Under the pieces are notes generated by a model, which was given only the letters and a program-made list of their open reading frames with translations, had not been told where the DNA came from and ran no database searches. Shown one piece after another: positions 1 to 51,544 of a stretch of 51,544 nt of DNA. The position numbers were made by a program, and so were the translations under genes. How positions within the stretch are numbered: position 1 is the first letter of the stretch; each line of letters begins with the position of its first letter. This DNA comes from an uncultured Chitinophagaceae bacterium (GTDB taxonomy: Bacteria > Bacteroidota > Bacteroidia > Chitinophagales > Chitinophagaceae): positions 1-51,544 of the forward strand of contig CALLZY010000032.1 in NCBI GenBank assembly GCA_937858715.1, written 5' to 3'.

Positions 1-28
1 ATTTGCAAATTTGCTAAAATCTTCACAA

Positions 29-622
29 ATGAAACAGTTCTGGGATCAACGATATGCAGAAAATGAAACGGTTTATGGTTTTGCACCCAATCAGTTCTTT
101 AAGCAGTTTATTGACGGCAGGAAGCCCAGCTCCATTTTATTACCTGCAGAAGGTGAAGGCCGTAATGCTATCTATGCCGCTTCAAAAGGCTGGCAGGTAG
201 ATGCTTTTGATTTTAGTGAAGTGGCAAGGGATAAAGCGTTAGGTGTTGCAAGAGGACAAAAACTTAAGATAGATTATGTTCTCAGGGATATGGCCGATTT
301 CAAGGCTGGCAAGCAGTATGATGCAGTTGGGCTGATTTATGTACACTTACCAGAAAAGGAGAGAAAGGCGTTTCATGCAGAAATATATAATTCAATAAAA
401 CCAGGAGGTCTGTTTGTATTAGAGGCATTTGCCAAGGAACAGTTTGGGTTAAACAGCGGTGGCCCGAGAGACCTGGCTATGTTATACGATGCACCTTCAC
501 TTTGCTCCGATTTTCCATTTATGAACATGATAACCTGTGAACAGAAGGAAATAATTCTTGATGAAGGTGATTATCATAAAGGAAAAGCCGCTGTCCTTCG
601 TATGATAGGTCAACGGCTTTAA
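29..622 (+). CDS. class I SAM-dependent methyltransferase (TehB/thiopurine-type)
   Basis: Small soluble methyltransferase of about 197 residues. The N-terminus (MKQFWDQRYAENETVYG) is typical of the TehB/thiopurine-methyltransferase-like group. The SAM-binding region follows as LLPAEGEGRNAIYAASKGW, a motif I loop (ExGxGRN), then the acidic VDAFDFSE and the late strand KPGGLFVLEAF. An upstream in-frame TTG at 11 exists, but the ATG at 29 fits the family start better. The substrate cannot be read from sequence; tellurite, thiols and small metabolites are all possible. It converges on the dps gene with a gap of 15 nt. The left edge of the window lies just upstream, so its promoter and operon partners are not visible. 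Confidence 0.8.
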   Translation: MKQFWDQRYAENETVYGFAPNQFFKQFIDGRKPSSILLPAEGEGRNAIYAASKGWQVDAFDFSEVARDKALGVARGQKLKIDYVLRDMADFKAGKQYDAVGLIYVHLPEKERKAFHAEIYNSIKPGGLFVLEAFAKEQFGLNSGGPRDLAMLYDAPSLCSDFPFMNMITCEQKEIILDEGDYHKGKAAVLRMIGQRL

Positions 623-637
623 AAAATAATAGCACTA

Positions 638-1111
638 CTATTTGCCCATAAAGGAAGAGTACATCCACACTAATTTTTCCTGCTGGCGTATGTAATCACT
701 CATCAGTGCATTTGTTCCTTCGTCGTCAGCATCGGCAGAGAGGGACAAAAGTTCTCTTTCTATTTTCAGCAGAATGCCAAATGATTCAAGTACAGATTGT
801 ACAGCAATCTTTCCATCGCTGATGTTTTTCTTTTCTTTAATGGCGGCCATTTTCAGGTAATCTGTGTAAGAATGACTCGGGGTGTATCCAAGTGTCAGGA
901 TTCTTTCAGCCACTTCATCAATTTTTACCTGAAGGTCTGTATATAACTCTTCAAACTTGAGGTGCAGCTCAAAGAATTTTTCACCCTTGATGTTCCAATG
1001 AAAGCCACGGGTGTTTATGTACATAAGCTGAAAGTTTGCTAACAGTAAATCTAATTTACCAGCCAGTTTTTTTGATTTAGCCTGATCAAGACCAATTTGA
1101 GATGTTTTCAT
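638..1111 (-). CDS. dps: Dps-family ferritin-like DNA-protection protein
   Basis: At 157 residues this has the normal Dps length. Dps proteins form 12-subunit cages that oxidise and store iron with peroxide and protect DNA. The inter-subunit ferroxidase ligands are in register with the E. coli protein: H38, H50 (12 apart, as H51/H63), E54 in place of Asp67, D65 and E69 (as D78/E82). They lie in FHWNIKGEKFFELH and the following helix KIDEVAERI. The gene is divergent from the sulfide:quinone oxidoreductase-like gene across 339 nt containing two Crp-type palindromes, so peroxide or sulfide stress control is plausible. No -7 element at the spacing used by the other sites was found on this strand. 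Confidence 0.88.
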   Translation of the reverse strand: MKTSQIGLDQAKSKKLAGKLDLLLANFQLMYINTRGFHWNIKGEKFFELHLKFEELYTDLQVKIDEVAERILTLGYTPSHSYTDYLKMAAIKEKKNISDGKIAVQSVLESFGILLKIERELLSLSADADDEGTNALMSDYIRQQEKLVWMYSSFMGK

Positions 1112-1280
1112 TTTATGTGAATTTTTGAAAAGTAAAATTATTTCTATTTCTGAATAGTGATACTGAAAATATCCGGTTTTTGATTTTACTGTTAATAACT
1201 GGTGAAATGTTTAAACACTTAAGAAGCATATTCAGAGGAATTTTACCCTGATTTTTTACTCCATAAACAATTATTAATAA

Positions 1281-1294
1281 GTGACATGTATCAC
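1281..1294. promoter_or_regulatory. Crp/Fnr-type palindrome in the dps / flavoprotein intergenic region
   Basis: GTGACATGTATCAC contains perfect GTGA and TCAC half-sites separated by 6 nt and is followed by ACA, as in the classical CRP consensus. It lies 157 nt before the flavoprotein start and 170 nt before dps. At 22 nt downstream on either strand no convincing TAnnTTTG element is present, so it is not in the class II position seen at the other sites. Its centre is 82 bp (about eight helical turns) from the second site at 1363-1376. The rest of the 339-nt gap holds no gene I can support. Confidence 0.6.
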
Positions 1295-1362
1295 ACAAGT
1301 TAAAATAGTTGGCCAGAAAAGCCCATTATCATTTCAGTACCTGACAGGAGTCATTTTTATCT

Positions 1363-1406
1363 GTGACAGAACTCGCAAACTTAGAGATGAACCGGGAGGA
1401 GTTTTG
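1363..1406 (+). promoter_or_regulatory. Crp/Fnr-type site plus -7 element for the flavoprotein operon
   Basis: GTGACAGAACTCGC at 1363-1376 matches GTGA-N6-TCAC with one mismatch. Exactly 22 nt later comes GAGTTTTG (1399-1406), which matches the Bacteroidota -7 element TAnnTTTG except at its first base. This places the palindrome centre near -41 of the expected transcript start, the class II activator position. The same spacing is seen upstream of the CstB-like gene and the TauE-like gene. The predicted 5' leader is about 40 nt. Confidence 0.55.
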
Positions 1407-1450
1407 TGCCGTAATACACAGTTAAACAATTTGCTAAATAAACAGTCATT

Positions 1451-2689
1451 ATGAAACATCTTGTAATTCTTGGTGCCGGTACCGCAGGTACAATGATGGC
1501 CAACCATCTTAAGAAGCACCTGAAAAGACCTGAATGGCGCATCAGTATAATTGATGAAAGAACAGAACATCACTATCAACCAGGTTATCTATTTCTTCCT
1601 TTCGATATTTACGATCCGGAAGATATTGTAAAAACAATTGAAGAGTTTATTCCTAAGAACGTTAACCTGATTCAGGCGAAAATTGATAAGATTGTTCCGG
1701 CAGAGAATAAAGTAATAATGACTAACGGAACAGTTGCCATCTATGATGTGTTGATCATTGCCACAGGTGCAAGAACTGCCCCGGAGGAAATTGAAGGAAT
1801 GAAAGGTGAAGAATGGATGAAGTCTGTTTTTGATTTTTATACTTTTAAAGGTTCTCTGGCATTAAGGGACAAATTGAAAAACTGGGAAGGTGGCAAATTG
1901 GTGGTGCATATTACAGAGATGCCGATTAAATGCCCGGTAGCTCCCCTTGAGTTTGCATTCCTGGCCGACTCATTCTTCAAGGACAAAAAAATGAGGGATA
2001 AGGTTGAGATTACTTATGTTACTCCGCTTAGTGGTGCCTTTACCAAGCCAAAAGCAACAGAAGCACTTGAGCATTTGCTTGAAGAAAAACACATAAAGAT
2101 TGAAAGCGACTTTGCCATAATGGAAGTGGATAATGAAACAAAGGAGATTGTTGATTATGGAGGAAGAAGGGTTCCTTTCGACATTCTGGTGACAGTTCCT
2201 ACAAATAAAGGAGATGAAGTGATAGAAAGGTCTGGTTTGGGTGATGACCTGAATTTTGTGCCGACACATAAAGCGACGCTGCAGTCAAAGGCACATGAGA
2301 ACATTTTTGTAATCGGTGATGCCAGTAATATACCTGCATCAAAAGCCGGTTCAGTTGCCCACTTTGAAGCTGAAATTCTTACAGAAAATATACTACGGTA
2401 TGTGAAAGGCGAGCCCTTGAAAGAAGAGTTCGATGGCCACGCCAACTGCTTTATCGAAACCGGTGGTGGTAAGGCTCTGCTCATTGACTTTAACTATACA
2501 CATGAGCCGGTTGAAGGAACTTTCCCGTTCCCGGGTGTTGGCCCCCTTCGCCTGATGAAAGAAAGCCGGATGAACCACCTTGGCAAACTTGCATTCAAAT
2601 GGATTTACTGGCATATGCTGCTGAAAGGCACACATATTCCTTTTGTATCAGCAACAATGTCTGAGTCAGGAAAAAAATATGATAAGTAA
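1451..2689 (+). CDS. sulfide:quinone oxidoreductase-like FAD flavoprotein
   Basis: A 412-residue pyridine nucleotide-disulfide-type flavoprotein. The N-terminal FAD loop is LVILGAGTAGTMMANHL (GxGxxG at residues 8-13). The second FAD segment is FVIGDASNIPASKAGSVAHF (about 286-305). Two cysteines sit where redox cysteines are expected in sulfide:quinone oxidoreductases: C161 (MPIKCPVAP) and C333 (ANCFIETGG). The C-terminus (about 375-400) is amphipathic and probably binds the membrane. Known SQRs oxidise sulfide to sulfane sulfur and reduce quinone at the inner membrane. The gene starts a three-gene operon with TusE/DsrC-like and DsrE-like sulfur carriers, which supports this role over other NDH-2-like functions. 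The exact SQR type cannot be fixed by eye. Confidence 0.82.
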   Translation: MKHLVILGAGTAGTMMANHLKKHLKRPEWRISIIDERTEHHYQPGYLFLPFDIYDPEDIVKTIEEFIPKNVNLIQAKIDKIVPAENKVIMTNGTVAIYDVLIIATGARTAPEEIEGMKGEEWMKSVFDFYTFKGSLALRDKLKNWEGGKLVVHITEMPIKCPVAPLEFAFLADSFFKDKKMRDKVEITYVTPLSGAFTKPKATEALEHLLEEKHIKIESDFAIMEVDNETKEIVDYGGRRVPFDILVTVPTNKGDEVIERSGLGDDLNFVPTHKATLQSKAHENIFVIGDASNIPASKAGSVAHFEAEILTENILRYVKGEPLKEEFDGHANCFIETGGGKALLIDFNYTHEPVEGTFPFPGVGPLRLMKESRMNHLGKLAFKWIYWHMLLKGTHIPFVSATMSESGKKYDK

Positions 2690-2725
2690 TAAAACAACAA
2701 TTCTTAATTATATAAAATCAACAAC

Positions 2726-3034
2726 ATGGAAAGAACAATAGCTGGCAAAACAATTGCCGTAAACGACGAAGGTTACATGACAGATTTCAAGCAGTGGGAT
2801 AAATCAATAGGCGAGGCCCTTGCTGCTGAAAATGAACTTAGCCTGACACCCAGGCACTGGGAAGTACTTGAGTATATTCAAAAAGAGTATGTGAATGAAG
2901 TGCCGCTGAGCATACGCAAAATAGGCAAAAGCGGAGTGGTGGACATTAAGGAGTTTTATGTGCTTTTCCCCAAAGCCCCTTTGAAAACAGCAACTAAAAT
3001 TGCCGGCATCCCTAAACCCGCAAGCTGTATTTAA
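2726..3034 (+). CDS. TusE/DsrC-family sulfur carrier protein
   Basis: A 102-residue DsrC/TusE-family protein. The family C-terminus is clear: LFPKAPLKTATKIAG and then IPKPASCI, with the penultimate cysteine C101 (CysA) on the flexible arm. In sulfate/sulfur-metabolism DsrC a second cysteine (CysB) lies 11 residues earlier in a QAC motif. Here that position is threonine (TAT), so the protein has the single-cysteine, TusE-like arrangement. It also lacks the extra residues that A. vinosum DsrC has before the LFP motif. It probably accepts and passes persulfide sulfur rather than forming the DsrC trisulfide. It lies 36 nt after the flavoprotein gene and 20 nt before the DsrE-like gene. Confidence 0.85.
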   Translation: MERTIAGKTIAVNDEGYMTDFKQWDKSIGEALAAENELSLTPRHWEVLEYIQKEYVNEVPLSIRKIGKSGVVDIKEFYVLFPKAPLKTATKIAGIPKPASCI

Positions 3035-3054
3035 TAACCAATAAAAACTTTGTT

Positions 3055-3537
3055 ATGAGCGAAAATAAAGGTGAAATAAAAAAGATGATGATCATCTTGT
3101 CAAAAGCAACATTGGAAAATGTTTATGCAGCTTTTGTACTGGCCAACGGAGCAAGGATGGAAGGTATTGATGCTGAAATATTCTTCACTTTCTTTGGCCT
3201 GGAGGCTGTTCACAAAAAGAAAATGAACGGGTTGCATATTGCAACTGTTGGCAATCCCGCTATGCACATGCCTACCATGATTGGTGGTCTGCCCGGCATG
3301 GAAGCCTTTGCAACAAAAATGATGAAGAAAGAAATGGAAAAACTTGATATGCCGGAAGTGCCGGAGTTTCTCGAAATCCTTTCTGACTCAGGTGTAAAAA
3401 TGTGGGCTTGTAAACTTGCCTTTGATATGTTTCATTATAAAAAAGAGGATTTGTTTGAAGGAGTGAACGATATAATAACTGTTGGTGATTTTTATAAGAA
3501 GAGTGAAGGCGAAGGCGTTCACATGTTGTTTATTTAG
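3055..3537 (+). CDS. DsrE/DsrF-like (DsrE2-type) sulfur-transfer protein
   Basis: A 160-residue soluble alpha/beta protein. It starts with a DsrE-fold strand-helix (KKMMIILSKATLENVYAAFVLANGARMEGIDAEIFFTF, given here in part), has a Met-rich middle (residues about 75-100) and a conserved cysteine in KMWACKLAFDMF (about residue 122). This matches the DsrE2/peroxiredoxin-like group, in which that cysteine carries persulfide and often works with TusA, rhodanese or DsrC partners. It is the last gene of the flavoprotein operon and is followed by a strong hairpin terminator. Partner specificity is inferred from context. Confidence 0.8.
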   Translation: MSENKGEIKKMMIILSKATLENVYAAFVLANGARMEGIDAEIFFTFFGLEAVHKKKMNGLHIATVGNPAMHMPTMIGGLPGMEAFATKMMKKEMEKLDMPEVPEFLEILSDSGVKMWACKLAFDMFHYKKEDLFEGVNDIITVGDFYKKSEGEGVHMLFI

Positions 3538-3572
3538 CAGAAATTCCGGGGAGTTCATCCCCGGGAAATTGA

Positions 3573-3604
3573 AGCCGGGGATGTTTTTACATTCCCGGCT
3601 TTTT
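3573..3604 (+). terminator. bidirectional rho-independent terminator
   Basis: A 12-bp stem (AGCCGGGGATGT / ACATTCCCGGCT, one G-T position) with a TTTT loop is followed by T5. A second, shorter GC hairpin precedes it at about 3544-3567. It sits between the converging DsrE-like gene and the YeeE-like gene, and its T-tract overlaps the stop codon of the latter. Confidence 0.85.
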
Positions 3605-4133
3605 AATGGGGCAGTTTGTCTCTTAGACGGCCGTAAGTCCATGTCCCGGCTATTGCACTCAGAAGTGTCACAATTGCAACGGTGGCACCTGTACCAATTT
3701 GAGCAAAAATTGGTCCGGGACAGGCACCGGTAAGGGCCCAGCCAAAACCAAATAACAGACCGCCTATGATATTTCCTTTGTTGAGTTTGCGGGTTACAAA
3801 TTCAATCGGCTCGCCGTAAATAGTTTTTATGTTGAACCGTTTAATTATCCAGACAGAAATAATACCAACAATTACCGCTGAACCAATTACGCCGAACATA
3901 TGAAAACTCTGCAAGCGAAACATTTCCTGTATCCTGAACCAGGATATTACTTCCGCTTTTACCAGGATGATACCAAATAAAATTCCAGCAATGGCATATT
4001 TAAAATTATACCACCAAGGATGATTGAGTTCTGACTCGTTAAAACAAACGGCATCTAAAGACCTTACCTCAAAGTCGGCATTTTGTGTCAGGAATTCGTG
4101 GTGTTTTTTTTCTTCAACGGTATTTGGAGTCAT
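3603..4133 (-). CDS. YeeE/YedE-type sulfur transporter, C-terminal half protein (DUF6691-like)
   Basis: A 176-residue membrane protein with a roughly 40-residue cytosolic N-terminus and about four transmembrane helices. It carries the YeeE signature GWALTGACPGPIFAQIGTGA, whose cysteine is the conserved sulfur-relay residue of this family. YeeE/TsuA imports thiosulfate in E. coli and other bacteria as one polypeptide. Bacteroidota commonly split it into two half proteins, as here. The partner half is the next upstream gene, with 4 nt between them. The neighbouring sulfide-oxidation genes suggest thiosulfate or another sulfur compound as substrate; the direction of transport is unknown. Confidence 0.83.
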   Translation of the reverse strand: MTPNTVEEKKHHEFLTQNADFEVRSLDAVCFNESELNHPWWYNFKYAIAGILFGIILVKAEVISWFRIQEMFRLQSFHMFGVIGSAVIVGIISVWIIKRFNIKTIYGEPIEFVTRKLNKGNIIGGLLFGFGWALTGACPGPIFAQIGTGATVAIVTLLSAIAGTWTYGRLRDKLPH

Positions 4134-4137
4134 AGTA

Positions 4138-4701
4138 TTACAGGTTTATGATAATGGGAATAAGCAGATTTGAAACAATAAAGCCTCCCGCCATAAAGCA
4201 AACAGTGGCAATTAATGAAGGAAGCTGGAGGTTGGAGAGTCCCATGATGGAGTGACCGCTGGTACAGCCTCCTGCATATCTGGTGCCGAATCCAACAAGA
4301 AAACCCCCTGTAACAATTAGGACTAAACCTTTCAATGAAAAAAGTGAGGGCCAGTTGAAAATTTCTGTGGGTATCAGTTGTGTGTAATCAGTGATACCAT
4401 AGGAAGAAAGTTCTTTTACCAGTTTGGGGTTCAGTTGTATTGAAGGTGAAGTTGTTAACAATTGTGCCGCAATACTGCCACCGATCAAAATACCACCAAC
4501 CAGAAACAGGTTCCAGGTTTCTTTTTTCCAATCATATTTAAAAAAGGAAATACGTCCTGGAAAACAGGCAGCACATATATGCCGGAGCGATGATGATATT
4601 CCAAAGGATTTGTTCCCGATGATTAACAGCACAGGAACCATCAGTCCGATCAGCGGCCCGGCAATATACCAGGGCCAGGGTTTCATTATCCACTCAGGCA
4701 T
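4138..4701 (-). CDS. YeeE/YedE-type sulfur transporter, N-terminal half protein
   Basis: A 187-residue integral membrane protein with about five helices. It contains the other YeeE/YedE signature, RYAGGCTSGHSIMGLSNLQ, with the conserved cysteine near residue 142. A second cysteine pair occurs in HICAACFPGRISFF (about residues 41-55), also common in this half. It precedes and is co-transcribed with the C-terminal half. Together they should form the complete pseudo-symmetric channel. No GTGA-N6-TCAC site was found upstream, so unlike its neighbours it is not obviously part of the Crp/Fnr set. Confidence 0.83.
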   Translation of the reverse strand: MPEWIMKPWPWYIAGPLIGLMVPVLLIIGNKSFGISSSLRHICAACFPGRISFFKYDWKKETWNLFLVGGILIGGSIAAQLLTTSPSIQLNPKLVKELSSYGITDYTQLIPTEIFNWPSLFSLKGLVLIVTGGFLVGFGTRYAGGCTSGHSIMGLSNLQLPSLIATVCFMAGGFIVSNLLIPIIINL

Positions 4702-4808
4702 AGTCTATAATTTTTATGGACTGTAAAAATATCAGGAACCGATTTAATAACCAACTTTAGAATAAATTAATCTAGTTTCGTTATAGTTGACTTTCTAAGC
4801 ATAAAAAG

Positions 4809-4827
4809 GCCCGCTTACGTTGCGGGC
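4809..4827. terminator. bidirectional hairpin terminator
   Basis: GCCCGC and GCGGGC form a 6-bp GC stem around a 7-nt loop (TTACGTT), with A5 before and T3CT3 after. It is placed to end the DUF2202 gene on the minus strand, whose stop lies 26 nt away. Confidence 0.7.
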
Positions 4828-4852
4828 TTTCTTTCTTATTTCTTCTTAAATT

Positions 4853-5533
4853 CTAATGTTTGCAATTTTTTCCACATCCATTACCGCACCCTTTGCCATT
4901 TCCCGGGCCGTTGCCGGGTTTATTACCTTCATGTCCTTCGTGGCTGTTTTCAGAATTTATGATTGCATCATATGCTTCCTGGCTCAGGATTTCGGGTTTG
5001 TAGTCAATTCCCTGTCTTTTCAGATTACGGGTAAAAGCCCGGAGGTGATTTCCAGAGGCCATTTTCAAATACTTATAAGTGGAAATTATTTCTTCATTTT
5101 CTGTTTCGCTTATTCTTTTTTCAAGATCGGCAATATCAAGCTCCTCAATTTTGGCACCTGCTTTAAGGGCATCTGTCAATGAGTTGCTGCCACTGGCAGC
5201 CAGGTCTTTATAATAATTGCTGAATGCGGGGTTAGAGAATACGCCTCTCTTATCATTATTGTTTTCTACAGGGTCTGTAAGTTTATACTTTGTGATTAGC
5301 TCTTTTACCCTATCCATGTGATGTTGTTCACTTTGACGTATGTTGCCAAAGGGATTAACTTCCCATTTTTCATACATAGCATTATAAACATCTCTGGCCA
5401 GTTTTTCTTCCTCTCTCATGTAGAGAATTGCTTCTTTTTCCTTTTGGTTCAAGGATACAATTTCTTGTGCAGAAATGTTGAGGCTGCTGATTGCAGCAAG
5501 TATTACGGTAAGGAATCGTTTCATGTTTTTCAT
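4853..5533 (-). CDS. secreted DUF2202 (ferritin-like) protein with Cys/His/Gly-rich tail
   Basis: The ATG at 5533 (or 5524) gives the signal peptide MKRFLTVILAAISSLNISAQ; the longer reading to 5599 has no signal-like start and is probably not used. The mature part matches DUF2202, a four-helix ferritin-like domain: YMREEEKLARDVYNAMYEKW, SEQHHMDRVKELI and later GNHLRAFTRNLKRQG keep the acidic/His residues expected of a metal site. The last roughly 30 residues are rich in Gly, Asn, His and Cys (GKGCGNGCGKNCKH), which suggests an added metal-binding tail. The function of DUF2202 is unknown. It sits between two sulfur-related operons on the same strand. Confidence 0.8.
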   Translation of the reverse strand: MKNMKRFLTVILAAISSLNISAQEIVSLNQKEKEAILYMREEEKLARDVYNAMYEKWEVNPFGNIRQSEQHHMDRVKELITKYKLTDPVENNNDKRGVFSNPAFSNYYKDLAASGSNSLTDALKAGAKIEELDIADLEKRISETENEEIISTYKYLKMASGNHLRAFTRNLKRQGIDYKPEILSQEAYDAIINSENSHEGHEGNKPGNGPGNGKGCGNGCGKNCKH

Positions 5534-5639
5534 TTGTCGGGTGATTAACAATAGTTTAATAGAATAAGACGCAGATTTAAAAACTATCCTATGGGACACA
5601 ATAAATTACTGCAAACTTCTTCTTAAGGGGGATAAAAAC

Positions 5640-5668
5640 AAGCGGCGTGACGTTAGACCACACCGCTT
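5640..5668 (-). terminator. terminator of the rhodanese operon
   Basis: On the minus strand AAGCGGTGTG and CACGCCGCTT form a 10-bp stem with one G-T wobble, followed by GTTTTTATC. On the plus strand the wobble becomes a C-A mismatch, so the structure favours the minus-strand transcript that ends with the 103-residue rhodanese. Confidence 0.75.
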
Positions 5669-5692
5669 TAATTTTTTGCAGAACCTGTAATT

Positions 5693-6004
5693 CTATCTGA
5701 TTTTACTTTGAAGGCTTGTCCATGGCCCGCCGTTATATACCTCAATTCCGGCAGATTTGAGTATGTTTTTTGCCATGCCGCTTCTGCCTCCGCTAAGACA
5801 AACAGTAATAACTGGTTTATTCAGTTTTTTAATGTCTGCGACTTTACTACGGATACTCTCAACAGGATAATTTTTTGAGCCTTTGATATTGCCACTCCTG
5901 AACTCCATTGGTGAACGTACGTCAATTATTACGGCGCCGTTGTTTACCAGTTCTTTGAAATCGACAGTTTTAATGCCAAATATTTTTTTTATGAACTCAA
6001 TCAT
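5693..6004 (-). CDS. single-domain rhodanese-like sulfurtransferase
   Basis: 103 residues with one complete rhodanese domain: an N-terminal helix, VIIDVRSPMEFRSGNIKGSKN, and the active-site loop TVCLSGGRSGMA with catalytic cysteine near residue 69. Such proteins move sulfane sulfur between persulfides and acceptors. It is the last gene of a three-gene operon with a second rhodanese (11-nt gap) and the CstB-like enzyme. The hydrophobic start (MIEFIKKIFG) looks like an amphipathic helix rather than a signal peptide. Confidence 0.88.
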   Translation of the reverse strand: MIEFIKKIFGIKTVDFKELVNNGAVIIDVRSPMEFRSGNIKGSKNYPVESIRSKVADIKKLNKPVITVCLSGGRSGMAKNILKSAGIEVYNGGPWTSLQSKIR

Positions 6005-6015
6005 CTTTTTTCGTT

Positions 6016-6297
6016 TTAGTTAACTAAGAATTGCATATCACCAATACCACCGCCATTATAAACATTTGATATGCCGTTTTGGGCAAGAATACTGGCTGCC
6101 ATACTGCTTCTGGCACCACTACGACAATAAACAACCACTGCTGTATTGAAAGCCTTAAACTCGTCTGTTTTATATGGGATTTGGTCAACCGGAATATTTT
6201 TTGCGCCGGCTATGTGCCCCATTTCATACTCCATGGGTGTACGTACGTCGACGATTACTGTGGTGGGGTTATTTACGATTTCTTTTAAACTGCTCAT
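6016..6297 (-). CDS. single-domain rhodanese-like sulfurtransferase
   Basis: 93 residues, cytosolic, with no signal peptide. VIVDVRTPMEYEMGHIAGAKNIPVD is the usual CH2A-like region (shown as overlapping parts), and VVVYCRSGARSSMAAS is the active-site loop with the CRSGxR motif of GlpE/PspE-type rhodaneses; the cysteine is near residue 58. It lies 38 nt downstream of the CstB-like gene. Two tandem rhodaneses plus the rhodanese domain of the fusion protein give four rhodanese folds in one operon, one of which lacks a catalytic cysteine. Confidence 0.9.
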   Translation of the reverse strand: MSSLKEIVNNPTTVIVDVRTPMEYEMGHIAGAKNIPVDQIPYKTDEFKAFNTAVVVYCRSGARSSMAASILAQNGISNVYNGGGIGDMQFLVN

Positions 6298-6335
6298 TTC
6301 TTTTTAAGATTGATTTAGTGATGAATTTGATTTAG

Positions 6336-7754
6336 TTATAATAAAGTTGTTGGACAAACATATTCTGTCAGGCTGAACTTGCCTGATTCCTTTATTGCCT
6401 TAAAACCAGTTTTAACATCAATAAGGTTGTCGTAGCCTCTTGCCCTGAGGATGGAAACAAATATCATGGAACGATAACCTCCTGCGCAATGAACATAGTA
6501 TGTTTTATTCTTGTCAATTTTTGCCATACTGTCATTAATAAAATCAAGCGGGGCATTTTCGGCATCAACAATATGTTCGCTCAGATATTCACTATTCTTC
6601 CGAACATCAAGAATATTGACTGATTCCGTATTCAGTTTGTCAGCCAGTTCATCGGGACTTACAGAACGAATCTGATCTGTTTCTTTTCCAGCTTCTTTCC
6701 ACGCATTAAAGCCGCCTTTCAGGAAACCAATGGTGAAATCATAACCTACACGGGCAAGTCTTGTTATGACCTCTTCTTCACGGCCATCGTCTGTAACAAG
6801 CAGAATTTCTTGTTTTATGTCAGGTATTAAAGCGCCAACCCATGGGGCAAATTGTCCGTTTATGCCAATATTAATTGAGTTGGGGACAAATCCCTGTGCA
6901 AAAACTTGCGCATCCCTTGTATCAAGGATGATTGCACCGGTTTCGTTGGCAGCAGTTTCAAATGCATCGGGGTTTAAAGCATGTTGTCCACGTTGCAGCA
7001 CTTTATCAATACTGTCATATCCCTGGATGTTCATCATTACATTTAAAGGGAAGTAGGAGGGTGGTGCCACCAATCCGGTTGTTACTTCCTTTATGAAATC
7101 TTCTTTCGTCATATCTGGCCGCAGTGCATAGTTTGCCTTTTTCTGATTGCCAAGTGTATCCGTTGTTTCCTTACTCATGTTTTTTCCGCAGGCACTGCCG
7201 GCGCCGTGTGCAGGATAAACAATAATATCATCGGGCAGGGGCATTATCTTATTGCGAAGCGAGTCAAATAAATAACCAGCCAGCATATCCTGTGTTAACT
7301 CTGCTTTTACTTTTTGTGCAAGGTCTGGCCGGCCCACATCGCCGATAAATAATGTGTCGCCCGAGAACAAGCCAATTTCTTTACCTGCTTCATCTTTTAA
7401 AAGATAACAGGTGCTTTCCATTGTATGTCCCGGTGTATGAATGACTTTTATTGTTGCTTTTCCAACAGTAAACTCCTGACCATCTTCGGCTACTATTGCG
7501 TCAAATGCTGGTGCTGCATTCGGCCCGTAAATAATTGGGGCGCCGGTTTTTTCAGAAAGATCAATATGGCCGCTTACAAAGTCTGCATGAAAATGTGTTT
7601 CAAAAACGTACTTTATTTTTGCATTGTTACGTTCTGCTTTTTGAATGTAAGGCAGAACTTCACGCAATGGATCAATGACAACCGCCTCTCCATCGCTTTC
7701 GATGTAGTAGGCTCCTTGTGCCAAACATCCGGTGTAAATCTGTTCTACTTTCAT
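6336..7754 (-). CDS. CstB-like persulfide dioxygenase-rhodanese fusion
   Basis: At 472 residues this has the three-domain layout of CstB. The N-terminal metallo-beta-lactamase/ETHE1 domain (about 1-235) has THFHADFVSGH (H54, H56, D58, H63), TPGH (H110), SGDTLF (D133) and PAHGAGSACG (H183, C189). Next is a pseudo-rhodanese (about 250-360) whose active-site position reads LLVTDDGREEE without cysteine. Last is an active rhodanese (about 365-472) with YYVHCAGGYRSM (C423). Family members oxidise low-molecular-weight thiol persulfides (CoA or bacillithiol persulfide) with O2 and yield thiosulfate. Bacillithiol synthase bshA lies in the same window. First gene of its operon, driven by the Crp-type promoter at 7774-7817. 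Confidence 0.88.
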   Translation of the reverse strand: MKVEQIYTGCLAQGAYYIESDGEAVVIDPLREVLPYIQKAERNNAKIKYVFETHFHADFVSGHIDLSEKTGAPIIYGPNAAPAFDAIVAEDGQEFTVGKATIKVIHTPGHTMESTCYLLKDEAGKEIGLFSGDTLFIGDVGRPDLAQKVKAELTQDMLAGYLFDSLRNKIMPLPDDIIVYPAHGAGSACGKNMSKETTDTLGNQKKANYALRPDMTKEDFIKEVTTGLVAPPSYFPLNVMMNIQGYDSIDKVLQRGQHALNPDAFETAANETGAIILDTRDAQVFAQGFVPNSINIGINGQFAPWVGALIPDIKQEILLVTDDGREEEVITRLARVGYDFTIGFLKGGFNAWKEAGKETDQIRSVSPDELADKLNTESVNILDVRKNSEYLSEHIVDAENAPLDFINDSMAKIDKNKTYYVHCAGGYRSMIFVSILRARGYDNLIDVKTGFKAIKESGKFSLTEYVCPTTLL

Positions 7755-7773
7755 TGGTCTTTGTTTGTGGTGA

Positions 7774-7817
7774 CAAAATTCATATTAAGTCAAATATCAT
7801 ACAGTGACATCAATCAC
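7774..7817 (-). promoter_or_regulatory. Crp/Fnr-type site plus -7 element for the CstB-like operon
   Basis: GTGACATCAATCAC at 7804-7817 has perfect GTGA/TCAC half-sites. Reading on the minus strand, exactly 22 nt follow and then GAATTTTG (7781 down to 7774), a TAnnTTTG element with one mismatch. The start codon at 7754 lies 19 nt further. The spacing is identical to that before the TauE-like gene and the flavoprotein gene. Confidence 0.7.
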
Positions 7818-7824
7818 AGTATTG

Positions 7825-8628
7825 TTATGGGCGAAGGAATATTTCTTTTGTGATTATATATATTCCCATGGTAAGGATGAACCAGCCAAAGCCTTTTTTT
7901 AAAGCTACCGGGCTGATTTTTTCAGACAGTTTTGCTCCGATAAAAATTCCGGCAACTGCGAGTGTAGTAAAGATGGTTAGCAACCGCCAGTCGAAATGAA
8001 ACTGTTTCAGGCTAAATAAAAATCCAAATAATGAATTGATAGCTATAATCATCAGTGATGTACCGACTGCCTTTTTCATATCAAGGCCGAGGAATAACAC
8101 CAGTGTTGGAATGATTAGAAAACCACCACCGGCACCAAGTAATCCTGTTATTACCCCAATGGCAAGGCCGAAAAACATAAGAGGAAATATCCGCTCATGC
8201 CGAGGACGGGGTAACCTGTCGTTTTTCTCATCTTCTTTATTAGCAATCATTGAGTAGGATGCGAGCAGCATCAGCACCGCAAACACAACCATCAGCAGCA
8301 TATTTTTGGAAACAGATAAGCTGGCTGATAGGTTTATAGTGTCTGGAATTTCCGGTAATAAATAATGCCGTGTAATAAATATTGAGAATACTGAAGGAAA
8401 ACCAAATTCGGTTACAGCTTTAAAATCAAGCATGCCTTTAGCATTTGCCCTGAGGCCACCTACAAGACTAGTGGTGCCAACAATGAATAATGAACTGGTG
8501 GTAGCTAATAGCGGATTTACATGAAGAAGATAAACAAGGACTGGAACGGTCAATATTGACCCGCCGCTGCCTACAAGTCCTAAAGAAATGCCAATAAAAA
8601 TGGCTGCTATGTAGCCAAATATCTCCAT
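7825..8628 (-). CDS. TauE/SafE-family sulfite/sulfur-compound exporter
   Basis: 267-residue inner-membrane protein with about eight transmembrane helices in two repeats. Each repeat carries the family glycine motif: LGLVGSGGSILTVPVLVYLL near the N-terminus and ITGLLGAGGGFLIIPTLVLF near residue 165. TauE/SafE proteins export sulfite, sulfoacetate and related anions. Its placement next to a thiosulfate/sulfite-producing persulfide oxidation operon, and its own copy of the same Crp-type promoter, suggest it removes sulfite or thiosulfate from the cell. The predicted leader from its -7 element is very short (11 nt to the ATG). Confidence 0.87.
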   Translation of the reverse strand: MEIFGYIAAIFIGISLGLVGSGGSILTVPVLVYLLHVNPLLATTSSLFIVGTTSLVGGLRANAKGMLDFKAVTEFGFPSVFSIFITRHYLLPEIPDTINLSASLSVSKNMLLMVVFAVLMLLASYSMIANKEDEKNDRLPRPRHERIFPLMFFGLAIGVITGLLGAGGGFLIIPTLVLFLGLDMKKAVGTSLMIIAINSLFGFLFSLKQFHFDWRLLTIFTTLAVAGIFIGAKLSEKISPVALKKGFGWFILTMGIYIITKEIFLRP

Positions 8629-8639
8629 GTAATTTTTTG

Positions 8640-8683
8640 CAAGATTAACAGAAACCGGCTTCAGCTTTCGTGACAGTAATCAC
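8640..8683 (-). promoter_or_regulatory. Crp/Fnr-type site plus -7 element for the TauE-like gene
   Basis: GTGACAGTAATCAC at 8670-8683 has perfect half-sites. On the minus strand 22 nt follow, then TAATCTTG (8647 down to 8640), matching TAnnTTTG at all but one base. The palindrome centre would lie near -41 of the transcript. It lies between the stop of the regulator gene and the TauE-like gene, giving the exporter its own promoter. Confidence 0.72.
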
Positions 8684-8694
8684 AGCATCCTGAG

Positions 8695-9312
8695 TTAAAA
8701 AAGTTCAATCATGTTTCTGTGAAGTTTCAGCAGGTTACGTTGCTCCATCTTCTTCAGCAGCCTGGAAATTACCTCCCGTGAGCTATTGAGATCGTCAGCT
8801 ATTTGCTGATGAGAAATCTCCAGTTTCTTTTTCCCTGTCTTATCTGAGTAGCGTTTCAGGAAAAATTCAAGTCTTTCGTCCATGTTCCGGAAAGCGATAT
8901 TGTCAACAACCTCCAGTATTTCATCAAACCTTGCCCTGTATGTCTGAATAACAAACTGGTACCATGTTTTGTATTGGTTCATCATGTCATCCATCAGGTG
9001 AACGGGTATCATCAGCACTTCTGTATCTTCTTCGGCGACTGCCATCAGTTCGCTGGTGTGGGACTGGATGGCACATATCATTGATACGGCACATGCCTGT
9101 CCGGGTTCCAGATAATATATCAGGAATTCGCCACCTTCCTGGTTTTCACGGTATATTTTTATCCGGCCTTCTAAAATCAATATAGTTGATTTTATATACT
9201 GGCCTGTACGCATAATGATATCGCCTGCATAAAAGGTTCGTTGAACGGCTTCTTTTTCTATCAGTTCAACAAGTTGTGGTTCAAATTGGGGAAATTTTTC
9301 TTTCCAGTTCAT
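8695..9312 (-). CDS. Crp/Fnr-family transcriptional regulator
   Basis: 205 residues: a cyclic-nucleotide-binding-fold domain (about 15-115), dimer helix (about 115-145) and winged HTH (about 150-205). The recognition helix reads NSSREVISRLLKKME. Its R179, E180 and R184 match E. coli CRP R180/E181/R185, which contact the GTGA half-site. This agrees with the GTGA-N6-TCAC sites nearby. The N-terminal [4Fe-4S] cysteines of FNR are absent. Instead C74 and C80 lie in GQACAVSMICAI, where a cAMP protein has its phosphate-binding cassette, so cAMP binding is doubtful and a thiol or persulfide sensor is possible. A weak TTG/TAACTTTA promoter precedes it. Confidence 0.9.
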   Translation of the reverse strand: MNWKEKFPQFEPQLVELIEKEAVQRTFYAGDIIMRTGQYIKSTILILEGRIKIYRENQEGGEFLIYYLEPGQACAVSMICAIQSHTSELMAVAEEDTEVLMIPVHLMDDMMNQYKTWYQFVIQTYRARFDEILEVVDNIAFRNMDERLEFFLKRYSDKTGKKKLEISHQQIADDLNSSREVISRLLKKMEQRNLLKLHRNMIELF

Positions 9313-9369
9313 ACGGTAAAGTTAGGGGTATGTAGTATATGCAGTGTCAATGGTGGCTGAGTTTGATTT

Positions 9370-10650
9370 TTATTCAAGAACTTTTTCCATTCTCATACTT
9401 CGGCTGCCCTTGACAAGTATATGTGTATTATGAAAATTTTGTTTTTCAAACCATTCTTTAGCCTCTGTTGAGTTATTAAGAGAAAAGAATGGATGGTTGC
9501 ACTTTAGAAAATCGCCACCTACAAGTACGACTGAAGTCCAGTTGTATTGGCCAATCAGCTGTATGATGGCTTTATGTTCATCAAGACTTTCCTCTCCTAA
9601 TTCGGCCATTCCTCCTAACATCAGTACTTTATTATCAGCTTTCAGGTTGGCAAAGTTTTCAATGGCCAGTTTCATACTGCTTGGGTTTGCGTTATATGCA
9701 TCCAGTATTATTTTATTACTTCCTTTTTCGATCATCTGCGACCGGCTGTTGGACGGCATATAGTTTTCAATAGCCGATATTATCTTCTTATCAGGCACAT
9801 TAAAATGTTTTCCAACTGTAACGGCAAGCAGTATATTAGGAAGATTATAATCACCCACCAGATGGCTTTTAATATTTCCGGTTTCAGAGCCTTTTGTAAT
9901 ACTCACTTCAAGAAAGGGATTACTTTCTATGACGGTACCTTCTATTAAGGCATTTTTTGTGCCGTAAGTAATTACTGTTGGAATGCCCTTGCTCATTTCC
10001 CGCAGGTAATCATAATCCCACATAACAAAAGCAGTACCGTTGTTATACCGCAGGTAGTCATAAAGTTCGCCTTTACCTTTTCTTACTCCTTCCACACCGT
10101 CAAATCCTTCCAGATGGGCCTTTCCGCAATTGGTAATGACACCATGAGTGGGCTGGGTATATTCACAGTAGCCTGCAATTTCTTTTTGGTGATTGGCCCC
10201 CATTTCAATTACGGCCATTTCTGCATCGGGTTCTATTTTGAGAATTGTTAGCGGAATACCGATATGATTGTTGAGGTTACCTTCTGTAGTATATGTTTTA
10301 AATGTGGTGGAAAGAACGGTGTGTACCAGTTCTTTGGTGGTGGTTTTTCCGTTGCTGCCGGTAATGGCAATGAAAGGAATATTCTTAAATTGCTCTCTGT
10401 GATGTTTTGCTAATTGCTGCAGGGTGATCAGTACATCTTCTACCAGTATTATCTTTTCTCCTGTGTGAAACTTCTTTTCATCTACAACAGCATAAGCGGC
10501 ACCATTTTCTATTGCCTGCCGGGCAAAACTGTTTCCGTTGAAATTATCGCCTTTTAATGCAAAAAAAATATCGCCTTGTTTTAGTTTCCGGGTATCTGTC
10601 TGAACGGATGGAAACTGCCTATAGATTTTATACAGTTCTTCAATTTGCAT
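9370..10650 (-). CDS. murF: UDP-N-acetylmuramoyl-tripeptide--D-alanyl-D-alanine ligase
   Basis: 426 residues with the three Mur-ligase domains. The N-terminal domain binds UDP-MurNAc (DTRKLKQGDIFFALKGDNF). The central ATPase has the P-loop AITGSNGKTTTKELV and the region MAVIEMGANHQKEI typical of MurF. The C-terminal domain holds LDAYNANPSSMKLAIENF and LGGMAELGEESLDEHK. It adds D-Ala-D-Ala to the UDP-MurNAc-tripeptide in cytoplasmic peptidoglycan synthesis. It lies downstream of the gldJ-type gene on the same strand, with a terminator between them. The murF-gldJ-porU-porV order is, from memory, also seen in Flavobacterium johnsoniae. Confidence 0.95.
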   Translation of the reverse strand: MQIEELYKIYRQFPSVQTDTRKLKQGDIFFALKGDNFNGNSFARQAIENGAAYAVVDEKKFHTGEKIILVEDVLITLQQLAKHHREQFKNIPFIAITGSNGKTTTKELVHTVLSTTFKTYTTEGNLNNHIGIPLTILKIEPDAEMAVIEMGANHQKEIAGYCEYTQPTHGVITNCGKAHLEGFDGVEGVRKGKGELYDYLRYNNGTAFVMWDYDYLREMSKGIPTVITYGTKNALIEGTVIESNPFLEVSITKGSETGNIKSHLVGDYNLPNILLAVTVGKHFNVPDKKIISAIENYMPSNSRSQMIEKGSNKIILDAYNANPSSMKLAIENFANLKADNKVLMLGGMAELGEESLDEHKAIIQLIGQYNWTSVVLVGGDFLKCNHPFFSLNNSTEAKEWFEKQNFHNTHILVKGSRSMRMEKVLE

Positions 10651-10695
10651 GTTGCAAAAATAGCTGTAAACAATTTTTACGCTGCAAATAAAAAA

Positions 10696-10712
10696 CCCTC
10701 CGAAACGGAGGG
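10696..10712. terminator. bidirectional terminator between gldJ and murF
   Basis: CCCTCCG-AAA-CGGAGGG is a perfect 7-bp stem with a 3-nt loop, flanked by A-tracts on the left and CT5 on the right. It lies 24 nt after the stop of the gldJ-type gene (minus strand), so it separates that gene from murF. Confidence 0.82.
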
Positions 10713-10735
10713 CTTTTTGTTATTTTCTGAAGGGA

Positions 10736-12298
10736 TTATCTCTTTTGCCTTCTGGTTTTAAAATGCTGGCCAGTTTTGCGGCCATTACCTTCAGGGCTGC
10801 CCATGCGGTTCATAGCGCAACGGAAACCAAGGGTGCTAAGAGCCTGGTCTTCCTCAAGGAAGCGGCGTGAGCCTGGCGTTAACCAATAAGCTCTGTCGTT
10901 CCAGCTGCCACCTTTAAATACTTTTGATCTTTCAGGATCAATAAGAGTTGTTTGGCCATAGCCGTATTTAATATCTGTAGAATCTTCTCCATCAAGGTAA
11001 GCAATTACATTACCCCTTTGGTAGTTTCTGCGGTTTTTGCTTTCCTCATCAGTTACGTCAACCATTTTCACACGGCCAACGCTGTCTTTTTCATAACGTT
11101 GAGAAGGATCCATAGTTGTCGAGTCGGCAACATAGAGCTTCTGGTACTTGTTACCGCGGAAAGGAGCCGGCTGGTCATCAAAATCAAGTGCTGAAAGCGG
11201 ACGATAGGTATCTTCCACCCACTCACTTACGTTACCAGCCATATTATAAAGGCCAAATCCATTAGGGAAGAAAGACTGAACTTCTGAAGTATAAAAGGCA
11301 CGGTCATTCAAACCACCTGCCACACCGGCGTTATCGCCTGAGCCTCTTTTAAAGTTTGCGAGGAATGTTCCCTGCCAGCTTCCGTGACGGGTATCCCGAA
11401 GGCCATTGACATTTTGCGCCCATGGATACATTTGTTTATTCATGGCCAATTCCTCACCTCTCTTACCTTCTTTAGCAGAAGGGCGGGGATTCTGATAAAT
11501 CAGGCCGTAGGCTGCATATTCCCATTCAGCCTCAAAAGGTAAACGATAATCTGGTAATAGAACACCTGATTCCAGTGTAGCAACAGTTTGCTTAGGCTGA
11601 CCTTTTGGTGTTTTCATTTTACCCGGAGGCGCTGTGTACAAGCCAAAAAGGTAAGATTTTGTGGTAAAGTTATTATCTCCCTGTTGTGCGCCGGGTTTCA
11701 GGTTATTCTTATTAACATAACCTTTGTCTATTAGAATTTTTTCATTAACCCTGTCGGTTCTCCAAAGACAGAAATCTTTTGCCTGCTGCCAGGAAACACC
11801 TACTACGGGATATTCGTTAAAGCCAGGGTGACGGAAATAATATTCAACCATTGGTTCGTTATAGCTCAACTCACTTCTCCAGCAAAGGGTATCGGGTAAG
11901 GCTTTTTCAAGAATTTTTGCATTGGCAGGATCTGAAGGATCAAAAACCCTTGTTAACCAGTGCAGGTATTCACGGTAGTGAACGTTAGCAACCTCTGTAC
12001 GGTCAATATAGAAAGAAGGAACTGATACACGGCGGGGGATGTTGTTCCAGTCGCCCATTACATCTTCTTCAGTTTGACCCATAGTGAAGGTACCACCCTG
12101 AACAAATACAAGACCGGGACCCAAGCCTTGCTCTTTGGCTTTTGAAACCTGGTAACCGCCCATGTTTTTGTCGTTGTAGTTCCAGCCTGTAACATCAGAT
12201 TTGCTGGATTTTTTCTTAAACAGGCCACCATTTTTACATGAGGCTAAAAGCACCAGAAAGGATACCAGAATTGTTAAGTTTCTCATTGTTTTTTGCAT
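10736..12298 (-). CDS. gldJ: gliding-motility lipoprotein GldJ-type (FGE/SUMF1 fold)
   Basis: The start at 12298 or 12286 gives MRNLTILVSFLVLLASC, a lipoprotein signal with lipobox LLASC; the longer upstream reading is not signal-like. The mature part is about 500 residues of formylglycine-generating-enzyme-like (SUMF1) fold: FVQGGTFTMGQTEED, PSFYIDRTEVANVHYREYL, YPVVGVSWQQAKDFCLWR and the late FKGGSWNDRAYWL...RCAMNRMG. GldJ and GldK are paralogous non-catalytic FGE-like lipoproteins of gliding and type IX secretion. The WNYNDKNMGGYQV start and the murF/porU neighbours favour GldJ. It is divergent from porU. Confidence 0.82.
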   Translation of the reverse strand: MQKTMRNLTILVSFLVLLASCKNGGLFKKKSSKSDVTGWNYNDKNMGGYQVSKAKEQGLGPGLVFVQGGTFTMGQTEEDVMGDWNNIPRRVSVPSFYIDRTEVANVHYREYLHWLTRVFDPSDPANAKILEKALPDTLCWRSELSYNEPMVEYYFRHPGFNEYPVVGVSWQQAKDFCLWRTDRVNEKILIDKGYVNKNNLKPGAQQGDNNFTTKSYLFGLYTAPPGKMKTPKGQPKQTVATLESGVLLPDYRLPFEAEWEYAAYGLIYQNPRPSAKEGKRGEELAMNKQMYPWAQNVNGLRDTRHGSWQGTFLANFKRGSGDNAGVAGGLNDRAFYTSEVQSFFPNGFGLYNMAGNVSEWVEDTYRPLSALDFDDQPAPFRGNKYQKLYVADSTTMDPSQRYEKDSVGRVKMVDVTDEESKNRRNYQRGNVIAYLDGEDSTDIKYGYGQTTLIDPERSKVFKGGSWNDRAYWLTPGSRRFLEEDQALSTLGFRCAMNRMGSPEGNGRKTGQHFKTRRQKR

Positions 12299-12460
12299 AA
12301 ACCTATGAATTGGAATATTTTTAACGCTGGCGGGTAATAAATATTGCATATAAAATGCGGATTTCCGCCAGAATTGCGAATATATGTACTTTGAAAAGAA
12401 AGCATAACGGAGTTTTACGTTTTTTTGAGTGTATTTTCCCAAAAAACCACATTGGTTTCT

Positions 12461-15400
12461 ATGGCAGGAAAATTGAAATATTTTCTTTTTTTATTTGTGT
12501 TGTTTGTTGCTTTTAAAGCTCGGGCACAGAGAACCTATTCTTCTAATTCGGTTCTTGCTTCGGGTAGCTGGTATAAAATAAGTGTTTCTAAACCAGGAGT
12601 TTATAAAATAGATTTGCCCTTCCTGAGTAATCTGGGTATTAATACTTCCAGTCTTCCTTCAGCATCCATCCGGCTTTTTGGAAACGGCGGCAATATGTTA
12701 AGCGAAGCGAATGCCAGTACCTGGACTGACGATCTTACAGAACTTGCTATTCAGGTGGCTGATGGCGGTGATGGTACTTTAAATGGGGCGGACTATTTTA
12801 TTTTTTTTGCAGACGGGGCTGGTAAATGGGAAAAAGATTCCGCAAATCAGTCCTTTATTCACAAACAAAACATCTATTCGGATAAGGCATTTTATTTTTT
12901 ATCTGTTGGCGGCACGGGGAAAAGAGTTATAGAGGTTCCGTTGGTTTCTATGCCCGGGGCTGTTGTAACAAGTTTTTCTGAACGGATTTTTCATGAATCT
13001 GATTCGGTAAATTTTCTCGGCAGTGGCAAGGAGTGGTATGGTGAGGAATTTGCCAATGCCCCGGGTAAGACATTGTCAAGGGATTTTAGCATAACGGTTC
13101 CTGATATTTTGCCTGCTTCTGGTATAGCATTGAACAGTCGTATGGTTTCTCGTTCTATGGGTGCGGGCAGCCGGTTTGATATTAAACTGAATAATCAGCC
13201 GGCTGGTCAGCTGGCCATCCCATCTGTTGGCAGCGGTACTTACGATCTTTTTGCGGCAGAAAACTCAGTTCGGGTAAATGCCTTGGCTGCTACAGATGCG
13301 GTTACAATCAACTACACATTTGTTCCCGGCAGTTTTAATGCACAGGGCTGGCTGAATTATTTTGAACTTTTTTGCCGGAGGCGATTATCTCTTTCTGATA
13401 TGGATCAGCTACTTTTTCGTGATTGGCAGTCTGTCGGTAATAATGTTTCAGAATTTGTAATCGGTAATGCAAATTCTTCTTTACAGGTTTGGGATGTGAC
13501 AGAGCCCTTAAATCCTAAGAGAATGCAAGGTGATTTCATCGGTTCGGAATTCAGGTTTAAAAACTATTCAGAGAGATTACGGGAGTATGCAGCTTTTACC
13601 AATGCGAACTTTCTTATCCCGGTTGTTGAGGGCCGCATCAGTAATCAGAACATTCATAACAGTACTCCGGCTGATTTAATTATTATCACACATACATCCT
13701 TGCTTGCGCAAGCCGAAAGGCTGGCTGACATACACCGCCAGCATGATGGAATGAGAGTGGTTGTGGCCACCACTCAGCAGGTTTATAATGAATTTGCCAG
13801 CGGAAATCCGGACCCGTCTGCAATCAGGGATTATGTAAAAATGTACTACGATAAGTACAGGAATACCCCTGGCAGTGAACTCAAATACCTGCTATTAGTC
13901 GGAGATGCTTCTTATGATTATAAAAACAGGCTGCTGAATAATACCAATCTTGTTCCGGCATGGCAGAACAACTTTTCTTTAGACCCATTATCAACTTATG
14001 CCTCCGACGATTTCTTTGGTTTTCTGGATGACGATGAAGATATCAACTCAGGTATGGTAACCAATTTGCTGGATATTGGTATTGGCCGTGTGCCGGCAAA
14101 AAATATTACTGAGGCAAAGAATTTTGCAGATAAAGTTCAGGCTTATCTTTCCGCTGCAGCAATTGGACCATGGAGAAATACCCTCACAATTGTGGCAGAT
14201 GATGAGGATAATAACCTCCATTTTCAGGATGCAGAAGTTGTATCTGCGGCTGTATCAGCCTATCCGGTTGTTAATCAGCAAAAAATCTACCTAGATGCAT
14301 ACAAACAGGAAACGGGACCGGGAGGGAGCAGCTACCCCAAAGCAATTGAAGCCAGCAATAATCAGATTTACAACGGCACCCTGATCTGGAATTTTAGCGG
14401 ACACGGCGGACCTTCCCGTCTTGCTGAAGAAACTATACTTGATCAGCAAATAATTAATAGCTGGAAGAATGACAACAGGTTGCCTTTGTTTGTTACTGCT
14501 ACCTGCGATTTTGCCCCTTATGATAATCCTGAGGTTAATTCAATCGGAGAAAATTTGCTCCTGAGGCCTCAAACAGGAGCCATAGCGCTTATGACCACCA
14601 CCCGGCTGGTTTTTGCTTACAGTAACCGCCTGATTAACGGCAACTATATGAAATATGCGATGGAGGAACTGCCTGGTGGAAAGCACCGTTCACTTGGAGA
14701 GGCTGTAAAAGAAACCAAGAATTACACTTACCAAACCTCATCCGATATCAGCAACAACAGAAAGTTTACCTTGCTTGGCGACCCGGCCCTTACACTGGCA
14801 TTCCCATCAATGAAAGTCCGGGTGACAAAAATTAACGGCATTGCTCCTCCAATGGTTGATACACTCAGTGCAGGAGAAAAAATTACAATTGAAGGAGAAG
14901 TTACTGACCATTCCGGGAATTTGGCCACAGGATTTAATGGAACAGTATATCCTGCGTTATTTGATAAACCTCAAACTATATATACACTGGCAAATGATCT
15001 AGGGAGCCAGGTTGCAGGTTTTCAGGTGCAGAACCAGCCATTGTATAAAGGCCAGGCAACTGTTAATGGGGGAAAATTTGCCTTTACATTCAAAATGGCA
15101 AAAGATTTGAATCAGCAATTTGGTGCAGGAAAACTCAGTTTGTACTGCGAAAACGGCAGCACAGATGCAGTAGGCTCTTTTTCTGGCTTCATAGCCGGTG
15201 GCAGCTCAGGCAGCCCTGAAAGTGATAACAAAGGGCCGGAAATCAGGCTTTTTCTAAATGATGAGTTATTTGCCAGTGGGGGACTGACCAACCAGTCTCC
15301 GGTATTAATTGCAAAACTGGCCGACAGTTCGGGAATCAACACGGCAGGTGCAGGGATCGGACATGATATTATTGCAACATTGGATAACGATTCGAGGCAA

Positions 15401-15883
15401 TATTTTTTGTTGAATGATTTTTATCAGGGAGAATTAAACGATTTCCAAAAAGGAATGGTACGGTTTCAATTGCCAGCCTTGCAACCGGGATTTCACTCTC
15501 TGAAGCTCAAAGCATGGGATGTAGTGAATAATTCCGGTGAGGCACAGATTGATTTTTTGGTGGCTAATGATGATGAGTTGCAACTGCACCATGTTTTGAA
15601 CTATCCAAATCCGTTTACGAAAAGTACTCATTTTTGGTTTGAGCACAACAAACCGGGGCAGACATTGCGGGTGCATATCAGGGTCATGACCCTGACAGGA
15701 AAGATTGTAAAAACCATTTCGGAAGAAATCATTACAGAGGGTACACGGTCAGCTTCTGTTTACTGGGATGGCAAGGATGACTATGGCGATAAACTGGCAA
15801 AAGGAGTGTATGTATATATACTTAAGGTAGGCTTGCCCGATGGCAGCAGTAAAAAGAGTATTGAAAAACTTGTGATATTGTGA
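12461..15883 (+). CDS. porU: type IX secretion system sortase PorU
   Basis: 1140 residues from the ATG at 12461, with signal peptide KLKYFLFLFVLFVAFKARAQ. The central C25 (gingipain-type) peptidase domain holds the catalytic dyad: H648 in NFSGHGGPSRL and C682 in FVTATCDFAPYDN. The C-terminus is a type IX sorting-like domain (YPNPFTKSTHFWFEHN and, at the end, GVYVYILKV). PorU is the surface sortase that removes C-terminal signals from secreted proteins and attaches them to anionic LPS; its own C-terminal domain is retained in known cases. It is followed 279 nt later by porV, the partner that anchors PorU in the attachment complex. Confidence 0.93.
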   Translation: MAGKLKYFLFLFVLFVAFKARAQRTYSSNSVLASGSWYKISVSKPGVYKIDLPFLSNLGINTSSLPSASIRLFGNGGNMLSEANASTWTDDLTELAIQVADGGDGTLNGADYFIFFADGAGKWEKDSANQSFIHKQNIYSDKAFYFLSVGGTGKRVIEVPLVSMPGAVVTSFSERIFHESDSVNFLGSGKEWYGEEFANAPGKTLSRDFSITVPDILPASGIALNSRMVSRSMGAGSRFDIKLNNQPAGQLAIPSVGSGTYDLFAAENSVRVNALAATDAVTINYTFVPGSFNAQGWLNYFELFCRRRLSLSDMDQLLFRDWQSVGNNVSEFVIGNANSSLQVWDVTEPLNPKRMQGDFIGSEFRFKNYSERLREYAAFTNANFLIPVVEGRISNQNIHNSTPADLIIITHTSLLAQAERLADIHRQHDGMRVVVATTQQVYNEFASGNPDPSAIRDYVKMYYDKYRNTPGSELKYLLLVGDASYDYKNRLLNNTNLVPAWQNNFSLDPLSTYASDDFFGFLDDDEDINSGMVTNLLDIGIGRVPAKNITEAKNFADKVQAYLSAAAIGPWRNTLTIVADDEDNNLHFQDAEVVSAAVSAYPVVNQQKIYLDAYKQETGPGGSSYPKAIEASNNQIYNGTLIWNFSGHGGPSRLAEETILDQQIINSWKNDNRLPLFVTATCDFAPYDNPEVNSIGENLLLRPQTGAIALMTTTRLVFAYSNRLINGNYMKYAMEELPGGKHRSLGEAVKETKNYTYQTSSDISNNRKFTLLGDPALTLAFPSMKVRVTKINGIAPPMVDTLSAGEKITIEGEVTDHSGNLATGFNGTVYPALFDKPQTIYTLANDLGSQVAGFQVQNQPLYKGQATVNGGKFAFTFKMAKDLNQQFGAGKLSLYCENGSTDAVGSFSGFIAGGSSGSPESDNKGPEIRLFLNDELFASGGLTNQSPVLIAKLADSSGINTAGAGIGHDIIATLDNDSRQYFLLNDFYQGELNDFQKGMVRFQLPALQPGFHSLKLKAWDVVNNSGEAQIDFLVANDDELQLHHVLNYPNPFTKSTHFWFEHNKPGQTLRVHIRVMTLTGKIVKTISEEIITEGTRSASVYWDGKDDYGDKLAKGVYVYILKVGLPDGSSKKSIEKLVIL

Positions 15884-16080
15884 TGACATTTATTGCAGGG
15901 TTTTCGCCTTTAAGGGCACTCAGATTGCTGAAAAAGCGTATGTGAAGAAGGTGTGAAAGAAAAAAAGGGGGACTAAATTTTTTTTCACAATAAAACGCAA
16001 AAAAGAACGTTTTTTCCTCAAATTTGCAATGTTGGCTTTGTCCTGATGGCAAAATGAAAAATTTCAGTTATCTGATTTTT

Positions 16081-16115
16081 TTTGGTTTAGCATAAAAAAC
16101 TGTAATTTAGTTTTG
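16081..16115 (+). promoter_or_regulatory. Bacteroidota-type promoter of porV
   Basis: TTTG at 16081-16084 and TAGTTTTG at 16108-16115 match the -33 (TTTG) and -7 (TAnnTTTG) elements. The -7 match is perfect and the spacing is 23 nt, at the long end of the usual range. It lies 47 nt before porV. The preceding 190 nt of the porU-porV gap hold no gene I can support. Confidence 0.55.
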
Positions 16116-16162
16116 TATTTGTATAAAAGCCATATATTTACACCATTATTAAAAACTTTCTA

Positions 16163-17311
16163 ATGAGACCAACTGCTTTAAAACTAACTGCCGGACTCCT
16201 GCTTTTCTGTGGTTTAACAGTAAATGCACAAATTAATCAGGATACAAGAACAGTAACTACCGCTGTTCCGTTTCTTCGTATATCACCAGATGCCCGTTCA
16301 GGCGGCATGGGCGAATTAGGAGTAGCTACTTCTGCCGATGCTTATGCAGGATTGTGGAATCCTGGTAAAGTTGCTTTCAACCAATCTAAAGGTGGTGTAG
16401 GTGCTACTTACACTCCATGGTTAAAAGATTTAGTAAATGATGTTTACCTGGCAAATGTTGCCGGCTTCTATAAGATAGACGATAATTCATCTATCAGCGG
16501 AGCTGTTCGCTATTTCAGCCTTGGTAATATTGACTTTACTGATATCCTCGGTAACACATTTGCCAACTACAGGCCCCGTGAGTTTGGCGTTGATGTTCAA
16601 TATTCCCGCAAGCTTAACGCTAAGAATGGCGTTGGTATCGGTATTAAATACATCAACTCTAACCTGGCTGGTGGTACTTCAGTAGGAAGCACTTCATACA
16701 AAGCTGGTAACTCCGTTGCTGCCGACTTAGGTTTCTATCACAATGGCGTTGGTGCTAATGGTACTGGTCTTGCTTGGGGTGCAGTTTTATCTAACCTCGG
16801 TTCTAAAGTATCTTACACTGATAATGCTGATGCTAAAGATTTCATTCCTGCTAACCTCGGTTTAGGTTTGAATTACACTAAGCAAATGAATGCTGAGAAC
16901 AAATTATCTCTTGGTTTGGAAGTAAACAAACTGCTCGTTCCAACTCCTCCTGCGTCAGGCGATGCTGCTGCTATTGCTGAATACAGGAAGAAAACTGTAA
17001 TTGGAAGCTGGTTCAGTTCTTTTGGCGATGCTCCTGACGGGTTTGCTGAAGAATTGAAAGAGTTCACTGTTTCTGCAGGTGCTGAATACACTTACAACAA
17101 TCAGTTCTCTCTTCGTGCAGGTTACTTCTTCGAAGACAAAACAAAAGGTAACCGTCGTTATTTCACTGCAGGCCTTGGCGTTAAATACAATGTATTCAAC
17201 TTCAACTTTGCTTATGTAGTGCCTAGCGGTTCTGGTGTTAGCCGTAACCCATTATCAAACACACTTCGTTTCTCTGTTTTGTTTGATTTTGCAGGTGGTG
17301 CAAAGAAGTAA
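16163..17311 (+). CDS. porV: type IX secretion outer-membrane protein PorV (LptO)
   Basis: 382-residue outer-membrane beta-barrel with signal peptide ending VNAQ. The FadL-like start is diagnostic: TAVPFLRISPDARSGGMGEL followed by GVATSADAYAGLWNPGKVAF. The C-terminus LRFSVLFDF is a barrel-end strand. PorV shuttles type IX cargo from the translocon to the PorU sortase and forms the attachment complex with it. It has its own promoter and terminator. Its codon use is more biased and repetitive than that of its neighbours, as in highly expressed genes. Confidence 0.94.
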   Translation: MRPTALKLTAGLLLFCGLTVNAQINQDTRTVTTAVPFLRISPDARSGGMGELGVATSADAYAGLWNPGKVAFNQSKGGVGATYTPWLKDLVNDVYLANVAGFYKIDDNSSISGAVRYFSLGNIDFTDILGNTFANYRPREFGVDVQYSRKLNAKNGVGIGIKYINSNLAGGTSVGSTSYKAGNSVAADLGFYHNGVGANGTGLAWGAVLSNLGSKVSYTDNADAKDFIPANLGLGLNYTKQMNAENKLSLGLEVNKLLVPTPPASGDAAAIAEYRKKTVIGSWFSSFGDAPDGFAEELKEFTVSAGAEYTYNNQFSLRAGYFFEDKTKGNRRYFTAGLGVKYNVFNFNFAYVVPSGSGVSRNPLSNTLRFSVLFDFAGGAKK

Positions 17312-17337
17312 TTGGCTAAACAAAATATAACAATATT

Positions 17338-17365
17338 AAGAGGCTGTCCTTAAGGGCAGCCTCTT
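17338..17365 (+). terminator. porV terminator
   Basis: AAGAGGCTG and CAGCCTCTT form a perfect 9-bp stem, extended by CC/GG around a TTAA centre. The following T-tract is weak (GTT), but the position 26 nt after porV fits. Confidence 0.75.
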
Positions 17366-17408
17366 GTTCATTATAGAATTGTTTTTATTATGAAATAAAT
17401 GTTTTGAA

Positions 17409-17891
17409 ATGGCATATAGAATAGGTTCTGGAATAGACTTTCATCAACTTGCAGAAGGCAGGGAATTATGGCTGGGAGGTGTTAACTTACCACACTATAA
17501 AGGAGCAGTAGGCCATAGCGATGCTGATGTTCTGTTACATGCACTTTGTGATGCACTTTTAGGAGCACTGGCTTTAGGTGATATTGGTACCCACTTTCCT
17601 GATACTGATAATGCGTATAAGAATATAGATAGCAAAATTCTGCTTCAAAAGACTGTTGATTTGATTTCAGAACGGGGCTACAAAGTTGTTAATGCAGATA
17701 CCACTATTTGCCTGGAAGTGCCAAAAATAAAACCCTACATTACAGCAATGCAGACAGTTATAGCATCTATCCTGGGTATATCGGTGCAGGAGATTTCAAT
17801 TAAGGCAACAACTACTGAAAAAATGGGGTTTGCTGGCAGAGAGGAGGGTGTGGTGGCATACGCTACTGTACTTTTGGAGAAGGTGGAATGA
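17409..17891 (+). CDS. ispF: 2-C-methyl-D-erythritol 2,4-cyclodiphosphate synthase
   Basis: 160 residues, the normal IspF length. It converts CDP-methylerythritol 2-phosphate to the cyclodiphosphate in the MEP isoprenoid pathway. Metal ligands are visible as D10 and H12 in GSGIDFHQL and H44 in [17 protein letters not shown]. The hairpin region [11 protein letters not shown] and the C-terminal [17 protein letters not shown] complete the family pattern. The stop overlaps the start of dut by 4 nt (ATGA), so the two are translationally coupled. Confidence 0.96.
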
Positions 17892-18376
17892 CACAGGATG
17901 ATTTATTATCAACGGTAGCTATCTTTGCCCGCATGCAGAAAATTCCAGTAAAAATTATTAACCGGTCGGATAATCCGCTGCCGGAGTATGCAACAGAAGG
18001 GTCGTCGGGAATGGACCTGAGGGCATTTCTGGAAAAGGAGCAAACACTTCAGCCGATGGAAAGAGTTCTTGTGCCAACAGGCTTATTTATTGAACTTCCT
18101 GCAGGCTATGAGGCACAGATAAGACCCAGAAGCGGATTGGCAATCAAACAGGGTATTACCTGCCTGAACACTCCCGGGACTATTGATGCAGACTATCGTG
18201 GAGAAATTAAGATTATTTTAATCAACCTTTCAGGTGAGCAGCAGGTCATATATCCTGGTGACAGAATTGCACAAATGGTTATTCAGAAGGCAGAGAAAGC
18301 TGACTGGATTGAAACGGAAGAACTCAAAATAACCGAACGAAATGATGGTGGATTTGGACATACAGGTAAAAAATAA
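17888..18376 (+). CDS. dut: dUTP diphosphatase
   Basis: Trimeric dUTPase hydrolysing dUTP to dUMP and PPi. All five motifs are present: [10 protein letters not shown] (1), RPRSGLAI (2), [13 protein letters not shown] (3), GDRIAQMVI (4) and the C-terminal arm [11 protein letters not shown] (5). The ATG at 17888 overlaps ispF by 4 nt and gives 162 residues. A second ATG at 17933 gives [17 protein letters not shown], which matches the usual family start more closely, so the true start is uncertain. DUF4292 follows after 7 nt. Confidence 0.94.
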
Positions 18377-18383
18377 CAAAACA

Positions 18384-19205
18384 ATGGGGCGACTTTTTTT
18401 CTTCTTGATATTTGCTTCACTCTTGTTTGTTTCATGCAGATCAACAAGAACAATACAAAAGGCAATCGTAATGAAGGATACCGTGTCAGCAGCTTTGCCT
18501 GATACTGTTGAAAAACTGAGAGAGGACTCAATGGCATTTATACAGAAAACCTATAATCAGCTTATTCAAAACAGGGTAAATTTCACCACTTTTTCAGGTA
18601 AGATAGATGTTGATTATACTGGTGCAGATGGAAAGAAGTTTGATGTAAATGCACATGTAAGAATGTACAGGGACAGTGTGATTTGGGTATCGGTAACAGC
18701 TATTCTGGGTATAGAAGGGCTGAGGGCTTTGATAACAAAAGATTCTGTTCTCATTCTGAACAAACAGGACAAGGTGTGTACGAGGAGGAGCCTGGCATAT
18801 CTGCAGGAAATTACGTCGCTCCCCCTGGATTTGCACTCGTTGCAGGACCTAATTGCTGGCAATCCGGTTTTTCTTGATTCGGCAATTCATTCTTATTATA
18901 AAACACCAGGAAATATCTCATTGCTGAATAAAGGAGAATTTTTTAAAAACCTCTTCACTGTTTCTGAGGAAACCAAACTTCCGGTAAGCAGCAAACTTGA
19001 CGACCAGAATCAGCAGAGAAACCGAACCTGTTTTTTGGGCTATGACGAGTATGAAAACAAGAGAGGACCCAGTTTTTCAACTAAAAGGGAAATCAATGTT
19101 TCAGAGAAGAACAACCTTTCAATCAAACTGAATTTCAGGCAGTATGAATTTAATGAAACGTTAAGTTTTCCATTTACCGTGCCAAAAAGCTACCGGCAGA
19201 ATTGA
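18384..19205 (+). CDS. DUF4292 lipoprotein
   Basis: The ATG at 18384 gives a lipoprotein signal, MGRLFFFLIFASLLFVSC, with lipobox LFVSC. The mature protein (about 255 residues) is mostly beta-strand (VNFTTFSGKIDVDYTGADGK, VIWVSVTAILGIEGLRALI) and fits DUF4292, a Bacteroidota family with a LolB/LolA-like fold. It is commonly found between dut and an M23/EnvC-like gene, as here. A role in lipoprotein or outer-membrane handling is an inference only. The reading continues upstream inside dut, but that part has no signal and should be ignored. Confidence 0.82.
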   Translation: MGRLFFFLIFASLLFVSCRSTRTIQKAIVMKDTVSAALPDTVEKLREDSMAFIQKTYNQLIQNRVNFTTFSGKIDVDYTGADGKKFDVNAHVRMYRDSVIWVSVTAILGIEGLRALITKDSVLILNKQDKVCTRRSLAYLQEITSLPLDLHSLQDLIAGNPVFLDSAIHSYYKTPGNISLLNKGEFFKNLFTVSEETKLPVSSKLDDQNQQRNRTCFLGYDEYENKRGPSFSTKREINVSEKNNLSIKLNFRQYEFNETLSFPFTVPKSYRQN

Positions 19206-19279
19206 TCTTTAAAATTAATTTTACATTTAGCCGTTATTAAGTTTCGGTTTTACATTTTTCACCTTATTATTCCAATATT

Positions 19280-20620
19280 ATGAGAAGAAAACTTGTATTT
19301 GCTTTATTGCTAACCAGCATGACGGCACTGGTCTTTGCTCAACCACCTGGTCAGGATAAGTCGCAGCTTGAAAAAGAAAGACAACAAATACAGAAGGAAC
19401 TACAGGAGATTCAGAATGCCTATAACAAGGTTAAGGGGCAGTCGAAACAGATTCTTACCCAGGTTAATGTGCTGAACAGAAAAATTGACCTGCAGGAGAA
19501 ATATATTGGAAGCATTAACAAGGAGATCAGGTCAATCGAAGATGATATTTACCTGAGTGAACTGGAAATATATCGCCTCAATAAACAGCTTGACACCCTT
19601 AAGTCAGAATATGCCCGGTCGGTTGTATATGCGTATAAAAACAGAAGCAATTACGATTATCTGAACTTTATTTTTTCGGCAAATAGTTTTAACGATGCAA
19701 TCAAAAGGATTTCTTATTTGAAGAGTTACCGGGCATATCGGGAAAAGCAGGTTGAGACAATAAAGGAAACACAGCAACTAATAACACAAAGAAAGGAACA
19801 GCAGCTAAAAAGAAAAGACCAGAAGAATGTTGCATTAGGTAACCAGACAACACAGGTAAAAGAACTCGAAAACCAGAAGAAAGAGAAAGATGTTGTGATG
19901 TTGCAGTTGAAATCAAAAGAAAAAGACCTAGCTAAACAGATTGCAGCAAAGAAGAAGAAAGACAGGGATTTGCAAAATGCTATTACTGCAATAGTAAAGC
20001 GGGAGATTGAAGCAGCAAAAGCAAAAGCAAAAGCGGATGCTGAAGCCAAAAGAAAAGCAGATGAACTGGCGAAGAAAAATACCCCAACAGCAAATCCGGG
20101 TACCACACCACCAACAACCACGCCTAATCCTACTACTCCTGGAACAAAAAGAAATGTAAAAAGTGATGCTCCTGCCAGTTATCTTGATTTAAATGCAAAG
20201 GATGTGGCATTGAATACCAGTTTTCAGGCTAATAAAGCCAAACTTCCATGGCCGGTAGATAACGGAATTGTAACATTAAGGTTTGGCCGCAATAAAGTGG
20301 GTGAGTACATTGATATTGATAATCCGGGATTAACAATTGCTACCCCGTCGGCTGGGGTGACAGTAAAGTCTGTATTTGATGGAGAAGTCAGTGGCATTTA
20401 TAACCTCGGGGATGGAATGGCTGTAACAATAAGGCATGGTAAGTATTTTACAACTTATGGTAATTTAACTGGAGTAACTGTTTCAAAAGGAGCAACAGTT
20501 AAAACAGGTCAGGCTATCGGTAGGGCAGGAAAAGATGATGATGGTAATGGCGGACAAATTGATTTTATACTAATGATAGAAACCAGGAATGTTGATCCTT
20601 ATCCGTGGTTGCGCAGATAA
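19280..20620 (+). CDS. EnvC-like murein hydrolase activator (coiled coil plus degenerate LytM domain)
   Basis: 446 residues: signal peptide ending FAQ; a long coiled coil (about 25-260) rich in Gln/Glu/Lys; a Pro/Thr linker (about 270-295); and a C-terminal M23/LytM domain (about 320-446). In active M23 peptidases zinc is held by the first His of HxxxD and by HxH. Here the matching positions read GEYIDIDNPG and GGQIDFILM, so both key histidines are lost. That is the state of EnvC/NlpD activators, which switch on amidases at the division site instead of cutting peptidoglycan themselves. It ends in a perfect 17-bp terminator shared with bshA. Confidence 0.85.
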   Translation: MRRKLVFALLLTSMTALVFAQPPGQDKSQLEKERQQIQKELQEIQNAYNKVKGQSKQILTQVNVLNRKIDLQEKYIGSINKEIRSIEDDIYLSELEIYRLNKQLDTLKSEYARSVVYAYKNRSNYDYLNFIFSANSFNDAIKRISYLKSYRAYREKQVETIKETQQLITQRKEQQLKRKDQKNVALGNQTTQVKELENQKKEKDVVMLQLKSKEKDLAKQIAAKKKKDRDLQNAITAIVKREIEAAKAKAKADAEAKRKADELAKKNTPTANPGTTPPTTTPNPTTPGTKRNVKSDAPASYLDLNAKDVALNTSFQANKAKLPWPVDNGIVTLRFGRNKVGEYIDIDNPGLTIATPSAGVTVKSVFDGEVSGIYNLGDGMAVTIRHGKYFTTYGNLTGVTVSKGATVKTGQAIGRAGKDDDGNGGQIDFILMIETRNVDPYPWLRR

Positions 20621-20658
20621 TAAATTAAAATCCCCGGTAACCCGGGGATTTTAATTTA
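20621..20658. terminator. perfect 17-bp bidirectional terminator
   Basis: TAAATTAAAATCCCCGG (20621-20637) is exactly complementary to 20642-20658 across a 4-nt loop (TAAC). The A/T ends provide a T-tract in both directions. The right arm includes the stop codon of bshA (20656-20658), and the left arm starts directly after the EnvC-like stop. Confidence 0.92.
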
Positions 20659-21774
20659 CAGGAACCTTTCGTACAGTTTTTCGTAAAGCGGTACTATATT
20701 GCTTATGTCGAATTTTTTTGCATGTGCAGCAGCCTTTGTTTTAAACTGCTGAAGTGTAACGTCATCTTTTAAAATTGAAATTGCCTGTTTGCTCATACTT
20801 GCAGTGTCTCCCACATCGCTCATATAGCCTGTATCTCCATCAATCATTATTTCTTTCAGGCCGCCGGCATTTGTAGAAACAACCGGAACTCCTGCCGCCA
20901 TGGCTTCAAGTGCTGCCAATCCAAAACTTTCGTATTCAGAGGTCAATAAAAACAAATCAGCAATGGCCAGTATATCTTCCATCTGTTCCTGCTTGCCAAC
21001 AAACCTGATTTTTTCACAAAGGTCAAGCTCACGGCTAAGGTCTTCTGCGGTGCTCCTTTCGGGCCCGTCGCCTACAAATAACAGCTTAGAAGGAATTTCT
21101 TTTTGTACTTCGTAAAATATTTTTACGACATCCTGAACCCTTTTTATCTTTCTGAAGTTAGAAGCATGCAATAGTATTCTTTCGCCATTCGGGGCAATAA
21201 CTTTTTTAAAAGCGTCAATGGGTTTACGGCTGAAGCGTTTTACATCAACAAAATTTTCTATTACTTCTATTTCTTTCTTTATATCAAAATGGCTGTAAGT
21301 TTCTTCTTTCAGGTTTTGCGATACCGCAGTAATAGCGTCGCTTTCATTTATAGAAAAGGTAACGACCGGGGCATACATCTTATCCCTGCCAACCAGCGTA
21401 ATATCCGTGCCATGCAATGTGGTAATGACAGGAATATTTTTACCTTCCTTTTTTAAAATTTGCTTTGCCATAAAAGCAGCCGATGCATGCGGAATGGCAT
21501 AATGTGTATGCAGCAAATCAAGCTTATGATTTTTTATTACATCTACCATGGTGCTTGCCAGGGCTGTTTCGTATGGGGGAAAATCGAATAGCGGGTAAGT
21601 AGGCACCTGCACTTCATGATAGAAGACGTTGGGCATAAATTCACTCAGTCTTACAGGTTGTTGATATGTGATAAAATGAACCAGGTGGCCCTTTTGTGCT
21701 AAAGCCTTTCCCAGTTCTGTTGCCAGTACACCCGAACCACCAAAGGTGGGATAACAAACAATTCCTATTACCAT
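20656..21774 (-). CDS. bshA: N-acetyl-alpha-D-glucosaminyl L-malate synthase (bacillithiol step 1)
   Basis: 372-residue GT4 glycosyltransferase. The N-terminus IGIVCYPTFGGSGVLATELG and the segment HTHYAIPHASAAFMA are characteristic of BshA. The donor-binding region is LFLLTSEYESFGLAALEAMA followed by GVPVVSTNAGG (EX7E motif). It joins UDP-GlcNAc and L-malate in the first step of bacillithiol synthesis. The bshB and bshC genes are not in the window. Bacillithiol is a plausible thiol partner for the persulfide-oxidising enzyme at 6336-7754. Confidence 0.92.
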   Translation of the reverse strand: MVIGIVCYPTFGGSGVLATELGKALAQKGHLVHFITYQQPVRLSEFMPNVFYHEVQVPTYPLFDFPPYETALASTMVDVIKNHKLDLLHTHYAIPHASAAFMAKQILKKEGKNIPVITTLHGTDITLVGRDKMYAPVVTFSINESDAITAVSQNLKEETYSHFDIKKEIEVIENFVDVKRFSRKPIDAFKKVIAPNGERILLHASNFRKIKRVQDVVKIFYEVQKEIPSKLLFVGDGPERSTAEDLSRELDLCEKIRFVGKQEQMEDILAIADLFLLTSEYESFGLAALEAMAAGVPVVSTNAGGLKEIMIDGDTGYMSDVGDTASMSKQAISILKDDVTLQQFKTKAAAHAKKFDISNIVPLYEKLYERFL

Positions 21775-21889
21775 AATTATTAAATCAGAAGCCGAAGTTA
21801 GTTGTTTTGCCGGAGCTGTATTTACCGTTTATCTTTTTCTTTCTGCCAATAATTGGCTTTCATTTATCTTTAGCAAAATGCTTTAAGCT

Positions 21890-23290
21890 ATGAGGAAAAC
21901 AGTGTTGTCATGCCTTTTAATTATTTCAGCAGGTGGTGTGTTTGCACAAAATGCAGACTCATTGTTTATCAGAAGAGTTGCTGATGAAATATTATTACAC
22001 GGAAAGGCATACGAGAATCTTCGTTACTTGTCGAAGCAAATTGGGCCAAGGCTGGCAGGCTCGCAGGGTATGGTCAAGGCAGAAAAGTGGGGATTGCAAT
22101 TGATGCAGGAAAGTGGTGCCGGAAAAGTTTGGTTTCAGGAGTGCCTGGTGCCGCATTGGGTGAGAGGTGGCAAAGATGAGATGTGGTCTTCGCAGATTGT
22201 GTCGGCCAATGTTCCCGGCAAACCTGATGCGAGGCTTATAAAGAAAAACTATGATGTAGTGGCGTTGGGAAATTCAATGGGCACACCGAAAGAGGGGCTT
22301 ACTGCAGAAGTATTGCTGGTAAACTCTTTTGAAGAGCTGGATAGACAAAAGGATGAAGCAAAAGGGAAAATTGTTTTTTTTAATTACAAGTTTAACCCAA
22401 CATTTATCCGCACTTTTCAATCTTATGGCGATGCTGCAAAATACAGGGGAAACGGTCCCTCGGCAGCAGCGAAATACGGAGCAGCAGGAGTAATTGTCAG
22501 AAGTATGAGCCATAGTGTGGATAATCATCCGCATACAGGTGCGACACGATACGACAGCGGATATGCCAAAATACCCGCTGTGGCAGTTGGATTAAGAGAT
22601 GCTGATTTGATATGTGAGCAGGTAGAAAAAAATAAATTGACTGTTACAATAAAGACAAACGGATATTTTCTGCCGGATACAATCGGGCATAATGTAATTG
22701 GAGAATTGTCAGGAACAGAATTTCCTGATGAAGTAATTACTGTTGGCGGTCATTTGGATTGCTGGGATAACTGCGAAGGCGCACATGATGATGGAGCAGG
22801 TTGTGTACAGACTATTGAAATACTAAGGGCATTTAAAGCTCTTGGTTACAAGCCAAAAAGGACAATACGGTTTGTGTTATTTGCAAATGAAGAGAATGGA
22901 TTGCGGGGTGGATTAAAATATGCAGAAGAAGCAAAAGCCAGGAATGAAAAGCACATACTTGCCATTGAAAGTGATGCTGGGGGCTTTACACCCAGAGGTT
23001 TGGGATTGTCAGGCAGCGACGAACAGCTTAAAAAATTTATGTCGTGGCGTGACCTTATTGCTCCCTATGGGTGTAGTGAATTTAGTAAAGGTGGCGGCGG
23101 GGCTGACATCGGCCCATTAAGCAGGACATTAGGTACGCCAATGGCAGCCTTGCAGCCCGATTCGCAGCGGTATTTTGATGTTCATCATGCAAGAAGCGAT
23201 GTATTCGAGGCAGTAAATAAAAGAGAGTTGGAACTGGGTGCGGTTAATTTGGCTGCATTGGTTTACCTGGTGGATAAGTATGGGTTGTAA
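21890..23290 (+). CDS. secreted M28-family metallopeptidase (carboxypeptidase Q-like)
   Basis: 466 residues with signal peptide MRKTVLSCLLIISAGGVFAQ. A PA-domain-like insert (about 110-250) precedes the M28 catalytic part. Zinc ligands are seen in order: GGHLDCWDNCEGAHDDGAG (His and bridging Asp), FANEENG (catalytic and ligand Glu), ESDAGGF (Asp), and RYFDVHHARSD near the C-terminus (His). This co-catalytic zinc set matches aminopeptidases of the plasma-glutamate-carboxypeptidase type. It is expected in the periplasm or outside the cell. It has no type IX sorting domain. It converges on the kinase gene with a gap of only 7 nt and no terminator hairpin. Confidence 0.88.
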   Translation: MRKTVLSCLLIISAGGVFAQNADSLFIRRVADEILLHGKAYENLRYLSKQIGPRLAGSQGMVKAEKWGLQLMQESGAGKVWFQECLVPHWVRGGKDEMWSSQIVSANVPGKPDARLIKKNYDVVALGNSMGTPKEGLTAEVLLVNSFEELDRQKDEAKGKIVFFNYKFNPTFIRTFQSYGDAAKYRGNGPSAAAKYGAAGVIVRSMSHSVDNHPHTGATRYDSGYAKIPAVAVGLRDADLICEQVEKNKLTVTIKTNGYFLPDTIGHNVIGELSGTEFPDEVITVGGHLDCWDNCEGAHDDGAGCVQTIEILRAFKALGYKPKRTIRFVLFANEENGLRGGLKYAEEAKARNEKHILAIESDAGGFTPRGLGLSGSDEQLKKFMSWRDLIAPYGCSEFSKGGGGADIGPLSRTLGTPMAALQPDSQRYFDVHHARSDVFEAVNKRELELGAVNLAALVYLVDKYGL

Positions 23291-23297
23291 TATTAAA

Positions 23298-25319
23298 CTA
23301 AAGTGAAATTAAAAAGGTAGTACCAGCTTTTGAGGCATGTATAATAGATATTTCAGCTCCAATTATTTTTGCTATATCTCTTATTAAGTACAGGCCAAGT
23401 CCGTTCTTGCCACTTCTGATATTGTTATTATCTAACAATATCGCCAATTCGTCTTTGCTGATGCCAGGGCCATTATCTGTGACAGTTAGCTTAATCTTAT
23501 CATTATCTTTCCAGGCATCCCATTTAATGTTTATTTCGTTGTTTTTTGCTGTGTTAATAGCATTGGCGGTTAGATTATTTATGATTACTTGCAACAAGTT
23601 TTCATCTGTTTTAATCGTCAATTCCTGTTGGCAATTAAAGCTCATGGTCAGGTTATCTATATTATTGAATAAAAGCTTTACCCTTTCATATAAGGTTGTC
23701 ACCAGAATTGTTTTTATTTCAGGCCTGAAATTTTCCATCTGGCTTTTACTCCATATCAACATGTTCTCCATGGTTTCGAGCAAAGCTACAGCCGAATTTT
23801 CCGTATTCTGTTGCATGCTTGCAAGCTGTTTTGGATTGAGCGGGGTGGAGCCATCTTTTTGCAAGTGGAACAGGTTAATTAAACGGGATACGGGACTGCG
23901 AAGATCATGGCTTAGGATTGCAAAAAACTTAGCTTTCATCTTATTTGCCTTGTCCAACTCATTATTTAAAACAGTAAGGGCAGCGTTTGATTTTCTTCGT
24001 TGTCTGTTCTGCCTGAATAGTAATATTCCAATCAGGCTTATCATTCCCAGCATTACTATAAGAACAATAACTGCTTTTTGTTGGTTTCGTAAATCAATTT
24101 GCTTTAACTGTAATTCGTGGTTTGCCTTTTCGACTTCTCTTTGACTTTCTGCCTTTGCAATCTTGTTTTTATTTTCCTGACTGTAGATGGAATCCTGTAT
24201 TTCAGAATAAAACCTGTAGTTATAATAGGCATTTTTATAATCTCCTTTTTGCTCCTGTATTTCTGCAAGTACACCAGAGAAATAAGAAAGGCCGTCAACA
24301 CTTCCTGTTTCTTTGCTTAGTTTTAATGATGCTTCTGCGTATCTCTCAGCTTCATTAAGCCATAATTGTTTGTTGGCACTATACCCTGTTCTGACAGGAA
24401 GTGAAATATTATAATTAGCTGCAGCCGCATCTTTATAAGCCACACTTATATTACCCTTATTGGTTATTGCATCGGCAAATAATGGGTTTAGCCTGTTCCA
24501 TATGCTGTCGGCTTTTAGCCGTAAGCGGAGTACCGCAGCATAATCGTTTCCCATTGCCAATGGCATTTGCGACCACAGAATTGCTTTATCAAAATCGTTA
24601 CCATTAGGTTCAATTATTTCTGCACTTTTTTTGAAAAAGGCTCTTGAACTGTCTGCCTTATTCTGGCTGTAATAAATTATGGCTTTGGTTTGAAAATTTT
24701 GTCCTAATGCCAGATCATCACCAATTGCCTTGTTAATTTCTATAGCTTGGTTAAGGTATTTATGGGCACTTGCAAAATCATTTTGAAGAATGTACAATTT
24801 GGAAATATTACTTAGGAACAGGGGCTTTTTACGCTTGTCTGTCATTTTATCTGCCAATTCAATGGCCTTAAAAGAGTAAGAGGCGGCTGTTGCATAATCA
24901 TTTTTAATATTCTGTGCGGCGGCTGCCATATCATTGTAGATGTTGGCCAGCGTAACAGTATCTTTTGCTTTTAAGGAAATTTCTGCAGCTTGCTGATAAT
25001 AATGCATTGAAGAGTCGTAATTCCCCAAATTGCTGTAATACTGGCCATAGTTACTGGTAAAAACAGAAATGGCTTTTTGCCAGTTCATTTTTTTGGCAAG
25101 GGGCAAGCCTTTATTGTTGTAATATAACGCCTTAGTTGCTTCAGTATTTATAAGGGCATTAAACAACTTACTGCAAGCCTTCACTGTTGCACTGTCTGGA
25201 ATATCCCTGTTGGCTTCTGCTACAAGCTTGTTTATTTCCTGCTCATTGGGTATGAGTGCTTGTGCCGCAGCTTTGAAACAAAGGAATGATATTACTATAT
25301 ATGTTATCAGGGTTTTCAC
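23298..25319 (-). CDS. TPR-repeat sensor histidine kinase
   Basis: 673 residues, starting at GTG that overlaps the stop of the response-regulator gene (GTGA). Signal peptide ending AAAQA; a periplasmic tetratricopeptide region (about 40-380); coiled coil; one transmembrane helix (about 405-425, VIVLIVMLGMISLIGILLF); then a HisKA domain with H471 in FFAILSHDLRSPVSRL; and an HATPase domain with N-box NNLTANAINTA, DNGPGI and GLGLYLI. The kinase type is the HisKA class, although its partner is a LytTR regulator, which more often pairs with LytS-type kinases. It is translationally coupled to that regulator. Confidence 0.87.
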   Translation of the reverse strand: MKTLITYIVISFLCFKAAAQALIPNEQEINKLVAEANRDIPDSATVKACSKLFNALINTEATKALYYNNKGLPLAKKMNWQKAISVFTSNYGQYYSNLGNYDSSMHYYQQAAEISLKAKDTVTLANIYNDMAAAAQNIKNDYATAASYSFKAIELADKMTDKRKKPLFLSNISKLYILQNDFASAHKYLNQAIEINKAIGDDLALGQNFQTKAIIYYSQNKADSSRAFFKKSAEIIEPNGNDFDKAILWSQMPLAMGNDYAAVLRLRLKADSIWNRLNPLFADAITNKGNISVAYKDAAAANYNISLPVRTGYSANKQLWLNEAERYAEASLKLSKETGSVDGLSYFSGVLAEIQEQKGDYKNAYYNYRFYSEIQDSIYSQENKNKIAKAESQREVEKANHELQLKQIDLRNQQKAVIVLIVMLGMISLIGILLFRQNRQRRKSNAALTVLNNELDKANKMKAKFFAILSHDLRSPVSRLINLFHLQKDGSTPLNPKQLASMQQNTENSAVALLETMENMLIWSKSQMENFRPEIKTILVTTLYERVKLLFNNIDNLTMSFNCQQELTIKTDENLLQVIINNLTANAINTAKNNEINIKWDAWKDNDKIKLTVTDNGPGISKDELAILLDNNNIRSGKNGLGLYLIRDIAKIIGAEISIIHASKAGTTFLISL

Positions 25320-26050
25320 AAGTTCATCAATTTAAAAAAGTCAGCTTTGTATGCCCTTCCAATCGGTAAAGAATGGCCATTGGCAGTTACATAACTGGTG
25401 TTAATTGTAGTAATAAAAACAGGTTGTACTGCATAGCTTTTATGTACCCTTATAAAGTTGCTGAAGCTTTTTTCTTTCAGAAGGTTCCCTAATGTACAAA
25501 GAATATGATATTTCCCTTCTGTTGTTACTATAGTAGTATAGTCTTTTAAAGCCTCAAGATAAATGATGGTGTGCAACGACAGTTTTACAAGTTTTGTGCC
25601 TTCCTTTATAAAAATAATATCTCCACCTAAATTGTATTCCAGCAATGAAGATTTATTTTTTAATGTAAAGTACTCATGAACCCGGTTTATTGTAATGGCA
25701 AATCGATCTGTATTAATGGGCTTAATAAGAAAATCCAGTGCCGCCAATTCAAAACCCTCCACCGCATAATCAGGATAAGAAGTAATGAATATCACCGCAG
25801 GGATATGACTAAGTTGTTTACGTAATTCAAGCCCATTTATACCAGGCATATCAATATCTAAAAAAGCAATATCTGCTTTTTTGTTTTTTATTGCTTTAAT
25901 GGTTTCAAAAGGTGAGCTGTACACACCGGCTATTTTCAGTATTGGATATTTTTTGACAAAGGAAACAGTTGTTAACCTGTCAATTTCGTCATCGTCTGTA
26001 ATAATACACTTGTATGGAGGTGTAAATGTCAATGCTGGTTTTGTTCTCAA
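25316..26050 (-). CDS. LytTR-family response regulator
   Basis: About 244 residues. The receiver domain (about 14-130) has acidic pocket ITDDDEID and phospho-acceptor D65 in IAFLDIDMPG. The LytTR DNA-binding domain (about 145-244) includes VKLSLHTIIYLEALKDYTTI, FIRVHKSYAV and HSLPIGRAYK. The first possible codon is TTG at 26050, and this TTG is also part of a perfect -7 element (TAAATTTG), so a second TTG at 26032 (MTFTPPYKCIITDDD) may be the real start. It is divergent, across about 290 nt, from the lectin/astacin operon, which is its most obvious candidate target. That gap shows no other gene. Confidence 0.86.
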   Translation of the reverse strand: MRTKPALTFTPPYKCIITDDDEIDRLTTVSFVKKYPILKIAGVYSSPFETIKAIKNKKADIAFLDIDMPGINGLELRKQLSHIPAVIFITSYPDYAVEGFELAALDFLIKPINTDRFAITINRVHEYFTLKNKSSLLEYNLGGDIIFIKEGTKLVKLSLHTIIYLEALKDYTTIVTTEGKYHILCTLGNLLKEKSFSNFIRVHKSYAVQPVFITTINTSYVTANGHSLPIGRAYKADFFKLMNL

Positions 26051-26342
26051 ATTTAATATAATTTGCTATTTGCCGATTATTTCTGTTGTTTATCTATTGG
26101 GACAACCCTCTCCCATTCCAGAAGTATAGTTTTACTTAAAACTTACTTATGCAAAATCTAACATTGAGGGTACTACTCATACTAACCTTGATTACTTGAT
26201 TCAGGAAAAAGGGGCAACGCCTGGTAGCCATAAGCACAATAGTATTGGCAGTCTAACCCCTCTACCCTTAATAAAGTATTGAAAAGTAAATGGAATGTCT
26301 GATGACTCATAAATATTTTTTTAATCTAAAATCAATTTTAAA

Positions 26343-26759
26343 ATGAAAAAGGCCACTTATACCTTATTCATACTTTTTCTTACCACAACTATGTTTGCCC
26401 AATCACCCATTGGCAAATGGAAAATTGTGTCATATGTGAGTGAATTTAACGGGCAGAAATTTGACAGCCACAAAGCTCTTTTGCAACAAAGGCCCTGTGC
26501 GGCAAAAATTGTATATGAAATTAATTCAAATGGCACTTATCGCCTCAATGCTGCAAATAGCGGTTGTGATGAAAGGTATATTAAAATACAAGAGAAATTG
26601 CATTCCGAAGAAGTATGGACTGTTAAGGGTAATAAAATCACTATTGGGCACAAAAAGGCAATTTCCGTAGGGCATACATACACCTTCAGCATAAAAGGCG
26701 ATATAATGATTTGGACCGGAACAGATGGGGAAGGAGTAATAACTTATAAAAAACTTTAA
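26343..26759 (+). CDS. small secreted lipocalin-like protein
   Basis: 138 residues with signal peptide MKKATYTLFILFLTTTMFAQ. The mature part starts SPIGKWKIVSYVSEFNGQ and ends in alternating beta strands (EVWTVKGNKITIGHK, YTFSIKGDIMIWTGTDGEGV), the pattern of Bacteroidota lipocalin-like proteins. Two cysteines (RPCAAK and NSGCDER) could form a disulfide. It is the first of three closely spaced genes for secreted proteins (12 and 9 nt gaps). The ligand is unknown. Confidence 0.68.
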   Translation: MKKATYTLFILFLTTTMFAQSPIGKWKIVSYVSEFNGQKFDSHKALLQQRPCAAKIVYEINSNGTYRLNAANSGCDERYIKIQEKLHSEEVWTVKGNKITIGHKKAISVGHTYTFSIKGDIMIWTGTDGEGVITYKKL

Positions 26760-26771
26760 AAAAATAGTGAC

Positions 26772-28409
26772 ATGAAAAAAGTTATTATAATTCTTTTACA
26801 CTCCCTTTTTGTCATTAATTCTTTTGCCCAAAAACTAGCAGATGGGGAGTATTACATAAAAGTTATTCGCCACAATAAGTATATGGCAATAGAAGGAGCT
26901 GAGAAGGCAAATGGTGGCAAACTGGTGCAATGGGATTTTGAACCCAAAAAGCATTTTGCTTTTATTGTCAAAAACCTGGGAGGATCTCTTTACAGTATTC
27001 AATGTAAAAATAGCGGCAGGTATCTAAGTAGTGAAGGTCAGTATCCCTCAACCGGTGCAAAACTGATTCAATGGGACTGGCTCAACCAGGATAATCAGAA
27101 GTTTATAATTCTGCCTGCTGAAAACGGAGCTTCCGGATACAGGATGAAGTTGTATTACAAGTATCTGGATATAAAACTATCTGGTTGGAACAGCACAACT
27201 TTTACACCTGGTAACGGCACTCATTTCATAGTGGATGAATTCCTAAAAGACGCCCCTATGCTGCTTGATTTTAAGAAGAATGAGCCTGGTGATGAACCTT
27301 CTACTCTTTACAAGCAGAAAAAGACGGATAATGTATCAAAAACAAAGCAAAGTACTCAACTGACAAAAGTACTTACTGATGTTCCGGATGGAATTTATAA
27401 GATCAGGATTAACGAAAGTGGAAAATACCTGGCTATTGCCGGCCAGGAGGACCATAGCAATGGCATGAGGCTGATTCAATGGGATATGTTACCAAGAAAT
27501 AACCATTTATTCAAGGTTACAAAACTCGACAACGGAAATTATACAATTGCTGCAGTACATAGCGAAAAAGTTTTGGATGTAGTTGATATGCGAACTTCTG
27601 ATGGCACACAAGTACAACAATGGGAAAATTTGAATGGAAGCAACCAGCAGTGGAAGTTTATTAATGCCGGGGATAACAAGGTAAGAATATTCAGTGTGGC
27701 AAGCGGCAAAGAACTGGTATTGTCAGGGAAAAGAAGTGACCCAAATAATGGAGTAGCTCTTTGTATAGAAAGTAATGCAGAGCAAACCTATTCACTTATA
27801 CCCGCAAGAGCTAATAAGTTTACAGAATACATTACCGTTCGCAATATGGAAATTCGTTCACCCAAAACGGGTGGAGACCAAAGCTTATTTGGAAATATCA
27901 GAATTTATGTGATAAATAAGAACGACAAAAGCAAAGGCTCCTATTATTTATCGCCAACAAATGTGCCTTTTGTACGAACTGAAAATAATTCATACGACAT
28001 TGGTAAAACCAGACGCCTGATTTTACTGGGGGAGTTTAAGTTCAAAATTTCATCAGAAGAGCTTGTTGGTTCAAAACTGGTAATAGTATATTCTGTTAAT
28101 GAGAATGATGCTTCTGTTTTTACAACTTTCACCCATGATTACAATATTTCTCCAGGAGGCGACATTCCTTTTGAGCCAGATTTGGACCCAATGGTGTCTG
28201 GCGGTGCTGATGATTTTTATGTACTGAAAAACTCTTTTAGCAACTGCGTAAAAAATAAGCTTACTCCAGGAAAATTTGCAAACTGGCAAGAATTTTATAT
28301 AACAGATATTCCTGCCGGTTGTAACGTACATATTAATATGCAAGATGAAGACGGAAGCGATAACTGGCTTGATGTTTATTTCGACATTTCAAAACAAAGA
28401 AACAATTAA
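26772..28409 (+). CDS. secreted protein with two ricin-type lectin domains and an unknown C-terminal domain
   Basis: 545 residues with signal peptide MKKVIIILLHSLFVINSFAQ. Two ricin B-type beta-trefoils are visible through QxW-like repeats: LVQWDFEPKKHF and LIQWDWLNQDNQKF in the first (about 22-155), LIQWDMLPRNNHLF and VQQWENLNGSNQQWKF in the second (about 205-345). The remaining 200 residues contain beta-rich sequence with one late pair of cysteines (SFSNCVKNK and PAGCNVHI) that I do not recognise. It lies between a lipocalin-like gene and an astacin-lectin gene and probably binds glycans or peptides together with them. No type IX sorting domain is visible. Confidence 0.8.
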   Translation: MKKVIIILLHSLFVINSFAQKLADGEYYIKVIRHNKYMAIEGAEKANGGKLVQWDFEPKKHFAFIVKNLGGSLYSIQCKNSGRYLSSEGQYPSTGAKLIQWDWLNQDNQKFIILPAENGASGYRMKLYYKYLDIKLSGWNSTTFTPGNGTHFIVDEFLKDAPMLLDFKKNEPGDEPSTLYKQKKTDNVSKTKQSTQLTKVLTDVPDGIYKIRINESGKYLAIAGQEDHSNGMRLIQWDMLPRNNHLFKVTKLDNGNYTIAAVHSEKVLDVVDMRTSDGTQVQQWENLNGSNQQWKFINAGDNKVRIFSVASGKELVLSGKRSDPNNGVALCIESNAEQTYSLIPARANKFTEYITVRNMEIRSPKTGGDQSLFGNIRIYVINKNDKSKGSYYLSPTNVPFVRTENNSYDIGKTRRLILLGEFKFKISSEELVGSKLVIVYSVNENDASVFTTFTHDYNISPGGDIPFEPDLDPMVSGGADDFYVLKNSFSNCVKNKLTPGKFANWQEFYITDIPAGCNVHINMQDEDGSDNWLDVYFDISKQRNN

Positions 28410-28418
28410 TAAATATTT

Positions 28419-29843
28419 ATGAAACAAGTTACAAGTGTTTTATTCTTCCTGTTTGTTGTTCAGGCATTGAAGGCACAAAACGGATACGTACAACAAAGTT
28501 TAAAACTTCCACAAAGCAATGAGTACAAAAATTATTTTGTCAAAAAAATTGGAGTAAACTATGTACTCAACGGAGATATTATAGTAGGAAATACATTGCA
28601 AAAGACAATGCTCTATCAAAACAACAGCAGCGATGGTTATTTGTGGCCTAAAGGTTATATACCGGTAAAGGTGGACGAGAACCTAAAAGTGACCAATTGG
28701 GAAACAAAGGCACTATACGATGTTATTATGATGGGCATACAGCAAATTAATGACCAAACGAGGGTAAAGCTTAAGCCATATAGCGGAGAAAAGGACTTTA
28801 TTTTTATTACTTATTCTCCCGACACATCTTATGGTGGACTGTCACCAGTTGGCAAAAAAGGAGGTGAACAGGTTATTTATATTACAAAAGTAGGAAGAAG
28901 TGTACGAACTGTTATCCATGAGTTACTTCATTCACTCGGGTTTTGGCATGAGCAAAACCGATGGGACAGAGACCAGTATATTAGCATTAACCTGGATAAT
29001 GTAGATAACGAATGGAAATATGCTTTTCAAATAGAACCCGGAACTACAGCAACGCCTTATGATTATTTTTCTATAATGCATTACTCAAACTATGCGTTTT
29101 CAAAAAATGGAAATATTGTTATTGCATCCAAGAAAGACAGTAGGGAGTTGCTTGGCGGGCAGTGGCTAAGCAAATCTGATATTCAAGGTATAAACGCTGC
29201 CTATTGGTATAACGATGGTTTGCCAAACATTAATTTTAAAAGTGAACTTGAGAATAATTTTGCGAAGCTGGCTAAGCAACAAAAAGTGAAACAGCTTGTT
29301 CCGCAGCAGCCTGTGGGTAATGGCCTGTTTAAAATAAAAATAAACCAAACAGGAAAGTACTTGGCCATTGAGGGTATTAGCAAAGATAACGGCGCCAGGC
29401 TGGTGCAATGGGATTATGTAAACCAGCTAAACCACCAGTTTTATATACGGAATATTGATGGGGTTTACACTATACAGGCAGCACATTCACATTTGTATAT
29501 TAATGTGGCAGGCCAGGCAGTGATGGATGGCAGCCCGGTTATACAATGGCAATATGCCAACCAGGATAATGTAAAATGGAAACTTGTGTACGTTAATAAA
29601 AATGAAGGAAGCAAATCTGGTTGGGCCATACAGGGTGTACAGTCAGGGTCGTACATGAGCCTGCAGAGTTTTAGCGGCAACAATAACGGCGAAGCCCTTG
29701 TTATCAAATCAAGGGGCTACGGCGATGGGGCGCAGGAATCTGTGCAAACATTTACATTTGAAAAAATTGGTGAATTACCAATGAGTGAAAAAGGGTTGTA
29801 CCAACACTCGCCACACATGTTGCCTAAATCAAAAAGCAAGTAA
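28419..29843 (+). CDS. secreted astacin-family (M12A) metallopeptidase with ricin-type lectin domain
   Basis: 474 residues with signal peptide ending LKAQ. The astacin catalytic motif is complete: VIHELLHSLGFWHEQNRWD with H167, E168, H171 and H177, plus the Met-turn SIMHYSNY (M220, Y222). The ricin B-type trefoil (about 308-455) has LVQWDYVNQLNHQF and VIQWQYANQDNVKWKL. The N-terminal 80 residues may act as a propeptide. A protease carrying its own lectin domain, next to a stand-alone lectin, suggests targeted degradation of a glycosylated or matrix substrate. It is the last gene of the operon; no terminator hairpin is seen in the 4-nt gap to argH. Confidence 0.88.
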   Translation: MKQVTSVLFFLFVVQALKAQNGYVQQSLKLPQSNEYKNYFVKKIGVNYVLNGDIIVGNTLQKTMLYQNNSSDGYLWPKGYIPVKVDENLKVTNWETKALYDVIMMGIQQINDQTRVKLKPYSGEKDFIFITYSPDTSYGGLSPVGKKGGEQVIYITKVGRSVRTVIHELLHSLGFWHEQNRWDRDQYISINLDNVDNEWKYAFQIEPGTTATPYDYFSIMHYSNYAFSKNGNIVIASKKDSRELLGGQWLSKSDIQGINAAYWYNDGLPNINFKSELENNFAKLAKQQKVKQLVPQQPVGNGLFKIKINQTGKYLAIEGISKDNGARLVQWDYVNQLNHQFYIRNIDGVYTIQAAHSHLYINVAGQAVMDGSPVIQWQYANQDNVKWKLVYVNKNEGSKSGWAIQGVQSGSYMSLQSFSGNNNGEALVIKSRGYGDGAQESVQTFTFEKIGELPMSEKGLYQHSPHMLPKSKSK

Positions 29844-29847
29844 TAAA

Positions 29848-31179
29848 TTAATACAGGAGTTTGTATAAAGCTTGTTTCACAGATGCAAACGGAAAGGACT
29901 CAAGAACTGTTTGCATCTGTTTTTTTATTTCGGCTGTACACAGATTTCCGATGCTTCCTTCGTGTGTGTGATGGATTTCAGAATTATATTTGAAGTTGCC
30001 TGACTCAATGTTATAACCAATTTTCTTATACGCATCCCTGAAAGGGGTTCCTGTGTTTACCAGTTTGTTCACTTCTTCAACACTGAACAGGTACTTGTAT
30101 TTTTCATCAGCCAGAATGTCTTTTTTGATTTCAATGTTCGAGAGCATCAGCCCGGCCATTCCAATACAGTCTTTCAATGTTTTGAAAGCAGGGAAAAGAT
30201 GTTCTTTCAGCAGTTGCAAATCACGGTGATAACCTGAAGGAAGGTTTGTTGTCATCAGTATGATTTCGTTTGGCAATGCTTTAATGCGGTTGCAATGCGA
30301 ACGAATCAATTCAAACACATCAGGATTCTTTTTGTGAGGCATTATACTGCTGCCTGTTGTAAGTTCTGCAGGAAAAGAAATAAAATCAAAATTTTGGTTT
30401 AAGTACAGGCAGGTATCCATGCTTAGTTTGGCCAGCGTCTCTGCCACATTTGCCAGTGATTGTGCTGCAATCCGTTCTGCCTTGCCCCGGCCCATTTGGG
30501 CATAAACAACGTTGTAATTCAAATCAGCAAAGCCAAGCAGTTTGGTGGTGAGTGTTCTGTTAATGGGAAAAGAAGATCCGTAACCTGCCGCAGAACCCAA
30601 AGGGTTTTTATTTACCACATCATAAGCGGCTTTTATTGTAATAACATCATCAACCAAGCCTTCCGCATATGCACCAAACCACAAGCCGAAAGATGATGGC
30701 ATGGCTAATTGCAGGTGAGTATAGCCTGGTAAGAGATGGTTTTTATACTTTTCGCTTTGAGATTGCAGTAATTCAAAAAAAGGTAGGATGGTATTTACCA
30801 ATTCCTCCAGTTCGTTTCTTAAAAAAAGCTTTACATCTACTAAAACCTGGTCGTTGCGGCTGCGGGCAGAATGAATTTTCTTTCCGGTATCACCCAGTTT
30901 TTTTGTAAGTAAATATTCTACCTGTGAGTGGACATCTTCAACTTCCGGGTTAATAATGAATGAAGCGTTTTGGGTTGAATTATAGATGTTTCTGAGTTCT
31001 TTAACCAGTTCTTCTCTTTCCACTCTAGTTAGCAGGCCTGCAGATTCGAGCATGGTTACATGTGCAATGGAACCCAGCACATCGAAAGGAGCCAGCATCA
31101 GGTCAAATTCACGGTCGTTGCCTACAGTAAATTTTTCTACCTCGGCCAGTGAGGCTTTATCTTTTTGCCAGAGCTTCAT
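29848..31179 (-). CDS. argH: argininosuccinate lyase
   Basis: 443 residues, fumarase/aspartase superfamily. It splits argininosuccinate into arginine and fumarate, the last biosynthetic step. The signature GSSIMPHKKNPDVFELIRSH is exact. Other core regions are DVHSQVEYLLTKKLGDTGKK and HSARSRNDQV. The start overlaps the upstream deacetylase stop by 4 nt. It is the last gene of the minus-strand arginine operon. Confidence 0.96.
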   Translation of the reverse strand: MKLWQKDKASLAEVEKFTVGNDREFDLMLAPFDVLGSIAHVTMLESAGLLTRVEREELVKELRNIYNSTQNASFIINPEVEDVHSQVEYLLTKKLGDTGKKIHSARSRNDQVLVDVKLFLRNELEELVNTILPFFELLQSQSEKYKNHLLPGYTHLQLAMPSSFGLWFGAYAEGLVDDVITIKAAYDVVNKNPLGSAAGYGSSFPINRTLTTKLLGFADLNYNVVYAQMGRGKAERIAAQSLANVAETLAKLSMDTCLYLNQNFDFISFPAELTTGSSIMPHKKNPDVFELIRSHCNRIKALPNEIILMTTNLPSGYHRDLQLLKEHLFPAFKTLKDCIGMAGLMLSNIEIKKDILADEKYKYLFSVEEVNKLVNTGTPFRDAYKKIGYNIESGNFKYNSEIHHTHEGSIGNLCTAEIKKQMQTVLESFPFASVKQALYKLLY

Positions 31180-32246
31180 AATACCTGATTTAATAACTGG
31201 ATATAAAGTTCAATACCTTTTTTAATTTCTTCGATATAAATATACTCATCTGCAGTATGGCTTCTGGCAGAATCGCCAGGACCCATTTTCAATGACGGAA
31301 ATGGCATTAATGCTTTGTCAGATGTAGTTGGTGAACCATAGTAACTGCGTCCTAGTGTTATGCCGGCCTTTACTAACGGGTGCTCTAGTGATATGGAAGT
31401 GGAGCGTAGCCTTGTGCTCCGCGGCTTCACTTCAGATTGAACATTTGATTTAATTATTTCTATAACTTCTTCAAAACTGTATAATTCATTGATACGGGTG
31501 TCCACAACAAACTTGCAAACAGCCGGAACAACATTATGCGCCTTGTTCTCTGTTTCAATTACTGTAATACTCATTTTAGATGGGCCAAGCAATTCAGATA
31601 CTTTGTCGAATTGATAAGTACGAAACCACTCAACATCCTTTAGTGCTTTGTAGATGGCATTTTCACCTTCGTTGCGGGCAGCATGGCCTGCTTTACCATA
31701 GCTATAGCAGTCAATAACCATTAGCCCTCTTTCAGCAACAGCCATTTGCATTTGTGTGGGCTCCCCCACAATGGCACAATCTATTTTGGGTAAATAGGGT
31801 AATGTGTATTCAATACCACCGCTTCCGCTTATTTCTTCTTCTGCAGTGGCAGCAATAATAAGGTTGTATTTGAGATTTGGATTGTCGTAATAATGAAGAA
31901 AAACAGCGATAAGTGAAACAAGACAGCCGCCGGCATCGTTGCTGCCTAACCCATAAAGTTTACCGTCTTCAGTGATGGGTGCAAAAGGGTCTTTGGTGTA
32001 TTGCGGGTTGGGCTTTACAGTGTCGTGGTGAGAATTTAGCAGGATAGTTGGTTTGTTCTCGTCGTAATATTTATTGAGAGCAAAAATATTATTGCCCACC
32101 CAGGTAGCCGGAATTTCTTTTGCAGACAGGAATTTTGCAATGATGGCGGCAGTTTTTTCTTCTTCCCTGCTAAAAGAAGGAGTCGCTATCAGGCTTTTCA
32201 ATAATTCAATGGCCTCATGTTGCAGTATGTTCAGTTTGTTACTCAT
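31176..32246 (-). CDS. argE: M20-family deacylase of arginine synthesis (ArgE-like)
   Basis: From the ATG at 32246 the protein has 356 residues. M20 zinc-hydrolase motifs: NSHHDTVKPN, GSNDAGGCLVSLIAVFL (bridging Asp), AATAEEEISGSGG (catalytic Glu) and VGEPTQMQMAVAERG. It should remove the acyl group from N-acylornithine or, given the carbamoyltransferase in this operon, N-acylcitrulline. The acyl group (acetyl or succinyl) cannot be told from the sequence. It overlaps argB by 8 nt and argH by 4 nt, so translation is coupled. Confidence 0.9.
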   Translation of the reverse strand: MSNKLNILQHEAIELLKSLIATPSFSREEEKTAAIIAKFLSAKEIPATWVGNNIFALNKYYDENKPTILLNSHHDTVKPNPQYTKDPFAPITEDGKLYGLGSNDAGGCLVSLIAVFLHYYDNPNLKYNLIIAATAEEEISGSGGIEYTLPYLPKIDCAIVGEPTQMQMAVAERGLMVIDCYSYGKAGHAARNEGENAIYKALKDVEWFRTYQFDKVSELLGPSKMSITVIETENKAHNVVPAVCKFVVDTRINELYSFEEVIEIIKSNVQSEVKPRSTRLRSTSISLEHPLVKAGITLGRSYYGSPTTSDKALMPFPSLKMGPGDSARSHTADEYIYIEEIKKGIELYIQLLNQVL

Positions 32247-33030
32247 GTATAATACTTGTGCCGTCACTGCCTTCAATTAAAGCATGAAGGTTTTCTGCTT
32301 TTCCGATAACCACTTTTTTTACTCCGCTTTTCAAAGCTGAAAAGGCGTTGTCGAGTTTGGGAATCATCCCGGCAAAAATGCTCCCTTTCTCTCTTAGCTC
32401 GGAGTAATATTCTTGTGACATCACTTTAATAAGTGAGCTTTCGTTATTTACATCTAGTAATACTCCGCTTTTCTCAAAAGAGAATATTAATGAAACCTCG
32501 AAAGCCTTACTTAAAGCTTTTGCTACTTCCTGGGCAATCGTATCAGCATTTGTGTTCAGCAGTTGCCCGTTCTCATCGTGTGTTATTGGTGCTGCGACAG
32601 GTGTAAACCCACTGTTAATAAGACTTGACCAGCTACCAGGGTTCACCATTTCTGACTTAACATCTCCAACTAAACCATAGTCAATATCCTTTTCCGGTCT
32701 TTTTACAGCCGGAATCAGGTTGCCATCAGCACCTGTTACCCCAAGTGCATTGCAGGAATGTTGTTGCAATTGGGCAACTATCTTTTTATTGATGAGCCCG
32801 GCATATACCATCGTTACCAAATCAATTGTAGCTGCATCTGTTATTCTACGCCCATCCACATACTTGCTTTCAATGCCAAGCAGGTCTCCAATTTTGGTTG
32901 CAACCTTTCCTCCCCCGTGAACGAGTATCTTATGCTCTTTTATTGTTGCAAAAGATACTAAGAACGATGTAAGTTTAGCATCATCGTCAACAATATTGCC
33001 TCCAATTTTTATGACAAATAATTTATCCAT
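32239..33030 (-). CDS. argB: acetylglutamate kinase
   Basis: 263-residue amino-acid kinase. FVIKIGGNIVDDD is the N-terminal phosphate-binding strand and LVHGGGKVATKIG the second glycine loop. The C-terminal GVKKVVIGKAENLHALI binds nucleotide. It phosphorylates N-acyl-glutamate. There is no long N-terminal helix of the arginine-sensitive hexameric type, so feedback inhibition is less likely. It overlaps both neighbours by 8 nt. Confidence 0.94.
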   Translation of the reverse strand: MDKLFVIKIGGNIVDDDAKLTSFLVSFATIKEHKILVHGGGKVATKIGDLLGIESKYVDGRRITDAATIDLVTMVYAGLINKKIVAQLQQHSCNALGVTGADGNLIPAVKRPEKDIDYGLVGDVKSEMVNPGSWSSLINSGFTPVAAPITHDENGQLLNTNADTIAQEVAKALSKAFEVSLIFSFEKSGVLLDVNNESSLIKVMSQEYYSELREKGSIFAGMIPKLDNAFSALKSGVKKVVIGKAENLHALIEGSDGTSIIHE

Positions 33031-33991
33031 TGCTTTTCAGGATTTCTGAGAGTACTGCCTGTGCTGCCCATATTCTGTTTTCGGCTTCCAGTGTAATAAT
33101 ACTGTTAGGCCCGTCAAGCACTTCATCACTCAGCTCCACATTTCTTCTGACGGGAAGGCAGTGCATTACTTTAGCGTTGTTGGTAAGTTCCAGTTTTTTG
33201 TTTGTGAGCATCCACTTCGGATCACTTTCGTACAGTTTTCCGTAGTCGTTGTAAGTACTCCAATTTTTTACGTACACGAAATCGGCATCTTTCAGTGCTT
33301 CGTCCTGGTTGTGAGTGATGATAGCGCCTTTTGTAAATTCTTCGTTCAGTTCGTAATCTTCAGGATGGGTGATAACAAAGTCTGCCTTATCCCATGCTGT
33401 TATCCATTGCGCAAAACTATTGGATACGCATTGTGGCAACGGCTTGATATGCGGGGCCCAGCTCAATACAATTTTTGGTTTCTGAATTTCGATTTTTGAA
33501 TTATTCATTACTTCGGTAATGGTAATAATATCTGCAAATGATTGTAAGGGGTGAAGTGTTGCACTCTCTAAACTTACTACAGGGATGCCTGCATATTTAA
33601 TAAACTGTTTGATATACATTTCGCTGTAATCTTCTTCTTTATGAACAAGATTAGGAAATGTCCGTATTGCAAGAATATCAAAATACTTCCCTAAAATTGG
33701 CGCTGCATCTTTTACATGTTCAACGGTTTTGCCGCTCATGATTGCTTCTTCTTCAAATTCCAGAGACCAGCCTTCCTGTCCTACATTAAAAACAATGCAT
33801 TCCATGCCGAGGTTTTGCGCAGCGATTTGAGTACTTAACCTAGTACGCATACTGGGATTGAGAAAAAGGCAGCCAATTCGTTTGTTGGCGCCAAGATTTT
33901 TTTCTGCAAACGGATTTGCTTTATGTGCTAGTGCTTTTTGCACCATCGCATCAATATTTGTTACATCATGAACAGAAATGAAGTTTCTCAT
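33023..33991 (-). CDS. argF': N-acylornithine carbamoyltransferase (ArgF'-type)
   Basis: 322 residues from the ATG at 33991. Carbamoyl-phosphate motifs: NPSMRTRLSTQ (SxRTR), HPLQSFADI (HPxQ) and HCLPVRRNVEL. The sequence between them (VGQEGWSLEFEEEAIMSGKT, EHVKDAAPILGKYFDIL) resembles the acetyl-/succinyl-ornithine carbamoyltransferases of Xanthomonas and Bacteroides rather than normal ornithine carbamoyltransferase. The route therefore probably goes through N-acylcitrulline, with the deacylase acting afterwards. The starting TTG at 34003 lies inside argD and is not needed. One nucleotide separates it from argD. Confidence 0.9.
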   Translation of the reverse strand: MRNFISVHDVTNIDAMVQKALAHKANPFAEKNLGANKRIGCLFLNPSMRTRLSTQIAAQNLGMECIVFNVGQEGWSLEFEEEAIMSGKTVEHVKDAAPILGKYFDILAIRTFPNLVHKEEDYSEMYIKQFIKYAGIPVVSLESATLHPLQSFADIITITEVMNNSKIEIQKPKIVLSWAPHIKPLPQCVSNSFAQWITAWDKADFVITHPEDYELNEEFTKGAIITHNQDEALKDADFVYVKNWSTYNDYGKLYESDPKWMLTNKKLELTNNAKVMHCLPVRRNVELSDEVLDGPNSIITLEAENRIWAAQAVLSEILKSNG

Positions 33992-33992
33992 T

Positions 33993-35147
33993 TTATTCTT
34001 CAAGGGTTGATTGTAAATTATTTATTTCTTCTTTAATTGATTCAACAAAATGTTCCGCATCTTTTTTCTTTAAAGCAAGCGATGGGAGCAGCCGGATCAC
34101 ATTTGGTTTTGCTTCACCTGTAAAAATCTTATGCTTCCAAAGCAGGTTCTTCTTCAGGTCTTTTAGCTCATCTGGCACATCAAAGCCTATCATTAAACCT
34201 CTGCCTCTTACATTTTTCAATTGAGGGATTGTTTCCAGTTCATCTTTCAGGTATTTCCCAATCATTACAGCGTTGCCCATTAGTTTTTCTTCTTCCATTA
34301 CTTCAAGTACTGCCAATGCAGCCGCACATGCCAGGTGGTTACCTCCAAAAGTAGTACCCAGTTGAAAGTGTTTGGGCTTAATATGCGGTGCTATGATAAT
34401 ACCGGCAACTGGAAAGCCGTTGCCCATGCCTTTTGCCATCGTATAGATATCAGCATTTACTCCGGCAAAATCGTGGCTGAAGAATTTGCCGCTTCTGCCA
34501 TAACCGCATTGAACACTATCTGCAATATATACAGCCCCGTATTCATCACACAGTGTTCTTATTTTTTTCAGGAAGGAATTGGAAGCAACATTTATTCCAC
34601 CCACTCCCTGGATGCCTTCAATAATGACAGAAGAAATGTCTTTTCCAGTTTCTGCGAAGCATTTTTCCAGTGCAGTTTCATCATTGAAGGGTAGAAAGAT
34701 GACGTTATCCGTTTCGTTTACCGGAGCGATATAATTTTTATTATCTGTTGCTGATACGGCTAACGATGTTCTTCCATGAAAAGCTTTGTTGAAGGCAATA
34801 ATTTTTTTTCTTCCGTTATGAAAGCTGGCCAGTTTCAGTGCATTCTCATTTGCTTCGGCTCCGCTGTTGCATAAAAAAAGCTGGTAATCTTCTTTTCCGG
34901 AAACTTTTCCCAGTTTTTCAGCGAGTTGTTGCTGCAGCGGTATTTTGATTGAATTTGAATAGAAGGCAATTTTCTCTAACTGCTCTTCTATACGCTGTAC
35001 CCAATGCGGATGTGTGTGGCCAATACTTATTACTGCATGACCGCCGTACAGGTCAAGATATTGCTCTCCCTTATCATCCCAAACATAAGAGCCTTTGGCC
35101 TTGGAAATTATAATGTCGTTAATTGGATATACGTCGAATAGGTTCAT
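33993..35147 (-). CDS. argD: acetylornithine aminotransferase
   Basis: 384-residue class III PLP aminotransferase. YGGHAVISIGHTHPHWVQ, FLCNSGAEANENALKLA and HGRTSLAVSATDN are the cofactor-pocket motifs. The PLP lysine is in YTMAKGMGNGFPV and LGTTFGGNHLACAAALAVLE follows. It converts N-acyl-glutamate semialdehyde to N-acylornithine. An S23-like gene lies 14 nt upstream, between argC and argD. Confidence 0.95.
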   Translation of the reverse strand: MNLFDVYPINDIIISKAKGSYVWDDKGEQYLDLYGGHAVISIGHTHPHWVQRIEEQLEKIAFYSNSIKIPLQQQLAEKLGKVSGKEDYQLFLCNSGAEANENALKLASFHNGRKKIIAFNKAFHGRTSLAVSATDNKNYIAPVNETDNVIFLPFNDETALEKCFAETGKDISSVIIEGIQGVGGINVASNSFLKKIRTLCDEYGAVYIADSVQCGYGRSGKFFSHDFAGVNADIYTMAKGMGNGFPVAGIIIAPHIKPKHFQLGTTFGGNHLACAAALAVLEVMEEEKLMGNAVMIGKYLKDELETIPQLKNVRGRGLMIGFDVPDELKDLKKNLLWKHKIFTGEAKPNVIRLLPSLALKKKDAEHFVESIKEEINNLQSTLEE

Positions 35148-35161
35148 ACAAGGTGCAGGGT

Positions 35162-35545
35162 TTAGGGTTGAGGCATAAGGTTGTTACCCTTACTTCTTAA
35201 GTGTTTTATAAAATTAATAAGCATAGCCCTCGTTTCGTTTACAAGTTTACATGCTTCTGTATAATCGGTTTTTGTTATGTAGCCTAACTCAAAGGCTGCA
35301 AAACAGCAATAATCAACTTCATTTGTTGAGCCAAGGGAAGTGTCGAGAAAGTGGGCAAAATCCTTATCACTAAACCTGCCACATCCTTCAACAATATTTA
35401 ACGGAATAGACAACGAAGCCCTTTGTAATTGGGAAGTTAGCTCAAATCGTTCTTCTTTTGGGAACTTTGGACTAATAATCCTTTTCACAAACATATATTG
35501 TTCATGTGCTTTTTTCCAGACTTCCAGTTTTTTATAATCTCTCAT
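35162..35545 (-). CDS. four-helix-bundle protein (S23 / 23S rRNA intervening-sequence family)
   Basis: 127 residues, all-helical. The start [20 protein letters not shown] and the middle [19 protein letters not shown] match the S23/IVP family, originally found in intervening sequences of 23S rRNA genes. In Bacteroidota such genes occur scattered between unrelated genes and their function is unknown. It lies within the arginine operon in the same direction, between argC (59 nt) and argD (14 nt). No role in arginine metabolism is known, so it looks like an inserted passenger. Confidence 0.87.
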
Positions 35546-35604
35546 TTTTTTAATTGTCAGGTGCTTTCAGTGCCATATGCCTTTTACCTTTCCCCTTTAA
35601 CCTC

Positions 35605-36633
35605 CTAGAAGTTTGTTGCTTTTAATTTTAAGCCTGATGTTTCGTCCAGTCCAAACAGCAGATTCATATTCTGCACGGCCTGCCCGCTGGCACCTTTTAA
35701 TAAATTGTCAATAGCTGAATGCACTACGAGTTTACTTCCCACTTTTTCGAGCTGGATGACTGCCTTATTCGTATTTACCACCTGTTTTAGAAATACAGGT
35801 TCTTTACTTACATGTGTGAAAGGATGTCCTTTATAAAAATCTTCGAATAGCTGCGTTAGTTCAGATATACCTTCTTCGCAATGAAGGGTTGAGCTGATAA
35901 AGATACCTCTTGTAAAATCGCCTCTCCATGGTACAAAGCTCAAATCAAAATTAGGGTTGGGCTGCAGTTGTACCAGTGATTCGCCTATTTCGCCGAGATG
36001 CTGATGTGTTAATGTCTTATACGCCTGAACATTATTAGCTCTCCAGCTAAAATGTGAAGTGGCTGACAATGACTGTCCGGCACCCGTGCTGCCCGTAATA
36101 CCGGTTGTATAAACATCGTTCAGCAAACCTGCTTTAGCAAGAGGTAACAAACCCAACTGAATTGCGGTAGCAAAACAACCAGGATTCGCAATATTTTGTG
36201 CCGATTGAATTTTCTCACGGTTCAATTCAGGGAGCCCATATATGAATTTTCGATTACCAATTTCAGATTGCCCGCTTAAACGAAAATCATTGGCGAGGTC
36301 AATGACCTTTACTGATTCAGGTATGCTGTTCTCTCGCAGAAATTTATTGGATTCGCCGTGTCCCAAACAAAGAAACAGCACATTAATATCGCTATTTAGT
36401 TCTCCCGAAAATTTCAAATCAGTTTCTCCAATCAAGTCCTGGTGAACAGTGTAAACCGGCTGGCCGGCGTTGCTGCGGCTGTGTACATAACTGAGCTCTA
36501 TATGCGGATGGTTAAGAAGAAGTCTTATCAGTTCACCACCTGTATATCCGGCGCCACCAATTATGCCAACTTTAATGCCCCCAACCCCTGAAGGGGAGTA
36601 TTGAGCTTTTGCAGATTCGTTATTTGAATTCAT
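35605..36633 (-). CDS. argC: N-acetyl-gamma-glutamyl-phosphate reductase
   Basis: 342 residues. VGIIGGAGYTGGELIRLLLN is the NADP-binding loop and NPGCFATAIQLGLLPL holds the catalytic cysteine. It reduces acyl-glutamyl phosphate to the semialdehyde. The first about 20 residues (MNSNNESAKAQYSPSGVGG) are foreign to the family. They are encoded by a copy of a C-rich dispersed repeat at 36576-36598, and the normal protein starts at IKVGIIGG. Translation therefore probably reads through the repeat, because no ATG lies after it before the glycine loop. Confidence 0.93.
   Translation of the reverse strand: MNSNNESAKAQYSPSGVGGIKVGIIGGAGYTGGELIRLLLNHPHIELSYVHSRSNAGQPVYTVHQDLIGETDLKFSGELNSDINVLFLCLGHGESNKFLRENSIPESVKVIDLANDFRLSGQSEIGNRKFIYGLPELNREKIQSAQNIANPGCFATAIQLGLLPLAKAGLLNDVYTTGITGSTGAGQSLSATSHFSWRANNVQAYKTLTHQHLGEIGESLVQLQPNPNFDLSFVPWRGDFTRGIFISSTLHCEEGISELTQLFEDFYKGHPFTHVSKEPVFLKQVVNTNKAVIQLEKVGSKLVVHSAIDNLLKGASGQAVQNMNLLFGLDETSGLKLKATNF
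36576..36598. repeat. C-rich palindromic dispersed repeat inside the 5' end of argC
   Basis: GCCCCCAACCCCTGAAGGGG with a CCCCT/AGGGG-type inverted core. It is closely related to the copy at 48928-48955 (CCTCCCC-AAA-CCCCTCC...). From experience such CCCCAACCCC...GGGG elements are common between Bacteroidota genes; here the element lies in frame in a coding sequence. Confidence 0.65.
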
Positions 36634-36653
36634 GACCGGAGGTTAAAACTGTT

Positions 36654-37853
36654 TTAGTTTTTGTTTTCTTTTTGTACTGCTTCGTAAATAGATGTTTGAT
36701 TTCCAAAAATCCTGGAGAAGCCTTTTACATCATCACCGCTGAAGCCGGTATTCATTTCTCCGTATTTGCCAAACTTACTGCTCATTAAATCGTATTTAGA
36801 CTCAATGCCAATTACCTGAAAGCGGTAGGGCATCAGTTGTACAAACACATCGCCGGTTACATTTTGCTGGCTGTTTGTCAGGAAAGCCTCAATATCTCTC
36901 ATTACCGGGTCAAGTATTTGCCCTTCATGCAGCCAGTTGCCATAAAACTGTGCTAATGTATCTTTCCATTGCAACTGCCATTTGGTGAGCACATGCTTTT
37001 CTAATGCATGGTGTGCCTTAATGATTATCATCGGTGCGGCAGCTTCAAAACCAACACGACCTTTAATACCGATAATCGTATCACCAACATGTATATCCCG
37101 GCCAATACCGTATTGCCCCGCGACAGATTGCAGGTATTGAACCGCTTCAGATGGATGGCCAAATGATTTATCATTAACGGTTTTTAATTCGCCTTTTTCA
37201 AAGTGCAGCTTAATTTCTTCATTGCCGGTTTTAGTAACCTGTGTAGGCCATGCTTCTTCAGGCAACATACCTTTTGAAGAAAGTGTTTCTTTGCCGCCAA
37301 CACTGGTTCCCCACAACCCCTTGTTGATGGAGTACATTGCTTTCTCAAAATTTATTTCGACACCTTTACTCTTCAGGTAAGTAATTTCTTCTTCACGGCT
37401 TAGTTTTAATTCACGGATGGGTGTAATGATTTCCACGCCGGGGATCATAATATGGAAAATCATATCAAAGCGAACCTGGTCGTTTCCGGCACCGGTGCTG
37501 CCGTGTGCCACAGCGTCTGCATTCAGTTGTTTTACATGTTCAGCAATATGCAAAGCCTGGCTTAATCGTTCTGCAGAAACTGATAATGGGTACGTATTAT
37601 TTTTCAAGCAGTTTCCAAAAACGAGGTATTTAATGATACGGTCGTAATAACCCTTTACTGCGTTAACAGTGGTATGTGTTTTCACACCCAGCTTGTAAGC
37701 ATGTGCTTCAATCTGCTTTAATTCATCATCGCTGAAGCCACCGGTATTTACAATGATGCTGTGGACTTCATAGCCTTTTTCTTCACCCAGGTATTTAACG
37801 CAGTAAGTAGTGTCTAAACCGCCGCTAAAACCGAGTACAACCTTTTTAGCCAT
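36654..37853 (-). CDS. argG: argininosuccinate synthase
   Basis: 399 residues, normal length. The ATP-pyrophosphatase motif is LGFSGGLDTTYCVKYLGE. Further core regions are AHGSTGAGNDQVRFD and INKGLWGTSVGGKE. It joins citrulline and aspartate with ATP. It is the second gene of the arginine operon, 14 nt after the GNAT gene and 20 nt before argC. Having argG near the front and argH at the end is the order I know from other Bacteroidota arginine operons. Confidence 0.95.
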   Translation of the reverse strand: MAKKVVLGFSGGLDTTYCVKYLGEEKGYEVHSIIVNTGGFSDDELKQIEAHAYKLGVKTHTTVNAVKGYYDRIIKYLVFGNCLKNNTYPLSVSAERLSQALHIAEHVKQLNADAVAHGSTGAGNDQVRFDMIFHIMIPGVEIITPIRELKLSREEEITYLKSKGVEINFEKAMYSINKGLWGTSVGGKETLSSKGMLPEEAWPTQVTKTGNEEIKLHFEKGELKTVNDKSFGHPSEAVQYLQSVAGQYGIGRDIHVGDTIIGIKGRVGFEAAAPMIIIKAHHALEKHVLTKWQLQWKDTLAQFYGNWLHEGQILDPVMRDIEAFLTNSQQNVTGDVFVQLMPYRFQVIGIESKYDLMSSKFGKYGEMNTGFSGDDVKGFSRIFGNQTSIYEAVQKENKN

Positions 37854-37867
37854 TTTATGTATTGTTG

Positions 37868-38584
37868 TTATAAATGAAAGAAATAGTGAAATAGTGATTT
37901 TGGCTTACTGCCATTTCCATTCGTGTCGCTTTTGTCTTTTCGCAGAAATGGCTTCAGCAGTTTCCATTGCTTGAAACGGAGTAACCGCTCGAATCCTTTT
38001 GCATTTTCTTTGAAGAACTCTTTCGTTTCCTCAGGCTCGTAGTGGTCTTTGGGATCGTAAAGCATGGCGGTACACATGCAATTCTTACGGTCTTTGCCCA
38101 TCAGGATTTCATAGTTCACACAACTTTTGCATCCGGCCCAGAACGCTTCATCCTGTGTTAGTTCAGAATAGGTTACAGGTTCATAACCAAGGTCGCTGTT
38201 AATTTTCATTACTGCAAGACCGGTTGTTAAGCCGAAGATTTTTGCATTTGGATATGTCTCTCTCGAAAGTTCAAATACTCTTTTCTTAATGCCTTTTGCC
38301 ACACCGCTCTTCCTGAATGCCGGAGCTACAATAAGACCGCTGTTTGCTACATACTCTCCATGGCTCCAGGTTTCTATGTAACAAAAACCAACCCACTCAT
38401 TATGGTCGGTAATAGCAATAACTGCTTTCCCTTCGTCAATTTTTTGCTCAATATAATCAGGACTGCGTTTGGCTATTCCGGTGCCCCTTGCGGCGGCGGA
38501 TGCTTCCATTTCATCCGTTATCGTTTTAGAGTAAACCTTGTCTGAAACGGTCGCTACTCTGATAATTATTTTTTGATTGTCCAC
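37868..38584 (-). CDS. GNAT N-acetyltransferase, candidate acylglutamate synthase
   Basis: 238 residues starting at GTG (38584). GNAT fold: IIRVATVSDKVYS, the acetyl-CoA loop VAPAFRKSGVAKGIKKRVFE (R/Q-x-x-G-x-A type) and AVMKINSDLGYEPVTYSEL. The C-terminal 80 residues hold a cysteine-rich part (WAGCKSCVNYE, RKNCMCTAML) that could bind a metal. It heads the arginine operon, where a step making N-acetyl- or N-succinyl-glutamate is otherwise missing. That makes it the best candidate for this step, but there is no ArgA kinase-like domain, so the assignment rests on context. Confidence 0.75.
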   Translation of the reverse strand: MDNQKIIIRVATVSDKVYSKTITDEMEASAAARGTGIAKRSPDYIEQKIDEGKAVIAITDHNEWVGFCYIETWSHGEYVANSGLIVAPAFRKSGVAKGIKKRVFELSRETYPNAKIFGLTTGLAVMKINSDLGYEPVTYSELTQDEAFWAGCKSCVNYEILMGKDRKNCMCTAMLYDPKDHYEPEETKEFFKENAKGFERLLRFKQWKLLKPFLRKDKSDTNGNGSKPKSLFHYFFHL

Positions 38585-38835
38585 TTAATGTCTTCTTAGA
38601 AATTACGGTTCACCAGTCCAAAAAAGCTGATCCGGGGATTCTTCACTGACAGGGACCTTGGTGAGTGGTTCGTCCTGTCAGGAAACAGGGTGGCGTCGTG
38701 GGCGGGAAAACGTAAATACGTCAAATCCAACGGAATAAACTCCGCTGGTAATTGGCGCATGAAACGCAAACTGCTTTGTATGTGTCAGAATGTTAGCCAT
38801 GTAGCTTAACAAATTGTAACTTGGACGCAAATTTA
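38585..38835 (-). promoter_or_regulatory. long structured leader and promoter of the arginine operon
   Basis: A perfect -7 element, TAAATTTG, lies on the minus strand at 38835-38828, giving a leader of about 240 nt; no clear -33 TTG is seen. Within it CTGACAGG and CCTGTCAG (38646-38653 and 38674-38681) form an 8-bp stem. The inner arm can instead pair with ACAGG/CCTGT at 38685-38689, so two exclusive hairpins are possible. The hairpin loop segment TCACCAAGGTCC is also nearly complementary to GGACTGGTGA further downstream (38611-38620). This looks like an attenuator or riboswitch-like leader. No known class is recognised and no leader-peptide frame rich in Arg codons was identified. Confidence 0.4.
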
Positions 38836-38884
38836 TAATAATAATTGGTTCAGGGTCATAAATTTTTTGTTATAAACTGATTTT

Positions 38885-39349
38885 ATGGAAGAGCAGAATT
38901 ATTCAGCAGATGAACAATCGTTAGCAGAAGTTTCCCCAAAGAAAAAATCCTGGGTCAGAAAATTTGCCAGAAGAATTTTGATTGTATCAGTTCTTGCATT
39001 GGCTGTATTCGTGTATATAAGATTTTTCTATGTTTTTGGAGAGGGCAGTAAAGCAGGAGAGCTGAACTTTATTGTAAAAAAAGGGTACATATTTAAAACT
39101 TACGAAGGACGGGTGATTCAAACCGGGTATAAGACAAAAGTGCCGGGAAGTATCCAATCAAATGAATTTGAATTTTCTGTTGTAAATGAAAAGGTGGCGC
39201 AGCAGCTTATGTCTAACAGCGGGGCATTTATGGAACTGCATTATAAAGAATACCTTGGTGCATTACCGTGGAGAGGAATGAGTAAATATGTAGTGGACAG
39301 TATTATCTCCATACAAAAGCAGGGGACACAAACCACTCCTTTACAATAA
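38885..39349 (+). CDS. conserved membrane-anchored protein of unknown function
   Basis: 154 residues: an acidic N-terminus, a basic patch (KKKSWVRKFARR), one transmembrane helix (about 30-50, ILIVSVLALAVFVYIRFFYVF) and a roughly 100-residue periplasmic domain (GELNFIVKKGYIFKTYEGRV, GALPWRGMSKYVVDSI). The domain looks compact and beta-rich. Similar proteins are, from memory, widespread in Bacteroidota without known function. It is divergent from the arginine operon and converges on the methyltransferase gene with a gap of 3 nt. Confidence 0.72.
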   Translation: MEEQNYSADEQSLAEVSPKKKSWVRKFARRILIVSVLALAVFVYIRFFYVFGEGSKAGELNFIVKKGYIFKTYEGRVIQTGYKTKVPGSIQSNEFEFSVVNEKVAQQLMSNSGAFMELHYKEYLGALPWRGMSKYVVDSIISIQKQGTQTTPLQ

Positions 39350-39352
39350 CGG

Positions 39353-40066
39353 TTAACTTGAATATAGTAAGAATATGGCCGGACGTTTATGAATGTCTGG
39401 CTTATTTTTTTGCCAGGCAGCAATCGGTTTTGTCTTTATCCATTCATCCTTTCCGGTAATGTCAACAGCAATACAAAGCTTTGTATTCGGGTGACATGTT
39501 TTCAGCAATGTTTCAATCAGTTGGTTATTTCTGTAAGGCGTTTCAATAAAAATTTGTGTGCAGTTTTTCTTTTTTGATTCTGCTTCCAGTTCCCTGATTG
39601 ATTTGCTCCTTTGCTGAACATCAATTGGTAAGTAGCCTGCAAACTGAAACATTTGCCCGTTCATTCCGCTTGCCATTAAGGCCAGCAAAATGGAGCTTGG
39701 TCCTACAAGTGGTTTTATTGTTGCATTCATCTCCTGTGCAATGGCAATTAGCACCTGGCCTGGATCTGCTACGCCGGGGCAACCGGCTTCACTGATGATG
39801 CCAATTGTATTTCCTTTTTTCAGGTGTGTGCTGAAACTGTCAGCCGCAGCAGCATCTTCTTTTATATTCACCCATTCGTAATTATCAATTACAATATCCC
39901 GGCCGGGAAGGTGGTGTTTCCACAGTTGTTTGAAAAAGCGCCTTGTGGTTCTTTCGTTCTCTGCAAAAAAAACAGAACAGGAAGTGATAGCTTCTGTGAT
40001 ATAGCCGGGAATGCAGGCAACGCTGTCTTCGGCAAGTGCAGATGGTATCAGATAAACAGTAGCCAT
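39353..40066 (-). CDS. RsmI-like SAM-dependent methyltransferase (tetrapyrrole methylase fold)
   Basis: 237 residues from the ATG at 40066 (a GTG at 40075 overlaps the upstream gene). The fold signature is GIISEAGCPGVADPGQVLI, matching the VSDAGTPGISDPG motif of RsmI with changes at two positions, plus LVGPSSILLALMASGMNGQ and FIETPYRNNQLIETL. RsmI 2'-O-methylates C1402 of 16S rRNA. Bacteroidota carry both RsmI and this shorter paralogue, so the target may differ. It is co-transcribed with the EI24-like gene. Confidence 0.85.
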   Translation of the reverse strand: MATVYLIPSALAEDSVACIPGYITEAITSCSVFFAENERTTRRFFKQLWKHHLPGRDIVIDNYEWVNIKEDAAAADSFSTHLKKGNTIGIISEAGCPGVADPGQVLIAIAQEMNATIKPLVGPSSILLALMASGMNGQMFQFAGYLPIDVQQRSKSIRELEAESKKKNCTQIFIETPYRNNQLIETLLKTCHPNTKLCIAVDITGKDEWIKTKPIAAWQKNKPDIHKRPAIFLLYSS

Positions 40067-40067
40067 T

Positions 40068-40817
40068 TCAATCACTGTTTTTCACTTTGTGAATAGTTAA
40101 GGTGCCGGCAACTACTGCATAAGCAGGAGCAAAAATGATAAGGATGTGCATTATGTAAAACAGGATGCCATTACCAATGGCAAGCCCTTTATGTTGTGCC
40201 GACAGTGAGATACTTGTTTGTTTATTAAAGCCGGCCCTTGCAAGAGGATAATCAAGCATGGAAAAGCCAAAGTAATAACATTCGAGCAGCAGTGCAATAA
40301 TCGGGGTAATCCATCCGGCAACGGGAACAAGCGAAAGTAACAGTAATGCTACTAAATACACCGATTGCCAGCCGCAGTTTCTTAATGCCTGCTGAGTGCT
40401 CCTGATACTGCTGCTTCTTACCGCTTCCCTGTTAAAAGTGTGTTCCTTGCCTTCAATAATGGCTTCTGTCTTTTCGCTCAGATAGGCAAACAGCGGTGAG
40501 CCAATTATCAGTGTCAGGTATTTGAAAAATGAAAAGTAAAAAAGTACAAGGATAATGCGGAGCATCATATTTGTCATCACCATCAGGAAACTCAGCCACT
40601 CATTTCTTTTCTTTTGCAGCCAGTTTTCTATGCCAAGCTGATCGCTAACCCATGAAACAACATTGTTGGAGGACTCCCAGAAAAAGTACATGCCTGCAAT
40701 AAAAAGAATGGTGTAGATAATTCCGGGCAGCAAAATCCACTTAAACAGTTTGTGCTGGTGAATAAATCGCCGGGCATCTTCCCACGACTGAATTGCTATG
40801 ACAATTTCTTTCAGCAA
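40068..40817 (-). CDS. EI24/CysZ-like integral membrane protein
   Basis: About 249 residues starting at TTG (40817), because no in-frame ATG precedes the first helix. It has four to five hydrophobic segments (WILLPGIIYTILFIAGMYFF, MLRIILVLFYFSFF, VALLLLSLVPVAGWITPI, LFYIMHILIIFAPAYAVVAG). SPLFAYLSEKTEAIIEGKE is typical of the EI24/CysZ family. CysZ moves sulfate in Enterobacteria, but the substrate of the Bacteroidota members is unknown. Confidence 0.82.
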   Translation of the reverse strand: MLKEIVIAIQSWEDARRFIHQHKLFKWILLPGIIYTILFIAGMYFFWESSNNVVSWVSDQLGIENWLQKKRNEWLSFLMVMTNMMLRIILVLFYFSFFKYLTLIIGSPLFAYLSEKTEAIIEGKEHTFNREAVRSSSIRSTQQALRNCGWQSVYLVALLLLSLVPVAGWITPIIALLLECYYFGFSMLDYPLARAGFNKQTSISLSAQHKGLAIGNGILFYIMHILIIFAPAYAVVAGTLTIHKVKNSD

Positions 40818-40897
40818 AGTATAAATTTGTCGGGTAAATATAGTGAATAGTGGATAGCCAATGATGAAAGGTCAGCAGAAAAAAGCATAGGGCAATA

Positions 40898-41503
40898 ATG
40901 AAAAAACTGTCAAAGGATTTCTATCAGCGGGTTGATGTGCTGCAAGTGGCAAAAGAGCTGCTTGGGAAGGTGCTCGTTACTCAATTTGCAGGTAAGCAAA
41001 CTGCTGGCCGTATTGTCGAAGTGGAAGCTTATGCAGGTATTGCCGACAGGGCTTCTCATTCTTTCGGCGGAAGAAGGACAAAAAGAAATGAAGTGATGTA
41101 TGGTGAGGGAGGCAAGGCTTATGTGTATCTCTGCTATGGCATTCATCATTTGTTTAATGTGGTAACGAATGTAAAAGATGTGCCGCAGGCTATCCTTATC
41201 AGGGCACTGGAGCCTGTAAGCGGAACCGGTATCATGCTTGCACGGACTGGTAAGAAAAAACTGGATTATACAATTACCCGTGGGCCGGGAAACCTCTCCA
41301 AAGCGATGGGATTGTTGACAGCGCACAGCGGTTATTCTCTTTTTGGGAAAGAGGTGTTTCTGGCAGATAACGGATTCAGTTATCATGAAAATGAAATTAT
41401 CTCTTCGCCCCGCATCGGGGTTGATTATGCCGGTGAGGATGCTCTTTTGCCTTACCGTTTTTTTGTAAAAGGTAACTTATATGTAAGCGGCAACCTGAAG
41501 TAA
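40898..41503 (+). CDS. DNA-3-methyladenine glycosylase (AAG/MPG family)
   Basis: 201 residues. The AAG family core is RIVEVEAYAGIADRASHSF with the catalytic Glu, followed by NEVMYGEGGKAYVYLCYGIH, AILIRALEPV and TRGPGNLSKAMGL. It removes alkylated purines from DNA as the first base-excision-repair step. Monocistronic, with 69 nt to the next gene. The C-terminus VDYAGEDALLPYRFFVKGN is intact. Confidence 0.94.
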   Translation: MKKLSKDFYQRVDVLQVAKELLGKVLVTQFAGKQTAGRIVEVEAYAGIADRASHSFGGRRTKRNEVMYGEGGKAYVYLCYGIHHLFNVVTNVKDVPQAILIRALEPVSGTGIMLARTGKKKLDYTITRGPGNLSKAMGLLTAHSGYSLFGKEVFLADNGFSYHENEIISSPRIGVDYAGEDALLPYRFFVKGNLYVSGNLK

Positions 41504-41572
41504 TTCTTTGTTAAATAACCTGTATTAACAATTGGTGGTATTATTCTTTCGGGATTACAGAAAACACCAATT

Positions 41573-42022
41573 ATGAGAATAAAACTTTACTCCCTTCTTT
41601 TATTAACCAGCGTACTCTTCTTTTCCTGCTCAAAAAATCTTGAAGAAAGCCTTACAGGTAACTGGCAGTTAACCAGGGCATGGAAACAACAACTCTTTGG
41701 CCGGGATTATTTTCAGACCGGGTATGAAAACGGCACCTTTACGTTCATGGATAATGGCAACGCCTCTTATGTAAATGGTGCAGATACTCTCACCGGTTTT
41801 TGGAGGGCTTACAGGTATAATGATGGTTATTATAATCCGGGTACAGGACAATGGGAAAACCGCAATTATAAATATTTACGCATCAGCCTGGCCAACTACC
41901 CCCGCAACCTGAGGCTGGAATGGGAGTTTGATGACTTCAATTTCAGGGATCACCGTAATGAGATAAGGGCTGAGCAATTTACACTTGGTAATAGCAGGAT
42001 TTACCAGTTTGAGAAGCGATAG
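41573..42022 (+). CDS. lipocalin-like lipoprotein
   Basis: 149 residues with a lipoprotein signal MRIKLYSLLLLTSVLFFSC (lipobox LFFSC). The mature part has LTGNWQLTRAWKQQLFG, TFTFMDNGNASYVNG and LTGFWRAYRYNDGYY: a short beta-barrel of the lipocalin-like type common in Bacteroidota. The function is unknown. It is followed by a strong terminator and converges on the PorP/SprF gene. Confidence 0.72.
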   Translation: MRIKLYSLLLLTSVLFFSCSKNLEESLTGNWQLTRAWKQQLFGRDYFQTGYENGTFTFMDNGNASYVNGADTLTGFWRAYRYNDGYYNPGTGQWENRNYKYLRISLANYPRNLRLEWEFDDFNFRDHRNEIRAEQFTLGNSRIYQFEKR

Positions 42023-42043
42023 TACCAGTAGGACAGTATAAAT

Positions 42044-42074
42044 GAAAACCCCGGAACTCAATTCCGGGGTTTTC
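42044..42074. terminator. perfect 13-bp bidirectional terminator
   Basis: GAAAACCCCGGAA (42044-42056) and TTCCGGGGTTTTC (42062-42074) pair exactly around the loop CTCAA. A-tract and T-tract ends serve both converging genes. Confidence 0.9.
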
Positions 42075-42098
42075 AACAAGAGTAATTATTTGACATCA

Positions 42099-43121
42099 TC
42101 AGAATCTCGGGCAGTTCAATTTCTTAGCATTTGGGTCTACGGGTTTTTTTATAAAGATTAAAGAAATTTCGTTGCCTCCTATCGAATTTGAGGCTGCTTT
42201 GAGTGGGCTTATGTTTATATCATAAGTGTATCCAAATCTAAAAGACCCGAATTCAAGTCCGACGTAAGGTATTATAGCATCATTAACATTATTTACTCTT
42301 GCCCATATTCCTAAGAAAATGTTAGTAGGAGTTTCTTCGTTATTATTTGCATTATACATAAAAGCTCCACCGGCTACAGTATTGGTAGCCTTGGCCTGAA
42401 TGCTGTGCAATGCTGACAGGTGTATTGCATGATAAGAGCCCACAGGAATCTTACCGCCTGCATGAATGGTAGTGCGGGGAGTGAGCAAATACTGTCCGCC
42501 CTGGAAAGATTCTTTCGGCCTGTTGATATGATACATGGAAGCCCCGATGTAGAAATTGTTATAACCGTTAGTGCTTCCGTTGTAGAGCACACCTGCGTTT
42601 ACATCTGCATAGCTTACATTGATCTGCTTATTGGTAAAAATTTCGCTGGTAACCCCGGTAAAACCCAGGGGGGTAAGCATATCGGTAAATTTTACCTGGG
42701 TTACATCTAATCTTTTATTGACGTAAGCTCCTTGGAAACCGGCACCTATCTGGTGAAAGCCATCCTCGTCTAATCCTTTATGAAAAGCCAGAGATAAACC
42801 TGCATAGTTAGTTACCAGCACTCCATCGCCTGCCCTGTCTGTAACACCCAGCACACCCACACCTAACTGGTCAATATCAGCCAGCCGGTTTTTAAGCATG
42901 CCAAAATCAACTGAAGCAGTTTTTGTAACGAATGCATTCATTATGGTAGGCCACTGGTTTCTGTAATTGCCTGCCACACGAAACACACCATCGAATTTTC
43001 CGGTAAAGGCCGGGTTTAATGTAAGCGGTGAAGCAAAAAACTGGGAGAAATTAGGATCCTGGGCTTTTGCTGCACTAAAGAAAGACACACAAACAAGAAG
43101 CGTAAATAAGTTTTTTTTCAT
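42099..43121 (-). CDS. PorP/SprF-family type IX secretion membrane protein
   Basis: 340 residues from the ATG at 43121 (another ATG at 43130). Signal peptide ending AKAQ, then DPNFSQFFASPLTLNPAFTG, the invariant PorP/SprF start. The rest is a 14-strand-type barrel (YRNQWPTIMNAF, GLSLAFHKGL, LGIWARVNNVNDAIIPYVGL, FRFGYTYDINIS). Stand-alone PorP/SprF proteins are outer-membrane partners of type IX substrates of the CTD type B group. No such large substrate gene is adjacent, so its cargo lies elsewhere. The 236-nt upstream gap shows nothing further. Confidence 0.9.
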   Translation of the reverse strand: MKKNLFTLLVCVSFFSAAKAQDPNFSQFFASPLTLNPAFTGKFDGVFRVAGNYRNQWPTIMNAFVTKTASVDFGMLKNRLADIDQLGVGVLGVTDRAGDGVLVTNYAGLSLAFHKGLDEDGFHQIGAGFQGAYVNKRLDVTQVKFTDMLTPLGFTGVTSEIFTNKQINVSYADVNAGVLYNGSTNGYNNFYIGASMYHINRPKESFQGGQYLLTPRTTIHAGGKIPVGSYHAIHLSALHSIQAKATNTVAGGAFMYNANNNEETPTNIFLGIWARVNNVNDAIIPYVGLEFGSFRFGYTYDINISPLKAASNSIGGNEISLIFIKKPVDPNAKKLNCPRF

Positions 43122-43366
43122 TTTCAGCATTACTGTTTTATCACTATCCGTTTAACAGGTATAATCGTAAAGTAAAATATAAACGTTGTTCTTAACGTAT
43201 AATTGCCTTAACCCATACCTGATTTTACCGGTACGAAGCGGGAAAATACAACAATTATCAGACCCGAAAAAAGGAAAAATTGCTGCCTCTGGCTGTAGAA
43301 AACGAATCGCCAGAAACCATTTGACAAAATCTGCCCTACAGAATTAATTGCTAAGGGCTTATGATA

Positions 43367-44017
43367 TTACATCTGAATTTTGGTGCCATAGGCCAGGTCG
43401 CCAGCATCGCCAAGGCCCGGTACGATGTATCCTTTTGCCGTCAGTTCATCATCAATATCGCCGCACCAGATGGTTACCGATGGCTCCTGGCGTTTAACAT
43501 ATTCAATTCCCACGGTGCAGGCAATGGCGGCTGCAATATGGATTGAGGAAGGCTTTCCTTCTTCTTTCAAAAACTGAATGGTTTTTACCAGTGACGAGCC
43601 TGTGGCCAGCATGGGATCTGAAATGATGAGGACTTTGTTTTCGATTTCGGGGCAGGAAAGATATTCGAGACTGATTTCAAAGCTGCCGTCTTTATTGTGT
43701 TTGCGGTAAGCAGAAACAAAGGCATTATCGGCTTTGTCAAAATAATTGAGCAGGCCCTGGTGCATAGGCAGGCCGGCACGAAGGATGGTGGCCAGCACAG
43801 GTTGCTCTTTCAGCAGTTTATGGTTGGCGGTGCCCAGCGGTGTTTGGATTTCTCTTTCTTCAAAGGGCAGCACTTTGCTTATTTCGTAAGCAATGGCTTC
43901 GCCGATGCGTTCCAGGTTGCGGCGAAAACGCATCCTGTCTGTCTGAACGGTTACATCCCGCAGTTCGCTTACCCAGTTACTTACCAAAGAGTGATTTTCG
44001 CTTAAGTTGACAACCAT
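43367..44017 (-). CDS. upp: uracil phosphoribosyltransferase
   Basis: 216 residues. It makes UMP from uracil and PRPP. The PRPP loop is ISDPMLATGSSLVKTIQFL and the C-terminal uracil-binding signature is GLGDAGDLAYGTKI. IGEAIAYEISKVLPFEE and VLATILRAGLPMHQGLL complete the family match. It is divergent from anmK. Confidence 0.95.
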   Translation of the reverse strand: MVVNLSENHSLVSNWVSELRDVTVQTDRMRFRRNLERIGEAIAYEISKVLPFEEREIQTPLGTANHKLLKEQPVLATILRAGLPMHQGLLNYFDKADNAFVSAYRKHNKDGSFEISLEYLSCPEIENKVLIISDPMLATGSSLVKTIQFLKEEGKPSSIHIAAAIACTVGIEYVKRQEPSVTIWCGDIDDELTAKGYIVPGLGDAGDLAYGTKIQM

Positions 44018-44121
44018 AAAGATTGAATATTTAATATTTCTGATTGAATATTGACTTACAAGTTAAACCTTTGCAGGTCAAATTCTCGCAAATCTAAATT
44101 CTGAAATCTGAAATCTGAAAT

Positions 44122-45219
44122 ATGTTTTACAGGGCTATCGGTTTAATGAGTGGCAGTTCTCTCGACGGGCTGGACATTGCTTTTGTTGAATTCCAGGAGC
44201 AGGGTGGTAAATGGACGTATGAAATAAAGGCGGCAGACTGCCTGCCTTACGAAGACGGCTGGGCCGAAAGGCTGAAGAATGCCATACATCTGCCGGCACT
44301 CGATTACCAGTTGCTGCACACAGATTATGGCCATTACCTGGGAAAGAAGGTAAATGAGTTTATTGATGGCAACGGGCTGCACTACCAGGCGGGACTGGTG
44401 TCATCTCACGGGCATACAACCTTTCATTTGCCGCTACAGGGGATGACCGGGCAAATAGGCGACGGCGCAGCCATTGCTGCTGAAACGGCGCTGCCGGTGG
44501 TAAGCGACCTGCGGGCTATGGATGTGGCTTTTGGCGGACAGGGGGCACCCATTGTGCCGATTGGAGAAAAGTTGCTGATGCCGGAGTATGATTACTTTTT
44601 GAACATAGGAGGCATTGCCAATATTTCCGTAAACAGGGAAGAATACATTGCTTTTGATGTGTGCCCGGCCAACCGGGTGCTGAATATGCTTGCCAACGAT
44701 GCCGGAAAGCCATACGATGCAGGCGGGGAAATGGCCGCAGGCGGGAAATTGAATGATGACTTGCTTGACAAGCTGAATGCACTGGATTATTACGCAAAGC
44801 CCTGGCCCAAATCGCTGGCCAATGATTTTGGAACCGATGTGGTGTACCCGTTAATAAAAGCAGCGGGCTGCACAGAGGCAGATGCGCTGCATACATTCTC
44901 TGAGCATATTGCCATACAGATTAGTATGTCGGTTGGAGCTTTGAGTAACCAGCAACCAGTAACCGGCAACCAGCAACTGCTCATTACCGGTGGCGGTGCA
45001 TTAAACACTCACCTTGTAAACCGGATAGCGGCACATGTGGCTGCACATAATATTGAAGTGGTGGTGCCCGAAGCGGCATTAGTGAATTATAAAGAGGCAA
45101 TTATTATGGCATTTATTGGTGTGCTGCGCTGGCGGCAGGAGAAAAATGTGCTGGCCTCTGTTACCGGTGCCCGGCGTGACAGTGTGGGCGGTGCTTTGTG
45201 GATGGGGGCAGAGGGGTAG
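44122..45219 (+). CDS. anmK: anhydro-N-acetylmuramic acid kinase
   Basis: 365 residues. It phosphorylates 1,6-anhydro-MurNAc during peptidoglycan recycling. Motifs: IGLMSGSSLDGLDIAFVEF at the N-terminus, FLNIGGIANISVN, YIAFDVCPANRVLNMLAND and ITGGGALNTHLV. The FDVCPAN form replaces the FDTGPGN of proteobacterial enzymes, which is usual in Bacteroidota as far as I recall. The stop codon (45217-45219) touches the first 21-bp repeat unit, so the array starts exactly at the gene end. Confidence 0.93.
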   Translation: MFYRAIGLMSGSSLDGLDIAFVEFQEQGGKWTYEIKAADCLPYEDGWAERLKNAIHLPALDYQLLHTDYGHYLGKKVNEFIDGNGLHYQAGLVSSHGHTTFHLPLQGMTGQIGDGAAIAAETALPVVSDLRAMDVAFGGQGAPIVPIGEKLLMPEYDYFLNIGGIANISVNREEYIAFDVCPANRVLNMLANDAGKPYDAGGEMAAGGKLNDDLLDKLNALDYYAKPWPKSLANDFGTDVVYPLIKAAGCTEADALHTFSEHIAIQISMSVGALSNQQPVTGNQQLLITGGGALNTHLVNRIAAHVAAHNIEVVVPEAALVNYKEAIIMAFIGVLRWRQEKNVLASVTGARRDSVGGALWMGAEG

Positions 45220-45465
45220 CAGGAGGCGTAAGTGAACTTGCAGGAGGCGTAAGTGAACTTGCAGGAGGCGTAAGTGAACTTGCAGGAGGTCTAAGTGAAG
45301 TTGCAGGAGGTCTAAGTGAAATTGCTGGAGGTCTAAGTGAACTTGCAGGAGGCATAAGTGAACTTGCAGGAGGCATAAGTGAACTTGCAGGAGGCATAAG
45401 TGAAGTTGCAGGTGGCGTAAGTGAGACTGTTCAATAAACTGTGCAGGGGCGGGTACTTAATAAAT
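45219..45465 (+). repeat. tandem array of ten 21-bp repeats with shared tail
   Basis: Ten head-to-tail units at 45219-45428 follow the pattern GCAGGAGG-(CGT/TCT/CAT)-AAGTGAA-(C/G/A)TT, with no spacers. A 37-nt tail (45429-45465, starting GTTCAATAAACTGTGC) follows. In one frame the units read A-G-G-(V/L/I)-S-E-(L/V/I) and end S-E-T-V-Q-stop. That frame opens at 45198 within anmK. A gene cannot be supported because no independent start signal or homologue is visible. Confidence 0.9.
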
Positions 45466-45545
45466 AAGAAGAGGGGCTGATACTTTGTGGTGTCGGCCCC
45501 TGTTTTTTCTTTTTGTTGTGTTCTTTTGACTTGATACAAAAGAAC

Positions 45546-45564
45546 CCTGCCTGCGGCAGGCAGG
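45546..45564. repeat. palindromic dispersed element
   Basis: CCTGCCTGC-G-GCAGGCAGG is a perfect 9-bp inverted repeat around a central G. A related copy lies at 48139-48157. It sits in a non-coding stretch between the two 21-bp arrays. Confidence 0.75.
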
Positions 45565-45591
45565 CAAAAGATCAAGGACAAAAGAATGGCT

Positions 45592-45610
45592 TCCCGAATC
45601 GAGTTCGGGA
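45592..45610. repeat. palindromic element TCCCGAA-N5-TTCGGGA
   Basis: TCCCGAA and TTCGGGA form a 7-bp stem around TCGAG. It resembles the TCCCGAT/ATCGGGA element at 48098-48115. Both types look like the short palindromes dispersed between Bacteroidota genes. Confidence 0.65.
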
Positions 45611-45750
45611 CAGGCCGCCCTTTTGTCCGGCCGGCGCACAGGGGAGTCTGTAATTATAAGACTGTTCATTGCTGGTTAGTGGATGGCGCAAGAACCTGCT
45701 GCCTGTTATGCGGGACAACGAAAGGTGCTGGGAATTTTCTAAACCGTTGT

Positions 45751-45798
45751 GCTGTTGGTCTCTTGGCTGCCCGCCTGGCTTTACGCAAGACCAACAGC
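45751..45798. repeat. 11-bp inverted repeat next to the second array
   Basis: GCTGTTGGTCT (45751-45761) and AGACCAACAGC (45788-45798) are exact reverse complements separated by 26 nt. The right arm runs directly into the partial first unit of the second 21-bp array. The 331 nt between the two arrays (45466-45796) hold this and the two palindromes above, but no gene I can support. Confidence 0.7.
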
Positions 45799-45950
45799 GG
45801 CGTAAGTTGCAGGAGGCGTAAGTAAACTTGCAGGTGGTCTAAGTGAACTTGCAGGAGGCATAAGTGAAGTTGCAGGAGGCGTAAGTGAACTTGCAGGAGG
45901 TCTAAGTGAGACTGTTCAATAAACTGTGCGGGGGCGGGTACTTAATAAAT
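45799..45950 (+). repeat. second 21-bp repeat array with the same tail
   Basis: A truncated unit (about 45796-45808) is followed by five full units at 45809-45913 of the same three variants as in the first array, then a 37-nt tail (45914-45950) that differs from the first tail by one base. This is a direct duplication of array plus tail. In the coding-like frame of the first array a stop (TAA, 45803-45805) lies just before the units, so this copy cannot be translated from upstream. Confidence 0.88.
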
Positions 45951-45968
45951 TGTAAAAGGAGTTGCTGC

Positions 45969-47096
45969 TTAATCTTCTTCCTCAGCGTCTTCGGTATCAG
46001 TATAATTAAATTCTACTTTACTTTGGGTAATAATCTCATTAAGTATTTCATTTAAGCAGCCCAATTTAATTGTTTCTTTAAATCTTTTTTTCAGTGTTGG
46101 GATATTTATGACTTCTTCAATGCAATTCATATATTTTTCAACTATTGTAGCTACTACATAAGTCTTTATTGCATTTGCTTTTATTTTTGCCAGTAATTTT
46201 TTTGTTTCTTCGTCCGATTTGATTACAAAAGTTATCGGGTATTTCTGGATTTTATCTATGTCAAGGAAATATTTTCTGAAGTCAAGATTTTCGGTAACCT
46301 GGAAAAACCTTCCCAAAGGCCGCATGACAAAATCAATGCCTCCGTCATTTGCATTTGTTTTTCCGGTTTTATACAGTTTCAAATTCTCTTTATTCAGGCT
46401 TTCCATGTCAAATCCCCAAATTATAGTTTGGTCACTATAGTAGGACTTTAGGATTGAGTAACTGACAATTTCAAATAATCTTGCATCAACGTTTGGAGCA
46501 AGCAGCCCTGTTATAAACCCAATTACTTTTCTCGATTTTTCCGCTTCTATCTTTTGAAGTTCCTCACAGGCCTTGATAAATCTTTCAAAGGCATCTTGTT
46601 TTGTTTTTACGTACTCGTTTATGATTTCAATTATTACAAGGGCAAGGTTATGTGTCGTTTTGCCAACCTTAACTTTCAATAAGTTTTCGTTAATCCAATA
46701 TCGGTTTGTTTCAAGGTTTCTGAGTATTGGTGTGAATTCGGAGTTAGGGAAAAACTTTTGAAATTCCGAGTTCATCCTGTTGTTGAAAGCATGATTTTGG
46801 AGGCTTGCTCCGAACGGAAGTTCTCTTTGTCTTTTAAAAAGGTGACTGAATATAGCACCTTCATATTTTGCGTATTCACCACCTTTGTTAAACTTCTTTT
46901 CTATGTAGTCCTCAACGATTACATAAACTGCATAAAGGTTGGCAAAACTAGAACGGGCCTTTGAGCCTTTGTTTGCAGAACGGGTTTTGAGGTTTATGTA
47001 TTGAATAAGCTGGCTTTTTTCAAATACCTCGCCTGCATTTTTACCAAAACTATTTTTCAGGATTGATTTAATCTTTTCTGTGAATGTATGTTGCAT
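45969..47096 (-). CDS. putative type II restriction endonuclease
   Basis: 375 residues from the ATG at 47096, overlapping the 3' end of the methylase gene by 29 nt. The N-terminal half is helical (TEKIKSILKNSFGKNAGEVF, SSFANLYAVYVIVEDYIEKK). The likely nuclease core is NDGGIDFVMRPLGRFFQV, an Asp-x(n)-Gln/Glu-x arrangement as in PD-(D/E)xK-type enzymes, followed by the recurring LDFRKYFLDIDKIQKYPITF. I do not recognise the exact restriction family. The role comes mainly from its pairing with an orphan-type adenine methylase and its strongly AT-rich composition. The acidic C-terminus is DTEDAEEED. Confidence 0.68.
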   Translation of the reverse strand: MQHTFTEKIKSILKNSFGKNAGEVFEKSQLIQYINLKTRSANKGSKARSSFANLYAVYVIVEDYIEKKFNKGGEYAKYEGAIFSHLFKRQRELPFGASLQNHAFNNRMNSEFQKFFPNSEFTPILRNLETNRYWINENLLKVKVGKTTHNLALVIIEIINEYVKTKQDAFERFIKACEELQKIEAEKSRKVIGFITGLLAPNVDARLFEIVSYSILKSYYSDQTIIWGFDMESLNKENLKLYKTGKTNANDGGIDFVMRPLGRFFQVTENLDFRKYFLDIDKIQKYPITFVIKSDEETKKLLAKIKANAIKTYVVATIVEKYMNCIEEVINIPTLKKRFKETIKLGCLNEILNEIITQSKVEFNYTDTEDAEEED

Positions 47097-47958
47097 CAGG
47101 CTCTTCAAACAATTTTAAATTGTGAATGGTGGCAATTTTGTCGCTTTCAAAAGTGCGGATTTCTTTTTTAAGTTTTTCTCCTTTGTAATCATTCGCTAAC
47201 TGCAATCTTCGCAAACCAATTTTTACATATTCATCCTGAAGTTCAATTCCAATAGAATTTCTTCCAAGTTCTTTCGCAACAAAACAAGTTGTGAAAGTAC
47301 CTGAAAAAGGATCCATAACAGTATCGCCTTTATTTGAACTTGCTTTGATTATCCTCTCCAGCAAAGCAACAGGTTTCTGAGTAGGGTGATTTTCATATTC
47401 ATCCATCCTGTAGCGAACCCTTGCAAACTCCCAAACATTTCCGGGTACTTTCTCAGTATTGTAAACAGTTGGAACAGGCTTACGGTAATCTATTAATTTT
47501 CTTTTAGAGCCTGTTTTGGCTTCAACCAAAATATCATTTGCATTAAAAGTATAGTCGTTCTTGTCTTTTACACAAAAAAGGATTGGCTCATACATTGAGC
47601 CGAAGTATTTTTTTGCCTGAACGCCGGAACTGTCATAAGACCATACTATCCTTGATAAAATATCAAGCTTTTTGCGGAGATAAATATCAAAGTATGGCAT
47701 GAACTGCGTTGCAGTCATTACATAAAAACTGCCATCTGGCTTTAGCTTCTGAATACAAAGGTCAAGCCATTTATAGCACCACTCCAGATAAGATTCTTCT
47801 GTTTTCCATTTTTCTATGTGACCGTTAAAGTTTTTCCCAATGTTATAGGGCGGGTCGGCAAAAATGAGGTCAACAGAATTGTCTTTAACCTGTGTTTGTA
47901 ATGCCTCTAAGGCATCTCCATGAATAATTTTATGTTTATCTGTGCCAAATAACTCCAC
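47068..47958 (-). CDS. YhdJ-like DNA adenine methyltransferase (beta class)
   Basis: 296 residues if started at GTG 47958 (TTG at 47964 is also possible; no in-frame ATG exists near the domain start). It is a beta-class N6-adenine methylase: catalytic motif IV LIFADPPYNIGKNF comes before the SAM motif I VMDPFSGTFTTCFVAKELG. SRIVWSYDSSGVQAKKYFGS, EAKTGSKRKLIDYRKPVP and RYRMDEYENHPTQKP are nearly the same as in E. coli YhdJ, which methylates ATGCAT. That target is inferred here. The open frame continues to 48126, but that part is encoded by intergenic palindromes and should not be annotated. Confidence 0.88.
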   Translation of the reverse strand: MELFGTDKHKIIHGDALEALQTQVKDNSVDLIFADPPYNIGKNFNGHIEKWKTEESYLEWCYKWLDLCIQKLKPDGSFYVMTATQFMPYFDIYLRKKLDILSRIVWSYDSSGVQAKKYFGSMYEPILFCVKDKNDYTFNANDILVEAKTGSKRKLIDYRKPVPTVYNTEKVPGNVWEFARVRYRMDEYENHPTQKPVALLERIIKASSNKGDTVMDPFSGTFTTCFVAKELGRNSIGIELQDEYVKIGLRRLQLANDYKGEKLKKEIRTFESDKIATIHNLKLFEEPDATYIHRKD

Positions 47959-48097
47959 TGTCAAATCTGTTATGATATGCTGTAAATTTAAGTAAAAATA
48001 AGGTTGCTGCTGATTAGGAGCCGGATTTTGCCAGACGCTTTCATAAGGCTGGGACTGGCATGCAAATACTAAGCATCGAACAGAGCCCTGAAGTGTG

Positions 48098-48157
48098 TCC
48101 CGATATTCATCGGGATAGACTTGCAACAGGTGATGATACCTGCCTCCGGCAGGCAGG
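48098..48157. repeat. pair of palindromic elements upstream of the restriction-modification genes
   Basis: TCCCGAT-ATTC-ATCGGGA (48098-48115) and CCTGCC-TCC-GGCAGG (48139-48153, followed by CAGG) lie between the methylase start and the LytTR regulator. Both have relatives on the other side of the restriction-modification genes (45592-45610 and 45546-45564), so the pair of genes is framed by the same two element types. The remaining part of 47965-48186 shows nothing further. Confidence 0.65.
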
Positions 48158-48186
48158 GAAGTACTGCTGCCGGGTACAAAAGATAT

Positions 48187-48921
48187 CTACAGCCCCAGCA
48201 CTTCTTTTAACTTGCCATAACCGCCGCGGCTTACTGGTACTTTGGCACCGGAACGCAGGATGGCGACATGGTTGTCTTTCTCGTATGGGTCTATGCGGGT
48301 TATCTGCTGCACATTTACAATGTAGGAACGGTGGCAGCGGGCAAACTGCTGTGCATCGAGCGACTGCTCGAAATGGTTCATGGTTTTGTTTTTGAGAAAA
48401 TATCCTTCGTGGGTGTGAATTTTTACATAATCGTCAGCCGCCTCGAGGTAGAACACATCATGCACGGGAATGATTTTTATTTTGCTGCCGTTCTTTACCA
48501 CAATGCGCTGGCTTTGTACCGGTGAGAAGGAGGCTGCTTCGATAAGTGCAGCGGTGGTTCTGTCAGCAGGTTTTTGTTCGGTCCATTTTGTGATGGCTTT
48601 GTCGAACCTTTCCTGGCTGAAAGGCTTGAGCAGGTAATCTACTGCATGGGCTTCGAATGCTTTGATGGCAAACTCATCGAAGGCTGTCGTGAATATAACG
48701 GCAGGCGGCTGCTCGAGCATTTCGAGCATTTCGAAGCCGGTTATCTTGGGCATCTGAATATCGAGAAAAATTAAATCGGGCTGGTGCTGCTGTATGGCTT
48801 TGAAACCATCAAAACCATCGCCGCATTCCTGCACCAGTTCGAGTTCGGGATGTTGCTGCAGGTATTCTTTTACAATGCTTCTTGCCAGCGGCTCGTCGTC
48901 AATGATTATTACTTTGCTCAT
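48187..48921 (-). CDS. LytTR-family response regulator
   Basis: 244 residues from the ATG at 48921. Receiver domain: KVIIIDDEPLARSIVKEYL, phospho-acceptor D54 in DLIFLDIQMPKITGFEML, and FTTAFDEFAIKAFEAHAVDY. LytTR domain (about 140-244): IKIIPVHDVFYLEAADDYVK, FARCHRSYIVNVQQI and SGAKVPVSRGGYGKLKEVL. It is the last gene of the operon with the LytS-type kinase. A C-rich repeat lies in the 53-nt gap between them. Confidence 0.94.
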   Translation of the reverse strand: MSKVIIIDDEPLARSIVKEYLQQHPELELVQECGDGFDGFKAIQQHQPDLIFLDIQMPKITGFEMLEMLEQPPAVIFTTAFDEFAIKAFEAHAVDYLLKPFSQERFDKAITKWTEQKPADRTTAALIEAASFSPVQSQRIVVKNGSKIKIIPVHDVFYLEAADDYVKIHTHEGYFLKNKTMNHFEQSLDAQQFARCHRSYIVNVQQITRIDPYEKDNHVAILRSGAKVPVSRGGYGKLKEVLGL

Positions 48922-48927
48922 AGTTGG

Positions 48928-48955
48928 CCTCCCCAAACCCCTCCGCAGGAGGGGC
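48928..48955. repeat. C-rich palindromic dispersed repeat between kinase and regulator
   Basis: CCTCCCCAAA precedes CCCCTCC-GCA-GGAGGGG (48938-48954), a perfect 7-bp hairpin with a 3-nt loop. It is the same type as the element in argC at 36576-36598. It lies within an operon, and without a strong T-tract it is not an obvious terminator. Confidence 0.7.
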
Positions 48956-48974
48956 TTTTAAATCGTTTAAAGTA

Positions 48975-50030
48975 TTAGTTTTCTTTTGTTACCTGTTGTG
49001 GTATTTTAACCACGGTTTTAAAAATATTATTGCTGGCTTCTGTTTGTAACAAATCGTTTCTTGCAAACAGAAGGTATAATCTTCTTTCCACTGATTTGAG
49101 TCCGAAGCCGGTGCCTTGTTTGGGTGATGAGGTTTCGGGGTCGAAGGGATTGATAACTGAAATCAGCAGATGGTCTTCTTCTTTTGTTGCTTGTATGCTG
49201 ATGAGTGTTTCGCCGGTTGTGTCATACAGGCCGAACTTAATGGCGTTTTCCACTAATGGCTGCAGCAGCAGTGCTGGCAGTTTCAGGTCTTTTAATTCTT
49301 CGGCAGCATCAACGCTTGTGGCGAGTCGGTTGCCAAAGCGGACTTTTTCAATATCGAGATAGAGCTGCAGGTATTGCAGTTCTTCCTGCAAAGACACCCA
49401 TTGTGTTTCATCTTTCTTAATGGTGCCCCTGAGAAAATCGGAAAGCTGCTGCACCATTTTACGGGCTTCGTTTGGCCTGCTGCCGATGAGTGCATTAATG
49501 GAGTTTAGACTGTTGAACAAAAAGTGAGGCTGCAGTTGCTGCCGCAGTTTAAACAGTTCGGCTTCTTTTGCCAGCTTTTCCGCATCCGCTTTTCTTTTTT
49601 CGTTTTCTTTTTGCTCTTTCTGGTTGAACCATAAAATACTGATGAGTGTGAGACAGCCAAGCAACAGCAACCCGATACTGAAACGAACGGGTAATGAATG
49701 AGTGAGCAGATTTGCATAGGCCGCATCGCCATTGCCGATGCTCAGCATGAGCAGCCACTTAGCCAGGAAGACCCAAATAATGGCAAGCAGCAGACATAGC
49801 GAAAGTATATTGATGTACTGCTCGTATTTGGGAAGGTAATAACGCAGAATCAATATTACCAGCAGCGAGCAAAACACCAGCAAAACGTTACTGAGTACGC
49901 TGTCGATAATAGCCGGTTGCCATGCCACACCAAACCAATGCAGGACCACGGCCTGATCAACCAGCATGGCTATCCAGCAAAGAATGAAACCCAGCAGGAA
50001 TTTGTTTTCTGACAGTGGTGAGTTTGCCAT
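48975..50030 (-). CDS. LytS-type sensor histidine kinase
   Basis: 351 residues. Four transmembrane helices in the first 135 residues (FLLGFILCWIAMLVDQAVVL, VLLVFCSLLVILILRYYL, LSLCLLLAIIWVFLAKWLLM, SIGLLLLGCLTLISILWF), a charged coiled coil (about 137-165), then the His_kinase domain with H169 in KLRQQLQPHFLFNSLNSINAL and the ATPase domain (LLLQPLVENAIKFGLYD, GTGFGLKSVERRL). There is no extracellular sensor, so the signal is probably perceived in the membrane or by the LiaF-like partner encoded upstream. Three nt separate it from the DUF4288 gene. Confidence 0.93.
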   Translation of the reverse strand: MANSPLSENKFLLGFILCWIAMLVDQAVVLHWFGVAWQPAIIDSVLSNVLLVFCSLLVILILRYYLPKYEQYINILSLCLLLAIIWVFLAKWLLMLSIGNGDAAYANLLTHSLPVRFSIGLLLLGCLTLISILWFNQKEQKENEKRKADAEKLAKEAELFKLRQQLQPHFLFNSLNSINALIGSRPNEARKMVQQLSDFLRGTIKKDETQWVSLQEELQYLQLYLDIEKVRFGNRLATSVDAAEELKDLKLPALLLQPLVENAIKFGLYDTTGETLISIQATKEEDHLLISVINPFDPETSSPKQGTGFGLKSVERRLYLLFARNDLLQTEASNNIFKTVVKIPQQVTKEN

Positions 50031-50033
50031 TGG

Positions 50034-50393
50034 TTATGCAAGGTTGAGCATTTCCAGCGTATTGCCAAATCGTATCTGCTCGGCTTTTCTGTGAATAGTG
50101 TGAATATACATTTCGGCATTATCCCGTTCTTCAATTCTTGAGTACAGCTCGGCACCGTCAATCAGGTCTTCCAATTTGTATAGCTCACTTACGCTTATAA
50201 ACTGCCACTGCACCAGTTGCTGTTTGTTGTTAAAGAATATTTCTTCTTCCCGGCCGCCGAGTGTTTGTGCTTTGTGAAAGGCTTCTTCTTTGCTTCCGGC
50301 AGCAATGAGCCGGAGTTGCTCGTCAAACTGGGCTGTATGTGTGCCATCGCCGCATACAATGCGGAAAATCATTTTAGTGAGATACCAGTTCAT
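50034..50393 (-). CDS. DUF4288 protein
   Basis: 119 residues, soluble. The start MNWYLTKMIFRIVCGDGTHT and the body QFDEQLRLIAAGSKEEAFHK, QWQFISVSELYKLEDLIDGA match DUF4288, a small family of unknown function. It lies between the LiaF-like gene (38 nt) and the kinase (3 nt), so it belongs to the same operon. No cofactor or catalytic motif is visible. Confidence 0.8.
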   Translation of the reverse strand: MNWYLTKMIFRIVCGDGTHTAQFDEQLRLIAAGSKEEAFHKAQTLGGREEEIFFNNKQQLVQWQFISVSELYKLEDLIDGAELYSRIEERDNAEMYIHTIHRKAEQIRFGNTLEMLNLA

Positions 50394-50431
50394 AAGTGAT
50401 GGTTGATTGGTTATGGAGAAAGGTTATATGG

Positions 50432-51226
50432 TTAAAAGCTTTTGATTTCAACACCTCCAAAAATGATAGTGCCTTTTATTATCAGTGTTTTGTTGGATGT
50501 ATCGCTAAGTGTTTGCATGTTACGTTTGTCTTCCAGGCCCCCAAATATTGCATTGGCTTCCTGCTTCACCAGCCAGTTCGATGGAACAAGCAATTTGCAG
50601 CCACCGAAAATATTGGTAACCTCAATAGTGGCCACACCGGTAAAATCGGCACGGGTAAGATCAAGTTCAGTACCTCCGAAAATATTTACCAGGTCGCCGC
50701 CTTTAAAGTTCTTGGAGATGATATTCTTTTTCACGCCGCCGAAAACAGATGTGGCATCGGCATAATCTTCTTTAGTGTCATTAGCTTCATCAACAATCCT
50801 TACTTCTTCATAAACCGAGCCATCAGGCCTGCTTTTTTGCCCGAAATGAAAATGTGTTTTTTTCCTGTTGCGGGGTTTAAGCACAATATAAGAGCCTATG
50901 ATGATTAATACGATTGGCCAGATATAGCGGCCGATGGAGATGTGCGGGTAAATATCACGAACAAGAAAAAGGCTGCCAATAAGCACAAGGATGAACCATC
51001 CGCCGTCAAAACCGTCTTTTAATCCCCAGAACAGACCGAGGGCAATCAGGAACATCTGCCAGCCAAAAAGCCAATGTGGTAAATCAGGATTAGATATCCT
51101 GATTAATGCGGCAATACCTATCAGTATGATGAAGAGTCCTGTCCATACATGTCCGCTGCCGCTGCGGCGTTCCATCCTGCTTTCCCACCTGTTGTGAAAA
51201 TCTTCGTTACGGTTATAATCTCTCAT
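50432..51226 (-). CDS. LiaF/LiaI-like cell-envelope stress membrane protein
   Basis: 264 residues from the ATG at 51226. A hydrophilic N-terminus (about 25 residues) is followed by four transmembrane helices (about 28-125: VWTGLFIILIGIAALI, WQMFLIALGLFW, WFILVLIGSLFLV, WPIVLIIIGSYIVL). The C-terminal domain has repeated FGG motifs (TSVFGGVKKNI, NIFGGTELDLTRADF, NIFGGCKLLVPSNW, AIFGGLEDK, IIFGGVEIKSF) that form a right-handed beta helix. LiaF-type proteins control LiaRS-like two-component systems that answer to cell-wall damage. Its place ahead of a LytS/LytTR pair supports this role. Confidence 0.88.
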   Translation of the reverse strand: MRDYNRNEDFHNRWESRMERRSGSGHVWTGLFIILIGIAALIRISNPDLPHWLFGWQMFLIALGLFWGLKDGFDGGWFILVLIGSLFLVRDIYPHISIGRYIWPIVLIIIGSYIVLKPRNRKKTHFHFGQKSRPDGSVYEEVRIVDEANDTKEDYADATSVFGGVKKNIISKNFKGGDLVNIFGGTELDLTRADFTGVATIEVTNIFGGCKLLVPSNWLVKQEANAIFGGLEDKRNMQTLSDTSNKTLIIKGTIIFGGVEIKSF

Positions 51227-51469
51227 ATCCTTCAATTTTGGCCAAAGCTATTGCCGGGAATGAGAAAAGGAAATAACGGATGGGCACAATGGACTAAAAC
51301 ATCGGTGAACGGCAGAAAGCGGGGGGTGAACAATGAAAGAGAGCATTTTCTTAAATGTTTTGGTACGAAAACTGTCAGCATCTATATTTGCAGCCCCGGA
51401 GTATTTTACTCCATTAGCCAGTAAGATTTTTGCTGCAAAGCGGAATCTTGAAAAGGGAAGAAATGAGAT

Positions 51470-51543
51470 GGGGGTTTAGCTCAGCTGGCTAGAGCGTTTG
51501 CATGGCATGCAAAAGGTCACCGGTTCGACTCCGGTAACCTCCA
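51470..51543 (+). tRNA. tRNA-Ala (anticodon GGC)
   Basis: Cloverleaf seen by eye: acceptor GGGGGTT pairs with AACCTCC including the G3:U70 pair, the main alanine identity mark. D-arm AGCTC...GAGC; anticodon stem TTTGC/GCAAA around loop ATGGCAT with anticodon GGC; T-arm CCGG-TTCGACT-CCGG. Position 73 is A (51543). The window ends at 51544 (C), so an encoded CCA tail cannot be confirmed. The 243 nt between this gene and the LiaF-like gene show no gene. Confidence 0.95.
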
Positions 51544-51544
51544 C

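What the first reader, a model, noticed from the sequence alone, without database searches (positions are those of the whole stretch)
1281..8683. A local Crp/Fnr regulon with a fixed 22-nt promoter geometry across sulfide genes
Four GTGA-N6-TCAC-type palindromes occur in the region: 1281-1294, 1363-1376 (one mismatch), 7804-7817 and 8670-8683. Three of them are followed after exactly 22 nt by a -7-like element (GAGTTTTG, GAATTTTG, TAATCTTG) directly in front of the SQR-like operon, the CstB-like operon and the TauE-like exporter. The palindrome centres then fall near -41, the class II activation position. No other such pair was noticed in the window.
Basis: partly seen in the sequence, partly recalled or inferred. 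Interest (0 to 1): 0.78.

Follow-up and report, generated by a model that had tools for sequence, protein, structure and literature searches.

The report
Sulfide-gene switch with fixed promoter layout
In front of a bacterium's sulfide-handling genes, a protein-binding site sits at one exact distance from the promoter, and many relatives keep the same layout, so this looks like a shared on-switch for dealing with toxic sulfide.

Summary
Palindromes at 1363, 7804 and 8670 stand exactly 22 nt before an nAnnTTTG-like box, in front of the SQR, MBL-rhodanese and TauE genes; 0 of 400 shuffles give three. The decisive evidence is comparative. In 61 family loci, 73 palindromes have the box at gap 22 and no other gap (0-59) has more than 5; in 60 mostly Flavobacterium loci, 104 against at most 8. 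With F. psychrophilum boxes at -12 to -5 (PMC9723704, passage), the palindromes centre at -41.5: class II. The adjacent Crp/Fnr protein is the likely binder: where its recognition residue 180 is Val instead of Glu, the site is usually GTAAC-N4-GTTAC, at the same gap (20 of 24 Val loci, 0 of 42 Glu loci; one independent switch). MBL-rhodanese homologues in 20 genomes without a match to it show no such layout (0 of 21 loci). The regulon is not only local: a TolC-type efflux gene elsewhere has the layout. Palindrome 1281 is a conserved auxiliary site of SQR. The signal, perhaps persulfide at Cys74/Cys80, is inferred. No binding or start-site data exist.

The parts
1281..1294 (+). distal palindrome GTGACATGTATCAC, upstream site of the SQR promoter (predicted centre about -123.5), 82 bp from the proximal site
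   Evidence: exact palindrome in 6 of 6 SQR promoters compared; 82-bp spacing to a proximal site in window, L067, L068, L193 (4 of 6)
1341..1354 (+). middle weak palindrome CTGACAGGAGTCAT, starting 22 bp before the proximal one
   Evidence: CTGA-N3-GA-N-TCAT in 6 of 6 promoters
1363..1376 (+). proximal class II site GTGACAGAACTCGC of the SQR operon (one mismatch)
   Evidence: GTGACNNAACTCGC in window, L067, L068, L193; weaker in L189, nearly lost in L071
1399..1406 (+). -7 box GAGTTTTG (predicted -12 to -5), 22 nt after the site; predicted start about 1411
   Evidence: box position from PMC9723704 (passage)
1451..2689 (+). SQR (type III sulfide:quinone reductase), first gene of the operon
   Evidence: NF049943, 643 bits, cut-off 525
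2726..3034 (+). DsrC/TusE-like sulfur carrier
   Evidence: PF04358, TIGR03342
3055..3537 (+). DsrE2-like protein
   Evidence: PF13686 (NCBIfam DsrE2 model 104.2 bits, under its cut-off of 210)
3603..4133 (-). YeeE/YedE-like transporter half 1 (no composite upstream in the window)
   Evidence: PF04143
4138..4701 (-). YeeE/YedE-like transporter half 2 (composite upstream in 9 of 35 family loci, not in the window)
5693..6004 (-). single-domain rhodanese
   Evidence: rhodanese models, all under their cut-offs
6016..6297 (-). single-domain rhodanese
   Evidence: rhodanese models, all under their cut-offs
6336..7754 (-). MBL-rhodanese-rhodanese protein (CstB-like persulfide dioxygenase/sulfurtransferase)
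   Evidence: PF00753 and two PF00581 stretches; 3tp9 and 3r2u
7774..7781 (-). -7 box GAATTTTG of the MBL-rhodanese promoter; predicted start about 7769
7804..7817 (-). class II site GTGATTGATGTCAC
7825..8628 (-). TauE/SafE exporter
   Evidence: PF01925, 155.9 bits
8640..8647 (-). -7 box TAATCTTG of the TauE promoter; predicted start about 8635
8670..8683 (-). class II site GTGATTACTGTCAC
8695..9312 (-). Crp/Fnr regulator; helix S178-R-E-V-I-S-R184; its only two Cys are Cys74 and Cys80

Best explanation
The Crp/Fnr protein encoded at 8695-9312 is a class II transcription activator of sulfide and sulfane-sulfur genes. Its dimer binds GT(G/A)AY-N4-RT(C/T)AC centred at -41.5, stands in for the -33 contact and recruits sigma-A RNA polymerase to an nAnnTTTG -7 box exactly 22 nt further on. 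It drives SQR-DsrC-DsrE2, the MBL-rhodanese/rhodanese genes and TauE; elsewhere in the genome it probably also drives a TolC-type efflux operon. At SQR the proximal site is weak and is helped by two upstream palindromes. SQR makes persulfide, the MBL-rhodanese protein oxidises it and moves sulfur, and TauE exports sulfite or a similar product (pathway roles from established knowledge of these families). Shown by computation: sites, gap, conservation, linkage, and a site difference that goes with residue 180. Inferred: binding, activation rather than repression, start sites, and the signal, most likely persulfide/polysulfide reacting at Cys74/Cys80 in the effector domain (about 0.5 on its own; the stated confidence is for the regulator, site and geometry).
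For: Gap-22 peak in 61 family loci: 40 exact + 33 one-mismatch palindromes, every other gap 5 or fewer in sum, reversed-pattern control 0 to 3. Same peak in 60 mostly Flavobacterium loci (3 + 101) and in 20 named Chitinophagaceae-type loci (12 + 12; four of these 20 are the same DNA as family loci). Palindrome with up to 1 mismatch within 300 nt upstream of TauE in 29 of 29 and of MBL-rhodanese in 34 of 40 family loci; with a box of at least 4 of 5 at gap 22 within 250 nt, 23 of 29 and 31 of 40, against MurF 0 of 23 and YeeE1 0 of 35, which are mostly mid-operon genes and so only a mild control. Spacer columns are nearly uninformative in the family set. MBL-rhodanese homologues in 20 of the 62 family genomes without a match to the regulator: 0 of 21 loci with the layout. 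Residue 180 Glu/Val goes with G:C or A:T at the third half-site base. R180, E181, R185 are listed as base contacts of E. coli CRP (PMC12531629, passage). A paralogue with a similar helix is present at 59% identity or more in only 5 of 38 genomes searched.
Against: No binding, expression or start-site data. Whole-genome counts in this one genome are not enriched. 6 of 29 TauE and 9 of 40 MBL-rhodanese family promoters fail the strict layout. The Glu/Val split on the tree is only 2 changes, 1 independent pair, so its sign test has no power; 4 of 24 Val loci break the rule. Flavobacterium regulators keep Glu180 yet use hybrid sites with one GTAAC half, so the residue alone does not fix the code. 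Of 12 distant Glu-type loci, only 3 strict composites were found. Activation versus repression cannot be read from sequence. The sensing role of Cys74/Cys80 rests on conservation; the C-x2-(S/T)-x2-C pattern was not found in 9 of 70 distant locus entries, and the model is poor at 76-83 (pLDDT under 50).
Confidence: 0.85

Rival explanations
1. The sites are real class II sites but another Crp/Fnr protein of the cell binds them, for instance the 214-aa paralogue at C100:29100 with the helix AREVVTR.
For: That paralogue has a similar helix, and a GTGAC-N4-GTCAC palindrome with a 3-of-5 element at gap 22 lies just past its gene, before a YgaP-like gene. A third Crp-type protein (C31, 355 aa, with a receiver-like N-terminus) also exists.
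Against: The C100 paralogue is found at 59% identity or more in 5 of 38 genomes searched that carry the window-type regulator. The window-type gene lies beside target genes in most family loci, and the site goes with its residue 180. The C31 protein has a different helix, ATESLIR.
Confidence: 0.08
2. The protein is a repressor: bound at -41.5 it blocks polymerase and is released by sulfide.
For: Known sulfide sensors CstR and SqrR/BigR are repressors (recalled; BigR is called a repressor in the start of the abstract of PMC5823870).
Against: A rigid 22-nt gap, equal to the E. coli class II arrangement (recalled), is typical of activation; a repressor tolerates varied positions. The first base of the box is often not T (73% in the family set, 46% in the Flavobacterium set), as expected of weak, activator-needing promoters.
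Confidence: 0.1
3. The regulator answers oxygen, NO or a nucleotide, and sulfide genes are only one part of its regulon. (This concerns the signal and does not exclude the class II reading.)
For: Regulon candidates include efflux, thioredoxin and peroxiredoxin genes. Crp/Fnr proteins often sense such signals (recalled).
Against: The window protein has only two Cys, so the four-Cys FNR cluster cannot form. 193 of 232 composites precede MBL-rhodanese, TauE, rhodanese, YeeE2 or SQR homologues, though the loci were chosen next to the regulator, which biases this.
Confidence: 0.3
4. Chance clustering of short motifs.
For: Palindromes alone are not enriched genome-wide.
Against:: a single-gap peak in two separate sets, and 0 of 400 shuffles.
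Confidence: 0.01

Closest known systems
E. coli CRP at class II promoters (site centred at -41.5)
   Same: GTGA-N6-TCAC site, same recognition residues, same 22-nt distance from site to -12 (E. coli geometry recalled)
   Different: Bacteroidota -7 box nAnnTTTG instead of TATAAT; effector domain carries Cys74/Cys80; targets are mostly sulfur genes
CAP E181V altered-specificity mutants (Ebright and co-workers, recalled, not looked up)
   Same: Glu to Val at the same position moves preference at the third half-site base from G:C to A:T
   Different: here a natural split between regulator lineages
CstR, SqrR/BigR, FisR sulfide/persulfide regulators
   Same: control SQR and CstB/Blh-type genes (recalled)
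   Different: CsoR, ArsR and sigma-54-activator families (recalled); none is Crp/Fnr
PDB 3dv8, Crp/Fnr family protein of Eubacterium rectale
   Same: best solved relative by sequence (8.7e-30) and first fold match by E-value; shares C-x5-C
   Different: 26% identity and a poor superposition in the fold match (TM 0.55, rmsd 13.2); titled a putative regulator
Staphylococcal CstB-type MBL-rhodanese (3r2u; the CstB name is recalled)
   Same: matches over almost the whole length, 5e-63
   Different: there under a CsoR-family repressor (recalled)

Membership tests
Crp/Fnr family | cNMP-binding-like domain plus Crp-type HTH | tested here: met
   PF00027 49.2 bits, PF13545 37.3, PF00325 24.7, all over cut-off
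E. coli-type CRP (cAMP) | equivalog score | tested here: not met
   NF008732 46.9 bits, cut-off 266
E. coli-type CRP (cAMP) | cAMP-binding pocket residues | tested here: inconclusive
   compared only by eye with recalled CRP residues: the stretch reads GQACAVSMIC
FNR ([4Fe-4S]) | four cluster cysteines | tested here: not met
   the protein has only Cys74 and Cys80; NF008365 36.5 bits, cut-off 228
NtcA | equivalog score | tested here: not met
   TIGR03697 45 bits, cut-off 244.95
Class II Crp/Fnr-dependent promoter | site centred at -41.5 as counted from the -7 box | tested here: met
   with the box position from PMC9723704
Class II Crp/Fnr-dependent promoter | mapped start site and regulator-dependent transcription | not testable with these tools
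   needs an experiment
Thiol-based persulfide sensor | conserved cysteine pair | tested here: met
   Cys74 61 of 61, Cys80 60 of 61; both invariant in A2, 41 rows; but pattern not found in 9 of 70 distant locus entries
Thiol-based persulfide sensor | persulfide chemistry that changes DNA binding | not testable with these tools
   needs an experiment
CstR / SqrR-BigR / FisR | CsoR, ArsR or sigma-54-activator domains | tested here: not met
   one search shows only Crp/Fnr domains in the regulator

The most novel reading that the evidence does not exclude
Bacteroidota carry a so far unnamed Crp/Fnr class of direct persulfide/polysulfide sensors (C-x5-C in the effector domain) that switch on sulfide detoxification from rigid -41.5 promoters, and two lineages of it have naturally split their DNA code by the Glu/Val change known (recalled) from altered-specificity CAP mutants.
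Probability: 0.45. Interest if true: 0.75.

Novelty: new variant of a known kind. Interest (0 to 1): 0.6.

Why it matters
It gives Bacteroidota a candidate sulfide-response regulator with a readable promoter code. The code (site, 22 nt, nAnnTTTG) lets the regulon be predicted in Flavobacterium and Chitinophagaceae-type genomes. The Glu and Val lineages are a natural test of CRP-family DNA recognition. The cysteine pair makes persulfide sensing by a Crp/Fnr protein directly testable.

Tried and rejected
Chance clustering: rejected. A whole-genome test of the pair in this one genome: 102 oriented palindromes gave 2 boxes at gap 22 and 0 to 2 at other gaps, so no power. Palindrome 1281 as a class II site for Dps or SQR: no box at gap 22 on either strand. 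The C100 paralogue as main binder: unlikely. Structure as a guide to Cys74/Cys80: residues 76-83 have pLDDT under 50, so no geometry is claimed. (alignment) used wrong L067 coordinates and is discarded; one search replaces it. One search used a pattern one base short; its 0 matches mean nothing.

Literature: searches. Searches found no paper; the term probably could not match 'Crp/Fnr' as usually printed. None of the titles and abstract starts listed describes a Crp/Fnr regulator of SQR, CstB-like or TauE genes in Bacteroidota. Many subscription papers are not held, so this is weak evidence of absence. Of two papers opened I saw passages (PMC9723704, with its outline; PMC12531629, one passage); the rest only as listings.
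Full report
WHAT WAS CHECKED. A scan of the whole window for palindromes of up to one mismatch (or GTRAY-N4-RTYAC) followed at gaps 18-26 by the box finds just these three pairs. In window 1-10000, 3 pairs against a shuffle mean of 0.085; 0 of 400 shuffles reach 3. Palindromes alone are unremarkable (20 against 13.1 expected, 4 of 100 shuffles as high; 37 exact in 4.42 Mb, reversed control 48; 27 and 29 on the two strands against 25 and 26).

GENES. SQR type III (NF049943, 643 bits over a cut-off of 525), DsrC, DsrE2-like, two YeeE/YedE halves, DUF2202, two single rhodaneses, MBL-rhodanese-rhodanese, TauE and the Crp/Fnr regulator. The MBL-rhodanese protein matches PDB 3tp9 and 3r2u over almost its whole length; 'CstB-like' fits, the CstB name for 3r2u being recalled.

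CONSERVATION. The regulator was sought in 195 family genomes: 133 have a match at 1e-15, the weaker of them probably other Crp/Fnr proteins. I fetched up to 20 kb around 60 matches of 48% identity or more, not all such matches. TauE, MBL-rhodanese, rhodanese or YeeE genes lie beside it in most. In these 60 plus window 1-13000, the box .A..TTTG follows a palindrome at gap 22 in 40 of 176 exact and 33 of 567 one-mismatch oriented sites; all other gaps hold at most 2 and 4 respectively, and the reversed control (480 sites) at most 3. Upstream palindromes of up to one mismatch: TauE 29 of 29, MBL-rhodanese 34 of 40, SQR 10 of 12 (SQR loosely: some hits are only SQR-like and one upstream stretch was overlong). 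Strict layout: TauE 23 of 29, MBL-rhodanese 31 of 40, YeeE2 9 of 35, Rhd1 9 of 30, Rhd2 3 of 13, regulator itself 1 of 61, YeeE1 0 of 35, MurF 0 of 23. In the family set the site and box carry much information and the spacer little; that set was chosen by gap and box, so only the spacer's emptiness is informative there.

BEYOND THE FAMILY. Four of the 20 are the same DNA as family loci. The Flavobacterium-type set has 3 exact and 101 one-mismatch sites at gap 22, other gaps at most 8; related species count many times. Their sites are hybrid, one GTGAC-type and one GTAAC-type half: 48 G/T, 40 A/C, 3 G/C distinct sites, and the order goes with the gene: TauE 46 of 46 G/T, MBL-rhodanese 38 of 39 A/C. 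Of the 80 loci, TauE has the layout in 58 of 67 and MBL-rhodanese in 55 of 59.

WHICH PROTEIN BINDS. (1) Linkage, above. (2) Of the 62 family genomes without a match to the regulator I took the 20 listed; 19 have MBL-rhodanese homologues, 21 loci: none has the layout, one has a one-mismatch palindrome without a box. Caveats: most are 50-60% paralogues (L163 at 71% is the nearest), and two loci (L168, L183) lack a usable upstream stretch. (3) Recognition helix: S178, R179, E180, V181, R184 in 61 of 61; E. coli CRP contacts bases with R180, E181, R185 (PMC12531629, one passage). (4) Code difference: distant regulators with Val at this place have GTAAC-N4-GTTAC at gap 22 before MBL-rhodanese, TauE and YeeE2. 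With a pattern open at the third base, distinct sites left/right: Glu type, Chitinophagaceae-type 52 G/C, 13 A/C, 6 G/T, 1 C/T; Glu type, Flavobacterium as above; Glu type, distant, 3 G/C in 12 loci; Val type, 55 locus entries that overlap in part, 20 A/T, 3 G/C, 2 A/A, 2 A/C, 1 G/A, 1 T/T. Gaps 20, 21, 23 and 24 are nearly empty. For a tree I took 93 regulators (31 of 61 family loci, 16 of 60 Flavobacterium-type, 14 distant Glu, 32 Val): A/T-type majority in 20 of 24 Val and 0 of 42 Glu loci that have a site; exceptions L304, L352 (a tie), L353, L362. The tree needs 2 changes of Glu/Val and gives 1 independent pair, so this is agreement with a structural expectation, not statistical proof. 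That CAP Glu181 to Val does the same in the laboratory is recalled. (5) A paralogue with a similar helix is found at 59% identity or more in 5 of 38 genomes, the window's own included.

POSITION. In F. psychrophilum the sigma-A consensus TAnnTTTG occupies -12 to -5 (PMC9723704, passages and outline seen). A 22-nt gap then puts the 14-bp site at -48 to -35, centre -41.5. Predicted starts are near 1411, 7769 and 8635; leaders of about 40, 15 and 7 nt are inference.

SQR PROMOTER. Six SQR promoters align (window, L067, L068, L071, L189, L193). The distal exact palindrome is in all six; CTGA-N3-GA-N-TCAT in the middle is in all six; the proximal site is degenerate but mostly kept (GTGACNNAACTCGC in four, weaker in L189, nearly lost in L071). 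Distal-proximal spacing is 82 bp in window, L067, L068 and L193. This explains palindrome 1281.

REST OF THE REGULON. In this genome, boxes of 5 of 5 at gap 22 behind 102 oriented palindromes: MBL-rhodanese and a TolC-family gene (PF02321) followed by MFP- and RND-like genes; 4 of 5: TauE, a FadL-like gene, an ArsR gene ahead of a rhodanese-like gene and a peroxiredoxin (both of these lack the A of the box), and two without clear meaning (operon roles in L046 and L144 read by eye). TolC-type genes with the same promoter also occur in L107, L231, L241, L256 and L266 (by eye). Of 232 distinct composites in the loci around the regulators plus seven own-genome loci, 82 precede MBL-rhodanese, 75 TauE, 14 Rhd1, 10 YeeE2, 6 SQR, 6 Rhd2 (193 together), 1 Crp, 1 MTase, 34 other genes (thioredoxin, metallophosphatase, YgaP-like, DUF983, OsmC, TetR and others), and 3 no ORF. 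Names from low-identity matches are loose, and the loci were chosen beside the regulator.

SIGNAL. The protein has only two cysteines; Cys74 is in 61 of 61 and Cys80 in 60 of 61 orthologues, both invariant in A2. 3dv8 has the same C-x5-C. Among distant entries the C-x2-(S/T)-x2-C pattern is missing in 9 of 70. The model is fair overall (pLDDT 82.7, pTM 0.58) but poor at 76-83. Persulfide sensing is the most likely reading given the targets; I put it near 0.5.

VERDICT. Observation confirmed; interpretation supported with two amendments (not only local; 1281 is an auxiliary SQR site). A known kind of regulator and promoter class in a new setting with a likely new signal.

Noticed in passing
window 1341-1354: A third, weak palindrome conserved in 6 of 6 SQR promoters compared, starting 22 bp (about two helical turns) before the proximal site.
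   Followed up: partly
L046 0-4078: TolC/MFP/RND-like genes with the same promoter plus a second palindrome 46 bp upstream, beside a LysR/OxyR-like gene and a catalase-peroxidase-like gene (named by eye).
   Followed up: partly
L162 about 1070-1724 (G000:C100): Second Crp/Fnr paralogue (AREVVTR helix) with a GTGAC-N4-GTCAC palindrome just past its gene, before a YgaP-like membrane gene.
   Followed up: partly
L144 544-3035: ArsR gene with a near-composite promoter, ahead of rhodanese-, permease- and thiol-protein-like genes (by eye).
   Followed up: no
L049 4337-4490: Two palindromes 140 bp apart between divergent gene groups of lipoprotein-like products; no box at gap 22.
   Followed up: no
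window 1451-2689: SQR scores best with an NCBIfam model for the selenoprotein subtype of type III SQR, yet its frame has no in-frame stop.
   Followed up: no
Flavobacterium-type loci L202-L266: Sites are hybrid although the regulator keeps Glu180, and the order of the halves goes with the gene: TauE 46 of 46 G/T, MBL-rhodanese 38 of 39 A/C.
   Followed up: partly
L362 7954: Val-type regulator with a GTGAC-N4-GTCAC site before MBL-rhodanese, an exception to the code.
   Followed up: no
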